DNA from: Tremella fuciformis
Taxonomy: Eukaryota > Basidiomycota > Tremellomycetes > Tremellales > Tremellaceae
Length of the DNA stretch: 64,000 nt
Reading direction: 5' to 3'
NCBI GenBank assembly: GCA_032768795.1
Contig: CP136490.1
Coordinates: 7,440,001 to 7,504,000 of the forward strand
The position numbers were made by a program, and so were the translations under genes. Shown piece by piece: positions 1 through 64,000 of this stretch (its first letter is position 1; each line of letters begins with the position of its first letter). A model generated the notes under the pieces. The model saw only the letters and a program-made list of their open reading frames with translations. It made no database searches and was not told where the DNA came from.

Positions 1-2
1 CA

Positions 3-632
3 GCTTCAAATTGGCTGCACGCCCCGTCGTCATACCACAACCACGCAGCCATGAGCCGCATCGCCGAGTCGGCATCGTACACCGGGTCAGCGGCGCCTGT
101 CCCTATACCCATCCCGAGCTCGCAGGGGCCGTACCTCCTCCCGCCTGGCGCAGACCACCATCATCATCGTCAACACCATCACCACCATCAACACCCACAA
201 GTGCAGCACCAGTCCCATGATGGGACTGGATACCGGTCGGTCTCACCGTCAAGCATTGTACCACGGCGCATCCCCATCGAGGCATGTGGCGAGTGCGAGC
301 GGGAGCGAGACCGGGATCGCGCCGGGCAACAGCATTACAGGAAACTGGGCAATTCGCCGGCTGTGAGCTCGCCACTCCGTCCGGCGCCACACGATCTCCT
401 TCCGCCCAACAAACAACATCAACATCAACACCATCAACATCAACATCAACAGGGCGCTGGCGCTGGCGCGACATTGGCGCGACACGGTTCGAGGCGGTCT
501 CACGGGACGGCAGACAGCGACGGCAAGGATGGCCGGACCTGCAGAGAATGCGCATCTCGTTCTCGTTCTCAATCCCACTCCCGATCTGGGTCTCACTCTC
601 GTTCGGGCTCTTGGCAGGGTCATTCCCGCTAA
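3..632 (+). CDS. 3' part of a low-complexity His/Gln/Ser-Arg-rich protein, 5' end outside the window
   Basis: The frame is already open at the left edge, so this is probably the last exon of a longer gene; the first Met in view is at 51. No folded domain is recognisable. What can be seen is a run of His/Gln (about positions 155-205 and 410-450), a short acidic/basic Glu-Arg-Asp stretch, and a C-terminal Ser-Arg/Ser-His repeat that ends in a stop at 630-632. Such tails are common in fungal regulators and RNA-associated proteins, but no function can be assigned. A long antisense open frame overlaps it; the repeat composition explains that shadow. Confidence 0.45.
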   Translation, partial: ASNWLHAPSSYHNHAAMSRIAESASYTGSAAPVPIPIPSSQGPYLLPPGADHHHHRQHHHHHQHPQVQHQSHDGTGYRSVSPSSIVPRRIPIEACGECERERDRDRAGQQHYRKLGNSPAVSSPLRPAPHDLLPPNKQHQHQHHQHQHQQGAGAGATLARHGSRRSHGTADSDGKDGRTCRECASRSRSQSHSRSGSHSRSGSWQGHSR

Positions 633-967
633 TGCCAATGCTGTCGCGCAACGATAGGATCAACACGCCTCCAGCACCGGCGTTTCGTAGCTGTGTATTG
701 TATGTATAGTAACCTTGTTGGCGATCATGGGTCTGTTGCTCCTGGTCGGGGCGATCGTCATAGCCTTTTGGCTCCTGGCGAAGTGACGTGGCGCGAGACT
801 CAGATTCCAAATTTGAATGGTCGTTTCATAGGCTTCAAGTATATAGCAGGATTGGAAATGGCATACCATGCACGGTCATTTCATCAGTGCCCTTTGTCAG
901 CCGACACGCGCCGTCAGTTTCGTCAATGATCCACTGCCGCTCGCCCATGTAGCATACTCACGCGTGT

Positions 968-2474
968 CTATAGCTCATCTTTGTGTCTATATGACCCGGA
1001 CGTCTCGCCAAAGACGTCGAGCAGCTTATTACGGGCCGCAGCGGAGACTTCCACCGGTAGGACGACGCTGTACTCGATGTACATGTCGCCCTGGGGGACA
1101 TCGTGAAAGCTCGGCATCTGAATGTAAGCTCTCTGCGTTCTGGTGGGGGTTTGTCATGACTTACCCCCTCCCCCTCTACTACCTCCACCTCGCCAGGCTG
1201 CGTCGTCCCCTTTCTGCCTATAGGTATTGTCCGCCCGTCCAGATGCGTCAGATTCCGCTCGAATCCCAACAGAGCCTACCCATGAGCTTCAGACGCCCAG
1301 ACAACTTCCGTCGCAGCAAGCTCACCTCTGCCACACTGAGCGTGACACGACCAACGAGACCCGACTCTTTTCTCGCCCAAGCTCCTTGGGCCTCGGACCG
1401 TTGACTCCTGACGCGTACAATCACGTCTCCCGCCTCCCAGTCCACGCCCTCGTCCGCCTCGCCGTGAAAGACCTCTTCGTAACCTTCAGGCGCACCAGCG
1501 GGGATATGCACCGCCAGCGTGTGCTGCGTATCGAGCGTCTTCTGTCCTCGACAGAGGTGACATTGCCGGTGTATCTGCTTGCCCTTTCCACCGCACGACG
1601 GGCACCTTTCCATGAGCTCCATGACTCGTTGCGATAGTTGAGCTCACGTCATCTGCACGTTGCCTACCATACCCGGGAAGAACTGCTGCCTCTGCACGAT
1701 CACACCCTGCCCATGACACTGTCCACACTGGTGTATATCCCCGTCCGACTCAGCTCCCGATCCGTGACAGTGCGTGCAGATGACTTTGCGAGGTATTTGG
1801 AACTTCCCATCAGCCCCAAATGCTTCCTTCCAGCTGTGGGAGAACTCACCTCGACCGTCCGGCCGGTATACATGTCAGCGAGGCTCACTTCGAGATTCGT
1901 GATCAGCCCCGGGCCCCTCTGTGCATCCTGGCCCCCGCCGCCGCCGAAAAAGCGAGAGAAGAGGTCGTGTGGGTTCCGGCCCCCGCCCTGCTTCTGCGCC
2001 TCGTGCTGCTTCAGCCCCTCCTCGCCGTGCCGGTCATATATTGTCCGTGTCTGACCGTCAGCTCCCCTCAGACCCAAATTGTCGACCGACCTCGGACTCG
2101 GACAAAATCTCATATGCTACATATCAGCTTGTGCAGGATCAAGCTGGTAGCTGACTCACCCCGCGCGACTTCGATGAACTTTTCGTGTGCCGCCTCGTCG
2201 GGGTTGATATCAGGATGGTACTTCTTGGACAATTTCTTGTGTGTCAGCTTCATCCCGCTGCAACTTGGAAGCTGACCCGATATGCTTTCTTGATATCCGA
2301 ATCCGAAGCGTCTCTACTGACTGCAGCGTTAGCGGGTAACCTCTCGGTCATGCGCCAGGCGGCGTCGACGTGGCACCGACGCTCACCTCCCAGTACTTTG
2401 TACAACGACTCGGCGGCAAGGACTCCCGTGAGCAGGAGGAGGGACAGCACGTAGCTCAAGACATTCGGCAACAT
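968..2474 (-). CDS. SCJ1: ER-lumenal DnaJ (Hsp40) co-chaperone, Scj1-like
   Basis: Type I J-protein of the endoplasmic reticulum lumen, expected to stimulate the ER Hsp70 Kar2/BiP in folding and quality control. Start at 2474 gives a hydrophobic signal peptide (MLPNVLSYVLSLLLLTGVLA) followed directly by the J domain, which carries the HPD triad near 2200. A Gly/Phe-rich segment (around 1930-1970) follows, then all four zinc-finger repeats: CTHCHGSG, CGQCHGQG, CPSCGGKG and CHLCRGQK (1760-1570), then the substrate-binding C-terminal domain. The last exon ends in KDEL directly before the stop at 968-970, an ER-retrieval signal. The gene is broken by several short introns, for example GTAAGT at about 1167 to an acceptor before the exon starting MPSFHDV. 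Order, signal and retention tail agree with fungal Scj1; yeast uses HDEL instead. Confidence 0.92.
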
Positions 2475-2780
2475 CCTCTGTCCTCTCTGCCCACAACAAC
2501 TGGTTGACAAAGTAAGAATAAAGATGTTCAGAAACGCGATAGACATTCTCGTCTCCTTTCACCACTTCCACGTGGCCCGGTGGAGGCGCCGTCAAGAGAC
2601 CTCGCCAGTGCCGCTCGTTTAGGACGCCAATGTTCATAGCCCTGCCGAGAATGACGACACGAGAACGGTTTACTGATTCGTCGCATGGCGCATATCTATG
2701 TACGGGATATACACAAGATTCCAAGAGGGTGGCGGGAGTCAAGGGATAGACAGACTGGGAAGTCGTGAATGAGAGGCTTT

Positions 2781-4039
2781 CTAAAGGAGGGTGGTCTCGA
2801 CGAGGATACCAGTGACACGGTACGGGTCAACGTTGGAAGCGGGACGACGGTCCTCGAGGTAGCTGTGACGTCAGCATGCAACAAGAATGACCTGATCTTG
2901 AGACTCACCCGTAGCCCTGGGCACCAACGTGACGGGGAATACGGATGGAGGCACCACGGTTGGCGACACCGGCCGAGAACTGGGTGATGGAGGCGGTCTC
3001 GTGCTTGCCGGTAAGACGCTGCTCGTTGTCCTCGCCGTAGCAGGCAATGTGCTCGAGGTGCTTCTTCTCGAGCTTCTTGATGGCGTCCTCGATGGCGGCC
3101 ATACCCTTGCCCGGGGTGCGCATCTCCTTGGTGGAGAAGTTGGAGTGGCAGCCGGCACCGTTCCAGTCGCCCTTCAGGGGCTTGGGGTGGAACGAGGGCT
3201 TGATTCCCCACTCCTCACCGATTCGGAGAAGAAGGAAACGGGCCATCCAGAGGTGGTCACCCATCTCGATACCCTCACAGGGGCCGACCTGGAACTCCCA
3301 CTGGGCGGGCATGACCTCGGCGTTGATACCGGAAATGTTCACACCGGCGTAAAGGCAGGCGCGCTGTCAAGAGTCAGACACATTTGCTGGCGTCGGTATC
3401 ATGTTTGCTCACGTAGTGGGCCTCGATGAAATCACGGGCGAACACTTTGCCGGCGCCGACACCGCAGTAGTAAGGGCCCTGGGGACCGGGGAAGCCCATC
3501 TTGGGCCAGCCGTAGACCTGTCCATCGGCGTCGAAGAGGGTGTACTCCTGCTCGAGACCGAACCAGGGCTCGTGCGATGCGGCGGCGTCCATCACCTTCT
3601 TGCAGGCGGCGCGGTAGTTGGACCTGTTAGGTGTGCCGTCGTTGTCGTAGCACTCGCAGAGGACAAGGATGTTCTCGCCGCCACGGAAGGGGTCTTTGAA
3701 CATGGCAACAGGGCGCTGATGTCAGTCGTGGGTGGGAAGGACGAGGACGTGTTATGCTCACGAGGAAGACATCAGAGTTGTCACCGGGGGCCTGGTTGGT
3801 GGACGAGCCGTCAAAGTTCCACTCTTTCAGGTCGGCAACGGACGCCGGGGGCTTCTCGAGAGTCATGGTCTTGCATCGGAGACCTCCGTCGCCGTCAATC
3901 CAGATGTCTGAGCGTCAGGAGAGGGGTCATTGGGGAGTGACAGAGTGTACGAACACTCGGCCTGAACACGGGTGCCCTGGGGCAGCCTCATGTACGGCTC
4001 CAGGAGGTCAACCCGCTTGGTAGCGATCAAGGTGGACAT
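2781..4039 (-). CDS. GLN1: Glutamine synthetase, cytosolic eukaryotic type II
   Basis: ATP-dependent condensation of glutamate and ammonium to glutamine, the main entry of ammonium into fungal metabolism; cytosolic oligomer. The start at 4039 gives [20 protein letters not shown]. The beta-grasp exon follows, with the [12 protein letters not shown] signature near 3800. The catalytic exons contain [57 protein letters not shown], and the Arg-rich end [10 protein letters not shown] (about 2945). The last short exon reads [15 protein letters not shown] and ends at 2781-2783. Length (about 355 residues) and motif order match fungal GLN1. At least four short introns interrupt it. A GATAAG at 4756-4761 upstream is compatible with GATA-factor nitrogen control, but that is inference. 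Confidence 0.96.
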
Positions 4040-5246
4040 GGTCTGCGCGTGAAAGGAGTTGAGCGCAAGGAGAGGTCGTGTGAGGGGAGATTGATGCAGT
4101 GGCCAAAGTGTGTGTGTGGGCGAGGTGACAGATGGGGTATGGGGCAGGAGGAAGGTCGAGTCGAGAGTGTCGAAGAGGATGGTCGAGTGACGGAATGGAA
4201 ATGCGGGAATGTGATAGGTCGGGAGATAGGAGAGATGCGGCGAGTCGAGTGAGGGTGTAGAGAGGGTCGCGAGGGAAAGAGACGGTATCAGCTCGCTGCT
4301 TTCGGTCGCCAAGACATCCAACTCACGAATGCGTCGAGTGTGGTTTTCTCTTTTTGGTAGAGAGAGAGAGGGAGAGGGGTAGAGAATGTAGATGAGAAAG
4401 AGAGAGTCGATGCGACGAGGAAGGGGGAGTTGGTGATGAGCTGCGGGGCGATAGGAGGTCGAGGAGAGAGCAAAGGGAAGCAGTTGGGTGAGATAAAAAA
4501 GAGTGCCCCACAGTGAGAGAGAGCGTCGTCAAGCTCCTCTACACCGTCCTTCCCCCAATTCCTCTCCTCTGACGCCTTGGACCCTGCATCTTGACACAGC
4601 CCATCACCGCGTAAAGCCGGAAGCCCAGAGGCAAGCCCAGCAGGACCCTGAACGCCCGGACCCTCTGGGTTTTCCCCTGCCCTTTTATGCCCGACCTATC
4701 AGCATTCGACAAACTCGCTCGGTGGGCGACCTTTTCCGACTCTCTCCTTGGACAAGATAAGCCCGGATTTCCGACACCCACTCTCTCTCTGTCTCTCTCT
4801 TCTCAGTGGGCCATGGCTGCATGACCGGCGGAGAAACGGCCAAGAGGCTTTCTCGGCTCGTCCCGAAAGCGAAAAGCACAACGCCCACAACAGGCAACAG
4901 GCCCGCTGTAAAAATATCGGCAAGGTTCGGACCGTTTCTCCGGCCAAGAGAATGACGCCCCGAACTTGCAGCCTCGTTCCACCGAGACACACCGAGACCC
5001 CGACCGATGCACCGAGTCATTAGAATATTTTGCATGGGGTTTCCATTTCGTTTGGCGGATGGCAAAGCTACTCTACAAGGCGTTACAGAAGGGTACGAAA
5101 GTACGAAAAGTGGTCTTGTGACACATCCCATCAGGGGCAATGACAAAGGTCAAAGGACGGTCTATCGGTCATCGCGAGATGGGGGGTCCTCTTCTGGGAC
5201 GACTGCCGGATAATGACGTATGGGGCGACTGCGGGGCTCGTATCGC
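4040..5246. promoter_or_regulatory. Upstream region of glutamine synthetase
   Basis: No convincing gene lies here. The stretch is the 5' side of the - strand glutamine synthetase and the 3' side of the - strand proline-rich gene. It contains purine-rich tracts on the + strand (CT-rich on the coding strand) at about 4140-4210, 4355-4385 and 4390-4510. A CT repeat of the opposite polarity sits at 4783-4806, and GATAAG at 4756-4761. CT-rich initiator regions are typical of strong fungal promoters. Confidence 0.4.
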
Positions 5247-7268
5247 TTAGAGCGAGAGCTCGACGGCGCCGACGTCGGTGCGGGCAAAGATTCGGCTCTC
5301 GCCTGGGTGCAGGGGAGGAGGTGGGCCGTGAGGGGGGCCATGAGGCGGACCATGAGGAGGGGGGCCGGGAGGACCGTGAGGGGGAGGGGGAGGCGGGGGA
5401 GCGCCGTGACCAGGAGGCGGGGGAGGGGGAGCCTGACCAGGAGGAGGCGGTCCAGGAGGGGGCGGACCCGCAAGAGAGTCTTCGGTCTCTTCGTCCCAAT
5501 CGCGCTCCTCGAATTTGTCGCCCTTCTTGCCCTTCTTCGGGTGCTTAGGGCTCTTGGGCGGGTGGGGCGGTCCGTGGTGCTTGGTTGCATTGATGGGAAG
5601 GACGAGACCGTCGATCAGACCACCGTGCTCGCCCACAAACTGCTTGAGCGTGACAATCTTCTTCTCCTTGCCCGTCTCGACGCTCACATTGCCGACGTGG
5701 GTCGCGGCGGAGAAGAAGCCGGTGAAGTTGGCCTGAGTGATAGAGACATCACCAGTGTGGGAGAACGCCTTGATGTCGGACGACGCGTGGTGTCGGCCAA
5801 AGACCTTGAGCGAGACCTTGCCAGTGACAGACTTGGCGATGACAACGGCTGGAGGCGGCGGGAAGGGCGGGTGAGGGCCAGGAGGTCCACCAGGGCCCTT
5901 GGGTCCCTTCGGAGGTGGACCATCTGGGCGTTTGGGAGGCGGGCCGCCGGGTCCCTTGTGAGGGGGAGGTGGGCCACCAGGGCCCTTAGGAGGACCACCA
6001 GGACCTTTCGGTGGACCACCAGGACCCTTGGGAGGAGCACCGGGTCCCTCGACATCATCTTGCGACTCAGACTCCCACTCGCCCCAAGCCTGCGGGCGCT
6101 CGTGCTCCTGCTCGTGCTCGTGGTGGTGCTTCTTGCCCGACTTGCTCTTGCCCATCCAACGCTTTACGACCTTGCCCATGCGGCCCTTCCTGTCGCAGTC
6201 GTGACCCTCGGCGGCGTGGCGCTCGGCCCAATGCTCCTCGTGCTCCTCGTGATGTTTGCCGTGGTGACCGTGGTGCTCGTGCTCGTGCTCGTGTTCCGGG
6301 TGCTCGCCAAACGAAGCGTTCTTGTGGGGCGGGCCGTGGAAGTGGTGAGGAATCACCACGACATCTGCATCGATGTCGCCAGTGACGGTCTTGAGGATGA
6401 GCTTGTGCTTGACCTTGAACTTGCCCTTGATGTCCGAAGCGGTGCTGTCCACGACGAGCTCGCCGGCGCGCAGCTCGGCAGGGATGTCGATCTGCCCAGG
6501 GGCAGTGAGCTCGAGGCCGCGGTAGCGGTACTCGTCGGCGGGCACAAACTCGATCGAGGCAGCGTCGATGGCCACACGGGGAACGCGGCGGCCAGCGGGC
6601 ACAAGCAGGTGGAAGCGGTGTTGCTGCGCGGCGGAAGCGGGCAGCTCGAGCGAGTCAAAGTGGTCGGTGCTGAGCATCTGGACGATCTCCTCCTCAGCAA
6701 GGGCGCCCTCGGTCCAGGTGGACTCGACGACAAGCGAGCCCTCGTCGGACTCGGACTCGGCGACGAAGATGGTGACGTGCGCATCGTGTCGGATGTTCAG
6801 GGTCTTGTAGTGGCCAAGGACGAACGAGGCGTTGGCGGTGAACGACTCGGCGTCGTCGACAAAGGTACTGACGGTCTCGCCGTAAGTGGCGAGAGCGACG
6901 GTGGGCTCGGACTGCGGCTGCGATTCCCACTGCTGCGCAGTCAGCCCCTCCTCCACACACACAGTCGTCCAATGACTCACGTCGTGCTCCTGCCCCCACT
7001 GCATGCTGTGGTGTCCATGGTGAAAGTGACCCCGAGGACGAGAGAAGAACTTGACGAGGCCGACGATCACGGCGCACTGCACGAGGAACAGGACGACACG
7101 GCGGGCGATGCGGGCGGCGCGAGAGCGGCCGTGCTTGTGTTTACCGACCTTGAGCTGTATGGCGGACTCGTCGAACGCCCCGTCGTCCTTCATGTTGGCA
7201 ACGGGCGAAGAGGGCTCGATGTCGGTATAGGAAGGCAGGAGAGGCTCCTTGTCGCCTTTACGGTCCAT
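5247..7268 (-). CDS. Single-pass membrane protein with proline-rich linkers and DUF4097-like repeats
   Basis: The start at 7268 (MDRKGDKEPLLPSYTDIEPS) is preferred over an in-frame ATG 19 codons earlier because a TATA-like element lies at 7344-7349 on the coding strand. A cytosolic tail of about 60 residues with basic clusters is followed by one membrane helix (RVVLFLVQCAVIVGLVKFF). After it comes a beta-rich region (SIEFVPADEYRYRGLELTAP, TASDIKGKFKVKHKLILKTV) that resembles the DUF4097 adhesin-like repeat. Next are His-rich and Lys/Gly-Pro-Pro repeats, a second beta block (VTGKVSLKVFG, HTGDVSITQANFTG), and a C-terminal polyproline/His-Gly-Pro-Pro tract. A 48-nt stretch at 6933-6980 looks like an in-frame intron. 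Probably a surface or wall-associated protein; the function is unknown. Confidence 0.75.
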   Translation of the reverse strand: MDRKGDKEPLLPSYTDIEPSSPVANMKDDGAFDESAIQLKVGKHKHGRSRAARIARRVVLFLVQCAVIVGLVKFFSRPRGHFHHGHHSMQWGQEHDVSHWTTVCVEEGLTAQQWESQPQSEPTVALATYGETVSTFVDDAESFTANASFVLGHYKTLNIRHDAHVTIFVAESESDEGSLVVESTWTEGALAEEEIVQMLSTDHFDSLELPASAAQQHRFHLLVPAGRRVPRVAIDAASIEFVPADEYRYRGLELTAPGQIDIPAELRAGELVVDSTASDIKGKFKVKHKLILKTVTGDIDADVVVIPHHFHGPPHKNASFGEHPEHEHEHEHHGHHGKHHEEHEEHWAERHAAEGHDCDRKGRMGKVVKRWMGKSKSGKKHHHEHEQEHERPQAWGEWESESQDDVEGPGAPPKGPGGPPKGPGGPPKGPGGPPPPHKGPGGPPPKRPDGPPPKGPKGPGGPPGPHPPFPPPPAVVIAKSVTGKVSLKVFGRHHASSDIKAFSHTGDVSITQANFTGFFSAATHVGNVSVETGKEKKIVTLKQFVGEHGGLIDGLVLPINATKHHGPPHPPKSPKHPKKGKKGDKFEERDWDEETEDSLAGPPPPGPPPPGQAPPPPPPGHGAPPPPPPPHGPPGPPPHGPPHGPPHGPPPPLHPGESRIFARTDVGAVELSL
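6933..6980 (-). other. Probable in-frame 48-nt intron inside the proline-rich membrane protein gene
   Basis: On the coding strand the segment starts GTGAGTCATT, contains the branch-like GGCTGAC and ends GCGCAG. It is exactly 48 nt, has no stop in frame and splits codons in phase 0 (EHD|QWESQ after removal). An ORF caller reads straight through it and adds 16 residues (start VSHWTT). Confidence 0.75.
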
Positions 7269-8282
7269 GTTGCTCGTCGAGATGGACAACAATGGAGGAA
7301 GGCAACGGTATGTGAAAAGCGGCAAACCCTCGGCGGTCGAGGGTATATAGTAAGCCTGCTATGGATTTGACCTGCTGAGACGACCTGCGCCGCGGGCCAC
7401 AGTCCGTAGTCGTGGAGCGGGTCGCTGGCTGGGCAGCAGTAAGGCTGTATTAGGTTGTATTAGTCTGAGCCCCCGCGAGGAGGCGGAAGGAGAGCGAAGC
7501 GGGAAGAGCTTGTCTCGGAGTGCAAGACGGTGCAGCTTCCGTGGGATGGACGGACGTCGGTCAGCACCCATCTCCCTTCGCTGCAGCCGAAGTAGAGGTC
7601 GGTCAGAAAGTCAGGGCGGACAATAAGAAAAATTGCGGCGCAGCCCAGAGGGAAGCATCGACGAAAAAGGACAACTTTGGCTGCGCCCAACTGCGCCGCA
7701 GTCTCCTTTCCCCATTCTCCTTTTGCCGGCCGAGATCTTCACAGCAGCTCGGCATCGGCTGCTCGTGGACATAAGAGCACCTCACTCGGCGTGATGCCAT
7801 GCGTAGCGATCGTTACGAGGACTGTGTACGCTAGTGAGTGAGAGATGAACTGATCTCTAACCGGACTGTGCTGCAGCGGTGGAAGCTCGGTGGTTGGTCC
7901 CGTCGCCGGCCGAGCCCTGAAAGCTGCGCTGGAACGGCAACTGTGCGTCTGCCTCATCATCGATCATCAGTCTCTTCCGCGGCCTCCTCAAAGAGCACGA
8001 CCATCTGTCGGGGGCGAAAGCATATGGGCGTGACATCGCAACAGCAATTGATGTACGCTCACAGGCTAAATAAATCGCAAGTATCAGACAAGACAAAAAG
8101 ACCTAGACGACTGTGCCGCAGCTTTGTCAGACCCCGACAGGTCTGACGCGGTCAATGTTGACCGCTCAGTCCGGCCGCAGTCCCATCCGGCGCCACGTCA
8201 GGGGAGGAGGAGCCCGTCCAGCTTCCAGTGAAGGGGAGCATGGGTACCCAGACGTTGTCGCAGGACACTCTGATGTCCGGGC
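7269..8282. other. Intergenic region left of the retroelements
   Basis: Contains the promoter side of the proline-rich gene (TATA-like ctatata on the - strand at 7343-7350). There is also an 18-nt near-perfect inverted repeat GCGGTCAATGTTGACCGC at 8148-8165 (two 8-nt arms around TG). No ORF here looks like a real gene. The left LTR of the outer retroelement begins at 8283. Confidence 0.4.
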
Positions 8283-8480
8283 TGTAATGGAATACGTCAT
8301 CACGGACATGTCCGTAGTAGCCGACTACCCGTGAGAACTCTACATATACAGACTGAGAAGGAGAGGATACCTTCTTCGAAGAATGTATTATTCATCTGTC
8401 ACCTGGTAACTCATCCTGGCATATCAGTCGACCAGCAAGGCAGTCACTCACATACCAACTCGCGTTCACCGATCCCGACA
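8283..8480 (+). repeat. 5' LTR of outer element
   Basis: 198 bp, TG...CA ends. U3 carries a perfect 14-nt palindrome ACGGACATGTCCGT (8302-8315) and a TATA-like CATATA at about 8343. The predicted RNA 5' end is near 8378, because bases 8378-8390 are exactly complementary to the primer-binding site beyond the LTR. Confidence 0.93.
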
Positions 8481-8491
8481 GTTAATACAGT

Positions 8492-8504
8492 TAATACATT
8501 CTTC
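8492..8504 (+). other. Self-priming primer-binding site of outer element
   Basis: TAATACATTCTTC is the exact reverse complement of GAAGAATGTATTA at 8378-8390 in the LTR, the 13-nt arrangement used by Tf1/sushi elements that prime reverse transcription with the folded 5' end of their own RNA. It lies 11 nt from the LTR end because the unit GTTAATACA occurs twice in tandem (8481-8489, 8490-8498). Confidence 0.8.
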
Positions 8505-8525
8505 CCATACTTGTGGACGACAGGT

Positions 8526-11101
8526 ATGTCAGGAAGACCTACGAGACAGAACCCAACAGGAGGAGCGCCGGGAATCGACGCCCAGGCGACCCTACCTGCC
8601 GATAACAGCCACACAAGCCTTCAGATACACCCTCAACCCTCGTCACCTACTACTCGCTCGTCGCCGTTGTCCAATCTCGAGCAACCACTCGAAGAACAGC
8701 CGACGACTGGCAACAGCGACTCAAGAACCGCTCCACTCGAGGCTCCACCGACAACGTACCCGGTGGATACGAATGGAGTACATGGTTCGCACTATCTATC
8801 AACTCGACTAGCGGAGGAAGAAATTCCCCGAGTTACCCCTTTTGTGCGGGGCAATCCCCCGCACCTTAGCCAAGGTCCCACGTATCAAGAGCTACTCGAC
8901 CAACGAACTAGGATCGAGATGCAGCTCCAACAGATGGAGCAGGCACGAAGACAGCCTGTCCGAGAGCCTACACAGCCGAGGACGTCGACTACAGAACCGT
9001 ACATGACAACTACGGGGCTGAATCAACCCGTGGACATCAAAGTGGCCGCCGAGGCCGCCAAGAATATCAAGAAGCCGGATGTCTTTAGAGGCGATTTAGA
9101 CCGACTGAAGCTGGATGCTTTTGTGCACCAAGTCGAAAGATACCTGCGAATCGCAGCACCTATCTACCCGACCGAAGAGCTCAAAGTGATCTTTGCTTCC
9201 GGCTACCTACGCGACGAGGCGGAGCAGTGGTACACTGGCCTAGTCGACAACAATCAAGAACCTACCACCCTGGTAGGGTTTATGACCGAGCTTCGACGAA
9301 CCTTTGGCCGTCACCATGAGGAATTCTCGGCCTACTTCGAACTTGACCGACTCAGACAAGGCAACATGTCGGCCTCTGAGTACGTAGTAAAGTTCCGTAC
9401 TATCCTAGCACGGACCAATCAGTCACCGGATACGCAGTGCATGGCCTTCTACAAGGGATTGCGTGAGTACCTGCAACGCGAACTCATGACGCAACGACCA
9501 CGCCCTACATTCAGCGACTTCAACGACCTAGTCGAGCGTACCCTGTCTATTGACGACGCAGACCGAGAAGTCCGTGCGTTGCACCCCAAGCACCCATTTC
9601 AGGGACCAAACCCGCCGGGCCGACACCAAGGAAATGCCCGATTCAACACCCCTAGTCAACAAGTACGAGGGCATTTCCGCCCAAAAGTGGGATTGGACAC
9701 GGCAAGTAACAGAGAGTCACCACCACGCACGGCGAACAAGTCTACAACCCCTAAGCCTCAAAGTGGCAGGACGTTCACGCAACAGCCGAGAGGTCCTCTC
9801 TCGGAGGAAGAACGTAAGGCCCGTATAGAGGCAGGGGCTTGCACCTATTGTGGGAAAATGGGCCACACGATCAACAACTGTTGGACTCGACCACAGAACA
9901 AGTTACCGCCACACCGGATCAACGTAGCCCAAACCGACACAACCGATCAGACCACAGAGAACCACGTAACAGGCGATTACGCAGCTGTCAACAGCCAAGA
10001 AGGTTCGATGGCGACAGAGAGAGTGAACGTCAGACTCACTCCACCAAGCGAGCCCCAGAAAAGAAACTTGAGAGACAGGTTCAACCGGGTAATGGCCAAA
10101 TACAAAGGTCTACACAAGGTGATACCGGACCTAGGCTATCAAGAAATTCAAGGGTGGAACGAGAAGAATTTGACGCCTGAACAGGCGGAACGGAAGACGT
10201 ATGTAGCTAAAACACAGAACGTAGTACGCAATTACATTAGGAAGGCGACGTGCAGGGCGGATCCGTCTGCCTTGTACTTAACCAAAACGGAACCCCTCGA
10301 AGGGTCCAAAAGAACATCAAAAGAGGACGGCGTACGCGCCAATTATGAAACGCCTACAAGGCTGTTCAACGTCCCGATTGGCCTATCACAAATCCCTGGA
10401 GAGACCGCTAGGGCCCTCCTAGATACGGGAGCGACGTCCAACTTTGTCGACGACGAGTATGTGGCTCGACATCACCTCCCCATGACAAAACTCAAACGAC
10501 CAACGCCATTGGTAATGGCGGATGGCAGGGTATCCGAGTACGGACTCTTAACCCACCGAGTACAGCTTACGGTCCTACTGGGAAGGGGGTTCGAACCTTA
10601 TCACGCCGACTTCATAGTCTCCCCGATACGCATAGCACACTTGATCTTAGGCATGCCCTTTCTGGACAAAGTGCAGCCTGTGGTAGACTGGAGCGCGAGA
10701 ACTCTAGCACCACGGGACACAACAGACAAGACGTCAGACCAGGCCACTGCGTGGCTCTACACCGCCATCACGACGGCAGAACCGCCTACTGAGACAGAGC
10801 TACCTGCCGAATATGCACACTACAAAGACGTATTCGATAAAGGACAGGCCGATAAGCTACCAGAACATCGGCAATTCGACCACGCCATCCAACTGAGCTC
10901 GGACAAGGTACCACCAGCTGGGCCTATCTACGCACTTAGCCCACGAGAAAGGGAAGAACTAATGGCGTACCTGCGAGAAAACCTGGATAAAGGCTTCATC
11001 AGAGAGTCACGATCCCCCGCAGGAGCACCAGTCCTATTCGTCAAAAAGAAGGACGGAAGTCTGCGGTTATGCGTCGATTACCGCAAGCTCAACGCCATGA
11101 C
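8526..11101 (+). pseudogene. Outer element Gag-protease-RT, 5' part of a single Gag-Pol frame split by the inner element
   Basis: The start at 8526 ([10 protein letters not shown]) lies just after the PBS; the frame is also open upstream through the LTR. Gag has a helical capsid-like core (around 9080-9560) and a CCHC zinc knuckle [14 protein letters not shown] (residues about 439-452). The retropepsin site is [10 protein letters not shown] (Asp near residue 633). RT begins with [14 protein letters not shown] and is cut at 11101, within the codon after Met. Gag and Pol share one frame without a stop, as in Tf1. The frame continues at 20013; together the two parts make 1750 codons with no other stop or frameshift. 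Confidence 0.92.
11097..11101 (+). repeat. Target-site duplication of inner element (left copy)
   Basis: ATGAC before the left LTR is repeated exactly at 20008-20012 after the right LTR. It lies inside the codons Met-Thr of the outer reverse transcriptase. Confidence 0.95.
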
Positions 11102-11873
11102 TGTCAGACCTGTACCCGGTGACCTGTATTAGATCCAACTAAAGCTCACCTAAATCAATCTATCGGTTCAAGCTGCTAACTATTAACGACTATTCGTAAC
11201 AGATAGTAACGAACAAGAGTAGAGTGGAACCAAGCTGGGTGAGGAGCGATCAAGACTCACTTCACTTATCTATCTCTCGTCACTGGTACGGTCGATTCTC
11301 TAAGTAGACGTTCTATCTAGAGGACTAGTTAACTAGATCGCTGAGGAACTTCCTCTGCGATCTTCCTTCTTAAGTATCTGCTGACTCTCGCCCGCTCTCA
11401 CTCTGATCCTTCTAGCATCGTCCTTCGTGGATCGTTCCATCGTTCTCCTAGTCGCTTCTACTCGTTCCCAATACTCTCTAGTATTCTCTCGTCGTCTCTC
11501 TTCTCTTCTATCGTCTTCTCTCCGCGCTGGCTTGCATCTAATCTCCTTGCGTGCCCGTCGTCGTCCTTATCGTCCTCGGTCTCCGCCCCGTGGCCCTGAC
11601 TGTGAGATAACTCTATCCTCCGTTATCGTGGACCTGACTCTTGTCCTTGCGTGCGTTCCTATCTCAACTCGGCCGATGGAAGACTGAGACGTATCCTTCT
11701 ATCGTTCTCCAGGTTGTTCTAGCGCTTTCAAGAGCAAGTCGTAGTTATTCGTGACTAATAGTGACGGTTCTATCGTACTCACGTTCTTTGGTTCGTAGGA
11801 TCCTTTGGATGTTTCCGTCGGAAGTTGCCTCGTGGTAGTCTCGTGGTCAGGATGCCGTGTCGGTTTCCTGACA
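11102..11873 (-). repeat. 3' LTR of inner element
   Basis: 772 bp, TGTCAGACC...TTTCCTGACA, nearly identical to 19236-20007. As the 3' LTR of the - strand element it sits immediately upstream of the antisense + strand gene starting near 12.2-12.4 kb and could supply its promoter. Confidence 0.95.
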
Positions 11874-11890
11874 CTCCTCCCTCCTTTACA
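11874..11890 (-). other. Polypurine tract of inner element
   Basis: Read on the - strand, AAAGGAGGGAGGAG directly precedes the TG of the 3' LTR, the expected position for plus-strand priming. Confidence 0.8.
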
Positions 11891-12362
11891 TCATGAGTCC
11901 CTTCATGATAAGATTAGTCGCGACTGATTTTTATTTGTTCCTGATACCGCCTATCGGTTGTCGCTTATCGTCCCGTTGCCTAGCAACGACTTTCTACATG
12001 TCGAGCATCTGCGAGTTGTCACCCTAGTTGCCTAGCAACCGCTCGCTCTTGCGACTGCCTCATACTCGTTTTTACTCGTAACGCCGTTTTGCCGATAGAC
12101 GCCCGCAGGATACATAAGGGCGTGACTGCGCCCTCTCGTTGTTCGTTCGTACATCTATTTTTCTTGACCTTTGGCGTACCCCTATGGCCCGCTCTCGCGC
12201 ATCCGCCCAACGACGTGTGAGTACTCGATCATGTTCGTGGCTATTACTGACCAAGAGCATAAGGGACGCTTCACGCGCAAGTCCACCTCGCCCGCTATGA
12301 CGCCCCTGCCTGAGTTGGACGAGTTGGCTCCGTCAAACGAAACCCGATAAGATCTCACCCAG

Positions 12363-13543
12363 ATGGATGCGGACCCGAGTGAGTTACTACTACTCGCTCG
12401 TATTTGTCACTAATAGCAGATGAGACACCTGCCCTCCCCACTCTCTCGGATGGAGAAGGCGTCACCCAGCCTCTCGCCCCCGCCGACACCGTCTCAGCTC
12501 CCGCTGCTCTCGAACGTGCCCCCACTGCCCCTCTGAACACCGCCCAAGACAAGACTTCGTCGCCCGCCCCGGAGGCTGACAACAAATCCGAAGGTGTGTT
12601 TGTTTTCTTGTATTCGTGTGTATTCGTTCCTAATAGTTTCCAGATGGATCCGAGACTACTGATCCCGAGGGTAACGTCGATGAAGACCCTAGTAAGTCGT
12701 TCCTATTCGATTGTATCCGCAACTAATAGCAGCCTTCCTTCTTTCCTCCGATCCCCCCGCCATCGAAGACGAGCTGGACTCGTCGGAGACAGAGTCCGAA
12801 CCCCCTCGCAAGAAGGGTTCCAAGGGGAAAGGGAAACAACGCGCCATTGTCGATACTCCTATTCGCGAGCTCGACGAGACCAAGCCCATTCCGTCCACTC
12901 CGGAATCAGTTGATCCCGACGAGATCCTGGCCATTGTGAGTAGTTTCTATTCGTTACGAATAGTAACTAATTGTAGGACTATGCCACGTTCATGTCAGCC
13001 GCCCACGCGAGTCAGACCCCGTCTAAGTTTGTTCCGAAGGCAAGTGATCTCGTACTGTTTGGGGTTAATAGTGACGAATAGTCCCACACTGTCGATGTCC
13101 CCCCGCCCTACAAACGGCCGTCCGAACTTAAGGCCGGTGAGGCGCCGCCCAAGCGTGCTGCTCGCGGCACGCGCCCACTTTCAAATGAGAAGTTCGCCGA
13201 ACAGCAAAATTATCCGGTCTCGGTTCCACCGTGCCGAGGCTGTCTCAAGGCCAAGCTTGTTTGTCGAGTCAAGCCAGGCTCAATTCGCTGTGCTGTGTGC
13301 ACTTCGGCATGTTCTTTCTCAGACCCCGCGCCTTATCTTCAGGTTTTACGAGAGCATTTCCTTTCCCTCAAGGAAGGTCTGAAGGGACTCGAACGCGCTC
13401 GATTGAATTCGTCTACCTCCGGGACAGTCACTATCCCTGCGGGCACTTTTGCGGACATACATTCGCGCATTTCCCAGATAGGTGAAGCCGAGGCAGCTGT
13501 TCGTACTTTGGAGTCGCTGAAGAGGAAGAATAGGGAAATGTAG
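12363..13543 (+). CDS. Antisense accessory gene of inner element: spliced zinc-cluster-like protein
   Basis: Runs opposite to the element's gag-pol, between pol and the 3' LTR. Six exons join cleanly: 12363-12378, 12420-12593, 12644-12691, 12733-12935, 12977-13039, 13082-13543 (966 nt, 321 aa). The introns are 41-50 nt with CTAAT/CTAAC-type branch sites; the fifth has a GC-AG boundary (AAG|GCAAGT). The N-terminal half is acidic and Ser/Pro-rich with a basic patch PPRKKGSKGKGKQR. Residues about 219-244 carry CRGCLKAKLVC and CAVCTSAC, two CxxC clusters that look like zinc ligands. A Lys/Arg-rich helical tail follows (SLKEGLKGLERARL, LESLKRKNREM). An earlier exon from ATG 12184 (MARSRASAQRR) may belong to the leader. 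The function is unknown; a regulator or nucleic-acid-binding protein is plausible. Confidence 0.78.
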
Positions 13544-13610
13544 CATATAGTCATCTATCGTTGTACCTATGAAGTCCTCAATCGCACTGGGTGCTATTTG
13601 GGACTAATAG

Positions 13611-16600
13611 TTACTGACGACTTCTTAGATTATGCCTGTGCCCGGTCTCTTGCCTGACTGACTCTTGAGTTCGTTGTCGTTTGTTAGGTCGTATAGGCTC
13701 TTCTTTGTCGCTATTTGTCTTTATTCGTTTTGAATAGCTCCTATCTTTCTTGATTCCTCCGAATGTGTGACCAATGGGCTTGTCGGGGTGTCGCTCGTGG
13801 AATGTTCTTACAACCTCTGCCGCGTTTCTGACGTTCACCTCCGGCTCCCAGCCCACTTCATCGTCCCCGTAGCCTCTCCACTCCACTAGGTACTCGACTT
13901 TCCCATTCCTTGTTCTTCTTGAGTCCAGAATCCTCTCGACTTCAAATTCAGCATCAGGCTCCACTATAGTTGGTAGTCCTTGTGGTTGCCCTTTCGGTCG
14001 TATTCGTTTGTCTTCGACGCTAATAACGTCCACAGGATGCAGTCTGGACACATGAAAAACATTGTGGATCTTGAGCGTCGCTGGTAACTTCAATTTCTTC
14101 GCGTGTGTTCCTATTGATTCTTCCACCTGGAAGGGTCCATCTCGCCTGTAGTCGAGTTTCTTGCTGGGTCGTTTCGTGTTAAGGCCCTCGAGGTCCAACA
14201 TGACATAGTCTCCGTCCTTGATTTCGACCTGCGACTGGTGCTTCCTGTTGTAGTACTTCTCCATTTCCTTTCCTGCTCGTACATAGTTCTCCCTGCAGAT
14301 TGAGTGAACTTCGTTCATTGAGTTCGCACGTTGTCTTGCCTGCTGATTGTCGACTTTATTCGGTTCTAATATTTCCTGAACCCATCTAGGATGAAATCCG
14401 TGTAGCGCATAGAACGGGGTCATTCCTATCGTATCGTGATGGGCGTTGTTGATGGCGAACTGGGCGAATGCCAACAACGGTGCCCAGTTGTCCTGGTCGA
14501 AGTTGGTGAAGATCCTCATGAATCCCTCTACTTTCTGGTTATGTCGCTCGGTTTGACCATCAGTCTGCGGCCTTCTTGCCGTACTGAGTGCCAATCGAAT
14601 GTCGAATTGCTCCGTTAGACTCCTCCAGAAGTCTGATACAAATTTACTTCCCCTGTCAGATACAATCGTGCTCGGCAGTCCGTATCTGGAGAAAACCGTA
14701 TCGAATAGTAACGAACACATTTCGGGTGCGTTCAACTTTGTTACCGTGGGTATGAGCACTGTGTACTTTGTCAAGCGGTCGACCACTACTAGTATTGAAT
14801 TGAAGTTGTTTGAGACTGGCAGCTCTTCGATGAAGTCCATCGTGATGTCCTCGAACGGTAGGCGTGGAACTTCCAAGGTTCGTAGCTGACCTCTTGGTCT
14901 CTGGTTGAAAGGCTTGGTGCGCAGACAGGCTGTGCAGCTCGACACGTACTTGGTGACGTGCGCAGTGAGCCCAGGCCAGTAATAGTCCCGTTGAACCGCC
15001 TTCATAGTCCTTTTAACTCCTGGATGTCCTGCCAACGGAGTGTCGTGTCTTGAGTTTATGATCTTGAACCTCAAATCATCGTAGTCTGGGATATAGATTT
15101 TGCCGTCGATGCGGATGAATCCTTGTTGGTCTATTTCGACTCTAGTATCGCTTGATAGTCGCAATTCGTTCCTAATATCTTCGAGCGGTTTCTGTGCGGC
15201 AATCCCTTCGATGACTTGCCTGCACTGCTCGTCTTTCATATACCCTTCCCTTACTCTGCTTCCATCGATGATCCAATCATACGTGTTCGGGTCTGCTGTA
15301 CTGGGTGATTCGGTCGTTGTAACCCCATACATTTCAAGGGGTTCCTGGTCTTCGGCGATTGAAGCTGTCTTCTTTGACTCTTCTAAGTTCGTCACTATTT
15401 GGTCCAATTCGTTCTCAGCATCGATTGTCTCGATCACCTGTCGAACCTTTGAGTCCGTTTGGTAACTGTCACCGCCTCTTGTCCCTGCCAGGTCAGGTCG
15501 TCTCGACAGGGCGTCTGGTACCACGTTGCCCTTACCTGGGGTGTACACTATTCGTAGATCGAAGCGAGCCAGGATCTCTGCCCATCTGGCCTCCCTGTTT
15601 GATACCTGCTTCGGCATGGTATACCCTATCAAGGGCTGATGGTCGGTAACAAAGATTATTGGCCATTTGCTGCCCTCGAAATATGCTCGATGATGTTGTA
15701 AGCAATAAATAATTGCGAATAGTTCTTTCTCGGTGACAGTCCAGTTCTCCTCATTCGGTTTGAGCCTTGCTGAACCATAATGGATTGCCGTTCGCTTCAT
15801 GGTGTTGCGATCCACATGGTAGATCACATACCCAATGGCGAAGTCCGAGGCATCCGTGTGTACCTCTATCGGGAGCTCTGGATCGAAGTGCCCGAGAATA
15901 GGCGGTGATGATAGGGCACCTTTCAGCGACTGAAATGACTTGTCAGCCTCTTCGTTCCAAATAAACCTTGCTTTCTTCGACATCAACTTGTTGAGAGGTC
16001 TCGCAATTCCCGAGAAGTTGGGTACAAATCTTCGGTAGTAACTGAAAAGACCCACCGCAGATCGTAGTTCCTTCTGTGTAGTCGGGATAGGGAAGTTCCT
16101 AATAGTTTCTGTTAGTCCTTCGTCGGTTGCTATCCCCTCCGCAGACACCCTGTGTCCTAAGAATGTAATGCTGTCTTTCTCGAACTCGCATTTTGCTGCT
16201 TTTAGTCGAAGCTCCCATTGTCGTAGTATATCGAAGACTGTCTTGGTAAGAGCTCGAAGTTCTTCAACCGTTTTCGCGTAAATGAGAATGTCGTCGATAT
16301 ATACGTAGACACCTTTCCCTATTAGTTCCGAAAATATATCGTTCATAAAATGTTGGAACGTTGCGGGAGCCCATTTTAGGCCATCCCTCATCACAGTGGA
16401 CTCGAACATACCAAAGATAGTCCTGAACGCTGTCAGGTGTTCGTGTCCTTCAGCCATCCGCACCAGCTGATAGGCCCCTGCCAAATCCAGCTTCGTGTAG
16501 AACCGTGCGTCACGTAGATCTGCCAAGATCTGCGAGATTAATGGTAACGGATAGGCGCTATTTACTGTGGCTTCATTTAGCTTGCGATAGTCCACGACTA

Positions 16601-18104
16601 GTCGTAAGCGTCCGTCTTTCTTCGGGACAAAGAACGCCGGCGATCCATAAGGTGATAACGAATGGTATATCTTTCCTTCCGCCTTCTCCTTTTCCAAGTA
16701 TTCGTGTAAGGCGTTCTTTTCTTTCGGAGATAGTTGATAGAGAGGAGCAAGAGGCAGCTTACCTCCCTCCTTTAGTTCTATCCTGTGGTCGTACGGTCGA
16801 TGTGGCGGCAGTGCTGCCGACCCACTCGGTTCTTCAAACAAGTCTTCCCATCCTTGGTAGGCCTCTGGAATCTTGCTTTCCTTTGCCGAAGACTGTTCCT
16901 TCTCGTTCAAGGTCGTGTACGAGTCGCTCTCACTGGCGGTTACTCCGTTCACCTCTACCCTTGTTTGGTCGTATTCTTTCTCCTCAAGTGCTATTCGTCC
17001 CCATTTGTTCCAAATAGTCACATCTTGCAAATCTTCGATTGCCGTCCAATCCTCCGGATCGGTTCCGGCTTCATCCTTGCCGTATTTGTAGTCGTCGTAG
17101 ATTCCACTAGAATCATCGCTTGACTCATCATCCCTCGTAGAAGGGTCACTGAGTACGGGAGTCCCGTCTTCCGTCCCAGCCCTTTCAAGAGGATCGTCCG
17201 CCATTGGCGCTTTTTCGCAGCTATTCGTTTCTGTTGCTCCTTCGCCATCGTTGCTTATTCCAGCCTCGCCAGATCCTTCCTGGGTTACTGAGATCGGTCT
17301 CCATCGATTGCCGCTTTCCGCGATCTCGATGTTGTTGGGATAGGTTGTCCCGGACGCATAGGGCTTCCTGTAAGCCTTCCCTTTTCGTCTGTGTGGTTTT
17401 CTCACCACAGGAGTGCACGGGAACTCAGCCCATCCATGCCTCGCATCAATGGTTACTCCGTTCTCGGCCATCCACGGCCATCCCAATACAATGTCGGCCC
17501 CATTTAATTCCGTCACAAGCAATTTGACATCTATTGGGGGATATTCGGGATGAAGTTGGATGTTCGTGTCGATATAGGTGTGAACCAGACCAAACGCGCT
17601 TGTACGTCCATCAAACATTACTACGTGTTTGGGTCGTTCAATCACGGTGTGGTTTAAGGTCTGGGCTATCTCTGACCTCCAGTCGACAAAGCAGGAGCTG
17701 GCTCCAGTGTCGAACAGGATGTTGGAGAGATATCCTTGTCGGCAATATAAGGAAGGGAATCCGCACTGGAGCTTTGCCCGGCCGCCAGTTAGGAGTACCC
17801 TCAATCGTAGATTCTCGGTCATGTTATCGTAGCATACAATTGATCTTTTTGGTAGTAGTTCGTCCCCAATAAATTCTGTTCCGTTATAATTCTCGAATGC
17901 CGCACCTAGAGTGAGAGGTTTGTTTGAGCCCCGACTCCCTCTCAATTCGACGGGGCGCTTACTTTTGACTGTTGCGAGCTCGTAGAAGGGGTCGTGGTAC
18001 GCTGGTAGGTGTTCGTAGCATTGGAAGAGACCACCGTTCCTTGAGATCGCGTCGATTGCGAACAGTCCTTGGCCTGATGACCACTCTGTCCGCAAGAAAA
18101 GCAT
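13611..18104 (-). CDS. Inner element Pol: protease, RT, RNase H, integrase, chromodomain
   Basis: Overlaps gag by about 160 nt in the -1 frame, so expression as Gag-Pol needs a -1 ribosomal frameshift; the Met at 18104 need not be used. Protease NILFDTGASSCF (Asp about residue 132). RT LRLVVDYRKLNEATV and YVYIDDILIYAK (about residue 600). RNase H EVHTDASDFAIG and FVTDHQPL. Integrase zinc domain HDTPLAGHPGVKRT...CTACLRTK. Integrase core Asp in TMDFIEELP, Asp in SDRGSKFVS and Glu in QTDGQTERHN. The C-terminal chromodomain (about residues 1375-1435) contains VERILDSRRTRNGKVEYLVE and WRGYGDDEVGWEPEVNV. It ends in a basic tail. No stop or frameshift damages it. Confidence 0.95.
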   Translation of the reverse strand: MLFLRTEWSSGQGLFAIDAISRNGGLFQCYEHLPAYHDPFYELATVKSKRPVELRGSRGSNKPLTLGAAFENYNGTEFIGDELLPKRSIVCYDNMTENLRLRVLLTGGRAKLQCGFPSLYCRQGYLSNILFDTGASSCFVDWRSEIAQTLNHTVIERPKHVVMFDGRTSAFGLVHTYIDTNIQLHPEYPPIDVKLLVTELNGADIVLGWPWMAENGVTIDARHGWAEFPCTPVVRKPHRRKGKAYRKPYASGTTYPNNIEIAESGNRWRPISVTQEGSGEAGISNDGEGATETNSCEKAPMADDPLERAGTEDGTPVLSDPSTRDDESSDDSSGIYDDYKYGKDEAGTDPEDWTAIEDLQDVTIWNKWGRIALEEKEYDQTRVEVNGVTASESDSYTTLNEKEQSSAKESKIPEAYQGWEDLFEEPSGSAALPPHRPYDHRIELKEGGKLPLAPLYQLSPKEKNALHEYLEKEKAEGKIYHSLSPYGSPAFFVPKKDGRLRLVVDYRKLNEATVNSAYPLPLISQILADLRDARFYTKLDLAGAYQLVRMAEGHEHLTAFRTIFGMFESTVMRDGLKWAPATFQHFMNDIFSELIGKGVYVYIDDILIYAKTVEELRALTKTVFDILRQWELRLKAAKCEFEKDSITFLGHRVSAEGIATDEGLTETIRNFPIPTTQKELRSAVGLFSYYRRFVPNFSGIARPLNKLMSKKARFIWNEEADKSFQSLKGALSSPPILGHFDPELPIEVHTDASDFAIGYVIYHVDRNTMKRTAIHYGSARLKPNEENWTVTEKELFAIIYCLQHHRAYFEGSKWPIIFVTDHQPLIGYTMPKQVSNREARWAEILARFDLRIVYTPGKGNVVPDALSRRPDLAGTRGGDSYQTDSKVRQVIETIDAENELDQIVTNLEESKKTASIAEDQEPLEMYGVTTTESPSTADPNTYDWIIDGSRVREGYMKDEQCRQVIEGIAAQKPLEDIRNELRLSSDTRVEIDQQGFIRIDGKIYIPDYDDLRFKIINSRHDTPLAGHPGVKRTMKAVQRDYYWPGLTAHVTKYVSSCTACLRTKPFNQRPRGQLRTLEVPRLPFEDITMDFIEELPVSNNFNSILVVVDRLTKYTVLIPTVTKLNAPEMCSLLFDTVFSRYGLPSTIVSDRGSKFVSDFWRSLTEQFDIRLALSTARRPQTDGQTERHNQKVEGFMRIFTNFDQDNWAPLLAFAQFAINNAHHDTIGMTPFYALHGFHPRWVQEILEPNKVDNQQARQRANSMNEVHSICRENYVRAGKEMEKYYNRKHQSQVEIKDGDYVMLDLEGLNTKRPSKKLDYRRDGPFQVEESIGTHAKKLKLPATLKIHNVFHVSRLHPVDVISVEDKRIRPKGQPQGLPTIVEPDAEFEVERILDSRRTRNGKVEYLVEWRGYGDDEVGWEPEVNVRNAAEVVRTFHERHPDKPIGHTFGGIKKDRSYSKRIKTNSDKEEPIRPNKRQRTQESVRQETGHRHNLRSRQ

Positions 18105-19186
18105 AAGCCCGAATCCCTTCGTCTCTGCTTCTCGAACTCACTCAGGCGTGGTCGCATACCTAGGCCTGCGAATGGGTTGCCATTCCATGGGGTGGTCGCA
18201 CGCGGTGGCTGAGTGCTCTTGACTGTGCTGGTTTCTGATGAGCGGTTAAAACTGGTAACAGCTGGTCGCACTCGCCCACTATTCGTTTCTATTTGTCGCG
18301 GTTCATGCCTCTCTGTGCGTCCTTGTTCGTTCTTCTTCTCTTGTTCCCTCTCGAACATGCGTTCATCAAGTCTCGTGATCACCGTGACAAAGTCGTTCCA
18401 GGTCTTAGGGATTTCCTCCACCTTGGTAGCGATGGCGTCCTTGAGAGAGGGCTTCAAGCCTTCCCTAGCCTTGGCGATGAGAACCGAATCGGGCCAATCC
18501 AGCAATGATGATAACTGTTCGAACTCTGCAAAGTAATTCGTAACAGAAGACTTTTGTTGGATCGCTAATAGTTTCCGTTCGGCTGTATGAACTTCATCTG
18601 GGTCTCCGTAGGTTCGTTTGATGTGTTTGATGAACAACCCGTAATCGTGAAGCCATCTAGGCTGATCGTCGACATCCTTAGCTAAGTGCGCCTCAATAGA
18701 GTGCAGTGGCGCCTTCCTAAAGAACGATATCATATATCGGATCTTGGCATAGTCGGTGGCGTATCGGGCTGGTTGTAAGTCGAAGACCAGCTGACACTGC
18801 GTCAGGAATCCGGTGAGCTTGTTCCTTTCTCCTTGATACTCGTCCGGAGAGTTGACCTTTGGTTCCTTGTTGTTCGATTTGTTCGTATTAGTCTCGAATT
18901 GGTTCACTCGATGCTCAGTCATCATCCTTTGATTCTGACTCAAAAGCAACAGTGCCTCACCAATCTTATCGAGTTGGGTCCTGATCGAAGAGAGCCCATC
19001 ATCCTGGGTAGACTCCATCGTGTCTTCTTGAGCGCCTGGCTCGTACACGCCTGGCGTACCTTGGACTCCTTCTCCTTCCTCCGTGGTAGTCCCAGTGGGA
19101 GGAGTGATCAGCTCATGCTCTGCGTCGGGATTGCCTGTCGCGCCTCGGTTCCTAAGGCCGTACCCGGTCGTAGGTGCAGAGGACAT
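17942..19186 (-). CDS. Inner element Gag
   Basis: 414 residues from the Met at 19186, 50 nt inside the 5' LTR. A coiled-coil-like segment (IRTQLDKIGEALLLLSQNQR) precedes a capsid-like helical core typical of Ty3/gypsy Gag (about residues 120-270; LTGFLTQCQLVF, FAEFEQLSSLLDWPD). A CCHC zinc knuckle CFSCGQSGHQAKDC lies near the end. The stop is at 17942-17944; pol continues in the -1 frame. I see no textbook slippery heptamer in the overlap. Confidence 0.93.
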   Translation of the reverse strand: MSSAPTTGYGLRNRGATGNPDAEHELITPPTGTTTEEGEGVQGTPGVYEPGAQEDTMESTQDDGLSSIRTQLDKIGEALLLLSQNQRMMTEHRVNQFETNTNKSNNKEPKVNSPDEYQGERNKLTGFLTQCQLVFDLQPARYATDYAKIRYMISFFRKAPLHSIEAHLAKDVDDQPRWLHDYGLFIKHIKRTYGDPDEVHTAERKLLAIQQKSSVTNYFAEFEQLSSLLDWPDSVLIAKAREGLKPSLKDAIATKVEEIPKTWNDFVTVITRLDERMFEREQEKKNEQGRTERHEPRQIETNSGRVRPAVTSFNRSSETSTVKSTQPPRATTPWNGNPFAGLGMRPRLSEFEKQRRRDSGLCFSCGQSGHQAKDCSQSTRSQGTVVSSNATNTYQRTTTPSTSSQQSKVSAPSN

Positions 19187-19220
19187 GTCGTCTTGATTTG
19201 GTGGCTTGTCGAAGGATATG

Positions 19221-19233
19221 AGCGATCTAGTTA
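19221..19233 (-). other. Self-priming primer-binding site of inner element
   Basis: In the sense (-) strand TAACTAGATCGCT begins 2 nt after the 5' LTR. It is the exact reverse complement of AGCGATCTAGTTA inside the same LTR (19464-19476). This 13-nt match predicts the RNA 5' end near 19476 and tRNA-free priming as in Tf1. A TATA-like CTTAAG lies about 31 nt upstream of that point. Confidence 0.85.
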
Positions 19234-19235
19234 TC

Positions 19236-20007
19236 TGTCAGACCTGTACCCGGTGACCTGTATTAGATCCAACTAAAGCTCACCTAAATCAATCTATCGG
19301 TTCAAGCTGCTAACTATTAACGACTATTCGTAACAGATAGTAACGAACAAGAGTAGAGTGGAACCAAGCTGGGTGAGGAGCGATCAAGACTCACTTCACT
19401 TATCTATCTCTCGTCACTGGTACGGTCGATTCTCTAAGTAGACGTTCTATCTAGAGGACTAGTTAACTAGATCGCTGAGGAACTTCCTCTGCGATCTTCC
19501 TTCTTAAGTATCTGCTGACTCTCGCCCGCTCTCACTCTGATCCTTCTAGCATCGTCCTTCGTGGATCGTTCCATCGTTCTCCTAGTCGCTTCTACTCGTT
19601 CCCAATACTCTCTAGTATTCTCTCGTCGTCTCTCTTCTCTTCTATCGTCTTCTCTCCGCGCTGGCTTGCATCTAATCTCCTTGCGTGCCCGTCGTCGTCC
19701 TTATCGTCCTCGGTCTCCGCCCCGTGGCCCTGACTGTGAGATAACTCTATCCTCCGTTATCGTGGACCTGACTCTTGTCCTTGCGTGCGTTCCTATCTCA
19801 ACTCGGCCGATGGAAGACTGAGACGTATCCTTCTATCGTTCTCCAGGTTGTTCTAGCGCTTTCAAGAGCAAGTCGTAGTTATTCGTGACTAATAGTGACG
19901 GTTCTATCGTACTCACGTTCTTTGGTTCGTAGGATCCTTTGGATGTTTCCGTCGGAAGTTGCCTCGTGGTAGTCTCGTGGTCAGGATGCCGTGTTGGTTT
20001 CCTGACA
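19236..20007 (-). repeat. 5' LTR of inner element
   Basis: 772 bp. From the self-priming match, U3 would be 19477-20007 and R-U5 19236-19476. The right copy of the ATGAC target duplication follows at 20008-20012. Confidence 0.95.
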
Positions 20008-20012
20008 ATGAC

Positions 20013-22689
20013 GATCAAGAACAAATACCCTTTGCCCCTGATAGGCGACGTAATCGACCAGATACGTGGATCGACCGTGTTTACCAAGTTAGACCTACGG
20101 GGTGCATACAACCTCGTCCGCATAGCGGAGGGGGATGAGTGGAAGACAGCCTTCCGCACACCCTTCGGACAATACGAGTACCTGGTCATGCCCTTCGGGC
20201 TCTGCAATGCACCAGGCTCGTTCCAGCTATTTATCAACCACGTCTTCCACGACCTACTCGACAAGTACGTGGCTGTATACCTCGACGATATATTGGTGTA
20301 CTCCAAGGATCTGGAACACCATACCCGCCACGTACAGGAAGTCCTGCGACGACTACGAGAGTATAAGCTATTCGCCAAACTCTCGAAATGCCAATTCCAC
20401 AGCAACGAGGTGGAGTTCCTGGGTTTCGTTCTTAACAAAAACGGCATCAAGATGGACCCAAAGAAGGTGGAGGCGGTACAGGACTGGCCCACGCCTACGA
20501 ACTTGAAGGAGACACAGTCGTTTGTAGGGTTCGCCAACTTCTACCGCAGATTCATCAGGAACTTTTCGGTAATAGCCAAATCCTTACACGACTTAACCAA
20601 GAAGGGAACGCCCTTCCAATGGGGACCCAAACAGCAGGACGCTTTCGATTCTCTCAAGCGAGCGATGACTACGGCTCCCGTACTCAGCCACTACGACCCA
20701 AATCTTCCCCTATTACTAGAAACGGACGCGTCGGACTACGCTCTGGGTGCGATCCTGTCACACACCTACCCAGATGGTACGACCAGACCCATCGCATATG
20801 CTTCTCGGAAGATGGATCCGGCAGAACTCAACTATCCAGTTCACGACAAGGAGTTCCTAGCCATCGTGTACGCATTCAAGAGTTGGCGACATTACCTCGA
20901 AGGTACCCGAGTACGAGTGGTCGTACTATCCGATCACAGAAGTCTAGAGTACTTCTTAACCACCAAGCAATTGACAAGGAGGCAAGCTAGATGGAGCGAG
21001 TACATGGCCGATTTCGACTTTGTCATCCAATATAGGCCAGGCAAACAAGCTACCAAGCCAGATGCCCTGTCCAGACGACCAGACTATCGACCTACGGACA
21101 CCAAAGCAACCACTTTGTCACCAGAACTCAACGCGCACAACTTCAAGGCGTTGCTTTCTTCAGCACAGTACCTGGCAACTAGGGTCGAATACAAGGACCC
21201 TATGGCTCAAGAAGACTTTAAAGGCGCCATGGATGTGCACGAACAACAAAAATACGTGGCTCTTACGAAGAGCCATCCCGAAGAATACAAACACAAGGAC
21301 GGCCTCTTCTACTACCATGACCTACCTATCGTGCCCGAGAAGCAACGAACCACGGTCCTCATATGGGCTCATAACCTACCGACGGCTGGCCACCCGGGGG
21401 TGGCTAAGACCACATCCAGGCTACTTGCAAGATTCTGGTGGCCGAGGATGCAACGAGACGTCAAAACATGGGTAAAGCATTGCGAAACGTGCCAAAAGAC
21501 CAAACATACCAACCAACTACAACCAGGATTACTGCTAGACATACCCGTGGCAGAGCGACCCTGGTCAACTGTATCTACCGACTACATCACCAAATTACCG
21601 GACTCCAAGGGCTATACCAACATCAGCGTCTGGGTAGACCAGCTAACGAAGGCGGCGATCTTTATACCTATCGACAAGCTCGACGCCCCTACCCTGGCGG
21701 AGGCGTTTCTTACGAAAGTCTACCCAAGAACGGGGTTACCAGACCGTATCATCTCGGACAGAGGAGCACAGTACGTGTCAGCTTTCTGGCGCACAGTCAC
21801 CAGTAAGCTTGGCTGTGACCTCAAGTTCTCTACCGCGTACCACCCACAAACGGATGGGCAAACCGAAATAGTCAACAAGTGGCTGGGCCAGTACCTACGC
21901 GTATATGCCAACTACGAACAGGACGACTGGTCCGTGCTGCTTCCTACAGCGGAATTTGTATACAACACCACGGTGCACGGAACCACCAGAATGACCCCCT
22001 ACGATGCTTGGTACGGCTACACCCCTAGGCAGAATATGACAGACCCATTGGGAAGTTCCTCGCACGAAAGCGAGGAGGGGGTGACGTATACACGCAGGAT
22101 ATTTGAAAGATTCAAGTACCTTCAAGAACAGATCAAGCACGCACGGGCACAGAACAAACAGCAATACGACCGTAAACGCCGGTTACAGACATTCAAAGTG
22201 GGCGACCTAGTCTTACTTTCTGCTCGAAACTACAAAGGAGCTAGGACATCAGCCAAGCTAGATAACCGGTGGTTAGGACCATTCAAGGTGGCAGCAAAGG
22301 TCAACGACAACGCATACAAGCTGCACCTCCCCGAGTCCTACAGGATCCACGACGTGATCAACGTGGAATACCTGAAGCCCTTCTACGCCTCAGAGGAAAC
22401 AAGTACTAGCCAGTCACAACCTACGCAGTCGCCCGTCAGCGACATAGTGTTAGATGACAACGGTTATACCTACGAGGCGATCCTTGACGAACGAATGGTC
22501 AAGGACAAACATGGGATTACCTCCAAACACTACCGTATCAAGTGGATAGGATGGCCTATCAGTGACAGTACATGGGAACCAGCGGCAGAGGTGGAAAGCG
22601 ACCCTGCCTTCACCACCATGTACGACGCCTACTCAAACTCGGAGAGCCAGAGTAGGAGAAAGAGATTCGTACCTAACAGGTACGCGTGA
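20013..22689 (+). pseudogene. Outer element RT-RNase H-integrase-chromodomain, 3' part of the split frame
   Basis: Resumes as IKNKYPLPLIGDVIDQIRG in the same frame as the part ending at 11101. RT active site VAVYLDDILVYS (about residues 945-956 of the joined frame), RNase H ETDASDYALG, integrase HHCC (H...H...CETCQKTK). The integrase catalytic triad D1382, D1441, E1477 has D-to-E spacing of exactly 35 residues. The C terminus carries a chromodomain (ILDERMVKDKHG, YRIKWIGWPISDSTWEP), which in this clade directs integration to marked chromatin. It ends at 22687-22689. All catalytic residues are present, so only the nested insertion breaks it. Confidence 0.92.
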
Positions 22690-22812
22690 GCGTACCTGTC
22701 AATAACCTACACTCGTTGTTCCAACTACGCGACGGTCATTACATGCAAGAGAACGCATAATTATGTACAACACGCCCCGGAAGAGGAAGGAAGCGCCAAC
22801 CTACAACACCTA

Positions 22813-23740
22813 CTACGCATCGTCATCGGCCTCGGCGTCCTCCTGATCGGTCGCCTCGTCGTCGGATGGGTCCGACTCCTGTGCATAGCCGCCGCGGCCT
22901 CTATACTTGGAATAGTCAACTGGCCTTTTGGGAGACCTGTGCTCCGTCTTGACCTGGAATCCGTCGACTATCTGCCAATTAGCAACCGTAAGTGACCAAA
23001 TATGCTAACGTACAAACAAGGCTCGCCCGACGTACCCCTTCCATCTCTTCTTGTCATGGGCGGTCATGCGGTCAGTAGACGACAGCTCGCTCCGTAGATC
23101 CTGCAGAGTCGAGCCCAGTTCCTGCCAGGCACTTTCGCGAACGGTGCCCCGAGGACGTTTGCCTAGGGCAAGACCGAGCTGGATGTCGCAAGAAACTCCA
23201 TGCTGGGAGTGACAACGCACGCAGCTGAGGTAAGCGTAGTTGGCAGGAACAAATCAGTACTTGCGAGGAAACTGCGCGGGACCCGCCTCCTTGGAGTACT
23301 ATAGCGGCCACGACACAAGGCTTGCCAGCCTTTTCGCAGGCATTACACTCTGGTAATGAGCCGTGTAATCGCGGAATAGACTCACTGTCGGCGGCCCTTA
23401 CGATCCTTAGCCGACCATCCCACGCTGCTATGAATGCCACGGCGGTGCGCATCACATGAGCTCGGTGCCGGCCAGCTTCATCAACCGACATCGCCGCTAA
23501 GGTCGAAGATAGCTGGTTGGAGAGATCCTACTAGTCAGCGAATACCGCTCAGTAACTGCCACGTACCGCCGCTCGATGCTTGGCCTGAGTGAGGGTCCCG
23601 TCAAAGCCGACATGTCGCGCTCGGTACGTTCTACCGTTGCCTATGCGGTATGTAGTCGAATCGTCGTTGGCATCGACGATGGCGTACGAGGCAGGAGGGG
23701 ATACAGACACGTCTGCGGCGGTGTAGATACGAGCAGGCAT
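22813..23740 (-). CDS. Antisense accessory gene of outer element: spliced zinc-cluster-like protein
   Basis: Convergent with the outer gag-pol (123 nt from its stop) and lying before the 3' LTR. Exons on the - strand: 23740-23567, 23527-23386, 23349-23265, 23224-23014, 22971-22813; they sum to 771 nt, 256 aa, ending at TAG 22813. Introns are 36-42 nt. The second is an in-frame 36-nt candidate, and the third uses GC-AG (CTC|GCAAGT). The product starts MPARIYTAADVSVSPPASYA and carries CNACEKAGKPC followed by CVRCHSQHGVSC, two CxxC clusters. It ends with an Arg/Gly patch and a very acidic tail (SDPSDDEATDQEDAEADDDA). Same position, orientation and cysteine layout as the inner element's gene, but little other similarity. 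Function unknown. Confidence 0.72.
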
Positions 23741-23940
23741 CGTTAACGTACTTGGCAAGTTGGGGTGTCGCTCGAGGATTCAAGAAAGAAGAGAGATGGA
23801 CGAAGAACGGGCGCCCAACCTGGCTGGTTCATATATTACCGCGCCCGTCACTGCACGCCCTACTCTGCAGTTCTCATGTCGACACCCTCACGACCGTCGT
23901 CAAGGAGACGCCCGTCGCTAGGCTCGGTCGCGACGCCCGA

Positions 23941-23959
23941 GGACAAAGGAGGAGGCGAC
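23941..23959 (+). other. Polypurine tract of outer element
   Basis: GGACAAAGGAGGAGGCGAC directly precedes the 3' LTR at 23960, as expected for plus-strand priming. Confidence 0.75.
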
Positions 23960-24157
23960 TGTAATGGAATACGTCATCACGGACATGTCCGTAGTAGCCG
24001 ACTACCCGTGAGAACTCTACATATACAGACTGAGAAGGAGAGGATACCTTCTTCGAAGAATGTATTATTCATCTGTCACCTGGTAACTCATCCTGGCATA
24101 TCAGTTGACCAGCAAGGCAGTCACTCACATACCAACTCGCGTTCACCGATCCCGACA
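23960..24157 (+). repeat. 3' LTR of outer element
   Basis: 198 bp, identical to 8283-8480 except T for C at 24106. Its right end abuts the 3' end of the first orphan paralogue. Confidence 0.93.
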
Positions 24158-25245
24158 CGGGGGCAGTGACGAGGGGAGGTCTCTCGCAACCGCGAATTGG
24201 GATGACTCGCTCTGAAGTAGATAATTCGTGATGCCTCGTACGGTCGGATCGGGCATGGGCTGAGAATCACATGCTCGCCGCATGTTCTCTTCACGGGGAG
24301 TTTTGATTGAATCGCCCATGGCCTTTAGTCGTGACCGAAACGTCGGACTGGTGTGCCTGGGGGAAATGTTCATGTATATGCTGTCCCATGGCGCGCTGCG
24401 AATGGTCACCTCTGCACATCAGCCACCTCGATCAATGGGGGACGTTGATCCGCACCTTCTTTTGACGGGTCCACCCCAATGACTCCGCCGGCGACCCCAA
24501 ATATATTCACCCAACTACCATGCAGGAAAGGCGCGGCAATGCGTGACATCTTGCCCGTCGACACAATGAAGCTTGTGCGTCCGCCTGTGACACGAAGCGG
24601 TTCCTCGACCCTCACGTCCGGCCGAATCGTCTCGTGAATCACCTGACTCTGACGGGCAAACCAGTTAGTGATCGAGGCGAGTCTAAAGAGCAGTGGCCCA
24701 ATCTCGTCTTCGGGTCTCATACTTTTGACATCTTCGCACAGTGCTGCGAGCTGCGGGTCCTGTGACAGCGGTATTTTCGCTATTGCTGCTGAAGCGTCTT
24801 GAGTGCTGCCCCCTGCTTCTCGAGCTAGGACTGGAGCTCTTCGATAGTCCATGCTACTCGGGGTATAACCAACTGAGATGCAGACAGGCGTCAACCTGAG
24901 AGAGCGGGCCCCGGTGCGCGTATCTCGCCTCGCGTGGAGACGCAAACCAGGCGCATATCGCCAGCCCGACTTGTCGTGAGTGATAGGTCCCGGAGTGAAA
25001 GTTATGCAGCTGCGTTCATGCATCATCGGCTGCCTCGCTGTCCCGACTGAGGTCGTTCCGTTTGACCCCTCAGTGTTGGTCGTGATATCGTTTTGGGGAC
25101 GACTATGCTGGTCAGCCCCACCAGGCAGCCCGGCGCCTTGCATGTCATCAGGACTGAGAGTCGAGTGCCCAACGCTCGAGTCGTTCCGGACCGAAGTGCT
25201 GGTCTCAGAAGGGCAGATTGTTGGATCGTCGTAGATGAAGGGCAT
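24158..25245 (-). CDS. Orphan tandem family, copy A (3' end disturbed by the retroelement)
   Basis: I do not recognise this family. The main exon runs from the Met at 25245 to about 24406, with a likely second exon in 24409-24158. Family motifs: CISVGYTPSSM (about 24890-24860), EDEIGPLLFRLASITNWFA, FIVSTGKMSRIAAP. The downstream segment FRSRLKAMGDSI...RRAC matches the C-terminal helical domain of copies B to D. After that point the frame stays open to the LTR and stops inside it at 24143. The native 3' end may therefore have been displaced by the insertion. It has a longer Ser/Thr/Gly-rich N terminus than its relatives and lacks their conserved GN(S/A)F motif, so it is the most diverged copy. 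It could be decaying. Confidence 0.55.
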
Positions 25246-25875
25246 CTTTGTTCGGAAGAGCCTTCAGATCAGCGCAAGCTGCTGTGTGTGCGAGAAATGG
25301 AAATGAGAGAATGCAGGTCTCAAGGCCGTTTGCCACCAGTCAGGCCTTCGTAGGCAGTACAGTAGATTCAAGAATGGTCTCGGCCTCCTTTGACATCTGA
25401 GCTTATGTGCTGAGCTGAAACTCGTAGTTGAGCTATGTGGAGCATTTACTATGAGCGCTCACACTAGCGAGGGTATGACCTCCCCCTACCTCGACTGAGA
25501 CACTTCGGCGATACGCGAAGGGACATCATTCCCGCTCTTAGTTCGACGGACGCCCTCTGCCGTCTACTGTACACACAACTGAGATGGGCCGCCACCAGTA
25601 GCTTGGTGCCGCATCTCGCAAAAGCTTTGATGCGAACCCCATGCATCCTAGATTGGGGTACTCAGTAGTGACGCAAAAGTCGAGCATAGCCACTTGATTA
25701 CGACAGTGCGAGTGGAGCACAAGCGTGGTCCGTGCGAATGAATTCATACATCGAGAGCTGGTGGACATGCAGAGATCGTCTGTCCAGGGCTGGGAGCGCT
25801 GTGCTAATAGGAGTCTAGAGACTGATACCCTCACGGGCAGATGACTACTTTGAAGGTATGAAATCGCTGCATCTT

Positions 25876-26902
25876 TTATGTCAGGCGGAGCGTGGACACG
25901 GTCGTAATCTCCAGCTTCCATCCGAGCCTCTTGCAGGCTCTCCGGGCCGTGGCTTCAACAATGCCTTCGCAGATGCGCAGATTATGATTAAACCCGTCCA
26001 AGGTCCAGTCGTCCGCCCTAAAATCTTGATATGCAATCCGGCGTCGGGACGAGAGAATTTTCCCGTAGTTGTCCATGAGTTCCCCCACCCACCGGGGTCT
26101 TTCCTTCGTTAAGACGGCCATCCCAGTGTCGTCGATGGCATAACTTCTGAAGCCGTCGGACAAATACTCTGCGGGTGGTACCTCCGACTCTGTGCGTCAA
26201 ATCCCTTTACTGACAAGAGTGGCATGACGCACGAGGGTCGTCCTCTGTTGGGTTTTTCAGCTGGCAAAGGGCGCCCGGCACGAGATATATGCTCGCTCCG
26301 GTCTGAGCGGTGCGCCTGTCGACTGGGGCTCTCAGACAAAGCACCGTGCCCGTCATTACGAACATCGCCTGTGACCTGGTCTCGATAGTATGTCTGCGGA
26401 CTCTGATCTCTCGGCTACCACTTTCAGATATGTCGGTCTCATGAATGCCCCGAGTTTGGCGCATAGCCCATCCATGAAAATGAGTGAGCGATGCGATCAA
26501 TGGGCGCATGCCGCTTTCTATTTTGGTTTTTGTGACAGCCTCGCGTAGCCTGTCTAGCACTGTGTCTCTTGCCAAAGGGAGACTGACCAAGGTGGGTGAA
26601 TCTCTGAAGCTTGTGGCTGACTCCTCACTGGCCTGTCGGGTCTGCGCGAAAGAGTTGCCCTTGAGACCCATGTGAGCTGGGACTGACCCGAATGACATGC
26701 ATTGGGGAACGAGCAAGTTGAGTTCAGATTCACCAGGCCCACCTGGTCCATGAACAGTAGCATGAACGAGCTCCAGGACAGGGCGGGAGTTCCAACCTCT
26801 GTGGTAGCTTTCGGAGCAACCGTACTCAAAAAAGAGGGCCGTAGGAGTGACGAGAAGAGAATCGCGCCAAGAGAATGTCGCATCGGGGGACGCAATGGAC
26901 AT
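25876..26902 (-). CDS. Orphan tandem family, copy B
   Basis: Two exons: 26902 to about 26215 and about 26180 to 25876, with the exact intron uncertain. N-terminal domain motifs are FFEYG, PVLELVHATVHGPGG, CMSFGSVPAHMGLKGNSF, IESGMRPLIASLTHFHGW, MFVMTGTVLCL and YLVPGALCQL. The C-terminal domain reads WVGELMDNYGKILSSRRR, DGFNHNLRICEGIVEATARR, and ends VSTLRLT. No signal peptide or membrane helix is apparent, so the product is probably intracellular. Paralogous with copies A, C and D in the same orientation. Function unknown. Confidence 0.65.
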
Positions 26903-27799
26903 TGTATGGAATGTCGACTCGTCGATCTGTCACTGGAGTGGCGGAAATGACCGTCCATAAATAAGGACGGTCGTTTCCTCGTCAAGTGGCCACCGCGATT
27001 CAGGTAGCAGCCGTCCTTTGTTTAGTCTGCGACGCGTTTGGCAGTCTCCTACATGAGGTCAGTCCGACTCCCCCATGATTCGTACAGGACAATTCACCGC
27101 TGTGGATTCCAGGGCAGTCTATTCAGTGTGGGGCCTGCGAGGAACGAGCATGACGTGTGGGACCGCCTTGTATACCTCTGTCCTGCAAGTTTTTGGCATC
27201 ACGCGATGTTCCCAAGATCTGAAGATTACACCCAGTTGTGCATCTTCCTGTAGGACAGGGATACGCGAACTTGGCGGTCCCATCCTGATCTACCTCCCCA
27301 GGCTCCCCATATGTACTTGGACCTTTGTGACGCATGTCCCGAGTATCAGGAGAAATTATGCTTACGAGTAGAGTTCAAACTGCCACACACCGATGTGCCA
27401 CTTCCGGTAGCACGGATCAAACACCTCGATAGCATATACCCATATCTCTCAAGAGAGCGAAATGCGATTGTGTATAAATGCTCCCACGTAGATTTGTCCT
27501 ACTGTCTGCTGTATCCGAATTGTCGGAAACGCTTAGAGCTTGACCGGGGCCCAATGGAAAAACCGAGTACATGCCAAATTGGCGCCCAGATCTAGTACAG
27601 AGTGACATGAATGTGCAGTACAAGCCCTATTCTCGTCGAGTGCTAGTTACTGACAAGCAAAGGTCTGTACCTTTGACCCATTCCATGCTCGATATCGCCA
27701 CAAGTTAGGAAGAGGCAAGTTAAAGGGCAGCGTCATTTGTCATGAAAGAGGCGGCGCAGCTGGATCTCAAGAGGGGAACGGATACGCCACATCCATCCA
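26903..27799. other. Spacer between orphan copies B and C
   Basis: Upstream region of copy B and downstream region of copy C. A + strand open frame at 27311-27595 (MYLDLCDACPEYQEK...) has no recognisable domain and no splice-supported extension, so I do not call it. Nothing else seen. Confidence 0.3.
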
Positions 27800-28838
27800 C
27801 TACTTGAGGGGGAGCGTGGATACAGATGAGAGGCACCAATGCCAATCGGGGTCTTCACCCTCACAGACTTCCCTTAGAGAGTCGATTATGATCTCTTGAA
27901 AGTGCAGCAAGCGCTTCTGAAAGCACGACAGGGACCAGCGATCGCTGTGTCGATCCTGCATGTTCGAACGCCTTCTTATCTGTGCTTGCAAGCGAGATTC
28001 GAAATTCCTGGACATCGCTTCCCAGCTTGGCGCTGGCGCTGATTCCCTCTTCTCGTCAGAATCTAATGAGGCGATTCGTGAGGCGGTTCTCGTTGAGTGA
28101 AAGGTGAAGCGCTGCTGCCCTGGAAAGATAGAAGCAGCTGCACGTCAGAGGCCCGCTCTCCCTACAGTGGCTCGGCTTACGCGTCTCGTCGAGGCTTCTA
28201 TCGTCCAGCTCGAGCCACGCTCCTGGCACTATACATTTGTAAACAGTTACCTGGCCATGACTTCCATCCTTGATTGGACGCGACTTCGCGCGAAGCATCA
28301 CGCCTGTTGTTGCGAATATGGAACGTGTATGGGGGTCACGCCCCATGTGGCTCGAGCAATCTCGACCGAGTGCGGTGTCTGGCGCAATTCTCTCGAAAGT
28401 GTCCAAATCTTGCAGTATAGACCAGCCGGCGATCGAGGCAAGGCCCCAGAGTAGTGGCCGAACATCGCTTGCAATCTCAGCGCTTGGTACCGCGTCGCGC
28501 AATCTGTCGAACCGCTCATAGTCAATCAACGGGAGGCTCTCGCCCATCGGTGGAGGTACGGAAGCCTTGCCCATCAACATTGAGGTGCGTGAAAAGGCAT
28601 TTCCCCGAGGACCCATGGAGGATGGGACCCAGCCGTACGACATATATCGCGGAGCGAGCACATTGAGCTCTCGGCCTCCGGGACGATTCACATCCGCATG
28701 GATGAGCTCAATGGCTGGTGTCCCCCGCCATGTTGCCGAATACACGGAGTACGGGCCAAAAGAGAAATAGATGTCTGTACCACTGAGCTCTGGCTCTTCG
28801 GAGCCCTGGTATGTCTTGTCACCGGATGTGGTCGACAT
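27800..28838 (-). CDS. Orphan tandem family, copy C
   Basis: Main exon from the Met at 28838 (MSTTSGDKTYQGSEEPELSG). It carries DIYFSFGPYSVYS, TPAIELIHADVNRPGG, YMSYGWVPSSMGPRGNAF, ASDVRPLLWGLASIAGW, IFATTGVMLRAKSRPI and CIVPGAWLEL. A downstream exon at 28015-27800 (FQKRLLHFQEIIIDSLREVC, ending SSVSTLPLK) matches the C-terminal domain of copies B and D, although the open frame of the first exon continues to 28056. The splice sites between them were not resolved. Best preserved N-terminal domain of the array. Function unknown. Confidence 0.62.
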
Positions 28839-29643
28839 TGAGCTGAGGCGCGAGTGTTGCCGTTGTCATATGCGAGAAATGCAGGAAGGGGACTTGTGGA
28901 GGTGTATGGACGCCAGCCATCGCCACCCGAGAGGCCCGACACTCGTTAGAAGGAAGCGGGGGCGCGCTCCTTTGATCCCTGGTCGACGATGCGTCTGACA
29001 CGCGTCATGATCAACCGAGGAGGCAGTATGTCTCGTGAACGAGCGTCCATACTCTCAGACTCGCCCGGTCAGACCGTCGAGCTTCCCTGAGGTCGAGGTG
29101 TGCGCCAATCAGGCTTCTGCCTCAATGTCATGACCTGGGGTCGCACCCAACACCTTAGGGGACCGAATTTGATCCTTGCTGGGCGTGACCGTCAAGATCG
29201 CTCTATTTGTTTGCCTCTTCAACGAGAAGGCTCTTAGCTCGGTCATGACTCAGCCCGAACGCGCTCCTTTGACGGACACCGCCTTCATTGCGTGGACGCC
29301 TCTTGACCTGAAGGCTCCAATGCCCATTCGCCCATCTTGCGACATGGGTCGTCCGGCTGGGCTATTTGACACCCTTGTCCGCAACCTTGATCACGTCCGG
29401 CAACGCAGAGCGCAGATGTCGAAGGCTTCATAGCGATACGTCGCAGTCGTGATCGGGAAGAGGCACGACAGTCGCGGGGCACGCTGTTTCAATGAGAGAT
29501 GTGGCGCCATCGGCTCGAGGAATGACGGCAGATTCCGCACTATTGCTCAATGGCTGACCCGTCACAGCGCATTGCTCGAGGCTCATGAAGGCCAGAGACT
29601 GTGGCGAGCCGCAAGAAAAAGTCAAAGACTGAGAGCTGTTGCA
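28839..29643. other. Spacer between orphan copies C and D
   Basis: A + strand frame at 29176-29433 (85 codons) begins with a hydrophobic stretch (VKIALFVCLF) but has no further support. Otherwise only the promoter side of copy C and the 3' side of copy D. Confidence 0.3.
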
Positions 29644-30765
29644 TCATACATTAAGGGATGTGAGATCGAGAGCAGAAACTTCTGATACCTTTCCATACCA
29701 TCCTGGCATTTCGTCGCAGGCGCGAGTCGTGGCGGATATGATGTCGCTCTCATACTCGCGCAGATGATGCCTGAAGTCGCGTAAAGTCCAGCCAGATTTG
29801 CCCAGGTCGATACTGTCCATCTGCTGCTTGGCGATGTGTACACCGAACCGCGAGGCGAAATCGTCCATGACATTCTGCGTCGCCCTTGTCTCCCAGCGAG
29901 CGATGCCCGCTTCTTTGCCCGAAGGGCACTGGTATACCCAAGTGCAGCTTTCGACCCCAGGGCGCATAGTCGTCTCTGCTTGTCAGTCAGTCATCCGGCC
30001 TCATTGGCAGTCGCAGAATAGCCACACACCCGCTTCGCCCGAAGCCGTAGCCTCACTAGTCTCACATATGGCCCCAGGGCTAATAAAGGTGTGGATCGTC
30101 TGCCCCTCGTCCCCGATTGGTCTAGAAGTTAGCTGGATCATTTTACCCGTCGTCGCAAAAATGGTTCGTGTGTTGTCGGTAAGCTGAATACCGCTTGAAC
30201 ATGGCTGGAGACTGATGTTCGAGGCCTTCATCGACTCCACCAGTCTTGCACTTTGGCTTGCACACCATTTGGCGTTGTCGGCAACGCCCTGAAGCAGGGG
30301 TCGTATATCATCTTCCAACTTCAGACTTCTAACGGCACCGCCTAACTTCTCAAGATGGGTAGCTTCCACAAGTGGCACGTCCCACGTGTCTGCATGGCGG
30401 CTTGGCCTCCCATCAATCAATCGGGAGAAGGAGTTGCCCTTGACTCCCAGATGCTGTGGCACGAACCCGAACGAGATGCACAGCGGGACCAGCGAGCCGA
30501 CTTCGAGACCCTGATTGCATTTCGCAGCGGTGTGGACCAGCTCGACGCAAGGCGATGATCGCCATGCTTTGCCACTCGTAGGCTCAGAGTGTGCTGTGAG
30601 TGGTCCAAGGCTGAAGAAAATATTGGTGGCGACGCACCCGGGCCCCTCAGAAAGATGAGGCATCGGGTAATCCAGGCTCAACGGCATAGTATCTGTCTGT
30701 GGATAATTAGCAGGCAACGTGTACATGGGCTGTTCCTCAGCGAAGAGAACCCTCAAGTCTGGCAC
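29644..30765 (-). CDS. Orphan tandem family, copy D
   Basis: The start at 30765 (MPDLRVLFAEEQPMYTLPA) is the first Met; Mets further in are possible. Family motifs: NIFFSLGPLTAHS, PCVELVHTAAKCNQG, CISFGFVPQHLGVKGNSF, LEDDIRPLLQGVADNAKWCA, IFATTGKMIQLTSRPI, FISPGAICET. An intron near 30060-29970 (donor GTGAGG, acceptor CTGACAAG) leads to the C-terminal domain with WETRATQNVMDDFASRFG, DFRHHLREYESDIISATTRA and SALDLTSLNV, ending at 29644. The two-domain layout matches copies B and C. Function unknown. Confidence 0.63.
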
Positions 30766-31331
30766 TTGGGGTCGAGGGGCTCAGGATATCCTTTGTCCTT
30801 CCTGTGATATACAACTTGCGACGTGCGACGAGTGAGACGGCCGCGAGGTCTTCGTGTCTCAGACCCTGGCCAGGCATGCCACGAGGAGTGTAACAGTAAG
30901 GACCTTTTGAGCACTCTTGTCTCAGATGAGGGAAGGGGCATCGGAAACGCGATTCTGGCTCTGACATCAGGACATAGCGCGGGGCTTGCGGTGCATTGCA
31001 GCTGTGGGTGTGCATTGTCAGGAATGTCCCTCCTGGGTTGTTGCTTGACCCGTGAATCATCTCTCAATGCCAAAACTCCTATGCTCAGCGTGGGTGGTAC
31101 GTGATGGCCGCCAGACTCGTTGCCTAGATTGAATGATCGGTCGTTCGTGCCCCGTTTGATGAGACGTAGCCAAGCGCCGTATAATAAATCGGAGTCGACT
31201 GCGTTTGCGAGTGTCGCCCATTTCACATTGTTGAGCGCGTGAGCCGGTGCAACCGGACACCTCGTCGATGATAATGAATAATGCGGAATGGATACGTTAT
31301 ATGGCTCCTCGCTGTTGCCACAACTCGCTTT
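30766..31331. other. Upstream region of orphan copy D
   Basis: A - strand frame (31226-30753) overlaps here but shows no domain and no similarity to the tandem family. I see no gene. The small DMAC1/Dmo2-like gene ends at 31332. Confidence 0.3.
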
Positions 31332-31691
31332 TCAAAGGATCAGGCGGCCCAGTCCAAGGGAGATAAAAACTATGATGAGAAGTGCAAGCAGACGCAGCGA
31401 TGTCGGTCGAGCTCACCTAGTCCGAGAACAGCGCTGGCCTGACCTGCGACTAGGGGACCGCCTGGAGGTCTTTTGGTTTTGAAGGTGCCCATAGCCTTGG
31501 ACTGATACAACGCGTAAGCCCCGATACCGCCAAAGGCTGCAGCACCGGTCAAACGGCACGCCCTGGGTTGATCAGGTCCAAACGTCACAGCCGAAACTGC
31601 GCACGACTCACAAGCAGTCTTTCATCTTTGGCTTGACCTCTGGCGTATGCGCGCCGGACATCGCGCCCGCGCTGCTCACAGGACTGGCCAT
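31332..31691 (-). CDS. Small DUF4536 (DMAC1/Dmo2-like) mitochondrial membrane protein
   Basis: 87 aa from three exons. Start at 31691 (MASPVSSAGAMSGAHTPEVK). Exon 1 ends in PKMKDCL; after a GTGAGT...CCCAG intron the protein continues ACRLTGAAAFGGIGAYALYQ. After a second intron (GTGAGC...CATCATAG) it ends VFISLGLGRLIL at 31332. The DCLACRLTG motif plus two short hydrophobic segments is the signature of DUF4536, whose members include distal membrane-arm assembly component 1 of complex I and fungal Dmo2. The two introns hide it from simple ORF finding. Role in this fungus is inferred from the family only. Confidence 0.82.
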
Positions 31692-31930
31692 GATGCGAAT
31701 CTGGTGAAGAAGAGGGAGCATCCCAGACAATTGCGTTGGTCGAGCTCAGCTACCGTGGGAGAGTCAACGGGCGTTTGCCACCCGATTCAACAACAACAAG
31801 GGAAGCCTGTATGCAACTTCGATCGCCAGTATACGCTGAGGTCATCGTCAATACCAACACCGGGCATGCAGGCCATCATGTTCAACGATCATCATCGTCT
31901 TGCCGAGAGATACTCCGAAACGGACGCACG

Positions 31931-33509
31931 ATGAAGCTGGGATCCGCAGTCGCGTCGATTGTTGAGCTCGCCGCCTCGGTCCTTCTGTGGACGAATCAGT
32001 CGAAGGAGCGACCCGGGTTGCCCGGTCGGTTTGTGCCTTTTGACTCGCTCGAACAGTGCCCGAAATTGAAGCCTCGACCCCATCCTCCCACTTCTGCCAG
32101 GGATGTGTGCGTGAATGCAGCAGAGCTCAATGATCGACTGACATTCAAGTCGCCCAGATGATTTCCGGGTCGTCGTGGCGTTGGGTGATTCTATCACGGC
32201 TGGCCTCGTCGCCCGCAAGGAGCCGGACGAGCCGCACATGAGACAGTCTGAGCTGGTCACTCGTAAGTATAGTCAAAGGTCGGAACGTGACAGCTCAAGC
32301 GCAGCCCTGGGACAATGGCAGGAATACCGCGGCCTCTCGTACCCCATAGGGATGGATGATGATGCCTTGACTATAGCCAAAATCATTGCGCACTACTCCC
32401 CAAACATCACCGGCGGATCTACATCGTATCATCAGCCTGTCTCATGCCCATCAACACTGTGTCACCCTGAGAGCGATGGACTGAATGCTGCGGTCAGTGG
32501 CAGCGTGTCGGCTAGCCTAGTCAGTCAAGTCAGCGGTGGGTCTCGAGCAGATTATAAACTATCCCCTCTATCCTCTCTGACGGTCAGACTTTCTAATTCC
32601 TAAGATCCAAGAGCTCGGCTTGACCGACGAATGGAAATACGTCAACTTAGGCATTGGTGCCAACGATATTTGTGCATTCTGCCTCTCCCGTATGTGGCAG
32701 TGCGACCAGCCTGAAAGAGTCTTATCGCCAGCGAATGCCACTCTCCCTCTGGCGCAGACTCCGAAGCAGTTCGCTGCAAACATCAAGACGGCGGTGGATC
32801 TCCTCCGTGAACACAGTCGTATGCTACCCTTTCCTGAAGCTCGTCGCGCTGACGCATAGCAAACATGATTGTCAACATCAGTAAGCAAGCTCTTGGGAAC
32901 GATATACTGCTCTTGACGCCCAGTCGGGTTGTTCCGGGTCTCGGCCATCTACAAACTCACGCTGAATGATCCGTACTGGTGACTGCTGACATATTGCCAG
33001 AAGATCCAAGCTGAGTGGCAGCTCGGGCCCATTTCGTCCGATTGTCCCACGTTTACCGCTTGAGTGCTCCTGCGCCATGTTGCCGGGCCCAGCTGGCGAC
33101 TTTACCCGTGCCAAAATGGACGAGCTTGGTGAAGCCTACGATGCAGCTGTGTTGGACGTCATCAAGGAGTGGGTGGCGGAGGATGACCCGAGTTTTGCCG
33201 CCATATGGTGCGGGCGCTGTCAGCGGACGCTCAAGAGCTGAGAGCTGACGCGTGGCAGGCAGCCCGGGACTGTCATCGACCTCCGAAATTGGCCCATACA
33301 AGCCCTATCTGCGGTAGACTGCTTTCACCCATCCGAAGCCGCGCATCGACGTGTGGCGGCTGGCTTCTGGAACAGGCTGACGCTGAGCAAGGTGCGTGGA
33401 TGACCTGATCCAAGATTCTCTAACACCGCAGAGAGAGAAGGCCGTGAGGGTCGTATGGGACGAGGGGATCATGGTTCGATGCCTGGAAGACCGCGATCGC
33501 ATTCGATAG
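31931..33509 (+). CDS. Secreted GDSL hydrolase, phospholipase-B1-like
   Basis: Lipid ester hydrolase of the SGNH/GDSL superfamily. The start at 31931 gives a signal-peptide-like N terminus (MKLGSAVASIVELAASVLLW). After an intron (GTGCGT...TTCAAG) the block I motif FRVVVALGDSITAGL holds the nucleophile Ser. Further motifs are YRGLSYPIGMDDDALTIAKI, LNAAVSGSVSASLVSQV (block II Gly), WKYVNLGIGANDICAFC (block III Asn), and the catalytic Asp/His block VDCFHPSEAAHRRVA near 33340. It ends LEDRDRIR at 33509. About eight small exons; several splice choices are mine and forced by the frame. The family includes animal phospholipase B1 and secreted fungal lysophospholipase-like enzymes; the substrate is not determined. 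Confidence 0.85.
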
Positions 33510-33784
33510 CGCCATGATCGATATATTGCATTTTTATCACAGCAGCTCAAGCAGAACAGAAATGGCGCATCGCTTTGCTTTGTACACCCCATTTACCAAT
33601 CCTGTTTGCCAAAATAAAGTTTTGCAATCCCATTCCTTTGATCGATACGCAGACGGGTTTCGCGCTTAAGTAGAAAAGCCCTGCGAAGTACATACCCCTC
33701 CCTCCCCCCTCGCCACCCAATTTCTTTGAGGCGTACTTGATCCGATAGATCTGCATTTCTCGTTTCGCTGCACACTCTCGCACC

Positions 33785-34333
33785 ATGAGAGTTCCATCAG
33801 CTGATACCGATCGTACCCCGAGTTCGGCTCCAGCTTCTACAGGAAACTCCTCTCGAGAAGTCCCCAGCAATACAGTAGAGGAAGGGACATCCGCGCTGAG
33901 GGCAGGCTCAGCGAGACCGGTCTTAGAGATTGGAGTGAGACCCTCCGTCTTTCGTGCAAGAGACGGTTTTTGCACGCTTCAGCCGTCAATGGTCTTCTTA
34001 TATTGTGAGAACACCGGAATCACTGCGAAGTACAACCTGCACTTCGAGTGCAAGGACGAAAACCGGCTGCAGGAAGAAATACATTCAAGCGTTGGTGATT
34101 TTCCGGCAATGGAATATTCAAGAGACTTCTTCCAAACTATCTTGACGCAACAACTTGCTGGAGCCTTGTCAGCTGTCATTAAAGACGCTTCCCCGATCAG
34201 TCACCCTGACGCAACGGAACTCACTCGGATTGCTTCATTCGCTAAGAGCCGCCTGAGTGAAACATTTCATTGGGCGCGATCAGATTCCTTCTATCAGCTA
34301 TCAAGGCCCATCCCAGCCCAGCACAGCCGCTAG
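33785..34333 (+). CDS. Hypothetical protein, 182 aa
   Basis: Single open frame starting MRVPSADTDRTPSSAPAS. It has a disordered Ser/Thr/Pro-rich N terminus and then an apparently folded part (MVFLYCENTGITAKYNLHFE, FPAMEYSRDFFQTILTQQLA, LTRIASFAKSRLSETFHWAR). No family recognised, no signal peptide or membrane helix. Codon content looks coding, but no neighbour gives a clue. Confidence 0.45.
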   Translation: MRVPSADTDRTPSSAPASTGNSSREVPSNTVEEGTSALRAGSARPVLEIGVRPSVFRARDGFCTLQPSMVFLYCENTGITAKYNLHFECKDENRLQEEIHSSVGDFPAMEYSRDFFQTILTQQLAGALSAVIKDASPISHPDATELTRIASFAKSRLSETFHWARSDSFYQLSRPIPAQHSR

Positions 34334-35641
34334 TGGGTAACATCATGTTAATATGCACTCAGTACCCTTTGGCACTGCATGCTACTGATCGCTGACTTGG
34401 CGACTGTCACTCCTCGATCATGGCCAGCAGTTGGGTTTTGGGCGACAGCTCAGGTATGTATCTCATTTCTCCTCGCTCGGGTTCTGTCGTCGAGGTAGTT
34501 TTACTGCGGCGTGGGCCTCTCCCTCAGATCCATAAACTGTAATCCACCGAGATGCTTCGTCTTGATAGTTCCACAAACATGTCAATGGGACCCGCCACTC
34601 AACAAGGAGCGACTGAAAGAGCGCAAGCATTGCTGGAAGCGAGTCTGCGATGAGTGCTTGGTAATTCAAGTCATACGCACAGAGCAGGGGCGAGTTGTAT
34701 CGACTTAAGTTGCAGTATCTATCATTCTGCGCTCAAAGAGCATCAAGCCGTTCCAGGCTCAGACCCGGTCTGACTTTACCCACTAGGAACGTCTGCTGAT
34801 CCACCTAGATCCATTCGATTGATCCAGGCGCCACGCGCCCTCGGACCTGCAGTGACGATTGGAGCAATAGAGGCCTGCCAGGGATCGTTGTGATTTCGGG
34901 AGACCTGTACACAGAGGTTCAATGGCTCACCAAACCCAACACTGAATGCTTACAACCCGAAGTCGGGTCCGAGCCAACGGCTCCCACTCTAGACAGTGAG
35001 CAATGTACACATCAGGGCCGACACAGATACCCCAGCTCTGTGCAGCGCAGTTGCTGAACTCGAGTCATCCTGACCGTATCACATGTGCGCCTACGCAAAA
35101 CATTGAAGCTGAAGACGAATGACACGATACCCCTGTTTTCGAGAGTCGAAATGGGTCCGGGCTGTCTCCAGATGCATGCTCCCGTCTGTTCTATATACGT
35201 CCTTGTTCCCAAGTCCCACATTATGGAGATGCTATGGACCCAGCATGTGATAGACTCCTTCATTATTGAGCGTACATGCAGGTCACCCGAAGAATGGAAC
35301 GGGCAGTACATAATGCCCCGCGATTCCTGGGTCGAAAACATCCAGATCGATCACGTTTGGCGACCAGGGTAGATGCATACTCACGAATGGGTGGAAGCGG
35401 CACTGGCCGATTGCTATATGTGAGACTATGTTGACTGGCAACCATCAGCCCGGAGGATGCGCCACTTCTCCGCACGGACCTGATTTTGTATGTCACGGCT
35501 GATAGATTTCGAATCTCTGGTGAAAGGTGGTCCGCGGCAGCCTGGATCTCAGTGATTTACAAAATCACGCCTGCAAAGCCTTCAAAGTGTTTACCTCTCA
35601 ATCACTCATACTCCAAGTCAAAAAGAGATTAAAAGCACTCG
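34334..35641. other. Region without a firm gene
   Basis: A short open frame at 35085-35372 (+) with hydrophobic/aromatic residues (CSIYVLVPKSHIMEMLWTQH) may be an exon of an uncalled gene that runs through 34.4-35.5 kb. I could not build a spliced model around it. Nothing else identified. Confidence 0.3.
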
Positions 35642-36535
35642 ATGAAACACGGGCACGCCGATGTCTGGGACGATCCTGCTGAAGTGCCTTCCTCCTTCTC
35701 GCGGCGATCGCGCTGACCAAATCAGAGTGATGGCCACTCGGAATCAGGTTTCTCGGTCTCAGGGGAGTCAGAGGTTTCAGACGTACCGGTGGAGAAGCTG
35801 CGTGAAGAAGAGGGAATCCCTCCAGAACCAGAGCCTAGTGTCCTGCACTATGTGCTGATCAACGAGGAGGGACTCAGCTTTCACATCGAGACGGAAGACC
35901 CCATGGGGTCACTCTACAAGGCGAAAGATGGACTCAAGTATGGTCGCTACGAGACGGCAATATGGCACATGCCGTGGGCGCTGCTGCTGGAGGGGGACTG
36001 GAACAGCCTTGAAGTACCAGAGGACATCGTGAAGTTTGTTTCGGCGCCTTGGAAAGCAGACGAAGGGCACCCGAGTGACGAGCACACTGCTCCCAAACAC
36101 GAGTCAGCTCGGAAAGGCTTGGTGACACTGCCTGAGGGCCATCCTCGGGGCACACAAGTGAAACTTACCGAGGCTAATTTTCAGCCATGGGTGGGCGCAA
36201 TACGCTGGAAGAGAGAATATACGTATTCGTTGGCATACAAGACGGCGCGGTTAACCATCAAGTTCAATCACGCAGCACACGACATGTCCTTCAGTCTCTC
36301 AGAAGCGAAGCTCGCTCTGCGTAAGCAGTGGCTGCGGCAGTTTGGGGGCGAGGCTGAGAACTGTACCACTATCGTCAAATCTGAACGCCGAGAAATCATC
36401 GGCGCGGACGGAGCCACCAACAGTGGAAGGGATGTGAGAGAGACCTTGTCGCTCCGAGGGTCTGCGTCGATTTCGAACTTGGCTTCTACTCGTTGTGCTT
36501 CCAGTACAGCGATCTGTTCAACGCAGTGGCCGTGA
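35642..36535 (+). CDS. Hypothetical protein, about 270-340 aa, 3' end unresolved
   Basis: A probable first exon, ATG 35642 (MKHGHADVWDDPAEVPSS), splices over GCTGACCAAATCAG to the long exon covering about 35729-36420. That exon has an acidic region (SESGFSVSGESEVSDVPVEK), then LHYVLINEEGLSFHIETEDP, YETAIWHMPWALLLEGDWNS, and a Lys/Arg-rich helix (LSEAKLALRKQWLRQFGGEA). After about 36420 either the frame stops at 36535 or an intron leads into the +1 frame to 36771 (YSDLFNAVAVNLDDAHMQFS), which would overlap the 3' end of the convergent phosphatase gene. No family recognised. Confidence 0.5.
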
Positions 36536-36765
36536 ATCTGGACGACGCACACATGCAGTTCAGCGATCTAGTCCTCAGGACCGTCTATTGCGTCAGCATC
36601 GCAAGGTGCGTGGCGAAGCGTATCTCGTGGCGATTTGTGTATTTCGGGTCGATGCTTTCATGCAAAAATCTAACAAACATGCTGTATTGGAGCTGCAGAC
36701 AACTTCTTGATCCTAAAGTACCGGGAGATTATGATGCGTGGGGATGTCGATGCCATTTGCCGATG

Positions 36766-38059
36766 CTATAGGAAGTATTCGTGCATGAGCGGTCGTTTTT
36801 GAGGTATCGATCGAGCGTCTTGTGGTGCGCTCTCAAAGACTGGTTTCTTAGCGCGCAGGCGGGGGATGCGATAATTGCACACCTTTGTATTCTTGTCGTA
36901 GATTCTCGTCTAGCTCAAGCAGGCTGGCCACATTGCCACATCTGTAGCAATAATTTGGCGCGCTCCACACAGTAACGATCTTTCGATCAAACATAAGCTG
37001 CGAAGTGAGCTTTGAGCAAGGACTTCGACGACTGGCTGACTTTGAACCCCTCCATCACCAACTGGTGGGCCCTCGCTATCAACTCGATATCGTTATTGTG
37101 GTTGAATTGCTGAACGTCAGCTAAAAGAGCTATGTATAGGCATTACGCACATCTACTACGTCCGCACCGAAGAGAAAGCCTGCTCCTCTAGGTGACATGC
37201 CCCATCCTGGTATATCTGCAGGTCAGACATGAATTATTCAGAGACGTGGAACGGACCATCTGGGTCTGACCAGAGTAGATCGCACATAGGGCCTTCATGC
37301 GGGACCTCTTGCTTCCGATCAATGACTCGAATCTGAAAGCGCGTCAACACGTGCACCAAGGAGCAGCTATCGTCGATAACACACTTGGTCCAGCCTTGCC
37401 ACTGTTGGGCTGAGGCCACCGTGAACGCAGAAGACTCGTCCGTCGACCACTGCACCGAGTGACAAGTAGTCGAAGACATCGCAGCAGTATCGCCAGACGT
37501 TACTCGATCCGTACTTGCGCTGACATTCATCGTAGAAGCCGTATACCTGGGTGATTTGTCGAGACTCGTGGTTCCCTCTAATCAACGTGATGCGATCTGG
37601 ATATCGAACTTTGAGCAGTAGCAAGAGCAGGAACGTCTCCACCGAATAGAACCCTCTATCGACGAAATCACCTGCTCTGTCAGCCGAGCCAAAGCCAGCA
37701 AGATCAGGCAACCCACCCATGAAGATGTAATTCGTCTCTGGGCAGAATCCTCCTATCCGAAACAGCTCCATCAGATCGAAGAATTGGCCATGAATGTCAC
37801 CGCATATCTAAATGATGAGATTCGAGTCAACTGAGACGAAGACAAACCCACTGTCACCGGACTGTCAACATATTGCACATTGCCCTCTTCCATTAGGATC
37901 TCTTTGGCTTTCATGCACAGGTCTTTGACAGCAGCTTCAGGAATGACCTCGCATCTTTTGAGCTGAGATATCTGCCTGCACCCGATCAGCAGGTGTCTCA
38001 CAAGCCGCCATCTGTAGGCCGTGTGCAAGGATGGCTTACTTGTCGAGGTCCGACGACAT
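36766..38059 (-). CDS. PPH3: Protein phosphatase 4 catalytic subunit (PPP family Ser/Thr phosphatase)
   Basis: Metal-dependent Ser/Thr phosphatase acting in DNA-damage recovery, with Psy2/Psy4-type partners in yeast. Start at 38059 (MSSDLDK), intron, then [20 protein letters not shown]. The catalytic core has GDXHG near 37800, GDFVDRG around 37690-37650 (interrupted by an intron), [20 protein letters not shown] and HGGLSP. The PP4-typical segment reads [20 protein letters not shown], followed by [14 protein letters not shown] and [12 protein letters not shown]. The last exons read [20 protein letters not shown], then [20 protein letters not shown], and end in the YFL carboxyl terminus that PP2A-like enzymes methylate. 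Stop at 36766-36768. About eight short introns. The [20 protein letters not shown] wording favours PP4 over PP2A or PP6. Confidence 0.9.
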
Positions 38060-38365
38060 GGCGGCACCCGAATTGGCTGGACGTCCCGGCTCAGCTCAGG
38101 AGAGGCTCCTCCCGCTCCCCACCATACGGTTAACAGCACAGTCAGACCTTCGCGATGCTATTGATCCCGGTCCGGACTGCTGTCTGCCTCGAGAAGCCGA
38201 TTTGAAGGTCGTTTGACGGAGAATGCGTCGCTTGAAAAGTGGATCTGGCGATGCGGTGGCGAAGACAAATGGGGGGATCGGATAAAGATAAGCGGATAGT
38301 GAGGACGACTTGAGCGCGACCACTTTTGTGATGAACACCATAAAGAGGCTCCTGTCCTGAACACA

Positions 38366-39941
38366 ATGGCCTTCAGGTGAGTTTGTTGCATCGTCTCATC
38401 AGTCCACTGAGAACGCAAGCTTCGGAGGGCTCGGCAAATCCACCTCAGCGCCTACGAGTGCTCAGCCTGCGGCAGCTCCGACTTTCTCCTTCTCCAGCGC
38501 GACCGCATCCCAACCAGCTGCTGGGTCCAGCTCATCACCCTTCTCATTCGGCGCGACGAGTAGTCAAACAGCTCAGCCCGGCCAACAAGCGAGCGGTTCA
38601 TCGAGTGCACCATTCTCCTTTGGTCTCCCGGGCTCATCACAACCAGCGCAATCTGCTGCTGGCACGTCGGCGTTGGGAGGATCGCTGTTTGGCCCGAAAT
38701 CGGCAACAACTACGCCCGCGACTGCTCCCGCTGCGGGATCAAGCGGAGGTCTCTTTTCCGGCTTCGGAGGACAACAGAGCACCCAGCAGCCCTCCCAGCA
38801 GGGAGGTGGACTCTTTGGACAGCAAAATGCGGCCAAGCCTGCAGGGAGCCTGTTCGGCTCGACAAGCCAGCCGGCGACCGGGGGAGGGCTTTTTGGCTCG
38901 ACAAATCCAACAGCGGCCGGAGGTGGGCTGTTCGGCTCAGCGACTTCGCAGCAACCGCAGACGTCTCTCTTCGGCCAGCCAGCCGCAGCGCCGACTGGTC
39001 AGACAGGGTTGCTGGGATCTCAGGCCCCAAATCAGCTTCAAGCCTCGACATCCACTCCGGGATTGAGCAAGACTACCAAATTCTCGGACGCACCGGAACC
39101 TGTACAGAGGACTATGGAGCAACTAGAGTGAGTCCAGTCATGTCCTTCATGGCCGTGCTTATCATTAGCTCCTGGATCAAGCAGCAGAAACAAGCTGGCG
39201 AGGGCATCGATGTTGGGCGACTCGGGGGAGCCATCAGGCAAACGTCGGCCGAAGTCAGATCTGCCACGGAGGAGGCATCAGCTTTGACACAAGGACTAGC
39301 TGCGTTGCAGACTTCGTTGAAGCAGCTTCAAGCGAAGTTTGTTGCAGAGGAGGAAGATATCAGGCGCATTGCGGAGATCTGGGACACGTATAAGTCTGTC
39401 GAAGGGCGCCCCGGGGCAATGAGAATCTCGGCTCACTCGCAATTCCCATCAGAGTCTGTTGTTTGGCCCGACTTCATTGGCCCAGCGCTGACTGTAAGCT
39501 TCTTCAGCCGGACTGCTGAGGGAATGGAGGAACGCGTGACCAGATACCGCGCAACCATCACCGTGAGCTCGTTCTTGAGTGACCGAAGAGTGCTGAGACC
39601 AAGCAACTACAACGAGCCATCACCTCACTAGCCAATGAGTCCGAAACACCTTCCCCCGGTGGTAGGACGACCCCCGTCATCCATAGACCAGGCAGGCTAA
39701 TTTGCAGCCGTTGCAACTACGATCTCAAACCATCAGGCTGCGATCCTGAATCTGGCCGCTCACCTAGAATCACTGAATGCTCGTTTGGACACGCTCAAGG
39801 CAGGCTTCAGGCAAGTCTGCAATCTTCTGAGCTGGCCATCGCTGAGTCCACAGCGAGACATACCGTGATCGGACTGGTTCAGCTAGAAACCCTTTCGACG
39901 TCGCACGAGAGGAAAAGGGCATCCCGACGGTGCGAGCATGA
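38366..39941 (+). CDS. FG nucleoporin, Nup58/Nup49 type (Nsp1/Nup62 channel complex)
   Basis: Central-channel nucleoporin. Exon 1 codes MAF and joins FGGLGKSTSAPTSAQ. The N-terminal half is rich in GLFG/FG repeats (SLFGPKS, GGLFSGFGG, GGGLFGQQ, GSLFGSTS, GGGLFGSTN). After about residue 220 comes the structured part: KTTKFSDAPEPVQRTMEQLE, then coiled-coil segments (IRQTSAEVRSATEEASALTQ, LQTSLKQLQAKFVAEEEDIR), then FFSRTAEGMEERVTRYRATI, LESLNARLDTLKAGF and the end NPFDVAREEKGIPTVRA at 39941. The last intron, 39811-39853, is GC-AG (CAG|GCAAGT). The repeat type plus the coiled coil supports Nup58/Nup49 rather than Nsp1. Confidence 0.85.
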
Positions 39942-39983
39942 GTCATCCATCCTTCACTCGTCCTCCATGCATGGCAGGATTTG

Positions 39984-40947
39984 TCATTTTTCATTGAACT
40001 TATACGTCCCTTTATCGATTCTCAAACCTCCCACCCAGATCAACCCATGGGCGACCCATTCGGCAACTAATGTGGTGATCAAGCTGCCGTCAGCGGGGAT
40101 CCGGTCTGGCAGTCATACTCACAATTTCGTCCCCTTGCCAAGATTGGCTGACATGTGATTCAGCCCTTTGGACTGATTCGTCCCTGCGGCGGCGATGCCA
40201 ATGGCCGTGATTGCGAAGACACTGGTTATGATCAATTCCACAAGCGGCCATACGCCTCGCAAATGGTATGCTCGTCGGGTTCGCCAATCTGGCTTCTTGC
40301 CGTCGGTCATCTTGTCCGGCACCTTGCTGAAGGCCGGCGCTGGGTGAAGGGACGGCAACATGAAAATGAGTAGAAATTCGAAGGAGAACCAGAGCCGCTG
40401 CCATGTGTCTAGGTCATCAGCAACCTCCAATCCACGGTCACGACCGTGAGAGTTCTGATACGGACTGATGATCAGCAAGATGCCGGCAATACTGAGACTT
40501 GACCGAATGGCTCTGCGCATGAGCCTGATTCCGTCGAACCCTCCTAGAAAAGTTCGTCATTGCAAGAACTCACGAAGGGAGACCCAGATTCGCTCCAAGT
40601 GCGGAACTGGTCACATCTCCCGAGATCTGATACCCCGGACGCACCACACAGCTCTCGTCCCCCGGCCGGTTCGTGCTCGTCGTTCCGCAATACCCCATAC
40701 ACCCAAACCCCCAATCCGTCAACCCCTCAAGACTGCTGTCGGGCTTATCCACATACACCTCGACCATCCACAAGGGATTCTTGAGCGCGATGCTCGACTT
40801 GTTGGCGTCGGTATAGCTGAGAGGCACGTTGTCGAGCACGATGAGGAAGTACAGTACGGTGCACCCGAGCGAGATTGCGAACGCTAGGAAGTGCGTGAGC
40901 GCCCAGGTTGCAACGACCGAGCCCTCGGTGTGAGTCGGGCCGCCCAT
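39984..40947 (-). CDS. Multi-pass membrane protein, possibly SUR7/PalI-like
   Basis: Start at 40947. Membrane segment 1 (FLAFAISLGCTVLYFLIVLD) is followed by an outside loop of about 80 residues with a CxxxC (FGCMGYCGT), then helices AIRSSLSIAGILLIISPY, LWFSFEFLLIFMLPSLH and LVELIITSVFAITAIGIAAA. The last exon adds a hydrophobic stretch FLITTLVAEWVAHGLIWVGG and ends at 39984. The large first loop with paired Cys followed by three clustered helices resembles the SUR7/PalI superfamily of eisosome and pH-sensing proteins, but this is inferred from topology only. Confidence 0.6.
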
Positions 40948-41279
40948 CGTTCTGATCCGGCTCTAGGTGGCTCTAGGTCTGCGCGCGCGGTAGATACTGA
41001 GTCGAATATGCACGGTCATCGCAGAAAAGTGGCGGTACATGCGGCGGCAATGGGTAGTCTGCAAAGGATCGTGTCAAAGGGCGGGACAACCCAGGCGCTG
41101 CGCGCAAAAAGGAAGGATCGCACTGAACACCGGTCATGCCAGGACCATGCATGATCCGCCCTCGCACGCTGAGATGTACACATATGCTGTACAACAGGAA
41201 TCTGCACAACTTCGACAACTTGCTATGACAATGGGCTATACGTCGCTGTACAACGCCGCGTGAGCTAGACCTGGAAATC
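40948..41279. other. Short intergenic stretch
   Basis: Promoter side of the multi-pass membrane protein gene (- strand) and 3' flank of the Sec14-like gene. No gene seen. Confidence 0.3.
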
Positions 41280-43578
41280 CTACGTCAAACCAAGCAATCC
41301 TTTTACCCCTTCTAGCCCTAGAGCGTCCAGCGGAGCGGTCAACATCCCCATCCACGTACCACGAAGCAGCAAGAAGCCAATGATCATCCACACCCAGTCT
41401 TTCTCTTTTGTTTGCATCATCTCCTGTCCCGTTGGCTGTCCAACGGAAGTTTGACGCTCTTTGGCAGATTCCAATAAGCCCTGCGCGGGCCCCAGACGTT
41501 GTTCGGCGAGGTGAGCGCGACCAGTGATCAAGGAGCCAAGTTGGTCCAGCCGCAAGAAACGTTCGATAGCATCTCGTATCGACTGAAGCCGAATCAGGAA
41601 GAGAAAGATTAGTGTCTTCACCAGATCGCGCTTCCGATTTCGAGCATATCTTGGTCGCACCGAGGATGCACCTGGTCTGTTCGGATCGGGCACACGGATG
41701 GCAGGATACCCGAACCAGGGATTCCAGTTTGTAGCGTAAGCAGAAATATCTTGAGACCCTTCGACCGCCAAGTTCGGCGGTGTCGACTCGCTCTCGACTT
41801 GTGGAAGCTTCGTCCCACTCTCTAGGCTGGCTGAATCACCGGCGTCCGTAGAATCGGGTAATGTGGCGGGTTTGCCAGGAGAAGCTCCAAGCTTCCGATC
41901 TAATGCTTCGACTGGAGGCGGCGAAGCGACGGCGTACCGATCCAGGCCCTCCGCATGATGACGCTGCAGTTGATTGGAGTAGGATCTAGCGTCCATTTCG
42001 CCTATAACATGCTTTGGTATGCCATGCAGCCTAAGTGGCGGTCGAGAAGTCTGAGTCGCCAGGATACCGGCTCTCGATGTCAAATTTTGCTCCAAGATAG
42101 CCGGCCGAAGTGTCCGACGTCGCGCAAGCAGCGGGACAGTTTTTTGGGGTGTCGAGCCCTCCCCGTCGGAGTCGGACAGAAGGTCAATGTGCGCAAGTCG
42201 AGAGGGCGATAAGTAAAGGTGAAAATCAGCCAAAGACTTGACACGCCCGACCCCAATGAGTCCTGCTTGCACATGACTACCTGGGTCCTGTGATGCTGGA
42301 GACGATTGACCCGAGGAAGGGTCCGGACTCGATCTTGATGATGGACCGGACTCAGGCGCGCTCTCCTGAGCAGTGCACGAGCTCATTTTGAGCTTGCTTA
42401 TAAGACCACTGTTGACGTTACCAAGGCTGGACCTCCTGCTCAGTGGTGCGCTATTCGTGGGTGTATTGCGAGCCGTGTAGAAGATGTCCGCCATGGTCGA
42501 ACATGAATCTATTCGAGAAGGTCCCGCAATAGGAGCCTCATAGGACGGCTGCTGAGAATAGCGTCGAATGAACTCATTCTCTGTAAAATCGTGCGTGTAC
42601 TCGACACTTCCACCAAAGGCTAGACTTCAGCGCCACACCGCATTGAACACCGGAGGGACTTGCCTTTGGGCAGATGATTAAGCTCGAATGCCGCCGCGAT
42701 ATCCTCCGGTCTGTCCAAGAACAGAATTTTGTCAAGAGCCGATCGGGGAAGGACCCGCTTGACGATACTCCACATGCTCCGTTGGCCCCACCCGGCATTG
42801 ACCACAAAGACAGTTTCGAATAGACCTGGAAAATCGTTGTGGCCGACGGACAACAAAGTCGGGAGAAGCTCTACTTCCTGCGGGCGGGTCAACATCGAGT
42901 CGCCACACGCAACCTTACTTACCAGATTGCGATAGCCTCCTGCAGCTGCATCAACAAGGAGCACACACCCTTCGCCACCCCTGCCAAGAGGCTCTGGTGA
43001 ATCGGAAAACACCCCTTGTGTCCACCAATCGCGCATTACTCGTCGTGTCATTTCGAGCGCCCACCATAGCCATTCTTTCATGTCATCAAGGCTGCCTTCG
43101 GTATCCCTCACGACTTCTCGTATGGATAGCACCGCCACAGGTCGTCGTAATCGGTCCATAAACTGCGGGAGGGGAAGAATGTAGAAAAGCTTGGAACCGC
43201 AGTACGGGGACGATGTTGGCAGTGGCCCGTGAAGTGCTCGGTCGACTCGTCTTTGAGCGACTGACAGAAGGCTTTGCACTGTCTTTTGAGCATCGTATCG
43301 ATATCTCTGACGCATCAGCCTATTCCAAAACTCCTGGGTCATCTCACCCGGAGGGCACGGAAGATAGAGCTACTGTCCGAGATCCATTCGTTCACTCCTT
43401 GGGTCGCAGCATGATCCCAGCCCTCTTGGGCGCGAAGTACATCAAGCTCTTCCTTCAGCTCGGCTTGTATGTGCTCCGTTTGTGAGCGATGATCTTGAAA
43501 TTCCTGCTGGGATTGCCTAAAACGTGCCTCGATGACAGACATCGGCCTCGCGGCTGGCGGAAGGTTCGACGTCATCAT
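41280..43578 (-). CDS. Sec14-like (CRAL-TRIO) phospholipid-transfer protein with C-terminal membrane tail
   Basis: Start at 43578 (MMTSNLPPAARPM). Exon 1 has a coiled coil (IEARFRQSQQEFQDHRSQTE) and begins the CRAL-TRIO N motif IFRALR. A 41-nt intron (GTGAGA...CGTCAG) joins RYRYDAQKTVQSLLSVAQRR. The CRAL-TRIO lobe follows: RRPVAVLSIREVVRD, GCVLLVDAAAGGYRNL, GLFETVFVVNAGWGQRSMWS, ALDKILFLDRPEDIA, ELNHLPK. A GC-AG intron at 42620-42663 then joins AFGGSVEYTHDFTENEF to the long last exon. That exon was easily taken for a separate 404-aa gene starting MADIFYTARN. The tail is disordered, has a membrane-proximal basic region (RNRKRDLVKTLIFLFLIRLQ) and a C-terminal hydrophobic helix (WVWMIIGFLLL). 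Likely lipid exchange at a membrane. Confidence 0.8.
42620..42663 (-). other. GC-AG intron in the Sec14-like gene
   Basis: Donor AAAG|GCAAGT, acceptor TCTAG, 44 nt. Splicing restores the conserved LPKAFGG end of the Sec14 lobe and joins the lobe to the C-terminal exon. Without it the frame stops after RCGAEV. Confidence 0.82.
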
Positions 43579-43905
43579 ATGTGACGGTTTGTTGACGAAT
43601 CTTAGAGAGACATCTTGGCGAGCATTCGGTCGAGCACCTTGCTTGACCAATCCAGCGCTCGAGGTAGGCGAGAATAGAATGAGAAGGCAACACGAGCTCT
43701 CTGCTAACATGACGTCTTGGAGGTGATCGGCGGAAACTCGGCACGATTTAGCCGGTGCGGTCTTCGCGTGTACAGTAACAAGACCAACACCACCTGGAGA
43801 GGGGATTCTCCTTTCATCCTCCCTTCTATCTCGCCGCAGCATCCTGGAAGCACGGCACAGCGTCGCCACTCACGACCGAAGGCACAAACAAGTCTCCAAG
43901 GCGTC

Positions 43906-46645
43906 ATGTCCGAGCCAGGCCCGCCTGGCGAGTCTGACCCTCGAGGAGAGCCTCAACACCGATACACATCCCTCTCCTCCCTCATGAAAGACCCACCCGC
44001 TGGCAGTCCAGTGCTGGACAACAAATTCGCCAAGAAGAAGTCCAGCCAGCATCTACATGTCATTATCGATCCCTCAGACGCCAGTGGAAGCAGAAGTCGA
44101 AGTCGCTCCAAGACGAGAAGAGCTGCCAAGGACAAGGGAAAAGATGAGAAGGCGAAGACATTAAGCACGTGGAGGCTCATGGCGCTCACAGTGTCAATGG
44201 GCGGTAGTCAGGTGTGTCTTACCCACTCAGAGAACGAGGCCGGGCTGACGACGCAGATTGCCTGGACAGTGTGGGTCTACGAGCTAAAGTACTCATACAA
44301 TTTCTGACCTGAGCAGGGAACTCGGATACGGAACTCCATATCTTCTCTCGCTTGGGCTGTCGGAGCAGTTGACATCGCTCGTATGGCTCGCCGGACCTAT
44401 ATCCGGTCTCATCACGCAGCCGCTCATAGGTGCCATCTCTGACTCGTCTCTGTCTCGGTATCGACGACGGTACTGGATAGTCACAGCAACAATACTGCTC
44501 GTCATCAGCGGACTCGGACTGGCATACACAGAGCCAGTCGCGAAGGCGCTGGTGGACCTATTCGGTGGCGGACAGGGAGACTGGGATCCTAGAAGCATAG
44601 AACTCGTTAGTCTCAATCTTGCAGGCTGGGTCTGCGACTGGACTAATCGCAAAGACCAAGAAGACCGCCATTGGCATCGCAGTACTATGCTTTTACTGTC
44701 TGGACTTCGCCTTGAATGCGTGAGTCTCTCCATAAGCGTCGTGTAAGCTTGTATCGGTCACTGAGAGTAGTTTGCAAGGATCGCTCAGAAACCTCGTACT
44801 GGACATTACTCCTGGCGAACAGTTAGCTACTGCCAACGCATGGCATGGTCGATTCAGCCATATAGGCAACATTGTTGGCTTTACGCTCGGCGAGCATTTT
44901 CACCCTTCTGGTGGGGTCAAAGCTTACGCTCAGGCTTCTTGAACCTGAATCATGTCCCGATTTTGACTCTGCTTGGTGGCGGGCAATTCCGTAAAGGTTT
45001 GTGGAAGTCCCCCAAAATCTGCCCCTGGTCTGACCAGCTTCAGTCTGCGTGGTCGCGCTCATTCTGCTCACCAGTACGATCTGGATCACTTGCTGGACGC
45101 AGGAAGAGAATGCACGCGAAAGCATATTCGGCGAACGGCGCTCGTACGTGGCCCTCCCAATCGAAGTTGAGCTGAACCACAGGACTATCAGAGGTATTGT
45201 CAGTACGATCTACGAGGCTGTACTGCATCTTCCGAAACCAGTACGGAGAGTATGCATCGTAAGCCGAGTGTTGGCTCTCGCGACGACAGCTAATTGCAGG
45301 TTCAAGTTGCGGCATTCATGGGCTGGTTCCCATTCCTCTTCTACTCGACGACATACGTCGCGGAGGTCATGGGTCACGAGCTCGGGCGAGAACCCGATAT
45401 TGACAAAGCGACGAGGGCCGGCAGCTTGGCCCTGCTGATCTATTCTTTCGGTGCGTCAATCCGAGCCAAGAACAGCGCTGACTGGCCAGTTGCCATCGGT
45501 GCAGGCACACTTCTCCCTTATCTCAATGCCAGGGACAGAAGACTGCTGAAACCCGCTTCGGAGAAAGACGGTTCTCAGCATGGAGACGAGGATTCTGAGG
45601 ATGAGGAAGATGTGGAAATGGACCGAATCAGGGAAATGGTACGGCAATGGAAAGCAGAGGCAGCTAGAGAAGGACGGCCTCTCAAACTCCCGACGAGTGA
45701 AGACTTCCTGGCGCATTCATTTCTGGGCTGACGCCAGTGCCTTTCATGTTGCGCAACATCTGGACTGCCGGTCTGATCCTTTTCGCTGTTCTAATGGGAT
45801 CGACGTTCTTTATCAACACGGTATGGCAAGCGACAATCGTGATATCGCTTGTCGGCATATGTTGGGCAATCGCATGCTGGGTGTGAGTAGCTCGTGGAAA
45901 CGAGATGCATTTGGCTGACCGCATGCAGGCCCTTTGCTATCATTATGGAAGTCAGTCCTAGTCAACGGCTGTCTAGATGCAGCTGACCCGCAGTTTTTGA
46001 AGGAAATGGACGATAAGAAAACTGCCACGGAGTCTCAACCGGCACCGCGGAGACAGAGCCGACCTCCTACCAGCTACACGATGCCGACATCCTCACGACC
46101 CTTCCATTCCCGCGCGGTGTCGACACCTTCCGGACCATGGGTCTCGCAGCCGTCCAGCCCTCACAGATCCACAGAGAGGACTGCGTTGGCGCGTAGCTAC
46201 TCAACTGCTGACCTGGAGGCAGCCGGCGAGAGTATGGAGTATACCGGGTCCGGCCCGGTAGCAGGAGGAACCATAATGGGCATTCACAATCTGGCTATTG
46301 TCATCCCCCAATTTGCTGTGAGTACTATATTGCAGCCTGCGAAACGGCTGACTGATCGACAGGTCGCCCTCATTGCTTCAGTCATTTTCCAGATTGCGGA
46401 TGGCGGTAGCCCAACCGAGGTCCCGGGCTTTGCTGGCGACAAGGTGCCTGCATCAGACAAGACGGGAGTGGCTTGGGTGCTGAGATTCGGCGGTCTGATG
46501 GCCTTGGTGAGCACGACTGACACGGTCGCAAGGCCCAGCTAAGACTCAGGTTGGCGCACTCATTAGCCGAAAAGTGCCACCGACCAAGACGGAGAAAGCC
46601 ATGCGCCGCCGGCTGGCCGAGATGAGAGAGCAAAGTGAGGAATGA
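43906..46645 (+). CDS. Sucrose-transporter-like MFS protein (SLC45/Sut1, GPH symporter family)
   Basis: Proton-coupled alpha-glucoside/disaccharide transporter type, plasma or vacuolar membrane. Start at 43906 (MSEPGPPGESDPRGEPQHRY). A basic RS-rich N-terminal tail is followed by WRLMALTVSMGGSQ, ELGYGTPYLLSLGLSEQLTS, and the family signature VWLAGPISGLITQPLIGAIS with DSSLSRYRRRYW. Then come YCLDFALNALQGSLRNLVLD, VAAFMGWFPFLFYSTTYVAE, an acidic cytosolic loop (DEDSEDEEDVEMDRIREM), further helices (NIWTAGLILFAVLMGSTFFI, WVPFAIIMEFL), a long Ser-rich loop, and GTIMGIHNLAIVIPQF. The end at 46645 carries basic residues. The RxxxR motif after the second helix pair and the length (about 700 aa) match fungal SUT-like proteins. 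Many short introns; some exon joins are inferred. Confidence 0.85.
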
Positions 46646-46958
46646 GGAGCATGATGTCTTGACGTTTGACTTTGACGAAATGTAGCGATCTGAATCTCTT
46701 TGAAGTGGTCTCCAATGCACCTTGTTTTTTTCACCTTGTGATGGGTATTGCAAGGGTTTCTCGAAAGTCGCGCGTTCCAGATGCCCTGCCGCGGCCGTCG
46801 TACTGAGGCCGATGAGCAGGGGATCAGCTAGATGCTCGGGTCTATCCCCTTCCCCCAGTTCATGTTGGCAAGGTCCGTCCGGTCTCGCCGAGCCGAGAGC
46901 GTCAGCAGTGCATCTCTAATGTACAAGGTTTCGGTGGTCATAGTTGGGTCGTTATCTG
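46646..46958. other. Short intergenic stretch between convergent genes
   Basis: Between the 3' ends of the sucrose-transporter-like gene (+) and the NECAP-like gene (-). No gene or clear signal seen. Confidence 0.3.
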
Positions 46959-47698
46959 TTATCTTTTGCGTCCAGGCGGTGGCGGAGGTGGTAGTGCGAA
47001 GAGACCACCTCCTGCTCCTCCCGCTGCTGGCGCAGGTGTCGGTTTCTTGGCAGCACCACCCTCCTTGCCTGGGATCTTGATCGTGAATGTCTGCCCATCC
47101 TTCAGCGAGTAATCTTTCGGCGGTGCGGCAGGTTTTGGCGGGCCATCGGCGGCTGGATCTGATTTAGGCTGCGAAGCTCTCTTTGCTACCGATTGCAGGG
47201 CCACCTACGCATCAGTGACTGACAAGTGCAACGAGGGGCAAGCATACCTGGAAGTCGAAGGCGTCTCCTCGTTCAAGAAAGCCCATGCCAATAGAGGCCT
47301 TCTTGCCCCCATCACCTTCTACGCGCAAGACGAAGTATCGGCTAGAGTCTAGCACCGGCTCGACCTGGGTCCACGGTCGAGCATAAGTGACCTGCGCAAA
47401 GAGCTCGCCGGTGGTAGCGTCCTGCCATCAATGCACATACGATGGGCGTGTGTAGGAACCAGACTCACTTCTAGACGAAGCTCGCATCGCTCGCCGACCT
47501 CCACGACGCGCAGTCGGCCTTTCCATATGAAGTTCTCGACGTTCCAATCTGCCGCTTTGTGCCCCGAGGTCGATGTCCGTGAGGGGATCTGGTATACTGC
47601 CCCTGAGCTCGGATGCGAAGCGTGGCGCGAGGGGCCTCACCCATCACCTCCCTCGCGATGTACAGGATGGATTCGATCTCATCGCTGAGGCCCTCCAT
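46959..47698 (-). CDS. NECAP-like endocytic adaptor-binding protein
   Basis: Clathrin-coat-associated protein with a PH-like (PHear) domain. Start at 47698 (MEGLSDEIESILYIAREV). The next exon gives IPPRTSSRGHKAADWNVENF, WKGRLRVVEVGERCELRLE, then ATTGELFAQVTYARPW, VEPVLDSSRYFVLRVEGDGG, KKASIGMGFLERGDAFDFQ. The last exon is a Pro/Ala-rich tail (KDGQTFTIKIPGKEGGAAKK) ending GGLFALPPPPPPGRKR. The SSRYFVLR and GxGFxERxDAFDF motifs are diagnostic of the family. Four short exons; ends at 46959. The start of the second exon is approximate. Confidence 0.87.
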
Positions 47699-47747
47699 CT
47701 TGCTCTTAGCTCCCTCGTTGCAATATGAGAGGACGAAGCGCGAGAGT

Positions 47748-47774
47748 AGTGGGTGTCATTTTTGAATTTCCTAT
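47748..47774 (+). repeat. Left terminal inverted repeat of Harbinger element
   Basis: Starts AGTGGGTGTCATTTTTGAAT; pairs with 50882-50908 with three mismatches in 27 positions. Confidence 0.85.
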
Positions 47775-47925
47775 GTATTTCGGTGGTAATTGAAAAATGC
47801 ACACCTTCCCGTTTCGGCAATTATTGCCGTTGACATTCTACTAAACAACTTTGACTTTATGGTGTTTGTTATTTAGTCCAGCTCGCCCAATACGTCGTGC
47901 AAGGTGATGCAGGTGGGCTCGTTCA

Positions 47926-49290
47926 ATGCAGCTGATCTCCAGGATGCCGCCAAAATTTTCAATGCATCAAAATACTGCAATATGGCCCGAGAAACAGTCA
48001 AGCTCCTTATCGGAGATGTTACCCCCAAGCCCATCACCGACAATCCCATCTATCCGTCTTGTCTTGGGCTCGCAAGCCTCCCAGGGGCCTCTGGCCCCGG
48101 AGCCCGTGGCCAAGAAGCCTCGAGGGCGCCCGAAGAAGGCCTCCTCGGCCTCAGAAAGCTCTGAAGCCTCAAAATCGCGACGCCCGCATTGGGACAAGGA
48201 CGGCATAGATGGTGGCCCATCTTCTATCGACATTCTCATCGAATGGCTCAAGATACCCGAGAACATCGACCGTTATAGGAACGGGTGGGGTGGAGAGAGA
48301 CCAGGAGATGTCCTAAACGATGTCTCTGAGTATCTGGCGGCCAATGGGGCGCCCACGGCACGAGATCCCGACGAATGCGCCCGAAAGGTATCTATACCTC
48401 TGTAGGTGCAGCCATGGCAGTCGCTGATCTACAGATACATGAGCTGCACACCCAGTGGAGGGAGATCAACGACTGGAGACATGGCACCGGGAACGGCAAG
48501 GGGGGATGGCATATGATTATGGCCGAAAGAGACGGTGATCGTGACAAGATCGAGCTTGTCAGAGGTCGTCTTGACCGTAAGTCCTGTGACAGGCCATGAC
48601 GAAGGGCTTCAGCGGAGCTGATAGGCCGCAGGGCAAGTCCTCAAGAAGCTACCATGGTTCCATGAGCTCGCAAGCATCTTTCAGGAGCAGGACGGTGGCT
48701 CTGCGAGCCAGCGTTCCGACACCACCATGGACTTGAATCCCGCCTTAGAGACTCTGAACGGGGCCATGATGTCCTACCGAGGCTCAGAGCCTCTCCCTAG
48801 TCAGTCTACATCGGCCCCATGGACGTCCGATACGTCCGACATCGAAGATGACCCGTCGACGGATGCCTCAAGCTCGATCCAGCAGACGCAATTGCCTCCG
48901 AGCACGCCTGTCGCCGTCTCTGGCCCCTCTACACCGTCATGGACGTCCTCAATGCCTCAAATACCGTCCAGTGCAGACCGCAGCATCTCTGAGAAGGCTC
49001 TGCGTGAGCTAGAACTTTGTGGCGGTTGGCAGCTGACCTCTACAGGCCGAAAAGGTCCGAAAGGCCTGAAGACTGACTTTGGGACGTCTTACTTCCAGCA
49101 AGAGCAGGAATACCGAGCACGCAAGCAGGCCCATCTTGATCAGATGCTGGCGCTGCAGGCCGCAACAAGCAAGGCCGAATTGGGCAAGGCCGTCTTCGAG
49201 AGTGCCGAGATCCTAAAAAGACTGGATCCTTCTAGGTCCTGGGAGAGTTGCAAGGCTGAGGCGCGCAGAGAACTTGGTCTAGATGGATAG
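47926..49290 (+). CDS. Harbinger accessory DNA-binding protein (AT-hook, Myb/SANT-like)
   Basis: Companion protein that in Harbinger elements binds the ends and helps import the transposase. The start is uncertain: 47926 is the first Met in frame, and 48016 (MLPPSPSPTI) is also plausible. AT-hook KKPRGRPKK lies near 48100. A Myb/SANT-like helical domain follows, with RPHWDKDGIDGGPSSIDILI, EWLKIPENIDRYRNGWGGER and, after an intron (GTATCT...CTACAG), IHELHTQWREINDWRHGTGN. A second intron ends before GQVLKKLPWFHELASIFQ. The C terminus is Ser/Pro-rich and ends in a helical segment (RARKQAHLDQMLALQAATSK, SWESCKAEARRELGLDG). Convergent with the transposase, 53 nt apart. Confidence 0.75.
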
Positions 49291-49343
49291 GAACCTGATG
49301 AATCACGCTGTGGCTGCGTTCTCCGCTGTGACATTGATTGGCA

Positions 49344-50695
49344 TCATTCGCGAACAGGCCGGAATTCTATGCACTGATCTACCAGGCGCTCTCGTCGCAC
49401 AAAGTCGTCTCGAAGGTTGCTGTAGTCTTTCTGGCTCTCGATATCGTGGTATCGCTCTCGGCCCTCGTGCCCGGCAAGGGCTAGGACCTCCTCGCGGGTC
49501 AGGAAGTCGAGATAGGTCGATATGGTGAAGTTATGTAGGATAAAGGCCGCCTGTATGAAGAGGTATGCACGGGCCTCGTCTCTCTCGTTGCCCACTCTGA
49601 GCGGCGCATTGCGCAGAGCCTGCCAGCGGCCCTTGAGAACACCAAATGCGTGCTCCACCGTCACCCGGGCTGATGCAGCCTGCGTATTGAACGCTTCCTG
49701 GAACATCAGAGGATCTCCTGGACGACAGAGACGATCTCTCACCCTTCTCCAGTCGAGCCTGCGCTCTCCAGCGTTCCTCTTGAACAAGGGGACCACATTA
49801 GAGGTACATTTGAAGCCAGAGTCGGCCAGGATATACTCGTCAGGACCAAAGAAGCGCTCAGGACGCTTCTGCAGCCCCATGTCGCGTTGAATCCTCATGT
49901 CGGACGATCTTGCCGAGAAGCCCCAATGTATGTAGGTAAAGCGCTTGAGATCGTCGCAGACGGCAGCGATGTTGAAGCCGTAACGCTCCTTACGGCTGTG
50001 GTATGATCCAGAGGCGGGGCCGATCGCGGGAGCTCGATCGAGGTTGATGTGGATCCCATCGAGGTAACCGACACAGAAGGGGATCCCTGTCATTTGAAGG
50101 ATCCGGTCTTGTATTTGATGTCTCTCCGCCTGAGATGGCCACTTGATGTGTTCCTTGAGGCCACTGCACAGTGCTTTCAAGCTCCGAGTTGTCCAGTCAT
50201 GCACAGTCCCGCCTGACAGTCATTCATAGCCACCAATGTCAGAGATGGGCGGGCACGATCAAAGGACTCACGACAACAGCCGAATTCTCGGGCTATGTTG
50301 TCTGCAGTGTGCCCGTGAGCCAGCCGAAACACCAAGACCCCTAGCTGATACCGCGGATGGGCTTGGGGCTTGGGTCCTGTTGTTTGAAAGACCTCATGAC
50401 GGCCGAATACCTCCACTAGTCGATCAAGCTCGTCCCTAGTCATTCGGAAAGCCACTCGGTGGCGAAATTCAGGCATATCGAGCATCTCGTAGGCCTTGGA
50501 GCCAGGTCTGCCGGGTAGGGGATCGCCACGATACTTTGTACGGGCCACATATCGTGTAGATTCGATCTCACGCCTCCAAACATCCATGGCCGCTAGAAAC
50601 CGAAGGATTCGTGGATGATCGCCGTAAGGCTCCCATAGAGCGATTGAATGGTCGATTTTTCGCAGTAGACTTTCTCTAACAGTCTGCTTGGGCAT
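49344..50695 (-). CDS. PIF/Harbinger DDE transposase
   Basis: Start at 50695 (MPKQTVRESLLRKIDHSIAL). An N-terminal helix-turn-helix-like region (FRHRVAFRMTRDELDRLVEV, LAHGHTADNIAREFGCCR) is joined by a GTGAGT...TGTCAG intron to GTVHDWTTRSLKALCSG. DDE_Tnp_4 core: first Asp in FCVGYLDGIHINL, second Asp in EYILADSGFKCTS, Glu in TVEHAFGVLKGRWQALRN. Also conserved are YGFNIAAVCDDLKRFTYIHW and the C-terminal ILHNF. No stop or frameshift in the core, so the enzyme may be functional. Ends at 49344. Confidence 0.9.
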
Positions 50696-50850
50696 CCTGA
50701 CGAAGCCATGAGGTCCTCAGAGCAGTGTGGCTTGAGTAACAAGGTGCCGAAGGTGAGAAGGTAAGAGGTAGAATGATCTCTGAACGCGTCCGAAACGCGT
50801 CGGAAAGAAGTCAGCCGCGTCTTTCAAGCTTTACGTAATGCATCCCGCGG

Positions 50851-50908
50851 GGGTGTCATTTTTGACCCGCCAGCCATTTTTATAGGAAATCGCAAAATGA
50901 CACCCACT
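50851..50908. repeat. Right end of Harbinger element with an extra internal inverted copy
   Basis: The right TIR (50882-50908, reverse orientation) faces a second partial copy GGGTGTCATTTTTG at 50851-50864 in the same orientation as the left TIR. Together they form a 58-bp hairpin-capable unit. It could be a subterminal transposase site or a remnant of a second insertion. Confidence 0.65.
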
Positions 50909-50989
50909 AGTGAGACAGGGGCTCCTACTTCCCACTTGACAGGAACAAAAAATATATAGATTATGGCTGGAGTTATACCTTCAACAAAT

Positions 50990-51080
50990 GACACCGTGGT
51001 GTAGTCGGTTATCACATCTGCTTAACAGCTGAAGCTGTCAAGCTCGCAGATGGTCCCCGGTTCGATCCCGGGCGGGGTCA
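50990..51080 (+). tRNA. tRNA-Val (anticodon AAC) with a 17-nt intron
   Basis: Cloverleaf from G50990 to discriminator A51080. D-arm TGGTGTAGTCGGTTATCAC (also box A), anticodon stem TCTGC/GCAGA, loop TTAACA-C with anticodon AAC at 51024-51026. A 17-nt intron (51028-51044) sits in the usual position one base after the anticodon. T-arm CCCGGTTCGATCCCGGG contains box B. The acceptor stem GACACCG/CGGGGTC has one mismatch (A4 opposite G69). A TTTTT terminator follows at 51082-51086. Confidence 0.93.
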
Positions 51081-51784
51081 TGTTTTTGGTTTCTCTTCTT
51101 TTCCTGCAACGATCTGTCTCTGCCCAATGCCTGGTACGGAGCAGCGGGCGTCTGTCCCAGCGTGCGCGCATGCGATAGTTGTAGAAGAACATGCAGCGTG
51201 ATACAGTCCAGGTACCTGATTCCATTTGTGCATTTACGTGATCCGGGTGTTCCGGGTCCATCGGCTCTGCCGGAAACAGCAACTGTATTTCGGAGATCCC
51301 ATGTCTCAGGTCGATCGGAATGTCGATCATCCACCGGTCACACTTCCTGGTCACCATCTTATCAGGTCCGAGTCAAGGGATCATCTGATCTCCGATGAGC
51401 TCGTTTGGGCAGTAATTTGGATGTCCGACATGATACCAGATTCCGATACGGGAACATCTGAGACCTGGCGCCGGGAAGGTCCCTAATGATCTCTTCTCGA
51501 ATGTCGTCTGCTGCGGTTGATACCACTTGGTGGATGATCGACGAAGGTCTGGATCTCGACGCCACTGCGGATCCGATCGGTCACAGAGGCCGGAAAGATC
51601 ACAGAGGCCGGTGGACATCAGTCCCTCGTTGAAGGATATATAAAGATGTGATCTGGTCTGCGATGACTCTTCACCCCTCAGAACACGACCTCACAGCCGA
51701 CCACCCAATCGTCTTCACCCCTCCCCCGCCTCTCCTCTCCGACCAATCTCCCTCCCGACTCCCCACTTCTTCTCTCCTCCGACC
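51081..51784. promoter_or_regulatory. Upstream region of the secreted Ser/Ala-linker protein
   Basis: A clear TATA box TATATAAA at 51637-51644 is followed by a CT-rich leader up to the ATG at 51785. A short repeat ATCACAGAGGCCGG/TCACAGAGGCCGGAA lies at 51580-51612. Otherwise no gene seen. Confidence 0.5.
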
Positions 51785-52942
51785 ATGCTCTTCTCCCTCT
51801 CTACCATCGCGGCCGTCGCCGCCCTCCTCTCCGTCCCCACTGGGGCGGACGCGGCCGTCCTCGACGCCCGCGGCAGCTCGTCCCTCTGCACGCAGAAGAA
51901 CTACGGCGCTTCTGGCTACCCGTGGCAGGTCACCTCCAGCCCCGGGTCCTTCTGCGGAAGCAGCAAACCGAGCAACAACAAGCTCTGGCAAAGCCTCGTG
52001 AGTCTGAGTGTGATACCTTGGGAGAGAGACTGACGGGAAGCCGTACTGGGATGGCGGGGACACTGTCAAGTGCAGCAACCTCTTCTCTCGCTTGAGCCTC
52101 AATGTGTGCTCCAAGTCGGGCAACAAGAAGTCTGGCTTGCCCACCAAGTGTAACCCCCCGCACAAGGGGCGCAAGGCCACGACCACCTCGGCTGCGTCGA
52201 CCGCCACGAGCAAGACGGCTACCGTTGCGGCTGCGTCGTCTGTCATTTACTCCTCGTTGGCAGCTGCATCCTCTGCTGTGGCTTCTTCCGCGGTCGCCGC
52301 ATCCGCGTGGGTCTCCTCGGCCGCTGCGTCGTCAGCTCTGGGATCTTCTGCCGCTGTCTCATCTGCCGCTGCATCCTCGGCTGTGGCGTCTTCGGCTGCC
52401 GCTTCCTCTGCCGCTGCATCCTCGACCACCTCGTCCGCCGCGGCCACCTCGACCGACGTCACGCAGACCAACACGACCTACACGGACCCGTCCGTCGACC
52501 CGCTCTCGGACCCAGTCTGCGAGTCGACGTACCAAGTCACCTACACCAACTACACCCTCGTCGCGCCCAACGGGTACTGGTACGGCCAGACCGTCGGCGC
52601 CGCCACGCAGGACGCGTCGTACATGACCTACACGCTCGCCACCAGCGTGGACGACTGTCTGGCCGCGTGCGACCAGATCGAGGGCTGTGTCTGTGAGTTG
52701 ACTCTTCGCGCGAGACAGAAAGTCGTTGCACTTGAAGCTGATTCTGCCTAGTCGTCAACACGTACTATGACGAGAACGACACCGAGACGTACCTTCCCAA
52801 GCACACGCCGGGGGTGTTGACCTGCGCCATGTACTCTCAGTGCGTGGGCACGGCGTCCAACACCAACTGGGGCGGCCAGGACGACCCGAACATCATCGTC
52901 GACTCGAACGGCTACTGCAAGTCGGGCGCGTGCTCGTCGTAG
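51785..52942 (+). CDS. Secreted cysteine-containing protein with Ser/Ala-rich linker
   Basis: Signal peptide at the start (MLFSLSTIAAVAALLSVPTG, ending about ADA). A first Cys domain (LCTQKNYGASGYPWQVTSS, then after an intron CSNLFSRLSLNVCSKSG) precedes a long Ser/Ala/Thr linker of about 90 residues, probably O-glycosylated. A second Cys domain follows (PVCESTYQVTYTNYTLVAPN, CLAACDQIEGC, CAMYSQCVG, GYCKSGACSS). Its CxxxC spacing resembles PAN/apple or WSC-like carbohydrate-binding modules. The intron joining GCV to FVNTYYDEN is GTGAGT...CCTAG. No GPI signal, so probably secreted or wall-bound. Common in basidiomycetes, function unproven. Confidence 0.8.
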
Positions 52943-53284
52943 CTGCAGCGCGTTGCTCCTCGTCTGGCCGTACATGTGCGGAAGAGTCGTGTCGTATACT
53001 CTTGGTGGTGCCGTAAAATTCTCGGAATGCATGGAGTGGCCGAGGAATGTGCGCCGTACATGAATGTGCCACTTTGCCACCCAGCTAGACGCGCTTGATT
53101 TCACCCGGCTCGCTCGCTCACTTCCCTTGACGACGACAAAGGTGAGCGCGGCATCACTCTGTCTGTCGTCAAGCAACGCAGGATCCCTTGTACAGCACAT
53201 CCCGCCGCGGAGGAAGCAGCGAAGTGAGTTGAGCCTCTCCGCTACGAGCTTCTGTCATTGTTTCTCCCGACTGACGCCAGCGAG
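52943..53284. other. Leader of the basic nuclear-type protein gene
   Basis: Contains two intron-like segments (GTGAGCGCGG...CGCAG near 53140-53185, and GTGAGTTGAG...CGCCAG at 53223-53280) upstream of the ATG at 53285. It is probably a spliced 5' untranslated leader. Confidence 0.45.
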
Positions 53285-54091
53285 ATGGCCATCACCGAAG
53301 CGGCCGTGCACGCCTTCCACCTCCTGCACCTCGCCCAGCCCGGCCCGTCGCTCGCCCCAATCCCACCGCCCAAACGGCGGAAAAGCTCCTCTGGACCAGG
53401 CGAGCCATCCAAGACCGCCAGAACCAACCGTGCCAGCCGGCCAAGGACATCAGCTCCCACATCGCTCTTCCCACTCGTCTTCCGCCCGACCCCAACGACC
53501 ATCCACCTCTCCGCCTCCGCCGCGCCTGTCTCCCGACCCGGTCGACCTGAAGGACGGAGGGAGAGCCGCGATACTCTGCCTTCGCCCAGTCCGGCGCTGG
53601 AGCCGGATGCGGAGTATGGGAGGGCGAGTAGTAGCGGGAGCACGTCGAGCGCTTCCGCCGTTCTGCCGTCGTCTGGCCCTGCCGATGCCGATGCGGATGC
53701 GGATGACGAGGTGTACGAGCTTGATGAGACGCGTATAGAGTCGAGCCCGCCGCTTAGATCTTCGCCTCTGGCCGAGAAGAAGAAGCGCAAGCGGAAGCGA
53801 GTCGCCCAGGCCAAGCAGCCGTCAGCTGCAGCGGACAAGGCGGAGAAGGCGAAGGAGACCAAACCGAAAAAGCAGAAGCAGAAGAAACAACAAGCGATAG
53901 AGCTTCCAGCGCCAACACCGCCGCTGCCGGGCGCTACGACTATCGATCCGCGCTTCCTCTTGATGCCCTCGCCGTCGTCACCTTCATCCGCCGTCGCCGG
54001 ACTGCCACCAGCTCTCAGTGGCAAGAAGAAGAGGCATTCTCGAGCGGGTCCGAGCTGGGTTACGCAGACCCCTCAGACGTCTTCACAATGA
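53285..54091 (+). CDS. Hypothetical basic protein with nuclear-localisation signals
   Basis: The start at 53285 (MAITEAAVHAFHLLHLAQPG) lies just after a splice acceptor. The protein is mostly disordered, Pro/Ser-rich, with PPPKRRKSSS near the start, an acidic Asp-Ala repeat (ADADADADDEVYELDETRIE), and strong basic tracts (AEKKKRKRKRVAQAKQ, KAKETKPKKQKQKKQQ). It ends KKKRHSRAGPSWVTQTPQTS. No domain recognised; the two bipartite-type signals argue for a nuclear protein. The long antisense frame in this stretch is a shadow of the GC-rich third positions. Confidence 0.6.
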   Translation: MAITEAAVHAFHLLHLAQPGPSLAPIPPPKRRKSSSGPGEPSKTARTNRASRPRTSAPTSLFPLVFRPTPTTIHLSASAAPVSRPGRPEGRRESRDTLPSPSPALEPDAEYGRASSSGSTSSASAVLPSSGPADADADADDEVYELDETRIESSPPLRSSPLAEKKKRKRKRVAQAKQPSAAADKAEKAKETKPKKQKQKKQQAIELPAPTPPLPGATTIDPRFLLMPSPSSPSSAVAGLPPALSGKKKRHSRAGPSWVTQTPQTSSQ

Positions 54092-54172
54092 ACCTTCCAA
54101 CGATCCACACGATCTCCCATCGTATCATGACATGTTGTGCATAGAGTGATGCCCATGGATCTACTTGCATCA

Positions 54173-55490
54173 TCACCAAAGGGTATCCATCATCTTCAGA
54201 CTGAGCTCGACGCCTACAAAAGTGGCCGCCTGACCCGTTAACCCGCTCTCCGACACATTTTTCTTCACTCACATTGGCTGGGAACGCTCTTGCCATGGCC
54301 GGGCCGAAGCCCTTCCACAGAGCTGTGACACCGTCTTGCGCGATCAACTTTCTCGCACAGTCGATGAAGCCAGAGTAGGTCCCGTGAGGAGCGGATTGCA
54401 GTCGGGATTTGATGGTCTAACCAATCAACTCTACCCATCTCTGCCTTGAATGTCACTCACATCAGGGGGTATCGCGAGCGTCCACATGGCAACACCGGCG
54501 CTACCGCCAGCAAGCATTACAGCGCCGAGGGACAACGGTGGTGCGGCGGCCGGCTGATCTGTTCCGGGAATCTTGGCGGGAGGAGCGGATAATCGCCGCT
54601 TCAGGAGCTCGTAGGTGGCGAAGTATCTGACGGTTAGTGGTCGAACGTACTACCTTCAGACAGCTTACACAGCACTACCCGGTCCATCTCGAGCAAGGGT
54701 GGCGAATGTCCCTCGGAAGACCGAGCGGAAACCGCCTTCCGCGTACAGTTTGCGAAGCACATCTACAGGACCGCTGTACATCGACTGCCCGCCCTGTCCT
54801 TGTACCTGCCATTAGCCATTCGTCTGCTGCTTGACGGTCGAGATACGCACCTGGAGCAGCACCTTGACGCGCTCGGCTGGTCCAGCAACCAAAGTGGCCG
54901 GGATAGCTGAGATGCCACCTGCGAATGCAAGTTCCGAAATAGACAATGCCTGCGTTTTCCGGTCGGGTGTCAGAGAGTATACTATCCGCTTTCCAAGGTC
55001 ATAACCCTGATGCAATCAGCACTACCGATGCCGTGCACACAAAGAATACGCACCCAGAATGAAATCGCGAAGATGGGCGTGACTCCAAGAAGAGGAGGAG
55101 TGATACCCCGGTACATTCTGCCTGTCAGCATTCCGGTCAGACACGATTCGTTTTGGCAGCCAAGAACATGTGTGAGGCAGTGTGGGCTTGCGGGGGCCAA
55201 TGAGATACGAAAATCCTCCATGGACTCACCCCCTGATGCCATCTGCGGCAATCGTCTTCCTGACCACGTCTACTGCTCCTGTATATGTGCCGGGTGCGGC
55301 CGTCTGCAAGCGTGTCTTGGTGAGATCGAAAGGATGACCGACAAGGACGCAAGAAACGCCTGCAGGTCAGAGGAGCTTCTTTTTATGTGAATGGGTGCTG
55401 ACCGCCAAATCCGCCACTCAAGAACGACTTGATGGGGTCGACGGTCGACTTTGCCTGGCTGGCTTCGAGCTCGGAGGCGTCGTCAGACAT
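54173..55490 (-). CDS. CRC1: Mitochondrial carnitine/acylcarnitine carrier
   Basis: Inner-membrane exchanger moving acylcarnitine in and carnitine out for beta-oxidation. Start at 55490 (MSDDASELEASQAKSTVDPI). Three tandem repeats each carry the Px(D/E)xx(K/R) motif: PFDLTKTRLQTAAPGTYTGA, then PAERVKVLLQVQGQGGQ, then IPPDTIKSRLQSAPHGTYSG. Further motifs are MYRGITPPLLGVTPIFAISF and GGISAIPATLVAGPAERVKV. The last repeat reads ALWKGFGPAMARAFPANAAT, and the end VELSLKMMDTLW lies at 54173. The APxGTY residues after motifs 1 and 3 are typical of the carnitine carrier. About 6 introns. Confidence 0.9.
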
Positions 55491-55903
55491 GTTGGGAGAT
55501 ATGTTGGGCGTACGCGGTTGTACGTTGGATCAGCGGGCGAACGGACTTGTAGTCGTATGGTAAGGGATAGTGGGTATAGGACAGACGCGTTGTACGCCTT
55601 CAGAGGGTAAAGGTCTATGAGAACCGAGTGGAGAAAGAGAGAAGCGATGCAGTCGAGTTGCGAAAAGTCGGTCTGGTCATTCGTCGATCTTGAAAGAGGT
55701 GAATCCGGTAAATAGAGGTACCGGCGACCTCCCCGTGGGTAAACAGGGCCGTAAAGCCGATGACACGCCTAACGTCACAAGATCCAATGGTAAGCGATGA
55801 AAGGCGCGTGTTTGACGATTACTTGCGCGTCCACTTCTGACGTCGAGGGATTCGTGTAGCATCGCGATTCCACTGCGCAGAAGCAAGGACTTCATTCAGC
55901 AAG
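55491..55903. promoter_or_regulatory. Divergent promoter between CRC1 and RPN10
   Basis: 413 bp shared by two genes transcribed away from each other. No canonical TATA on either side, and no other gene seen. Confidence 0.45.
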
Positions 55904-57231
55904 ATGCCGCTCGAGTCGTGTATGCTAGTGTGAGCTCCCTTCTGCCCACACTGCGCGTTCATGCTGACATTCAGGCTGGACAACTCCGAGTACATGCGGT
56001 CAGCCCAACCCCCTGCTGCTTACATGCCACCACTGATCAGCGCAGGAATGGAGACTATGTGCCGACTCGCTTCGCAGCACAGGCGCAGGCCGTTTCCACA
56101 GTTTTCACGTCCAAGACAGACTCGAATCCCGAATCAGCCGTCGGACTAATGACCATGGCGGGCAAGGCGTGAGCAATTGACTCTCATCGCCCACGAACCG
56201 ATGCTGACTCTGCTAGCCCCTCACTCCTCGTCACGCCGACCAACGACATTGGTAAACTGCTACACTCCCTAGCGAAATCCAACATTGGCGGTAACGCAGA
56301 CTTCTCGACCGCAGTGCAGATTGCGCAGCTCGCCTTGAAGCACCGAGAGAACAAGAACCAGCGTCAACGGATAGTGGTCTTTGTTGGCTCGCCCATCGAG
56401 GACTCTCAGGACGCGCTGGTCAAACTCGGAAAGAAACTCAGGAAGAACAATGTCTTTGTGGACGTTGTCACGTTTGGCGAGGAGGGCATGAGCAATGATG
56501 AGAAGCTCAATGCCCTGGTCGAAGCCGCCGGCGGTGGTGAATCGCAAGTCGTCTGCCGCCTTGGGGTTTCACATTCGCTAATACACCAGACATCTCGTGT
56601 CTATCCCTCCTGGACCACATCTCCTGTCTGACCTCATCCTCTCCTCGCCACTTCTTGCCGACCCGGATCGCCCGCAAGATGCTACCGGAGAAGGGATGGA
56701 CGACGGCATCGATCCAAGTATGGACCCGGAGCTTGCGATGGTGAATTGCCTCCACGCTGCCAAAGAGGCCGGTGGACTGATCTGCAGGCCATCCGCATGT
56801 CGCTGCAAGAGGCAGAGGAAGCGTCACGGGCCCAGTCTTCGAACGCGGTTGCTTCCGGCTCATCCGCCGCACCTGTCCCTCAAGCGGAGCCCGAAGTATC
56901 TAACGCCACCGCTCTGCCCGACGCTATAACTCAACCGCTTCAGAATGCCAATGTCCCCCTTCCAGTCGCTCCCGGCGACACCAGCCCACAAGAGGCGCCT
57001 GTTCCCGCTCCGCGAGGCGCATTTAACGAGGGCGATGGCGATGATGAGGACATGGACGAGGATGAGATGCTAAGAAGGGCAATGGCGCTCAGCAGAGGAG
57101 AGAACCCGGATGACGATGTCGTCATGGCGGAAGAAGAGGGCGACGAGGAAGACGAAGAGGCGGCAATCGCAAGAGCGATCGCGATGAGCCTGGAGGAGGC
57201 CAAAAAGGAGGACGACCAGGCCGAGAAGTAG
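55904..57231 (+). CDS. RPN10: 26S proteasome regulatory subunit Rpn10 (ubiquitin receptor)
   Basis: The start at 55904 gives MPLESCMLVLDNSEYMRNGD over two short introns, the von Willebrand A domain beginning with the VxDNSEYMRNGD signature. The domain continues with FAAQAQAVSTVFTSKTDSNP, VGLMTMAGKAPSLLVTPTND, RIVVFVGSPIEDSQDALVKL and FVDVVTFGEEG. A GC-AG intron (56544-56589) leads into ESHLVSIPPGPHLLSDLI. Ubiquitin-interacting motifs: AMAIRMSLQEAEEASRAQ (about 56790), DEMLRRAMALSRGE, and AAIARAIAMSLEEAKKED near the acidic C terminus. It ends at 57231. Three UIM-like segments are more than in S. cerevisiae Rpn10, which has one. Confidence 0.94.
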
Positions 57232-57520
57232 AAGCGCTGTAATGTGGTTTCGCATTGTACATATTGCATGGATCGTCATGGGCGCGAAGATGATGGGATA
57301 CTGAGCGGAGAGTCATGTTGCGAAGACTGCAAGAGCGACCACATCCAAAGTCATGGACTTGAGCGGTGATAATCGGAAGAAGTCGGCCGAGAGCTGATGA
57401 CAAGTTTGACCCTGAAATGTCCACTTCTCGCGGGCAACAGAGACCAACGGGTTCTTTCTCTTTGTCGTCACCAAAACTCCATACCAGCTCCCCCGCCCAC
57501 CTCGACAGTCTTCAGAAACG

Positions 57521-59053
57521 ATGTACGCGCGCTCGGCAAGCAGGAGCGTCGTCTCGCCCCTCCGCTCCCTCTCGGCATTCCAGGTGGGCCCACTCCGTCC
57601 TTTCCCGCGCGCACAAGGTGGAGACTGACCCCGACAGGCTCCGGCAAGAGGGTACGCCTCGGCATTCCAGTCGACCACGCCCACTTCCGCCTTTGCAGGC
57701 AAGAAGGGCTCGGACGTGAGCCGCTCCTTATCGGGGCACGACAGATGGGCTGACGCGCAGGGCAACTACCTCGTCACTCTCATTCCCGGCGATGGTGAGC
57801 AGGAATGAGGAGAGGAGAAGAGGGGCTGACCGGCAGGTATCGGTCCGGAAATCGCCCAGTCGGTCAAGGAGATCTTCAAGACTGCCAAGGCGCCCATAGC
57901 GTGGGAGGAGGTCGACGTCACGCCCGTCCTGAAGAACGGCAAGACCGTCATTCCCGATGCTGCCATCAAGAGCATCAAGCAGAACACCGTCGCCCTCAAG
58001 GGCCCTCTCGCAACCCCCAGTGCGTTTCCCGTCTCAATCACTTGCTTGAAAATGAGGCAACAAAGGTTGTTTGCTGACGCTTGTCCAGTCGGCAAAGGCC
58101 ACGTCTCGCTCAACTTGACCCTCCGCCGCACATTCTCCCTCTTTGCCAACGTCCGCCCGTGTGTCTCGATCAAAGGCTACAAGACCGCCTACGACAATGT
58201 CAACACTGTGCTTATCCGCGAGAACACCGAGGGAGAGTACTCGGGTATTGAGCACGAGGTGAGCGAAGGGTGAAGGCTAAGCCTGGACCCAGAGCTGATG
58301 GCAGCTTGTCGATGGTGTTGTGCAGTCCATCAAACTTATTACCTACGAGGCTTCCGAGCGGGTAGCACGATATGCCTTCCACTACGCCTCGGAGAACGGG
58401 CGAAACAGGGTCACGGCCGTGCACAAGGCTAACATCATGTCAGCTCACCTGATCCTTCAGTCATGTAGCTGACAGGGTAGGAAAATGTCTGACGGCATGT
58501 TCTTGACCGCCTGCCGTGCCGTTGCGAAAGACTACCCGAACATCGCATACGACGAGGACCTGCTCGACCGTGTTTGCCTCCGTGTCAGCTACATCCTTCG
58601 TGGACTTGAGCACAGCTGACGAATTCAGATCGCCCAGGACCCGGGACCGTATGCTGACCGCGTCATGGTCATGCCCAACCTTTACGGCGATATCCTGTCC
58701 GACTTGTCGGCCGGTCTGATCGGCGGTCTCGGTCTCACCCCCTCCGGCAACATTGGCCGCGATGCGTCCATCTTCGAGGCCGTGCACGGCTCGGCGCCCG
58801 ATATCGAGGGCAAGGGTCTTGCCAACCCCACCGCTCTGCTCCTCTCCTCTCTCATGATGCTGCGACACATGTCCCTGCACGACATTGCCGACAACATTGA
58901 GCGGGCCACTCTTTCGGCAAGTCGTCTCCGTGTTCGGGGCGGGGATGAAAAGCTGACGAGAAGACCATCGCCGAGGGCAAGCACATCACACGGGACTTGG
59001 GTGGCAAGGCCGGCACCAAGGAGTACACCGAGGCTATTCTCGGCAAGCTCTAA
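57521..59053 (+). CDS. IDH2: NAD-dependent isocitrate dehydrogenase, subunit 2, mitochondrial
   Basis: TCA-cycle enzyme: isocitrate + NAD to 2-oxoglutarate + CO2 + NADH. The start at 57521 gives an Arg/Ser-rich mitochondrial presequence ([20 protein letters not shown]), then introns and [20 protein letters not shown]. Conserved elements: [89 protein letters not shown], and the adenine-binding [20 protein letters not shown]. The last exon reads [20 protein letters not shown] and ends GKL at 59053. The arrangement fits the catalytic Idh2 type rather than Idh1. Several short introns. The frame is intact after splicing. Confidence 0.95.
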
Positions 59054-61527
59054 CGCGGCAAGCCTGAAACAACATCGCATGTCGGATTCACTCGGACGAG
59101 GTGTCATGCATGGGAATGTCAACTAGATTCCTGCTGAAACGCGATGCCTCAACGAGGCGCGCATCTGACACCCGCCTTTACTGATGGAATGTTTGGGCCC
59201 GTCTGACTTTGAGGCACAGGCGTAAACACATCTTCTACCTAAAGACCGGTGACCAAAACGATCTGGAATTCTGGTGCGCGGATCATGACGGTGTCGACGG
59301 TGTCTGACGAGATGGCACGAGTGGACGCGTCACGGCGATCTCTCGTCCTGTCTCAGATCCATATCCGAAGATAGGTACGATGCGTAACGAGATTGGGCCT
59401 GCGCTAGGGCCTGACCGTCTGACTGTGAACAGCGTTTCTCCAGACCTCACTGGTGTGCTTTGTAGATGAAGCCCAGATAGCTGTGTTGCGAATTTCGTGC
59501 TGATTCTAGATTGGGCTTGCCTCTAGACTATACCACAGGACGATCAACTCAGGTAGTCCATTCCACCCAACACGGAATTCCCATGCCGCTTGCCTGTTCC
59601 CGTCCCATGCCGACCTGTCTCACCCGTCACCGATCAACGGGGTGGCTGAGAACGACACGAAACGCCTGGACCGCGAGGACGCGAACGACGCGAATCAGAT
59701 TATATGAGACGGCCATGCTAGACATGACGCGTCATGCGCAGCTGCGGTGGCAGATGGTGCAGAGGCAGCCACGGATAAGCATAAGATATATAACTGCGAG
59801 GCCGAGCGAGGAGTGCGAAGTTGCGCACCGCTCTGCGCTTCTGCCTCCCCCTGTCGCCCCATAGCCTCGAACACGCTCGTTTACTCGTAACTAGTCCGAC
59901 TCTCGACGCCCACCCAGTGGTCCGTCTTGTCTGATCGCCCGCTCGACCGCGTACTCCTCATCAGTCATTATTCCTTCATCTCCCCTGGTCACCCTCTGTA
60001 GATCAGATCAGATCACTCATCACTCATCACTCATCATTCATCATCACTCTTAATTGCGCCCCTCATCCGTGACTACCTCCTCCGACCACCCATCCACCTG
60101 CCTCACTCGCCGACGCGTCCACTGCTGCGCTCAAAGTTCAGCGCGTTCCTCGACAGCGTGCAGGCCACGCCGATCGCCAGCATCCACAAGTCGGGCGCAC
60201 TGACGAGTGGGACGACGGACGACCGATACGCACGTCGGACGGTCGATCGAAGCCTGTGGTCGTCGCTGGCGCCGCCCCGCGCCTCGAGACGGAGAGGAAA
60301 ACGCCACAGAGTCATTTTTGAGGGGACGCGACTGTCTTCAGGGTTCGGACGGTATCGGGCGAGGTGAGCGCTCTTCCTCTTCCCTTCTTGGCTTGCGCCT
60401 CTCGTTCCAGTACCAGCAGCGAGCGAGTGCACGTTGTCTTGACTGCTTGCTGCGGCCTCACAACTGCAGCAGAGAGGCAGAATCTTATCGCTCGTCATTG
60501 GGATATTTTTGGGGAGAGAAAAGTCCGAGACATCGTCCAATTCTCCCGTATCGCGGACGCGTCTCGCTCTCTCATCGCGCTCAAGACGGGCGGAGGTGTG
60601 CACGAGCCGCCTCTGGAGGCTCGTCCCCGTCTCTGTGTCTCCCTGCTGTCTCCATCGTCCACACAGACGCGTCGGCGCAGGTCTCGTCCCCACGCTGACA
60701 CTGCCCGTCGGTCAGTTCTGCACAGTGGCCATCGCTGCTGGAACGGAACCTGCAGCTCGTTGGATCGATCTGGCCAGGGTGATACCGGCAGAAGAAACAA
60801 GCTTCCACACCCTATCGTGCCCTATTCCTGCTTGCTTGTTTTACCCCCGAGACCGACACTGGATCGTTCCTCTCCCCGCGGGTCATCGTCATATATTCAG
60901 GACACGCCGTCGAGACTGCGAAGCCCTCTTCCCCCAACTGTCAATCCCACATTCCTTTTCATCGCTGCCCACACTCGTTCGTACCACACCTCGACGGTGC
61001 TTGTCGCGTCCTTGGCAGACTCGGCAGATCATCTTGGGATCTCTTGGACGGGCGGAACCAATCTGACACGCACCGCAGTGACTCCCTGCCCCTTTACTCC
61101 ACCACCTCGACTCCACCGGCACTGCCAGCCAGCTGCGACGGTACAGACTTCCTTTCATCAAGGACAAAACTCCAACAATCGCCCGTGCTCGACGTCACCG
61201 CCCATCATCCCCTTCTTCGAGTATATCAATTCACGCTGGCCAGTTGCTTGACGACCGGATTGACACCGACGAGGTACACGGAGAGGGCGCGATCACCATC
61301 AACATCAGTGCATCAGTGCAACGTCGCCTCCCCATCCTTTTGCCCTTGCCTCGGGCCCCTAAATCCGGTTACGTCGGCCAGCAAACACTGCCCGAGAGAA
61401 GTTCATGCCAGCGCGTGCATCTGCGTCATCAAAAGCAAGCTCGTCCTCTCCTCCCCTCAGCATACAAAGCACCCCTACCCTCTCACTTCTGCGTACTGCT
61501 TATTGTCTCTCGAGAGACCTCGGCGCC
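59054..61527. promoter_or_regulatory. Long intergenic and leader region before the Ser/Pro-rich gene
   Basis: No protein gene is convincing; the large + frames here (for example 60364-61251) have the composition of a CT-rich leader. A TATA box TATATAA at 59787-59793, followed by a CT-rich stretch, suggests a start near 59.82-59.85 kb. That would make a leader of about 1.7 kb before the ATG at 61528, possibly with introns or short upstream frames. An uncalled non-coding RNA is also possible. Confidence 0.45.
60001..60050 (+). repeat. Microsatellite (GATCA / CTCATCA units)
   Basis: GATCAGATCAGATCA followed by CTCATCACTCATCACTCATC-type repeats in the predicted leader. Short tandem arrays of this sort are length-variable. 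Confidence 0.85.
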
Positions 61528-62553
61528 ATGTCGACCATGTCCGTCGTTTCGATCTCCTCGGCTTCGTCCTCATCATGCCCTCCCGCCACCCCCTACGGCT
61601 CGCAGAACTCCCTGCCGTACACCCCGCCAAGTTCGGTCCCCGCACTCTCGCCGGAGATTGCATCTTACTCGGCCTCGCTCACCAAGACGATGAATCTCGG
61701 CTACTTGAATGCCATGCGAGATCTGCGGGATGACCGCAAGACCAAGCACCGGCGCAATGTCACCGAGATCCAATTTGAGGATGTCAACCCGTTCGACGTG
61801 CAAGCCTGGTCGCAGAAAGTACCCGGCAGGAACGTCCGTCAGTCTCACCCTCCGCCGCGCAATGTCCTCCCTCACTTGCCTCACGCCGTTTCGTCGCCGA
61901 CCGATGTGCGCGAGCGGCCGAGCATCTACACCATCTCGCCACCGCCAGCCCCGCGGCCCGTGTCCTTCGGCGAGGCATCACCTTCCCATGGTCGCGAGCG
62001 GTCGGCGGAGCATCATTTCCACCGGTTGCGCGTGGAAGAGCAGATGGATGCGGAAGATGAGGATTCCGCCGACCCGCCTCTTGTTCGCCCCAGGCTGCTC
62101 GACTTTCGCTCTTCCTCCAAGTGGTCGGCGCTGAGCTCGATGAACTCGTCCGACCAGACCACACCGGGCAGCTCTATCAGCGAGGCCAGCTTCTACGCGC
62201 CTGATCCCATGGAGGCCCTCGGATTCCCCTCTGGTCCTCGACCCACCGCGAGCATGCAGCGCATCCCTAGTGGTCTGACTCGCATGTCAATCGCGAGCGA
62301 TGCGACCGCCGAGACGGATATCACGATGACCCAGTCGATCTACGAGGCCGCCGACGAGGGCGCTCATGCGGGACTCAAGAGCGGCCCACGGCCTGTGCGT
62401 CCCCGTCCGTACGTGGTGCCGTCTCGCGGGCGGGACCTGTCTGGCGACTCGATCCACGCGGAGCAGGAGGACGGAAGGACATTGAGCGAGAACATGCTCT
62501 ATACCGTCGGTGTCCGGTCGCAAAGGGCAAGAAATGTCAGGCCCCCACGATAG
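61528..62553 (+). CDS. Hypothetical Ser/Pro-rich protein, 341 aa
   Basis: Start at 61528 (MSTMSVVSISSASSSSCPPA), preferred over an in-frame ATG at 61405 because of the CT-rich leader directly before it. One conserved-looking patch may be a short linear motif: LGYLNAMRDLRDDRKTKHRR, then NVTEIQFEDVNPFDVQAWSQ. The rest is disordered and rich in Ser, Pro and Arg (SSKWSALSSMNSSDQTTPGS, RPVRPRPYVVPSRGRDLSGD). No domain recognised; a signalling or cytoskeletal regulator is possible. Single exon. Confidence 0.65.
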   Translation: MSTMSVVSISSASSSSCPPATPYGSQNSLPYTPPSSVPALSPEIASYSASLTKTMNLGYLNAMRDLRDDRKTKHRRNVTEIQFEDVNPFDVQAWSQKVPGRNVRQSHPPPRNVLPHLPHAVSSPTDVRERPSIYTISPPPAPRPVSFGEASPSHGRERSAEHHFHRLRVEEQMDAEDEDSADPPLVRPRLLDFRSSSKWSALSSMNSSDQTTPGSSISEASFYAPDPMEALGFPSGPRPTASMQRIPSGLTRMSIASDATAETDITMTQSIYEAADEGAHAGLKSGPRPVRPRPYVVPSRGRDLSGDSIHAEQEDGRTLSENMLYTVGVRSQRARNVRPPR

Positions 62554-63122
62554 GCCGGACGCATACCCACCATTCCACTACTACCCCACTCTCAACGACT
62601 GCCAGTCCGAGTCTCGACCTATTCCGGGCATTTAGAGACTAGAGAGAAGAAGATGGAGAGGATACCGCTCAGCTGGGCTGAGTCTGGATTGGACACCTTG
62701 ATATGACGACTGCATCCCGAACCGCGATGACTTCACGACCCAAAACATGTCTTGTAACCCTGTTGCCCTGCTCTGTAGCGATGATATACACACGATGTGC
62801 AATGACATATACTGTTTCTCGACATGCCCGACGAGTGTTGCAGTCTCAGCACTCCTCGAAAAGCTCGACGCGTCTCGGCAAGCTCTGACGAAGGCTCGGT
62901 CTGGTTGAGTCTTGGCAAAGGCTCTGCCGGGGGTGTTTCACTGAGCGATGCAACGTCGTGACCTCCTTTCAAGATCATCGCTTCATGATGCTATGCTCGG
63001 GCAACCGGCGTTAACGGAACAGTCCACAAGTGCTGTTCGAGCTTGGCAGTATGCCCAAAGACATATAAGACTTGATTGAAGATGAGACTCGTCGTAGCAT
63101 AAACCATCCACGCCTCAGCAAT
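62554..63122. promoter_or_regulatory. Intergenic region before the small secreted protein
   Basis: TATA-like CATATAAG at 63062-63069, about 55 nt before the ATG at 63123. No gene seen in the rest. Confidence 0.4.
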
Positions 63123-63556
63123 ATGCCATCTCTCACTCTGACCGCCCTCACCTCGATCCTCGCCCTGCTCTCCATGGCCAACGCGGGCGGCATCACCATC
63201 AACACGCACCCCGGCGTCGAGCTGCACTGGGAGAACGGCAGCGGGCAGTACCTCAACGGGGGCAACCACGTCAACTGGTTCTCCACGGGCGACACCACCA
63301 CGTGGACAGTCAAGAACGGCCTCAACGTCAGTACCGCGCGCTCCCCGCTTCCCCACTTCAGATAGCTGACGCCATTCAGACTTATCCGCATTGTTCTGTC
63401 GACACGTCCCGCGGGTTCCCGAAAGATTCCACGGTCGACTTTTGGTTCTCTGTGGGCGCCAACTACCTCTGGCCGTGCGACTGGCAGGAGATCCCGGGGC
63501 AGCCCGGGGAGTTCATCCGGATCGTATGCGAGGGGCCGGAGGCGACGTGCACCTGA
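63123..63556 (+). CDS. Small secreted cysteine-containing protein
   Basis: Two exons, about 126 aa. Signal peptide MPSLTLTALTSILALLSMAN with cleavage near NAGG. The mature part has ITINTHPGVELHWENGSGQY, NHVNWFSTGDTTTWTVKN, then after the intron (GTCAGT...CATTCAG) TYPHCSVDTSRGFPKDSTVD, FWFSVGANYLWPCDWQEIPG and EGPEATCT at the end (63556). Three to four Cys can form disulphides. Beta-rich, with some likeness to small secreted fungal proteins of the killer/cerato type only in size. Function unknown. Confidence 0.75.
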
Positions 63557-64000
63557 GTAGCGGTGGTGAGGGTTGTGAGCAGCGACGCATTGTCTTACTT
63601 TAGGATAGTGCTATATGTCTACTCTACATCGACTATGCCATTTGAACCTTCCTTCAGCAATCAGCGATCAGTGAGTGAGCTGCGATGTTGAGGGTGAGCC
63701 GAAAATAACCTGGGCGCCCCTTACGCAGACCCAAACTCACCAGGCACACGGCTGTCAAACGTCGAAAAAACGTGTCCGACCTATGACGTTTGCCTGTAAG
63801 CGAGTGAACAGTGAACAAACCGCAACACGGACCGATGACCATTGTGGTCTTGCATGCGTGACAGGTAGAAACGTTTTGTTCTATTGCACAGTCCTCGGAG
63901 GCCAGACGTGGACGACATCATCACCATCATCACGAATTGCACCGCTCGCCCAGGTCCAGACTCGCCCTTCCTTCCCCTCGCAACAGGTGTAGCCGTGGGG
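63557..64000. other. Right edge of the window, no gene seen
   Basis: Short overlapping frames on both strands, none with domains or splice support. Confidence 0.3.

What the first reader, a model, noticed from the sequence alone, without database searches (positions are those of the whole stretch)
8283..24157. Two nested chromoviruses share one accessory design: an antisense CxxC-pair protein between pol and the 3' LTR
Both elements place a convergent, multi-intron gene 67-123 nt from the pol stop, and both products have C-x2-C-x6-C followed by a second CxxC cluster, though the sequences are otherwise dissimilar. Shared placement with strong divergence suggests an old, maintained module in Tf1/sushi-type fungal elements. 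Possible roles are control of copy number, chromatin targeting with the chromodomain, or countering host silencing through antisense transcription.
Basis: inference. Interest (0 to 1): 0.88.

Follow-up and report, generated by a model that had tools for sequence, protein, structure and literature searches.

The report
Antisense zinc-cluster gene in fungal retrotransposons
Many retrotransposon families in one fungal genome carry, between their polymerase gene and their end repeat, a backward-facing gene with introns for a small cysteine-cluster protein that resembles, distantly, fungal DNA-binding regulators; it looks like an old accessory gene of these elements.

Summary
Two nested Tf1/sushi-type chromoviruses each carry an antisense, multi-intron gene 67 nt (inner) and 123 nt (outer) from the pol stop, before the polypurine tract and 3' LTR. 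The gene is intact in 16 of 20 other inner copies and 9 of 9 other outer copies fetched. Change is mostly synonymous (outer dN/dS about 0.05, inner whole gene only 0.27-0.58).

It extends beyond the two elements. I read the pol-3' stretch of 17 hand-picked further chromovirus copies of the same genome. Counted by family with these two, 13 of 15 carry an antisense six-cysteine cluster: ten by a fixed pattern, the outer one after splicing, one with a long first loop, one by eye. The fixed pattern hits 0 of 19 sense strands and about 0.01 of 19 in shuffles. Of 114 antisense-gene copies in five families, 109 lie convergent to a pol end.

A profile of the clusters finds Zn(II)2Cys6 proteins in the PDB (11 of 12 hits, weak, best E 0.008) but Pfam's Zn_clus cut-off is not reached. 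I read it as an accessory gene for a divergent zinc-cluster nuclear regulator; its action is inferred. Antisense ORFs here are known in plants and Botrytis Boty; I found no report of this shared module in nine literature searches.

The parts
8283..8480 (+). 5' LTR of the outer chromovirus
   Evidence: 199-column match to 23959-24157 with 1 mismatch; TG...CA ends
8331..11132 (+). outer element: long ORF with gag and protease, broken off by the inner element
11102..11873 (-). 3' LTR of the inner chromovirus
   Evidence: 773-column match to 19235-20007 with 1 mismatch
12184..12216 (+). inner antisense gene, exon 1
12258..12378 (+). inner antisense gene, exon 2 (premature stop in this copy)
12420..12593 (+). 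inner antisense gene, exon 3
12644..12691 (+). inner antisense gene, exon 4
12733..12935 (+). inner antisense gene, exon 5
12977..13039 (+). inner antisense gene, exon 6 (followed by a GC-AG intron)
13082..13543 (+). inner antisense gene, exon 7, with the six-cysteine cluster and the C-terminal tail
13232..13312 (+). six-cysteine cluster C-x2-C-x6-C-x8-C-x2-C-x3-C of the inner antisense protein
13611..18104 (-). inner pol: RT, RNase H, integrase, SH3_Tf2-1, chromodomain
17942..19186 (-). inner gag with zinc knuckle
19236..20007 (-). 5' LTR of the inner chromovirus
20008..22689 (+). outer pol, second part: RT remainder, RNase H, integrase, SH3_Tf2-1, chromodomain
22813..22971 (-). outer antisense gene, exon 5
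23014..23224 (-). outer antisense gene, exon 4, with the second cysteine triad (23188-23223)
23265..23349 (-). outer antisense gene, exon 3, with the first cysteine triad (23315-23347); followed by a GC-AG intron
23386..23527 (-). outer antisense gene, exon 2
23567..23740 (-). outer antisense gene, exon 1
23960..24157 (+). 3' LTR of the outer chromovirus

Best explanation
The antisense gene is a genuine accessory gene of Tf1/sushi-type chromoviruses, carried and inherited with the element. It encodes a small protein whose core is a divergent Zn(II)2Cys6-like cluster. It is probably transcribed from its own promoter between the 3' LTR and the gene, towards pol. The product most likely acts in the nucleus, binding DNA of the element (the LTR or 3' region) to regulate the element's own expression. 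Shown: gene structure, conservation, synonymous bias, position, spread over families, weak profile similarity to Zn2Cys6 proteins. Inferred: zinc and DNA binding, the promoter, autoregulation. Antisense orientation also explains how a multi-intron gene persists: the genomic RNA copied in retrotransposition is the sense strand, so introns of the other strand are not spliced out of it (established logic of retrotransposition, not tested here).
For: Open frames and splice sites conserved across copies: 16 of 20 other inner copies and 9 of 9 other outer copies fetched. Outer: dN 0.0052, dS 0.100 between the window copy and each of L018-L020; 21 of 771 exon sites but 13 of 157 intron sites differ. 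Inner exon 7: dN/dS about 0.16 against L040 and 0.08 against L064. L052 family 0.21-0.30 and L056 family 0.17-0.28, three copies each. Same place in 13 of 15 families; 109 of 114 copies convergent to a pol end. With each cluster (and, for L041/L043, both) left out of the profile, 10 of 11 real clusters were matched by at most 2 of 200 shuffles that keep the cysteines. PDB profile search: 11 of 12 hits at E<=10 are proteins I know as Zn2Cys6 (LAC9, Pho7, S. pombe C27B12.11c, GAL4 x4, PPR1, LEU3 x2, CBF3 subunit B), best E 0.0077.
Against: Pfam Zn_clus is not reached: 1 of 8 proteins at E 0.12, 12.9 bits against a cut-off of 21, and none of the listed Zn_clus matches of the genome lies in the antisense-gene stretches (compared by eye; list truncated). 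The best PDB hits and the comparison with 8 host Zn_clus sequences align only one triad, the profile's first to the other's second (hhalign probability 46%). Four host clusters tested with the profile were matched by 6, 6, 12 and 39 of 200 shuffles. Leaving a whole clade out, 3 of 11 clusters (inner, L042, L050) fall short of a 5% level; with single omission L043 was matched by 38 of 200. In the young inner family the whole gene has dN/dS 0.27-0.58 against 0.03-0.07 for pol, and exons differ as much as introns (2.3 and 2.1 against 2.1%). Two families lack the gene. On the small SH3-chromodomain tree its presence is not clustered beyond shuffles (83 of 500 as low). No expression or binding data; the AlphaFold model of exon 7 alone is unusable (pLDDT 49.6).
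Confidence: 0.55

Rival explanations
1. The antisense transcription itself is the function: convergent RNA pairs with the element's sense RNA, giving double-stranded RNA that limits copy number; the reading frames are secondary.
For: The antisense gene lies wholly within the expected sense transcript, and its stop is 67-123 nt from the pol stop. The review PMC7264820 (parts 1 and 2 of 3 read) proposes such a role for plant antisense ORFs. In the inner family exons vary as much as introns.
Against: Conserved splice sites, open frames and synonymous bias in four families, and a shared cysteine pattern in 13 of 15 families, need a protein.
Confidence: 0.12
2. The protein is an RNA- or particle-associated accessory factor (zinc-knuckle or nucleocapsid-like helper, or nuclear import of the integration complex) rather than a DNA-binding regulator.
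For: Cysteine clusters also serve RNA binding; retroviral accessory proteins act in transport (general point in PMC7264820). The inner protein has lysine/arginine-rich stretches.
Against: The spacing is not C-x2-C-x4-H-x4-C, and the element already has a gag zinc knuckle. The PDB profile hits are DNA-binding activators.
Confidence: 0.18
3. Different families captured host Zn(II)2Cys6 genes independently; the likeness is convergent or due to repeated capture.
For: The host genome has about 150 Zn_clus matches. Proteins are dissimilar outside the cluster. The label needs 4 changes on the SH3-chromodomain tree.
Against: Clusters resemble each other more than Cys-keeping shuffles and resemble four host clusters less. 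Last-loop length follows the pol clade: x3-x5 in inner, L048, L052, L056, L057 (clade support 88/90, with L049), x6-x7 in the eight others.
Confidence: 0.2
4. The antisense genes are passengers: nested insertions or host gene fragments carried along without use.
For: In some copies the gene is broken or missing (L034, L036, L038, L040, L053).
Against: Fixed distance to pol within families (for example 69 nt in 20 inner copies, 448 in 19 outer, 357 in 16 of L051 type), and dN/dS well below 1.
Confidence: 0.05

Closest known systems
[quoted passage not shown]
   Same: Same place and orientation, in most copies of a family; Grande's product is reported nuclear with its own promoter (PMC7264820, parts 1 and 2 of 3 read).
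   Different: The review reports no clear similarity to known proteins apart from an SMC and a transposase-28 domain in single elements. Here one cysteine cluster is shared by many families of a fungal genome, and the two genes modelled have four and six introns.
brtn, the antisense gene of Boty-like elements of Botrytis cinerea (Zhao et al. 2011, Virology)
   Same: Antisense gene in a fungal Ty3/gypsy element. PMC7264820 places it between pol and 3' LTR; the title was seen in the reference list of PMC8365987 (passages).
   Different: Paper not held and sequence not available, so homology is untested. It concerns one group of elements in an ascomycete.
Zn(II)2Cys6 transcription factors (GAL4, LAC9, PPR1, LEU3, Pho7; Pfam PF00172)
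   Same: Six cysteines in two triads. L042 and L046 have the canonical spacing; the profile finds this class in the PDB.
   Different: Below Pfam's cut-off. The conserved basic first loop of the eight host members compared is not conserved here. Last loop x3-x5 in one group, linker x17 in the outer protein. In the inner protein the cluster is near the C-terminus.
HTLV-1 HBZ antisense regulator
   Same: Antisense gene near the 3' LTR encoding a nuclear regulator (recalled; the review mentions an HTLV antisense promoter in the 3' LTR).
   Different: HBZ is a bZIP protein (recalled). Here a cysteine cluster, many introns, and a possible promoter outside the LTR. Analogy only.

Membership tests
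Tf1/sushi-type chromovirus (both carrier elements) | RT, RNase H, integrase with SH3 of Tf2-1 type and C-terminal chromodomain | tested here: met
   both elements
Tf1/sushi-type chromovirus (both carrier elements) | TG...CA LTRs, polypurine tract, target-site duplication | tested here: met
   inner duplication exact (ATGAC), outer only approximate
Tf1/sushi-type chromovirus (both carrier elements) | self-priming of reverse transcription (recalled as a Tf1 trait) | not tested
   5' leaders not analysed
Zn(II)2Cys6 (PF00172) | score above Pfam's curated cut-off | tested here: not met
   1 of 8 proteins at E 0.12, 12.9 bits against 21
Zn(II)2Cys6 (PF00172) | spacing C-x2-C-x6-C-x5-12-C-x2-C-x6-8-C (recalled) | tested here: inconclusive
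   met by L042 and L046; inner (x3) and L048, L052, L056, L057 (x4-x5) fail the last loop, outer the linker (x17)
Zn(II)2Cys6 (PF00172) | profile similarity to solved and host members | tested here: inconclusive
   11 of 12 hits, E 0.0077-1.5; one triad, probability 46%; host clusters barely above shuffles
Zn(II)2Cys6 (PF00172) | binds two zinc ions and DNA | not testable with these tools
   needs protein
Antisense additional ORF between pol and 3' LTR | antisense, between pol stop and 3' LTR, in most copies, conserved as protein | tested here: met
Antisense additional ORF between pol and 3' LTR | antisense transcript from its own promoter (as for Grande gene23) | not testable with these tools
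   no RNA data; TATA-like strings upstream of both start codons seen are not evidence of function
brtn of Boty elements | sequence homology to brtn | not testable with these tools
   paper not held

The most novel reading that the evidence does not exclude
Fungal chromoviruses carry a dedicated, ancient transcription-factor-like gene of their own: a divergent zinc-cluster regulator on the antisense strand, inherited with the integrase lineage, with a DNA-binding specificity of its own in each family (for the LTR, for lifting host silencing, or for site choice together with the chromodomain). It may share its origin with the many Zn2Cys6 regulators of fungi.
Probability: 0.35. Interest if true: 0.88.

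Novelty: new variant of a known kind. Interest (0 to 1): 0.74.

Why it matters
Antisense ORFs between pol and the 3' LTR have been reported one family at a time, with no function known (PMC7264820). Here one recognisable module, a six-cysteine cluster, occurs at that place in most chromovirus families of one genome. That turns scattered oddities into a family with a signature that can be searched for, and it gives a concrete hypothesis: element-encoded zinc-cluster regulators. It also warns annotators that multi-exon cysteine-cluster genes in TE-rich fungi may belong to retrotransposons. The orientation gives a simple reason why an intron-rich gene can survive in a retrotransposon.

Tried and rejected
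Rejected: a 300-nt inner LTR; direct alignment gave about 772 nt. Rejected: a plain noncoding antisense RNA as the sole explanation (synonymous bias, splice-site conservation). Rejected: filing the protein under Pfam Zn_clus.

Led nowhere: homologue searches. The outer protein gave one hit, P0001, 158 aa on a 600-base contig, 75% identical over 37%. Inner exon 7 gave none at E<=10. A six-sequence alignment gave P0002, which is almost identical to the L052-family product and so adds little, and P0003 at E 5.5, not significant. A viral-contig scan with P0003 found no relative. AlphaFold on exon 7 alone gave pLDDT 49.6, so no fold search was run. The tree of the SH3-chromodomain stretch has long branches for outer, L051 and inner and is only a rough guide. 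The host species was not identified.

In one search, fragment rows were dropped before counting (L052 34 to 31, L056 28 to 26, L051 18 to 16), and the pol list was the part that belongs to these families. In some searches, codons with stops or gaps were left out of dN/dS. Several copies are damaged (stops or frameshifts in L058, L059, L061, L065; a cysteine lost in L063). Only 20 of 21 other inner copies and 9 of 18 other outer copies found were read over the gene.

Literature: nine searches ran. PMC3248453, PMC2864245, PMC5381629 and PMC8365987 were seen as passages; in the first three the word antisense does not occur. PMC2864245 mentions in a figure legend an additional ORF of unknown function in some fungal elements; the figure itself was not seen. 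Most subscription papers are not held.
Full report
WHAT IS THERE. The window lies at G000:C1:7440001-7504000 of an unnamed 28.1-Mb genome in 11 contigs. An outer chromovirus on the + strand (LTRs 8283-8480 and 23960-24157) is split in its RT by an inner chromovirus on the - strand (11102-20007). The inner LTRs are about 772 nt, not 300, and ATGAC flanks it on both sides. Both pol proteins carry RT, RNase H, integrase, SH3_Tf2-1 and chromodomain. Between the pol stop and the polypurine tract plus 3' LTR each has an antisense gene. Inner: 7 exons, 12184-13543, 367 codons. Outer: 5 exons, 23740-22813, 256 codons. Each has one GC-AG intron among GT-AG introns, and introns are 36-50 nt. The gaps to the pol stop are 67 and 123 nt.

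ARE THEY GENES? Inner: 22 copies of the gene in the genome. Of 20 other copies read, 16 are open throughout with all six splice-site pairs. L034 lacks the 5' part, L036 has a stop, L038 an insertion, and L040 aligns only in the last exon. The window copy has a premature stop in exon 2 not shared by the 17 other full-length copies. Outer: 19 copies. All nine other copies read are open with conserved splice sites; L011 is the window copy itself. Between the two outer subfamilies (window against L018-L020) dN is 0.0052 and dS 0.100, and exons differ at 21 of 771 sites but introns at 13 of 157. The outer pol C-terminus gives 0.0112/0.0574, so the antisense protein is at least as constrained as pol there. 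The inner gene is less constrained: dN/dS 0.27-0.58 for the whole gene within the young family against 0.03-0.07 for the pol C-terminal part, and exon, intron and pol divergence are alike at about 2.1-2.4%. Its last exon, with the cysteines, is more conserved over longer distance: about 0.16 against L040 and 0.08 against L064.

BEYOND THE TWO ELEMENTS. A search for the SH3_Tf2-1 family in the genome listed 150 matches. I took 17 stretches of about 2.7 kb running downstream from such a match or from a pol match, chosen by hand to look different. By nucleotide similarity four pairs belong together (L044/L047, L048/L049, L050/L053, L054/L055), leaving 13 families, 15 with inner and outer. A fixed pattern finds an antisense six-cysteine cluster within 1.5 kb of the pol end in 10 of 19 intervals (L041, L042, L043, L046, L048, L050, L052, L056, L057, inner), in 0 of 19 on the sense strand, and in 0.01 of 19 on average in shuffles. 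The outer one appears after splicing, L045 with a longer first loop, and L051 by eye across an intron that I did not model. That makes 13 of 15 families. L044/L047 and L054/L055 show none. L053 lacks the stretch that its relative L050 has, and L049, a relative of L048, shows no cluster. L041, L043 and L046 have a second cluster further from pol.

LINKAGE AND SELECTION IN OTHER FAMILIES. DNA searches with the antisense stretches of L052, L056 and L051 gave 34, 28 and 18 matches. After dropping seven fragment rows, 109 of 114 antisense copies of five families (inner 21 of 22, outer 19 of 19, L052 30 of 31, L056 23 of 26, L051 16 of 16) face a pol end within 1.5 kb, mostly at a fixed distance. 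Divergent copies give dN/dS 0.21-0.30 (L052, three copies) and 0.17-0.28 (L056, three copies), although several of them are damaged.

WHAT IS THE PROTEIN? The clusters align as C-x2-C-x6(8,9)-C-x7..11-C-x2-C-x3..6-C, often followed by S and F or L. When each cluster in turn was left out of the profile (L041 and L043 together), 10 of 11 scored above at least 198 of 200 shuffles that keep the cysteines; L043 did not (38 of 200). Leaving out a whole pol clade is harder: 8 of 11 stay below 5%, and inner, L042 and L050 do not. The outer cluster against the profile of the 11 was matched by 17 of 500 shuffles. So a common family is likely, not proven. In the PDB the profile finds 12 chains at E<=10, 11 of them proteins that I know as Zn2Cys6 regulators, best E 0.0077. 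The two best alignments shown match the profile's first triad to single triads, whereas GAL4 aligns over most of the profile. Pfam Zn_clus is not reached, host Zn_clus sequences are only slightly nearer than shuffles, and hhalign aligns one triad. I therefore call it Zn2Cys6-like and do not file it as a member. A model of inner exon 7 without relatives is unreliable throughout; it suggests two helices after the cluster.

HISTORY. On a tree of the 160-column SH3-chromodomain alignment, clusters with a short last loop (x3-x5: inner, L048, L052, L056, L057) fall in one clade (88/90, with L049) and the x6-x7 ones outside it. This fits descent with the element. The presence label itself needs four changes and is not clustered beyond shuffles (83 of 500), and three rows have long branches, so losses and gains cannot be told apart.

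HOW IT PROBABLY WORKS. Inferred: the antisense gene has its own promoter. TATA-like strings lie about 75-100 nt upstream of both start codons, a weak sign. It makes a small nuclear zinc-cluster protein that binds the element's own DNA and tunes its expression. The introns persist because the RNA that is copied back is the sense strand. Rivals: regulation by the antisense RNA itself, an RNA- or particle-bound helper, or repeated capture of host factors.

KNOWN OR NEW. Antisense ORFs at this place are known in plants and in Boty of Botrytis (PMC7264820, parts 1 and 2 of 3; title of Zhao et al. 2011 in PMC8365987). None of the nine literature searches that ran listed a zinc-cluster module shared by fungal chromoviruses, but subscription papers are mostly not held. 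I rate it a new variant of a known kind.

Noticed in passing
L041 (antisense, 1982-2260 sense coordinates), L043 (1636-2073), L046 (1451-1636): A second antisense six-cysteine cluster further from pol in three families: a second gene, an upstream exon or another element.
   Followed up: partly
L050 and L053: Two copies 93.6% alike in the pol end; L053 lacks the stretch holding the antisense gene while sequence beyond it matches again, so the gene may be dispensable, or lost in a derivative.
   Followed up: partly
L055 1092-1877: Stretch 95% identical to the inner LTR (about 11102-11875 of the window), probably a solo LTR next to another chromovirus.
   Followed up: no
L044 1116-1782 and L053 1325-1995; L054 1609-2327 and L057 1748-2476: Shared 93-95% identical stretches of about 0.7 kb beside unrelated pol ends, perhaps further LTRs.
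   Followed up: no
window 5220-7370 (+) and 5247-7325 (-): Two long ORFs (716 and 692 aa) on opposite strands of the same stretch; only a sub-threshold DUF7330 match on the - strand.
   Followed up: partly
window 13040-13081 (+) and 23264-23225 (-): Both antisense genes contain a GC-AG intron, next to or inside the cysteine cluster, in all aligned copies.
   Followed up: partly
G000: At least 150 SH3_Tf2-1 matches in 28 Mb, a heavy chromovirus load, many copies nearly identical.
   Followed up: no
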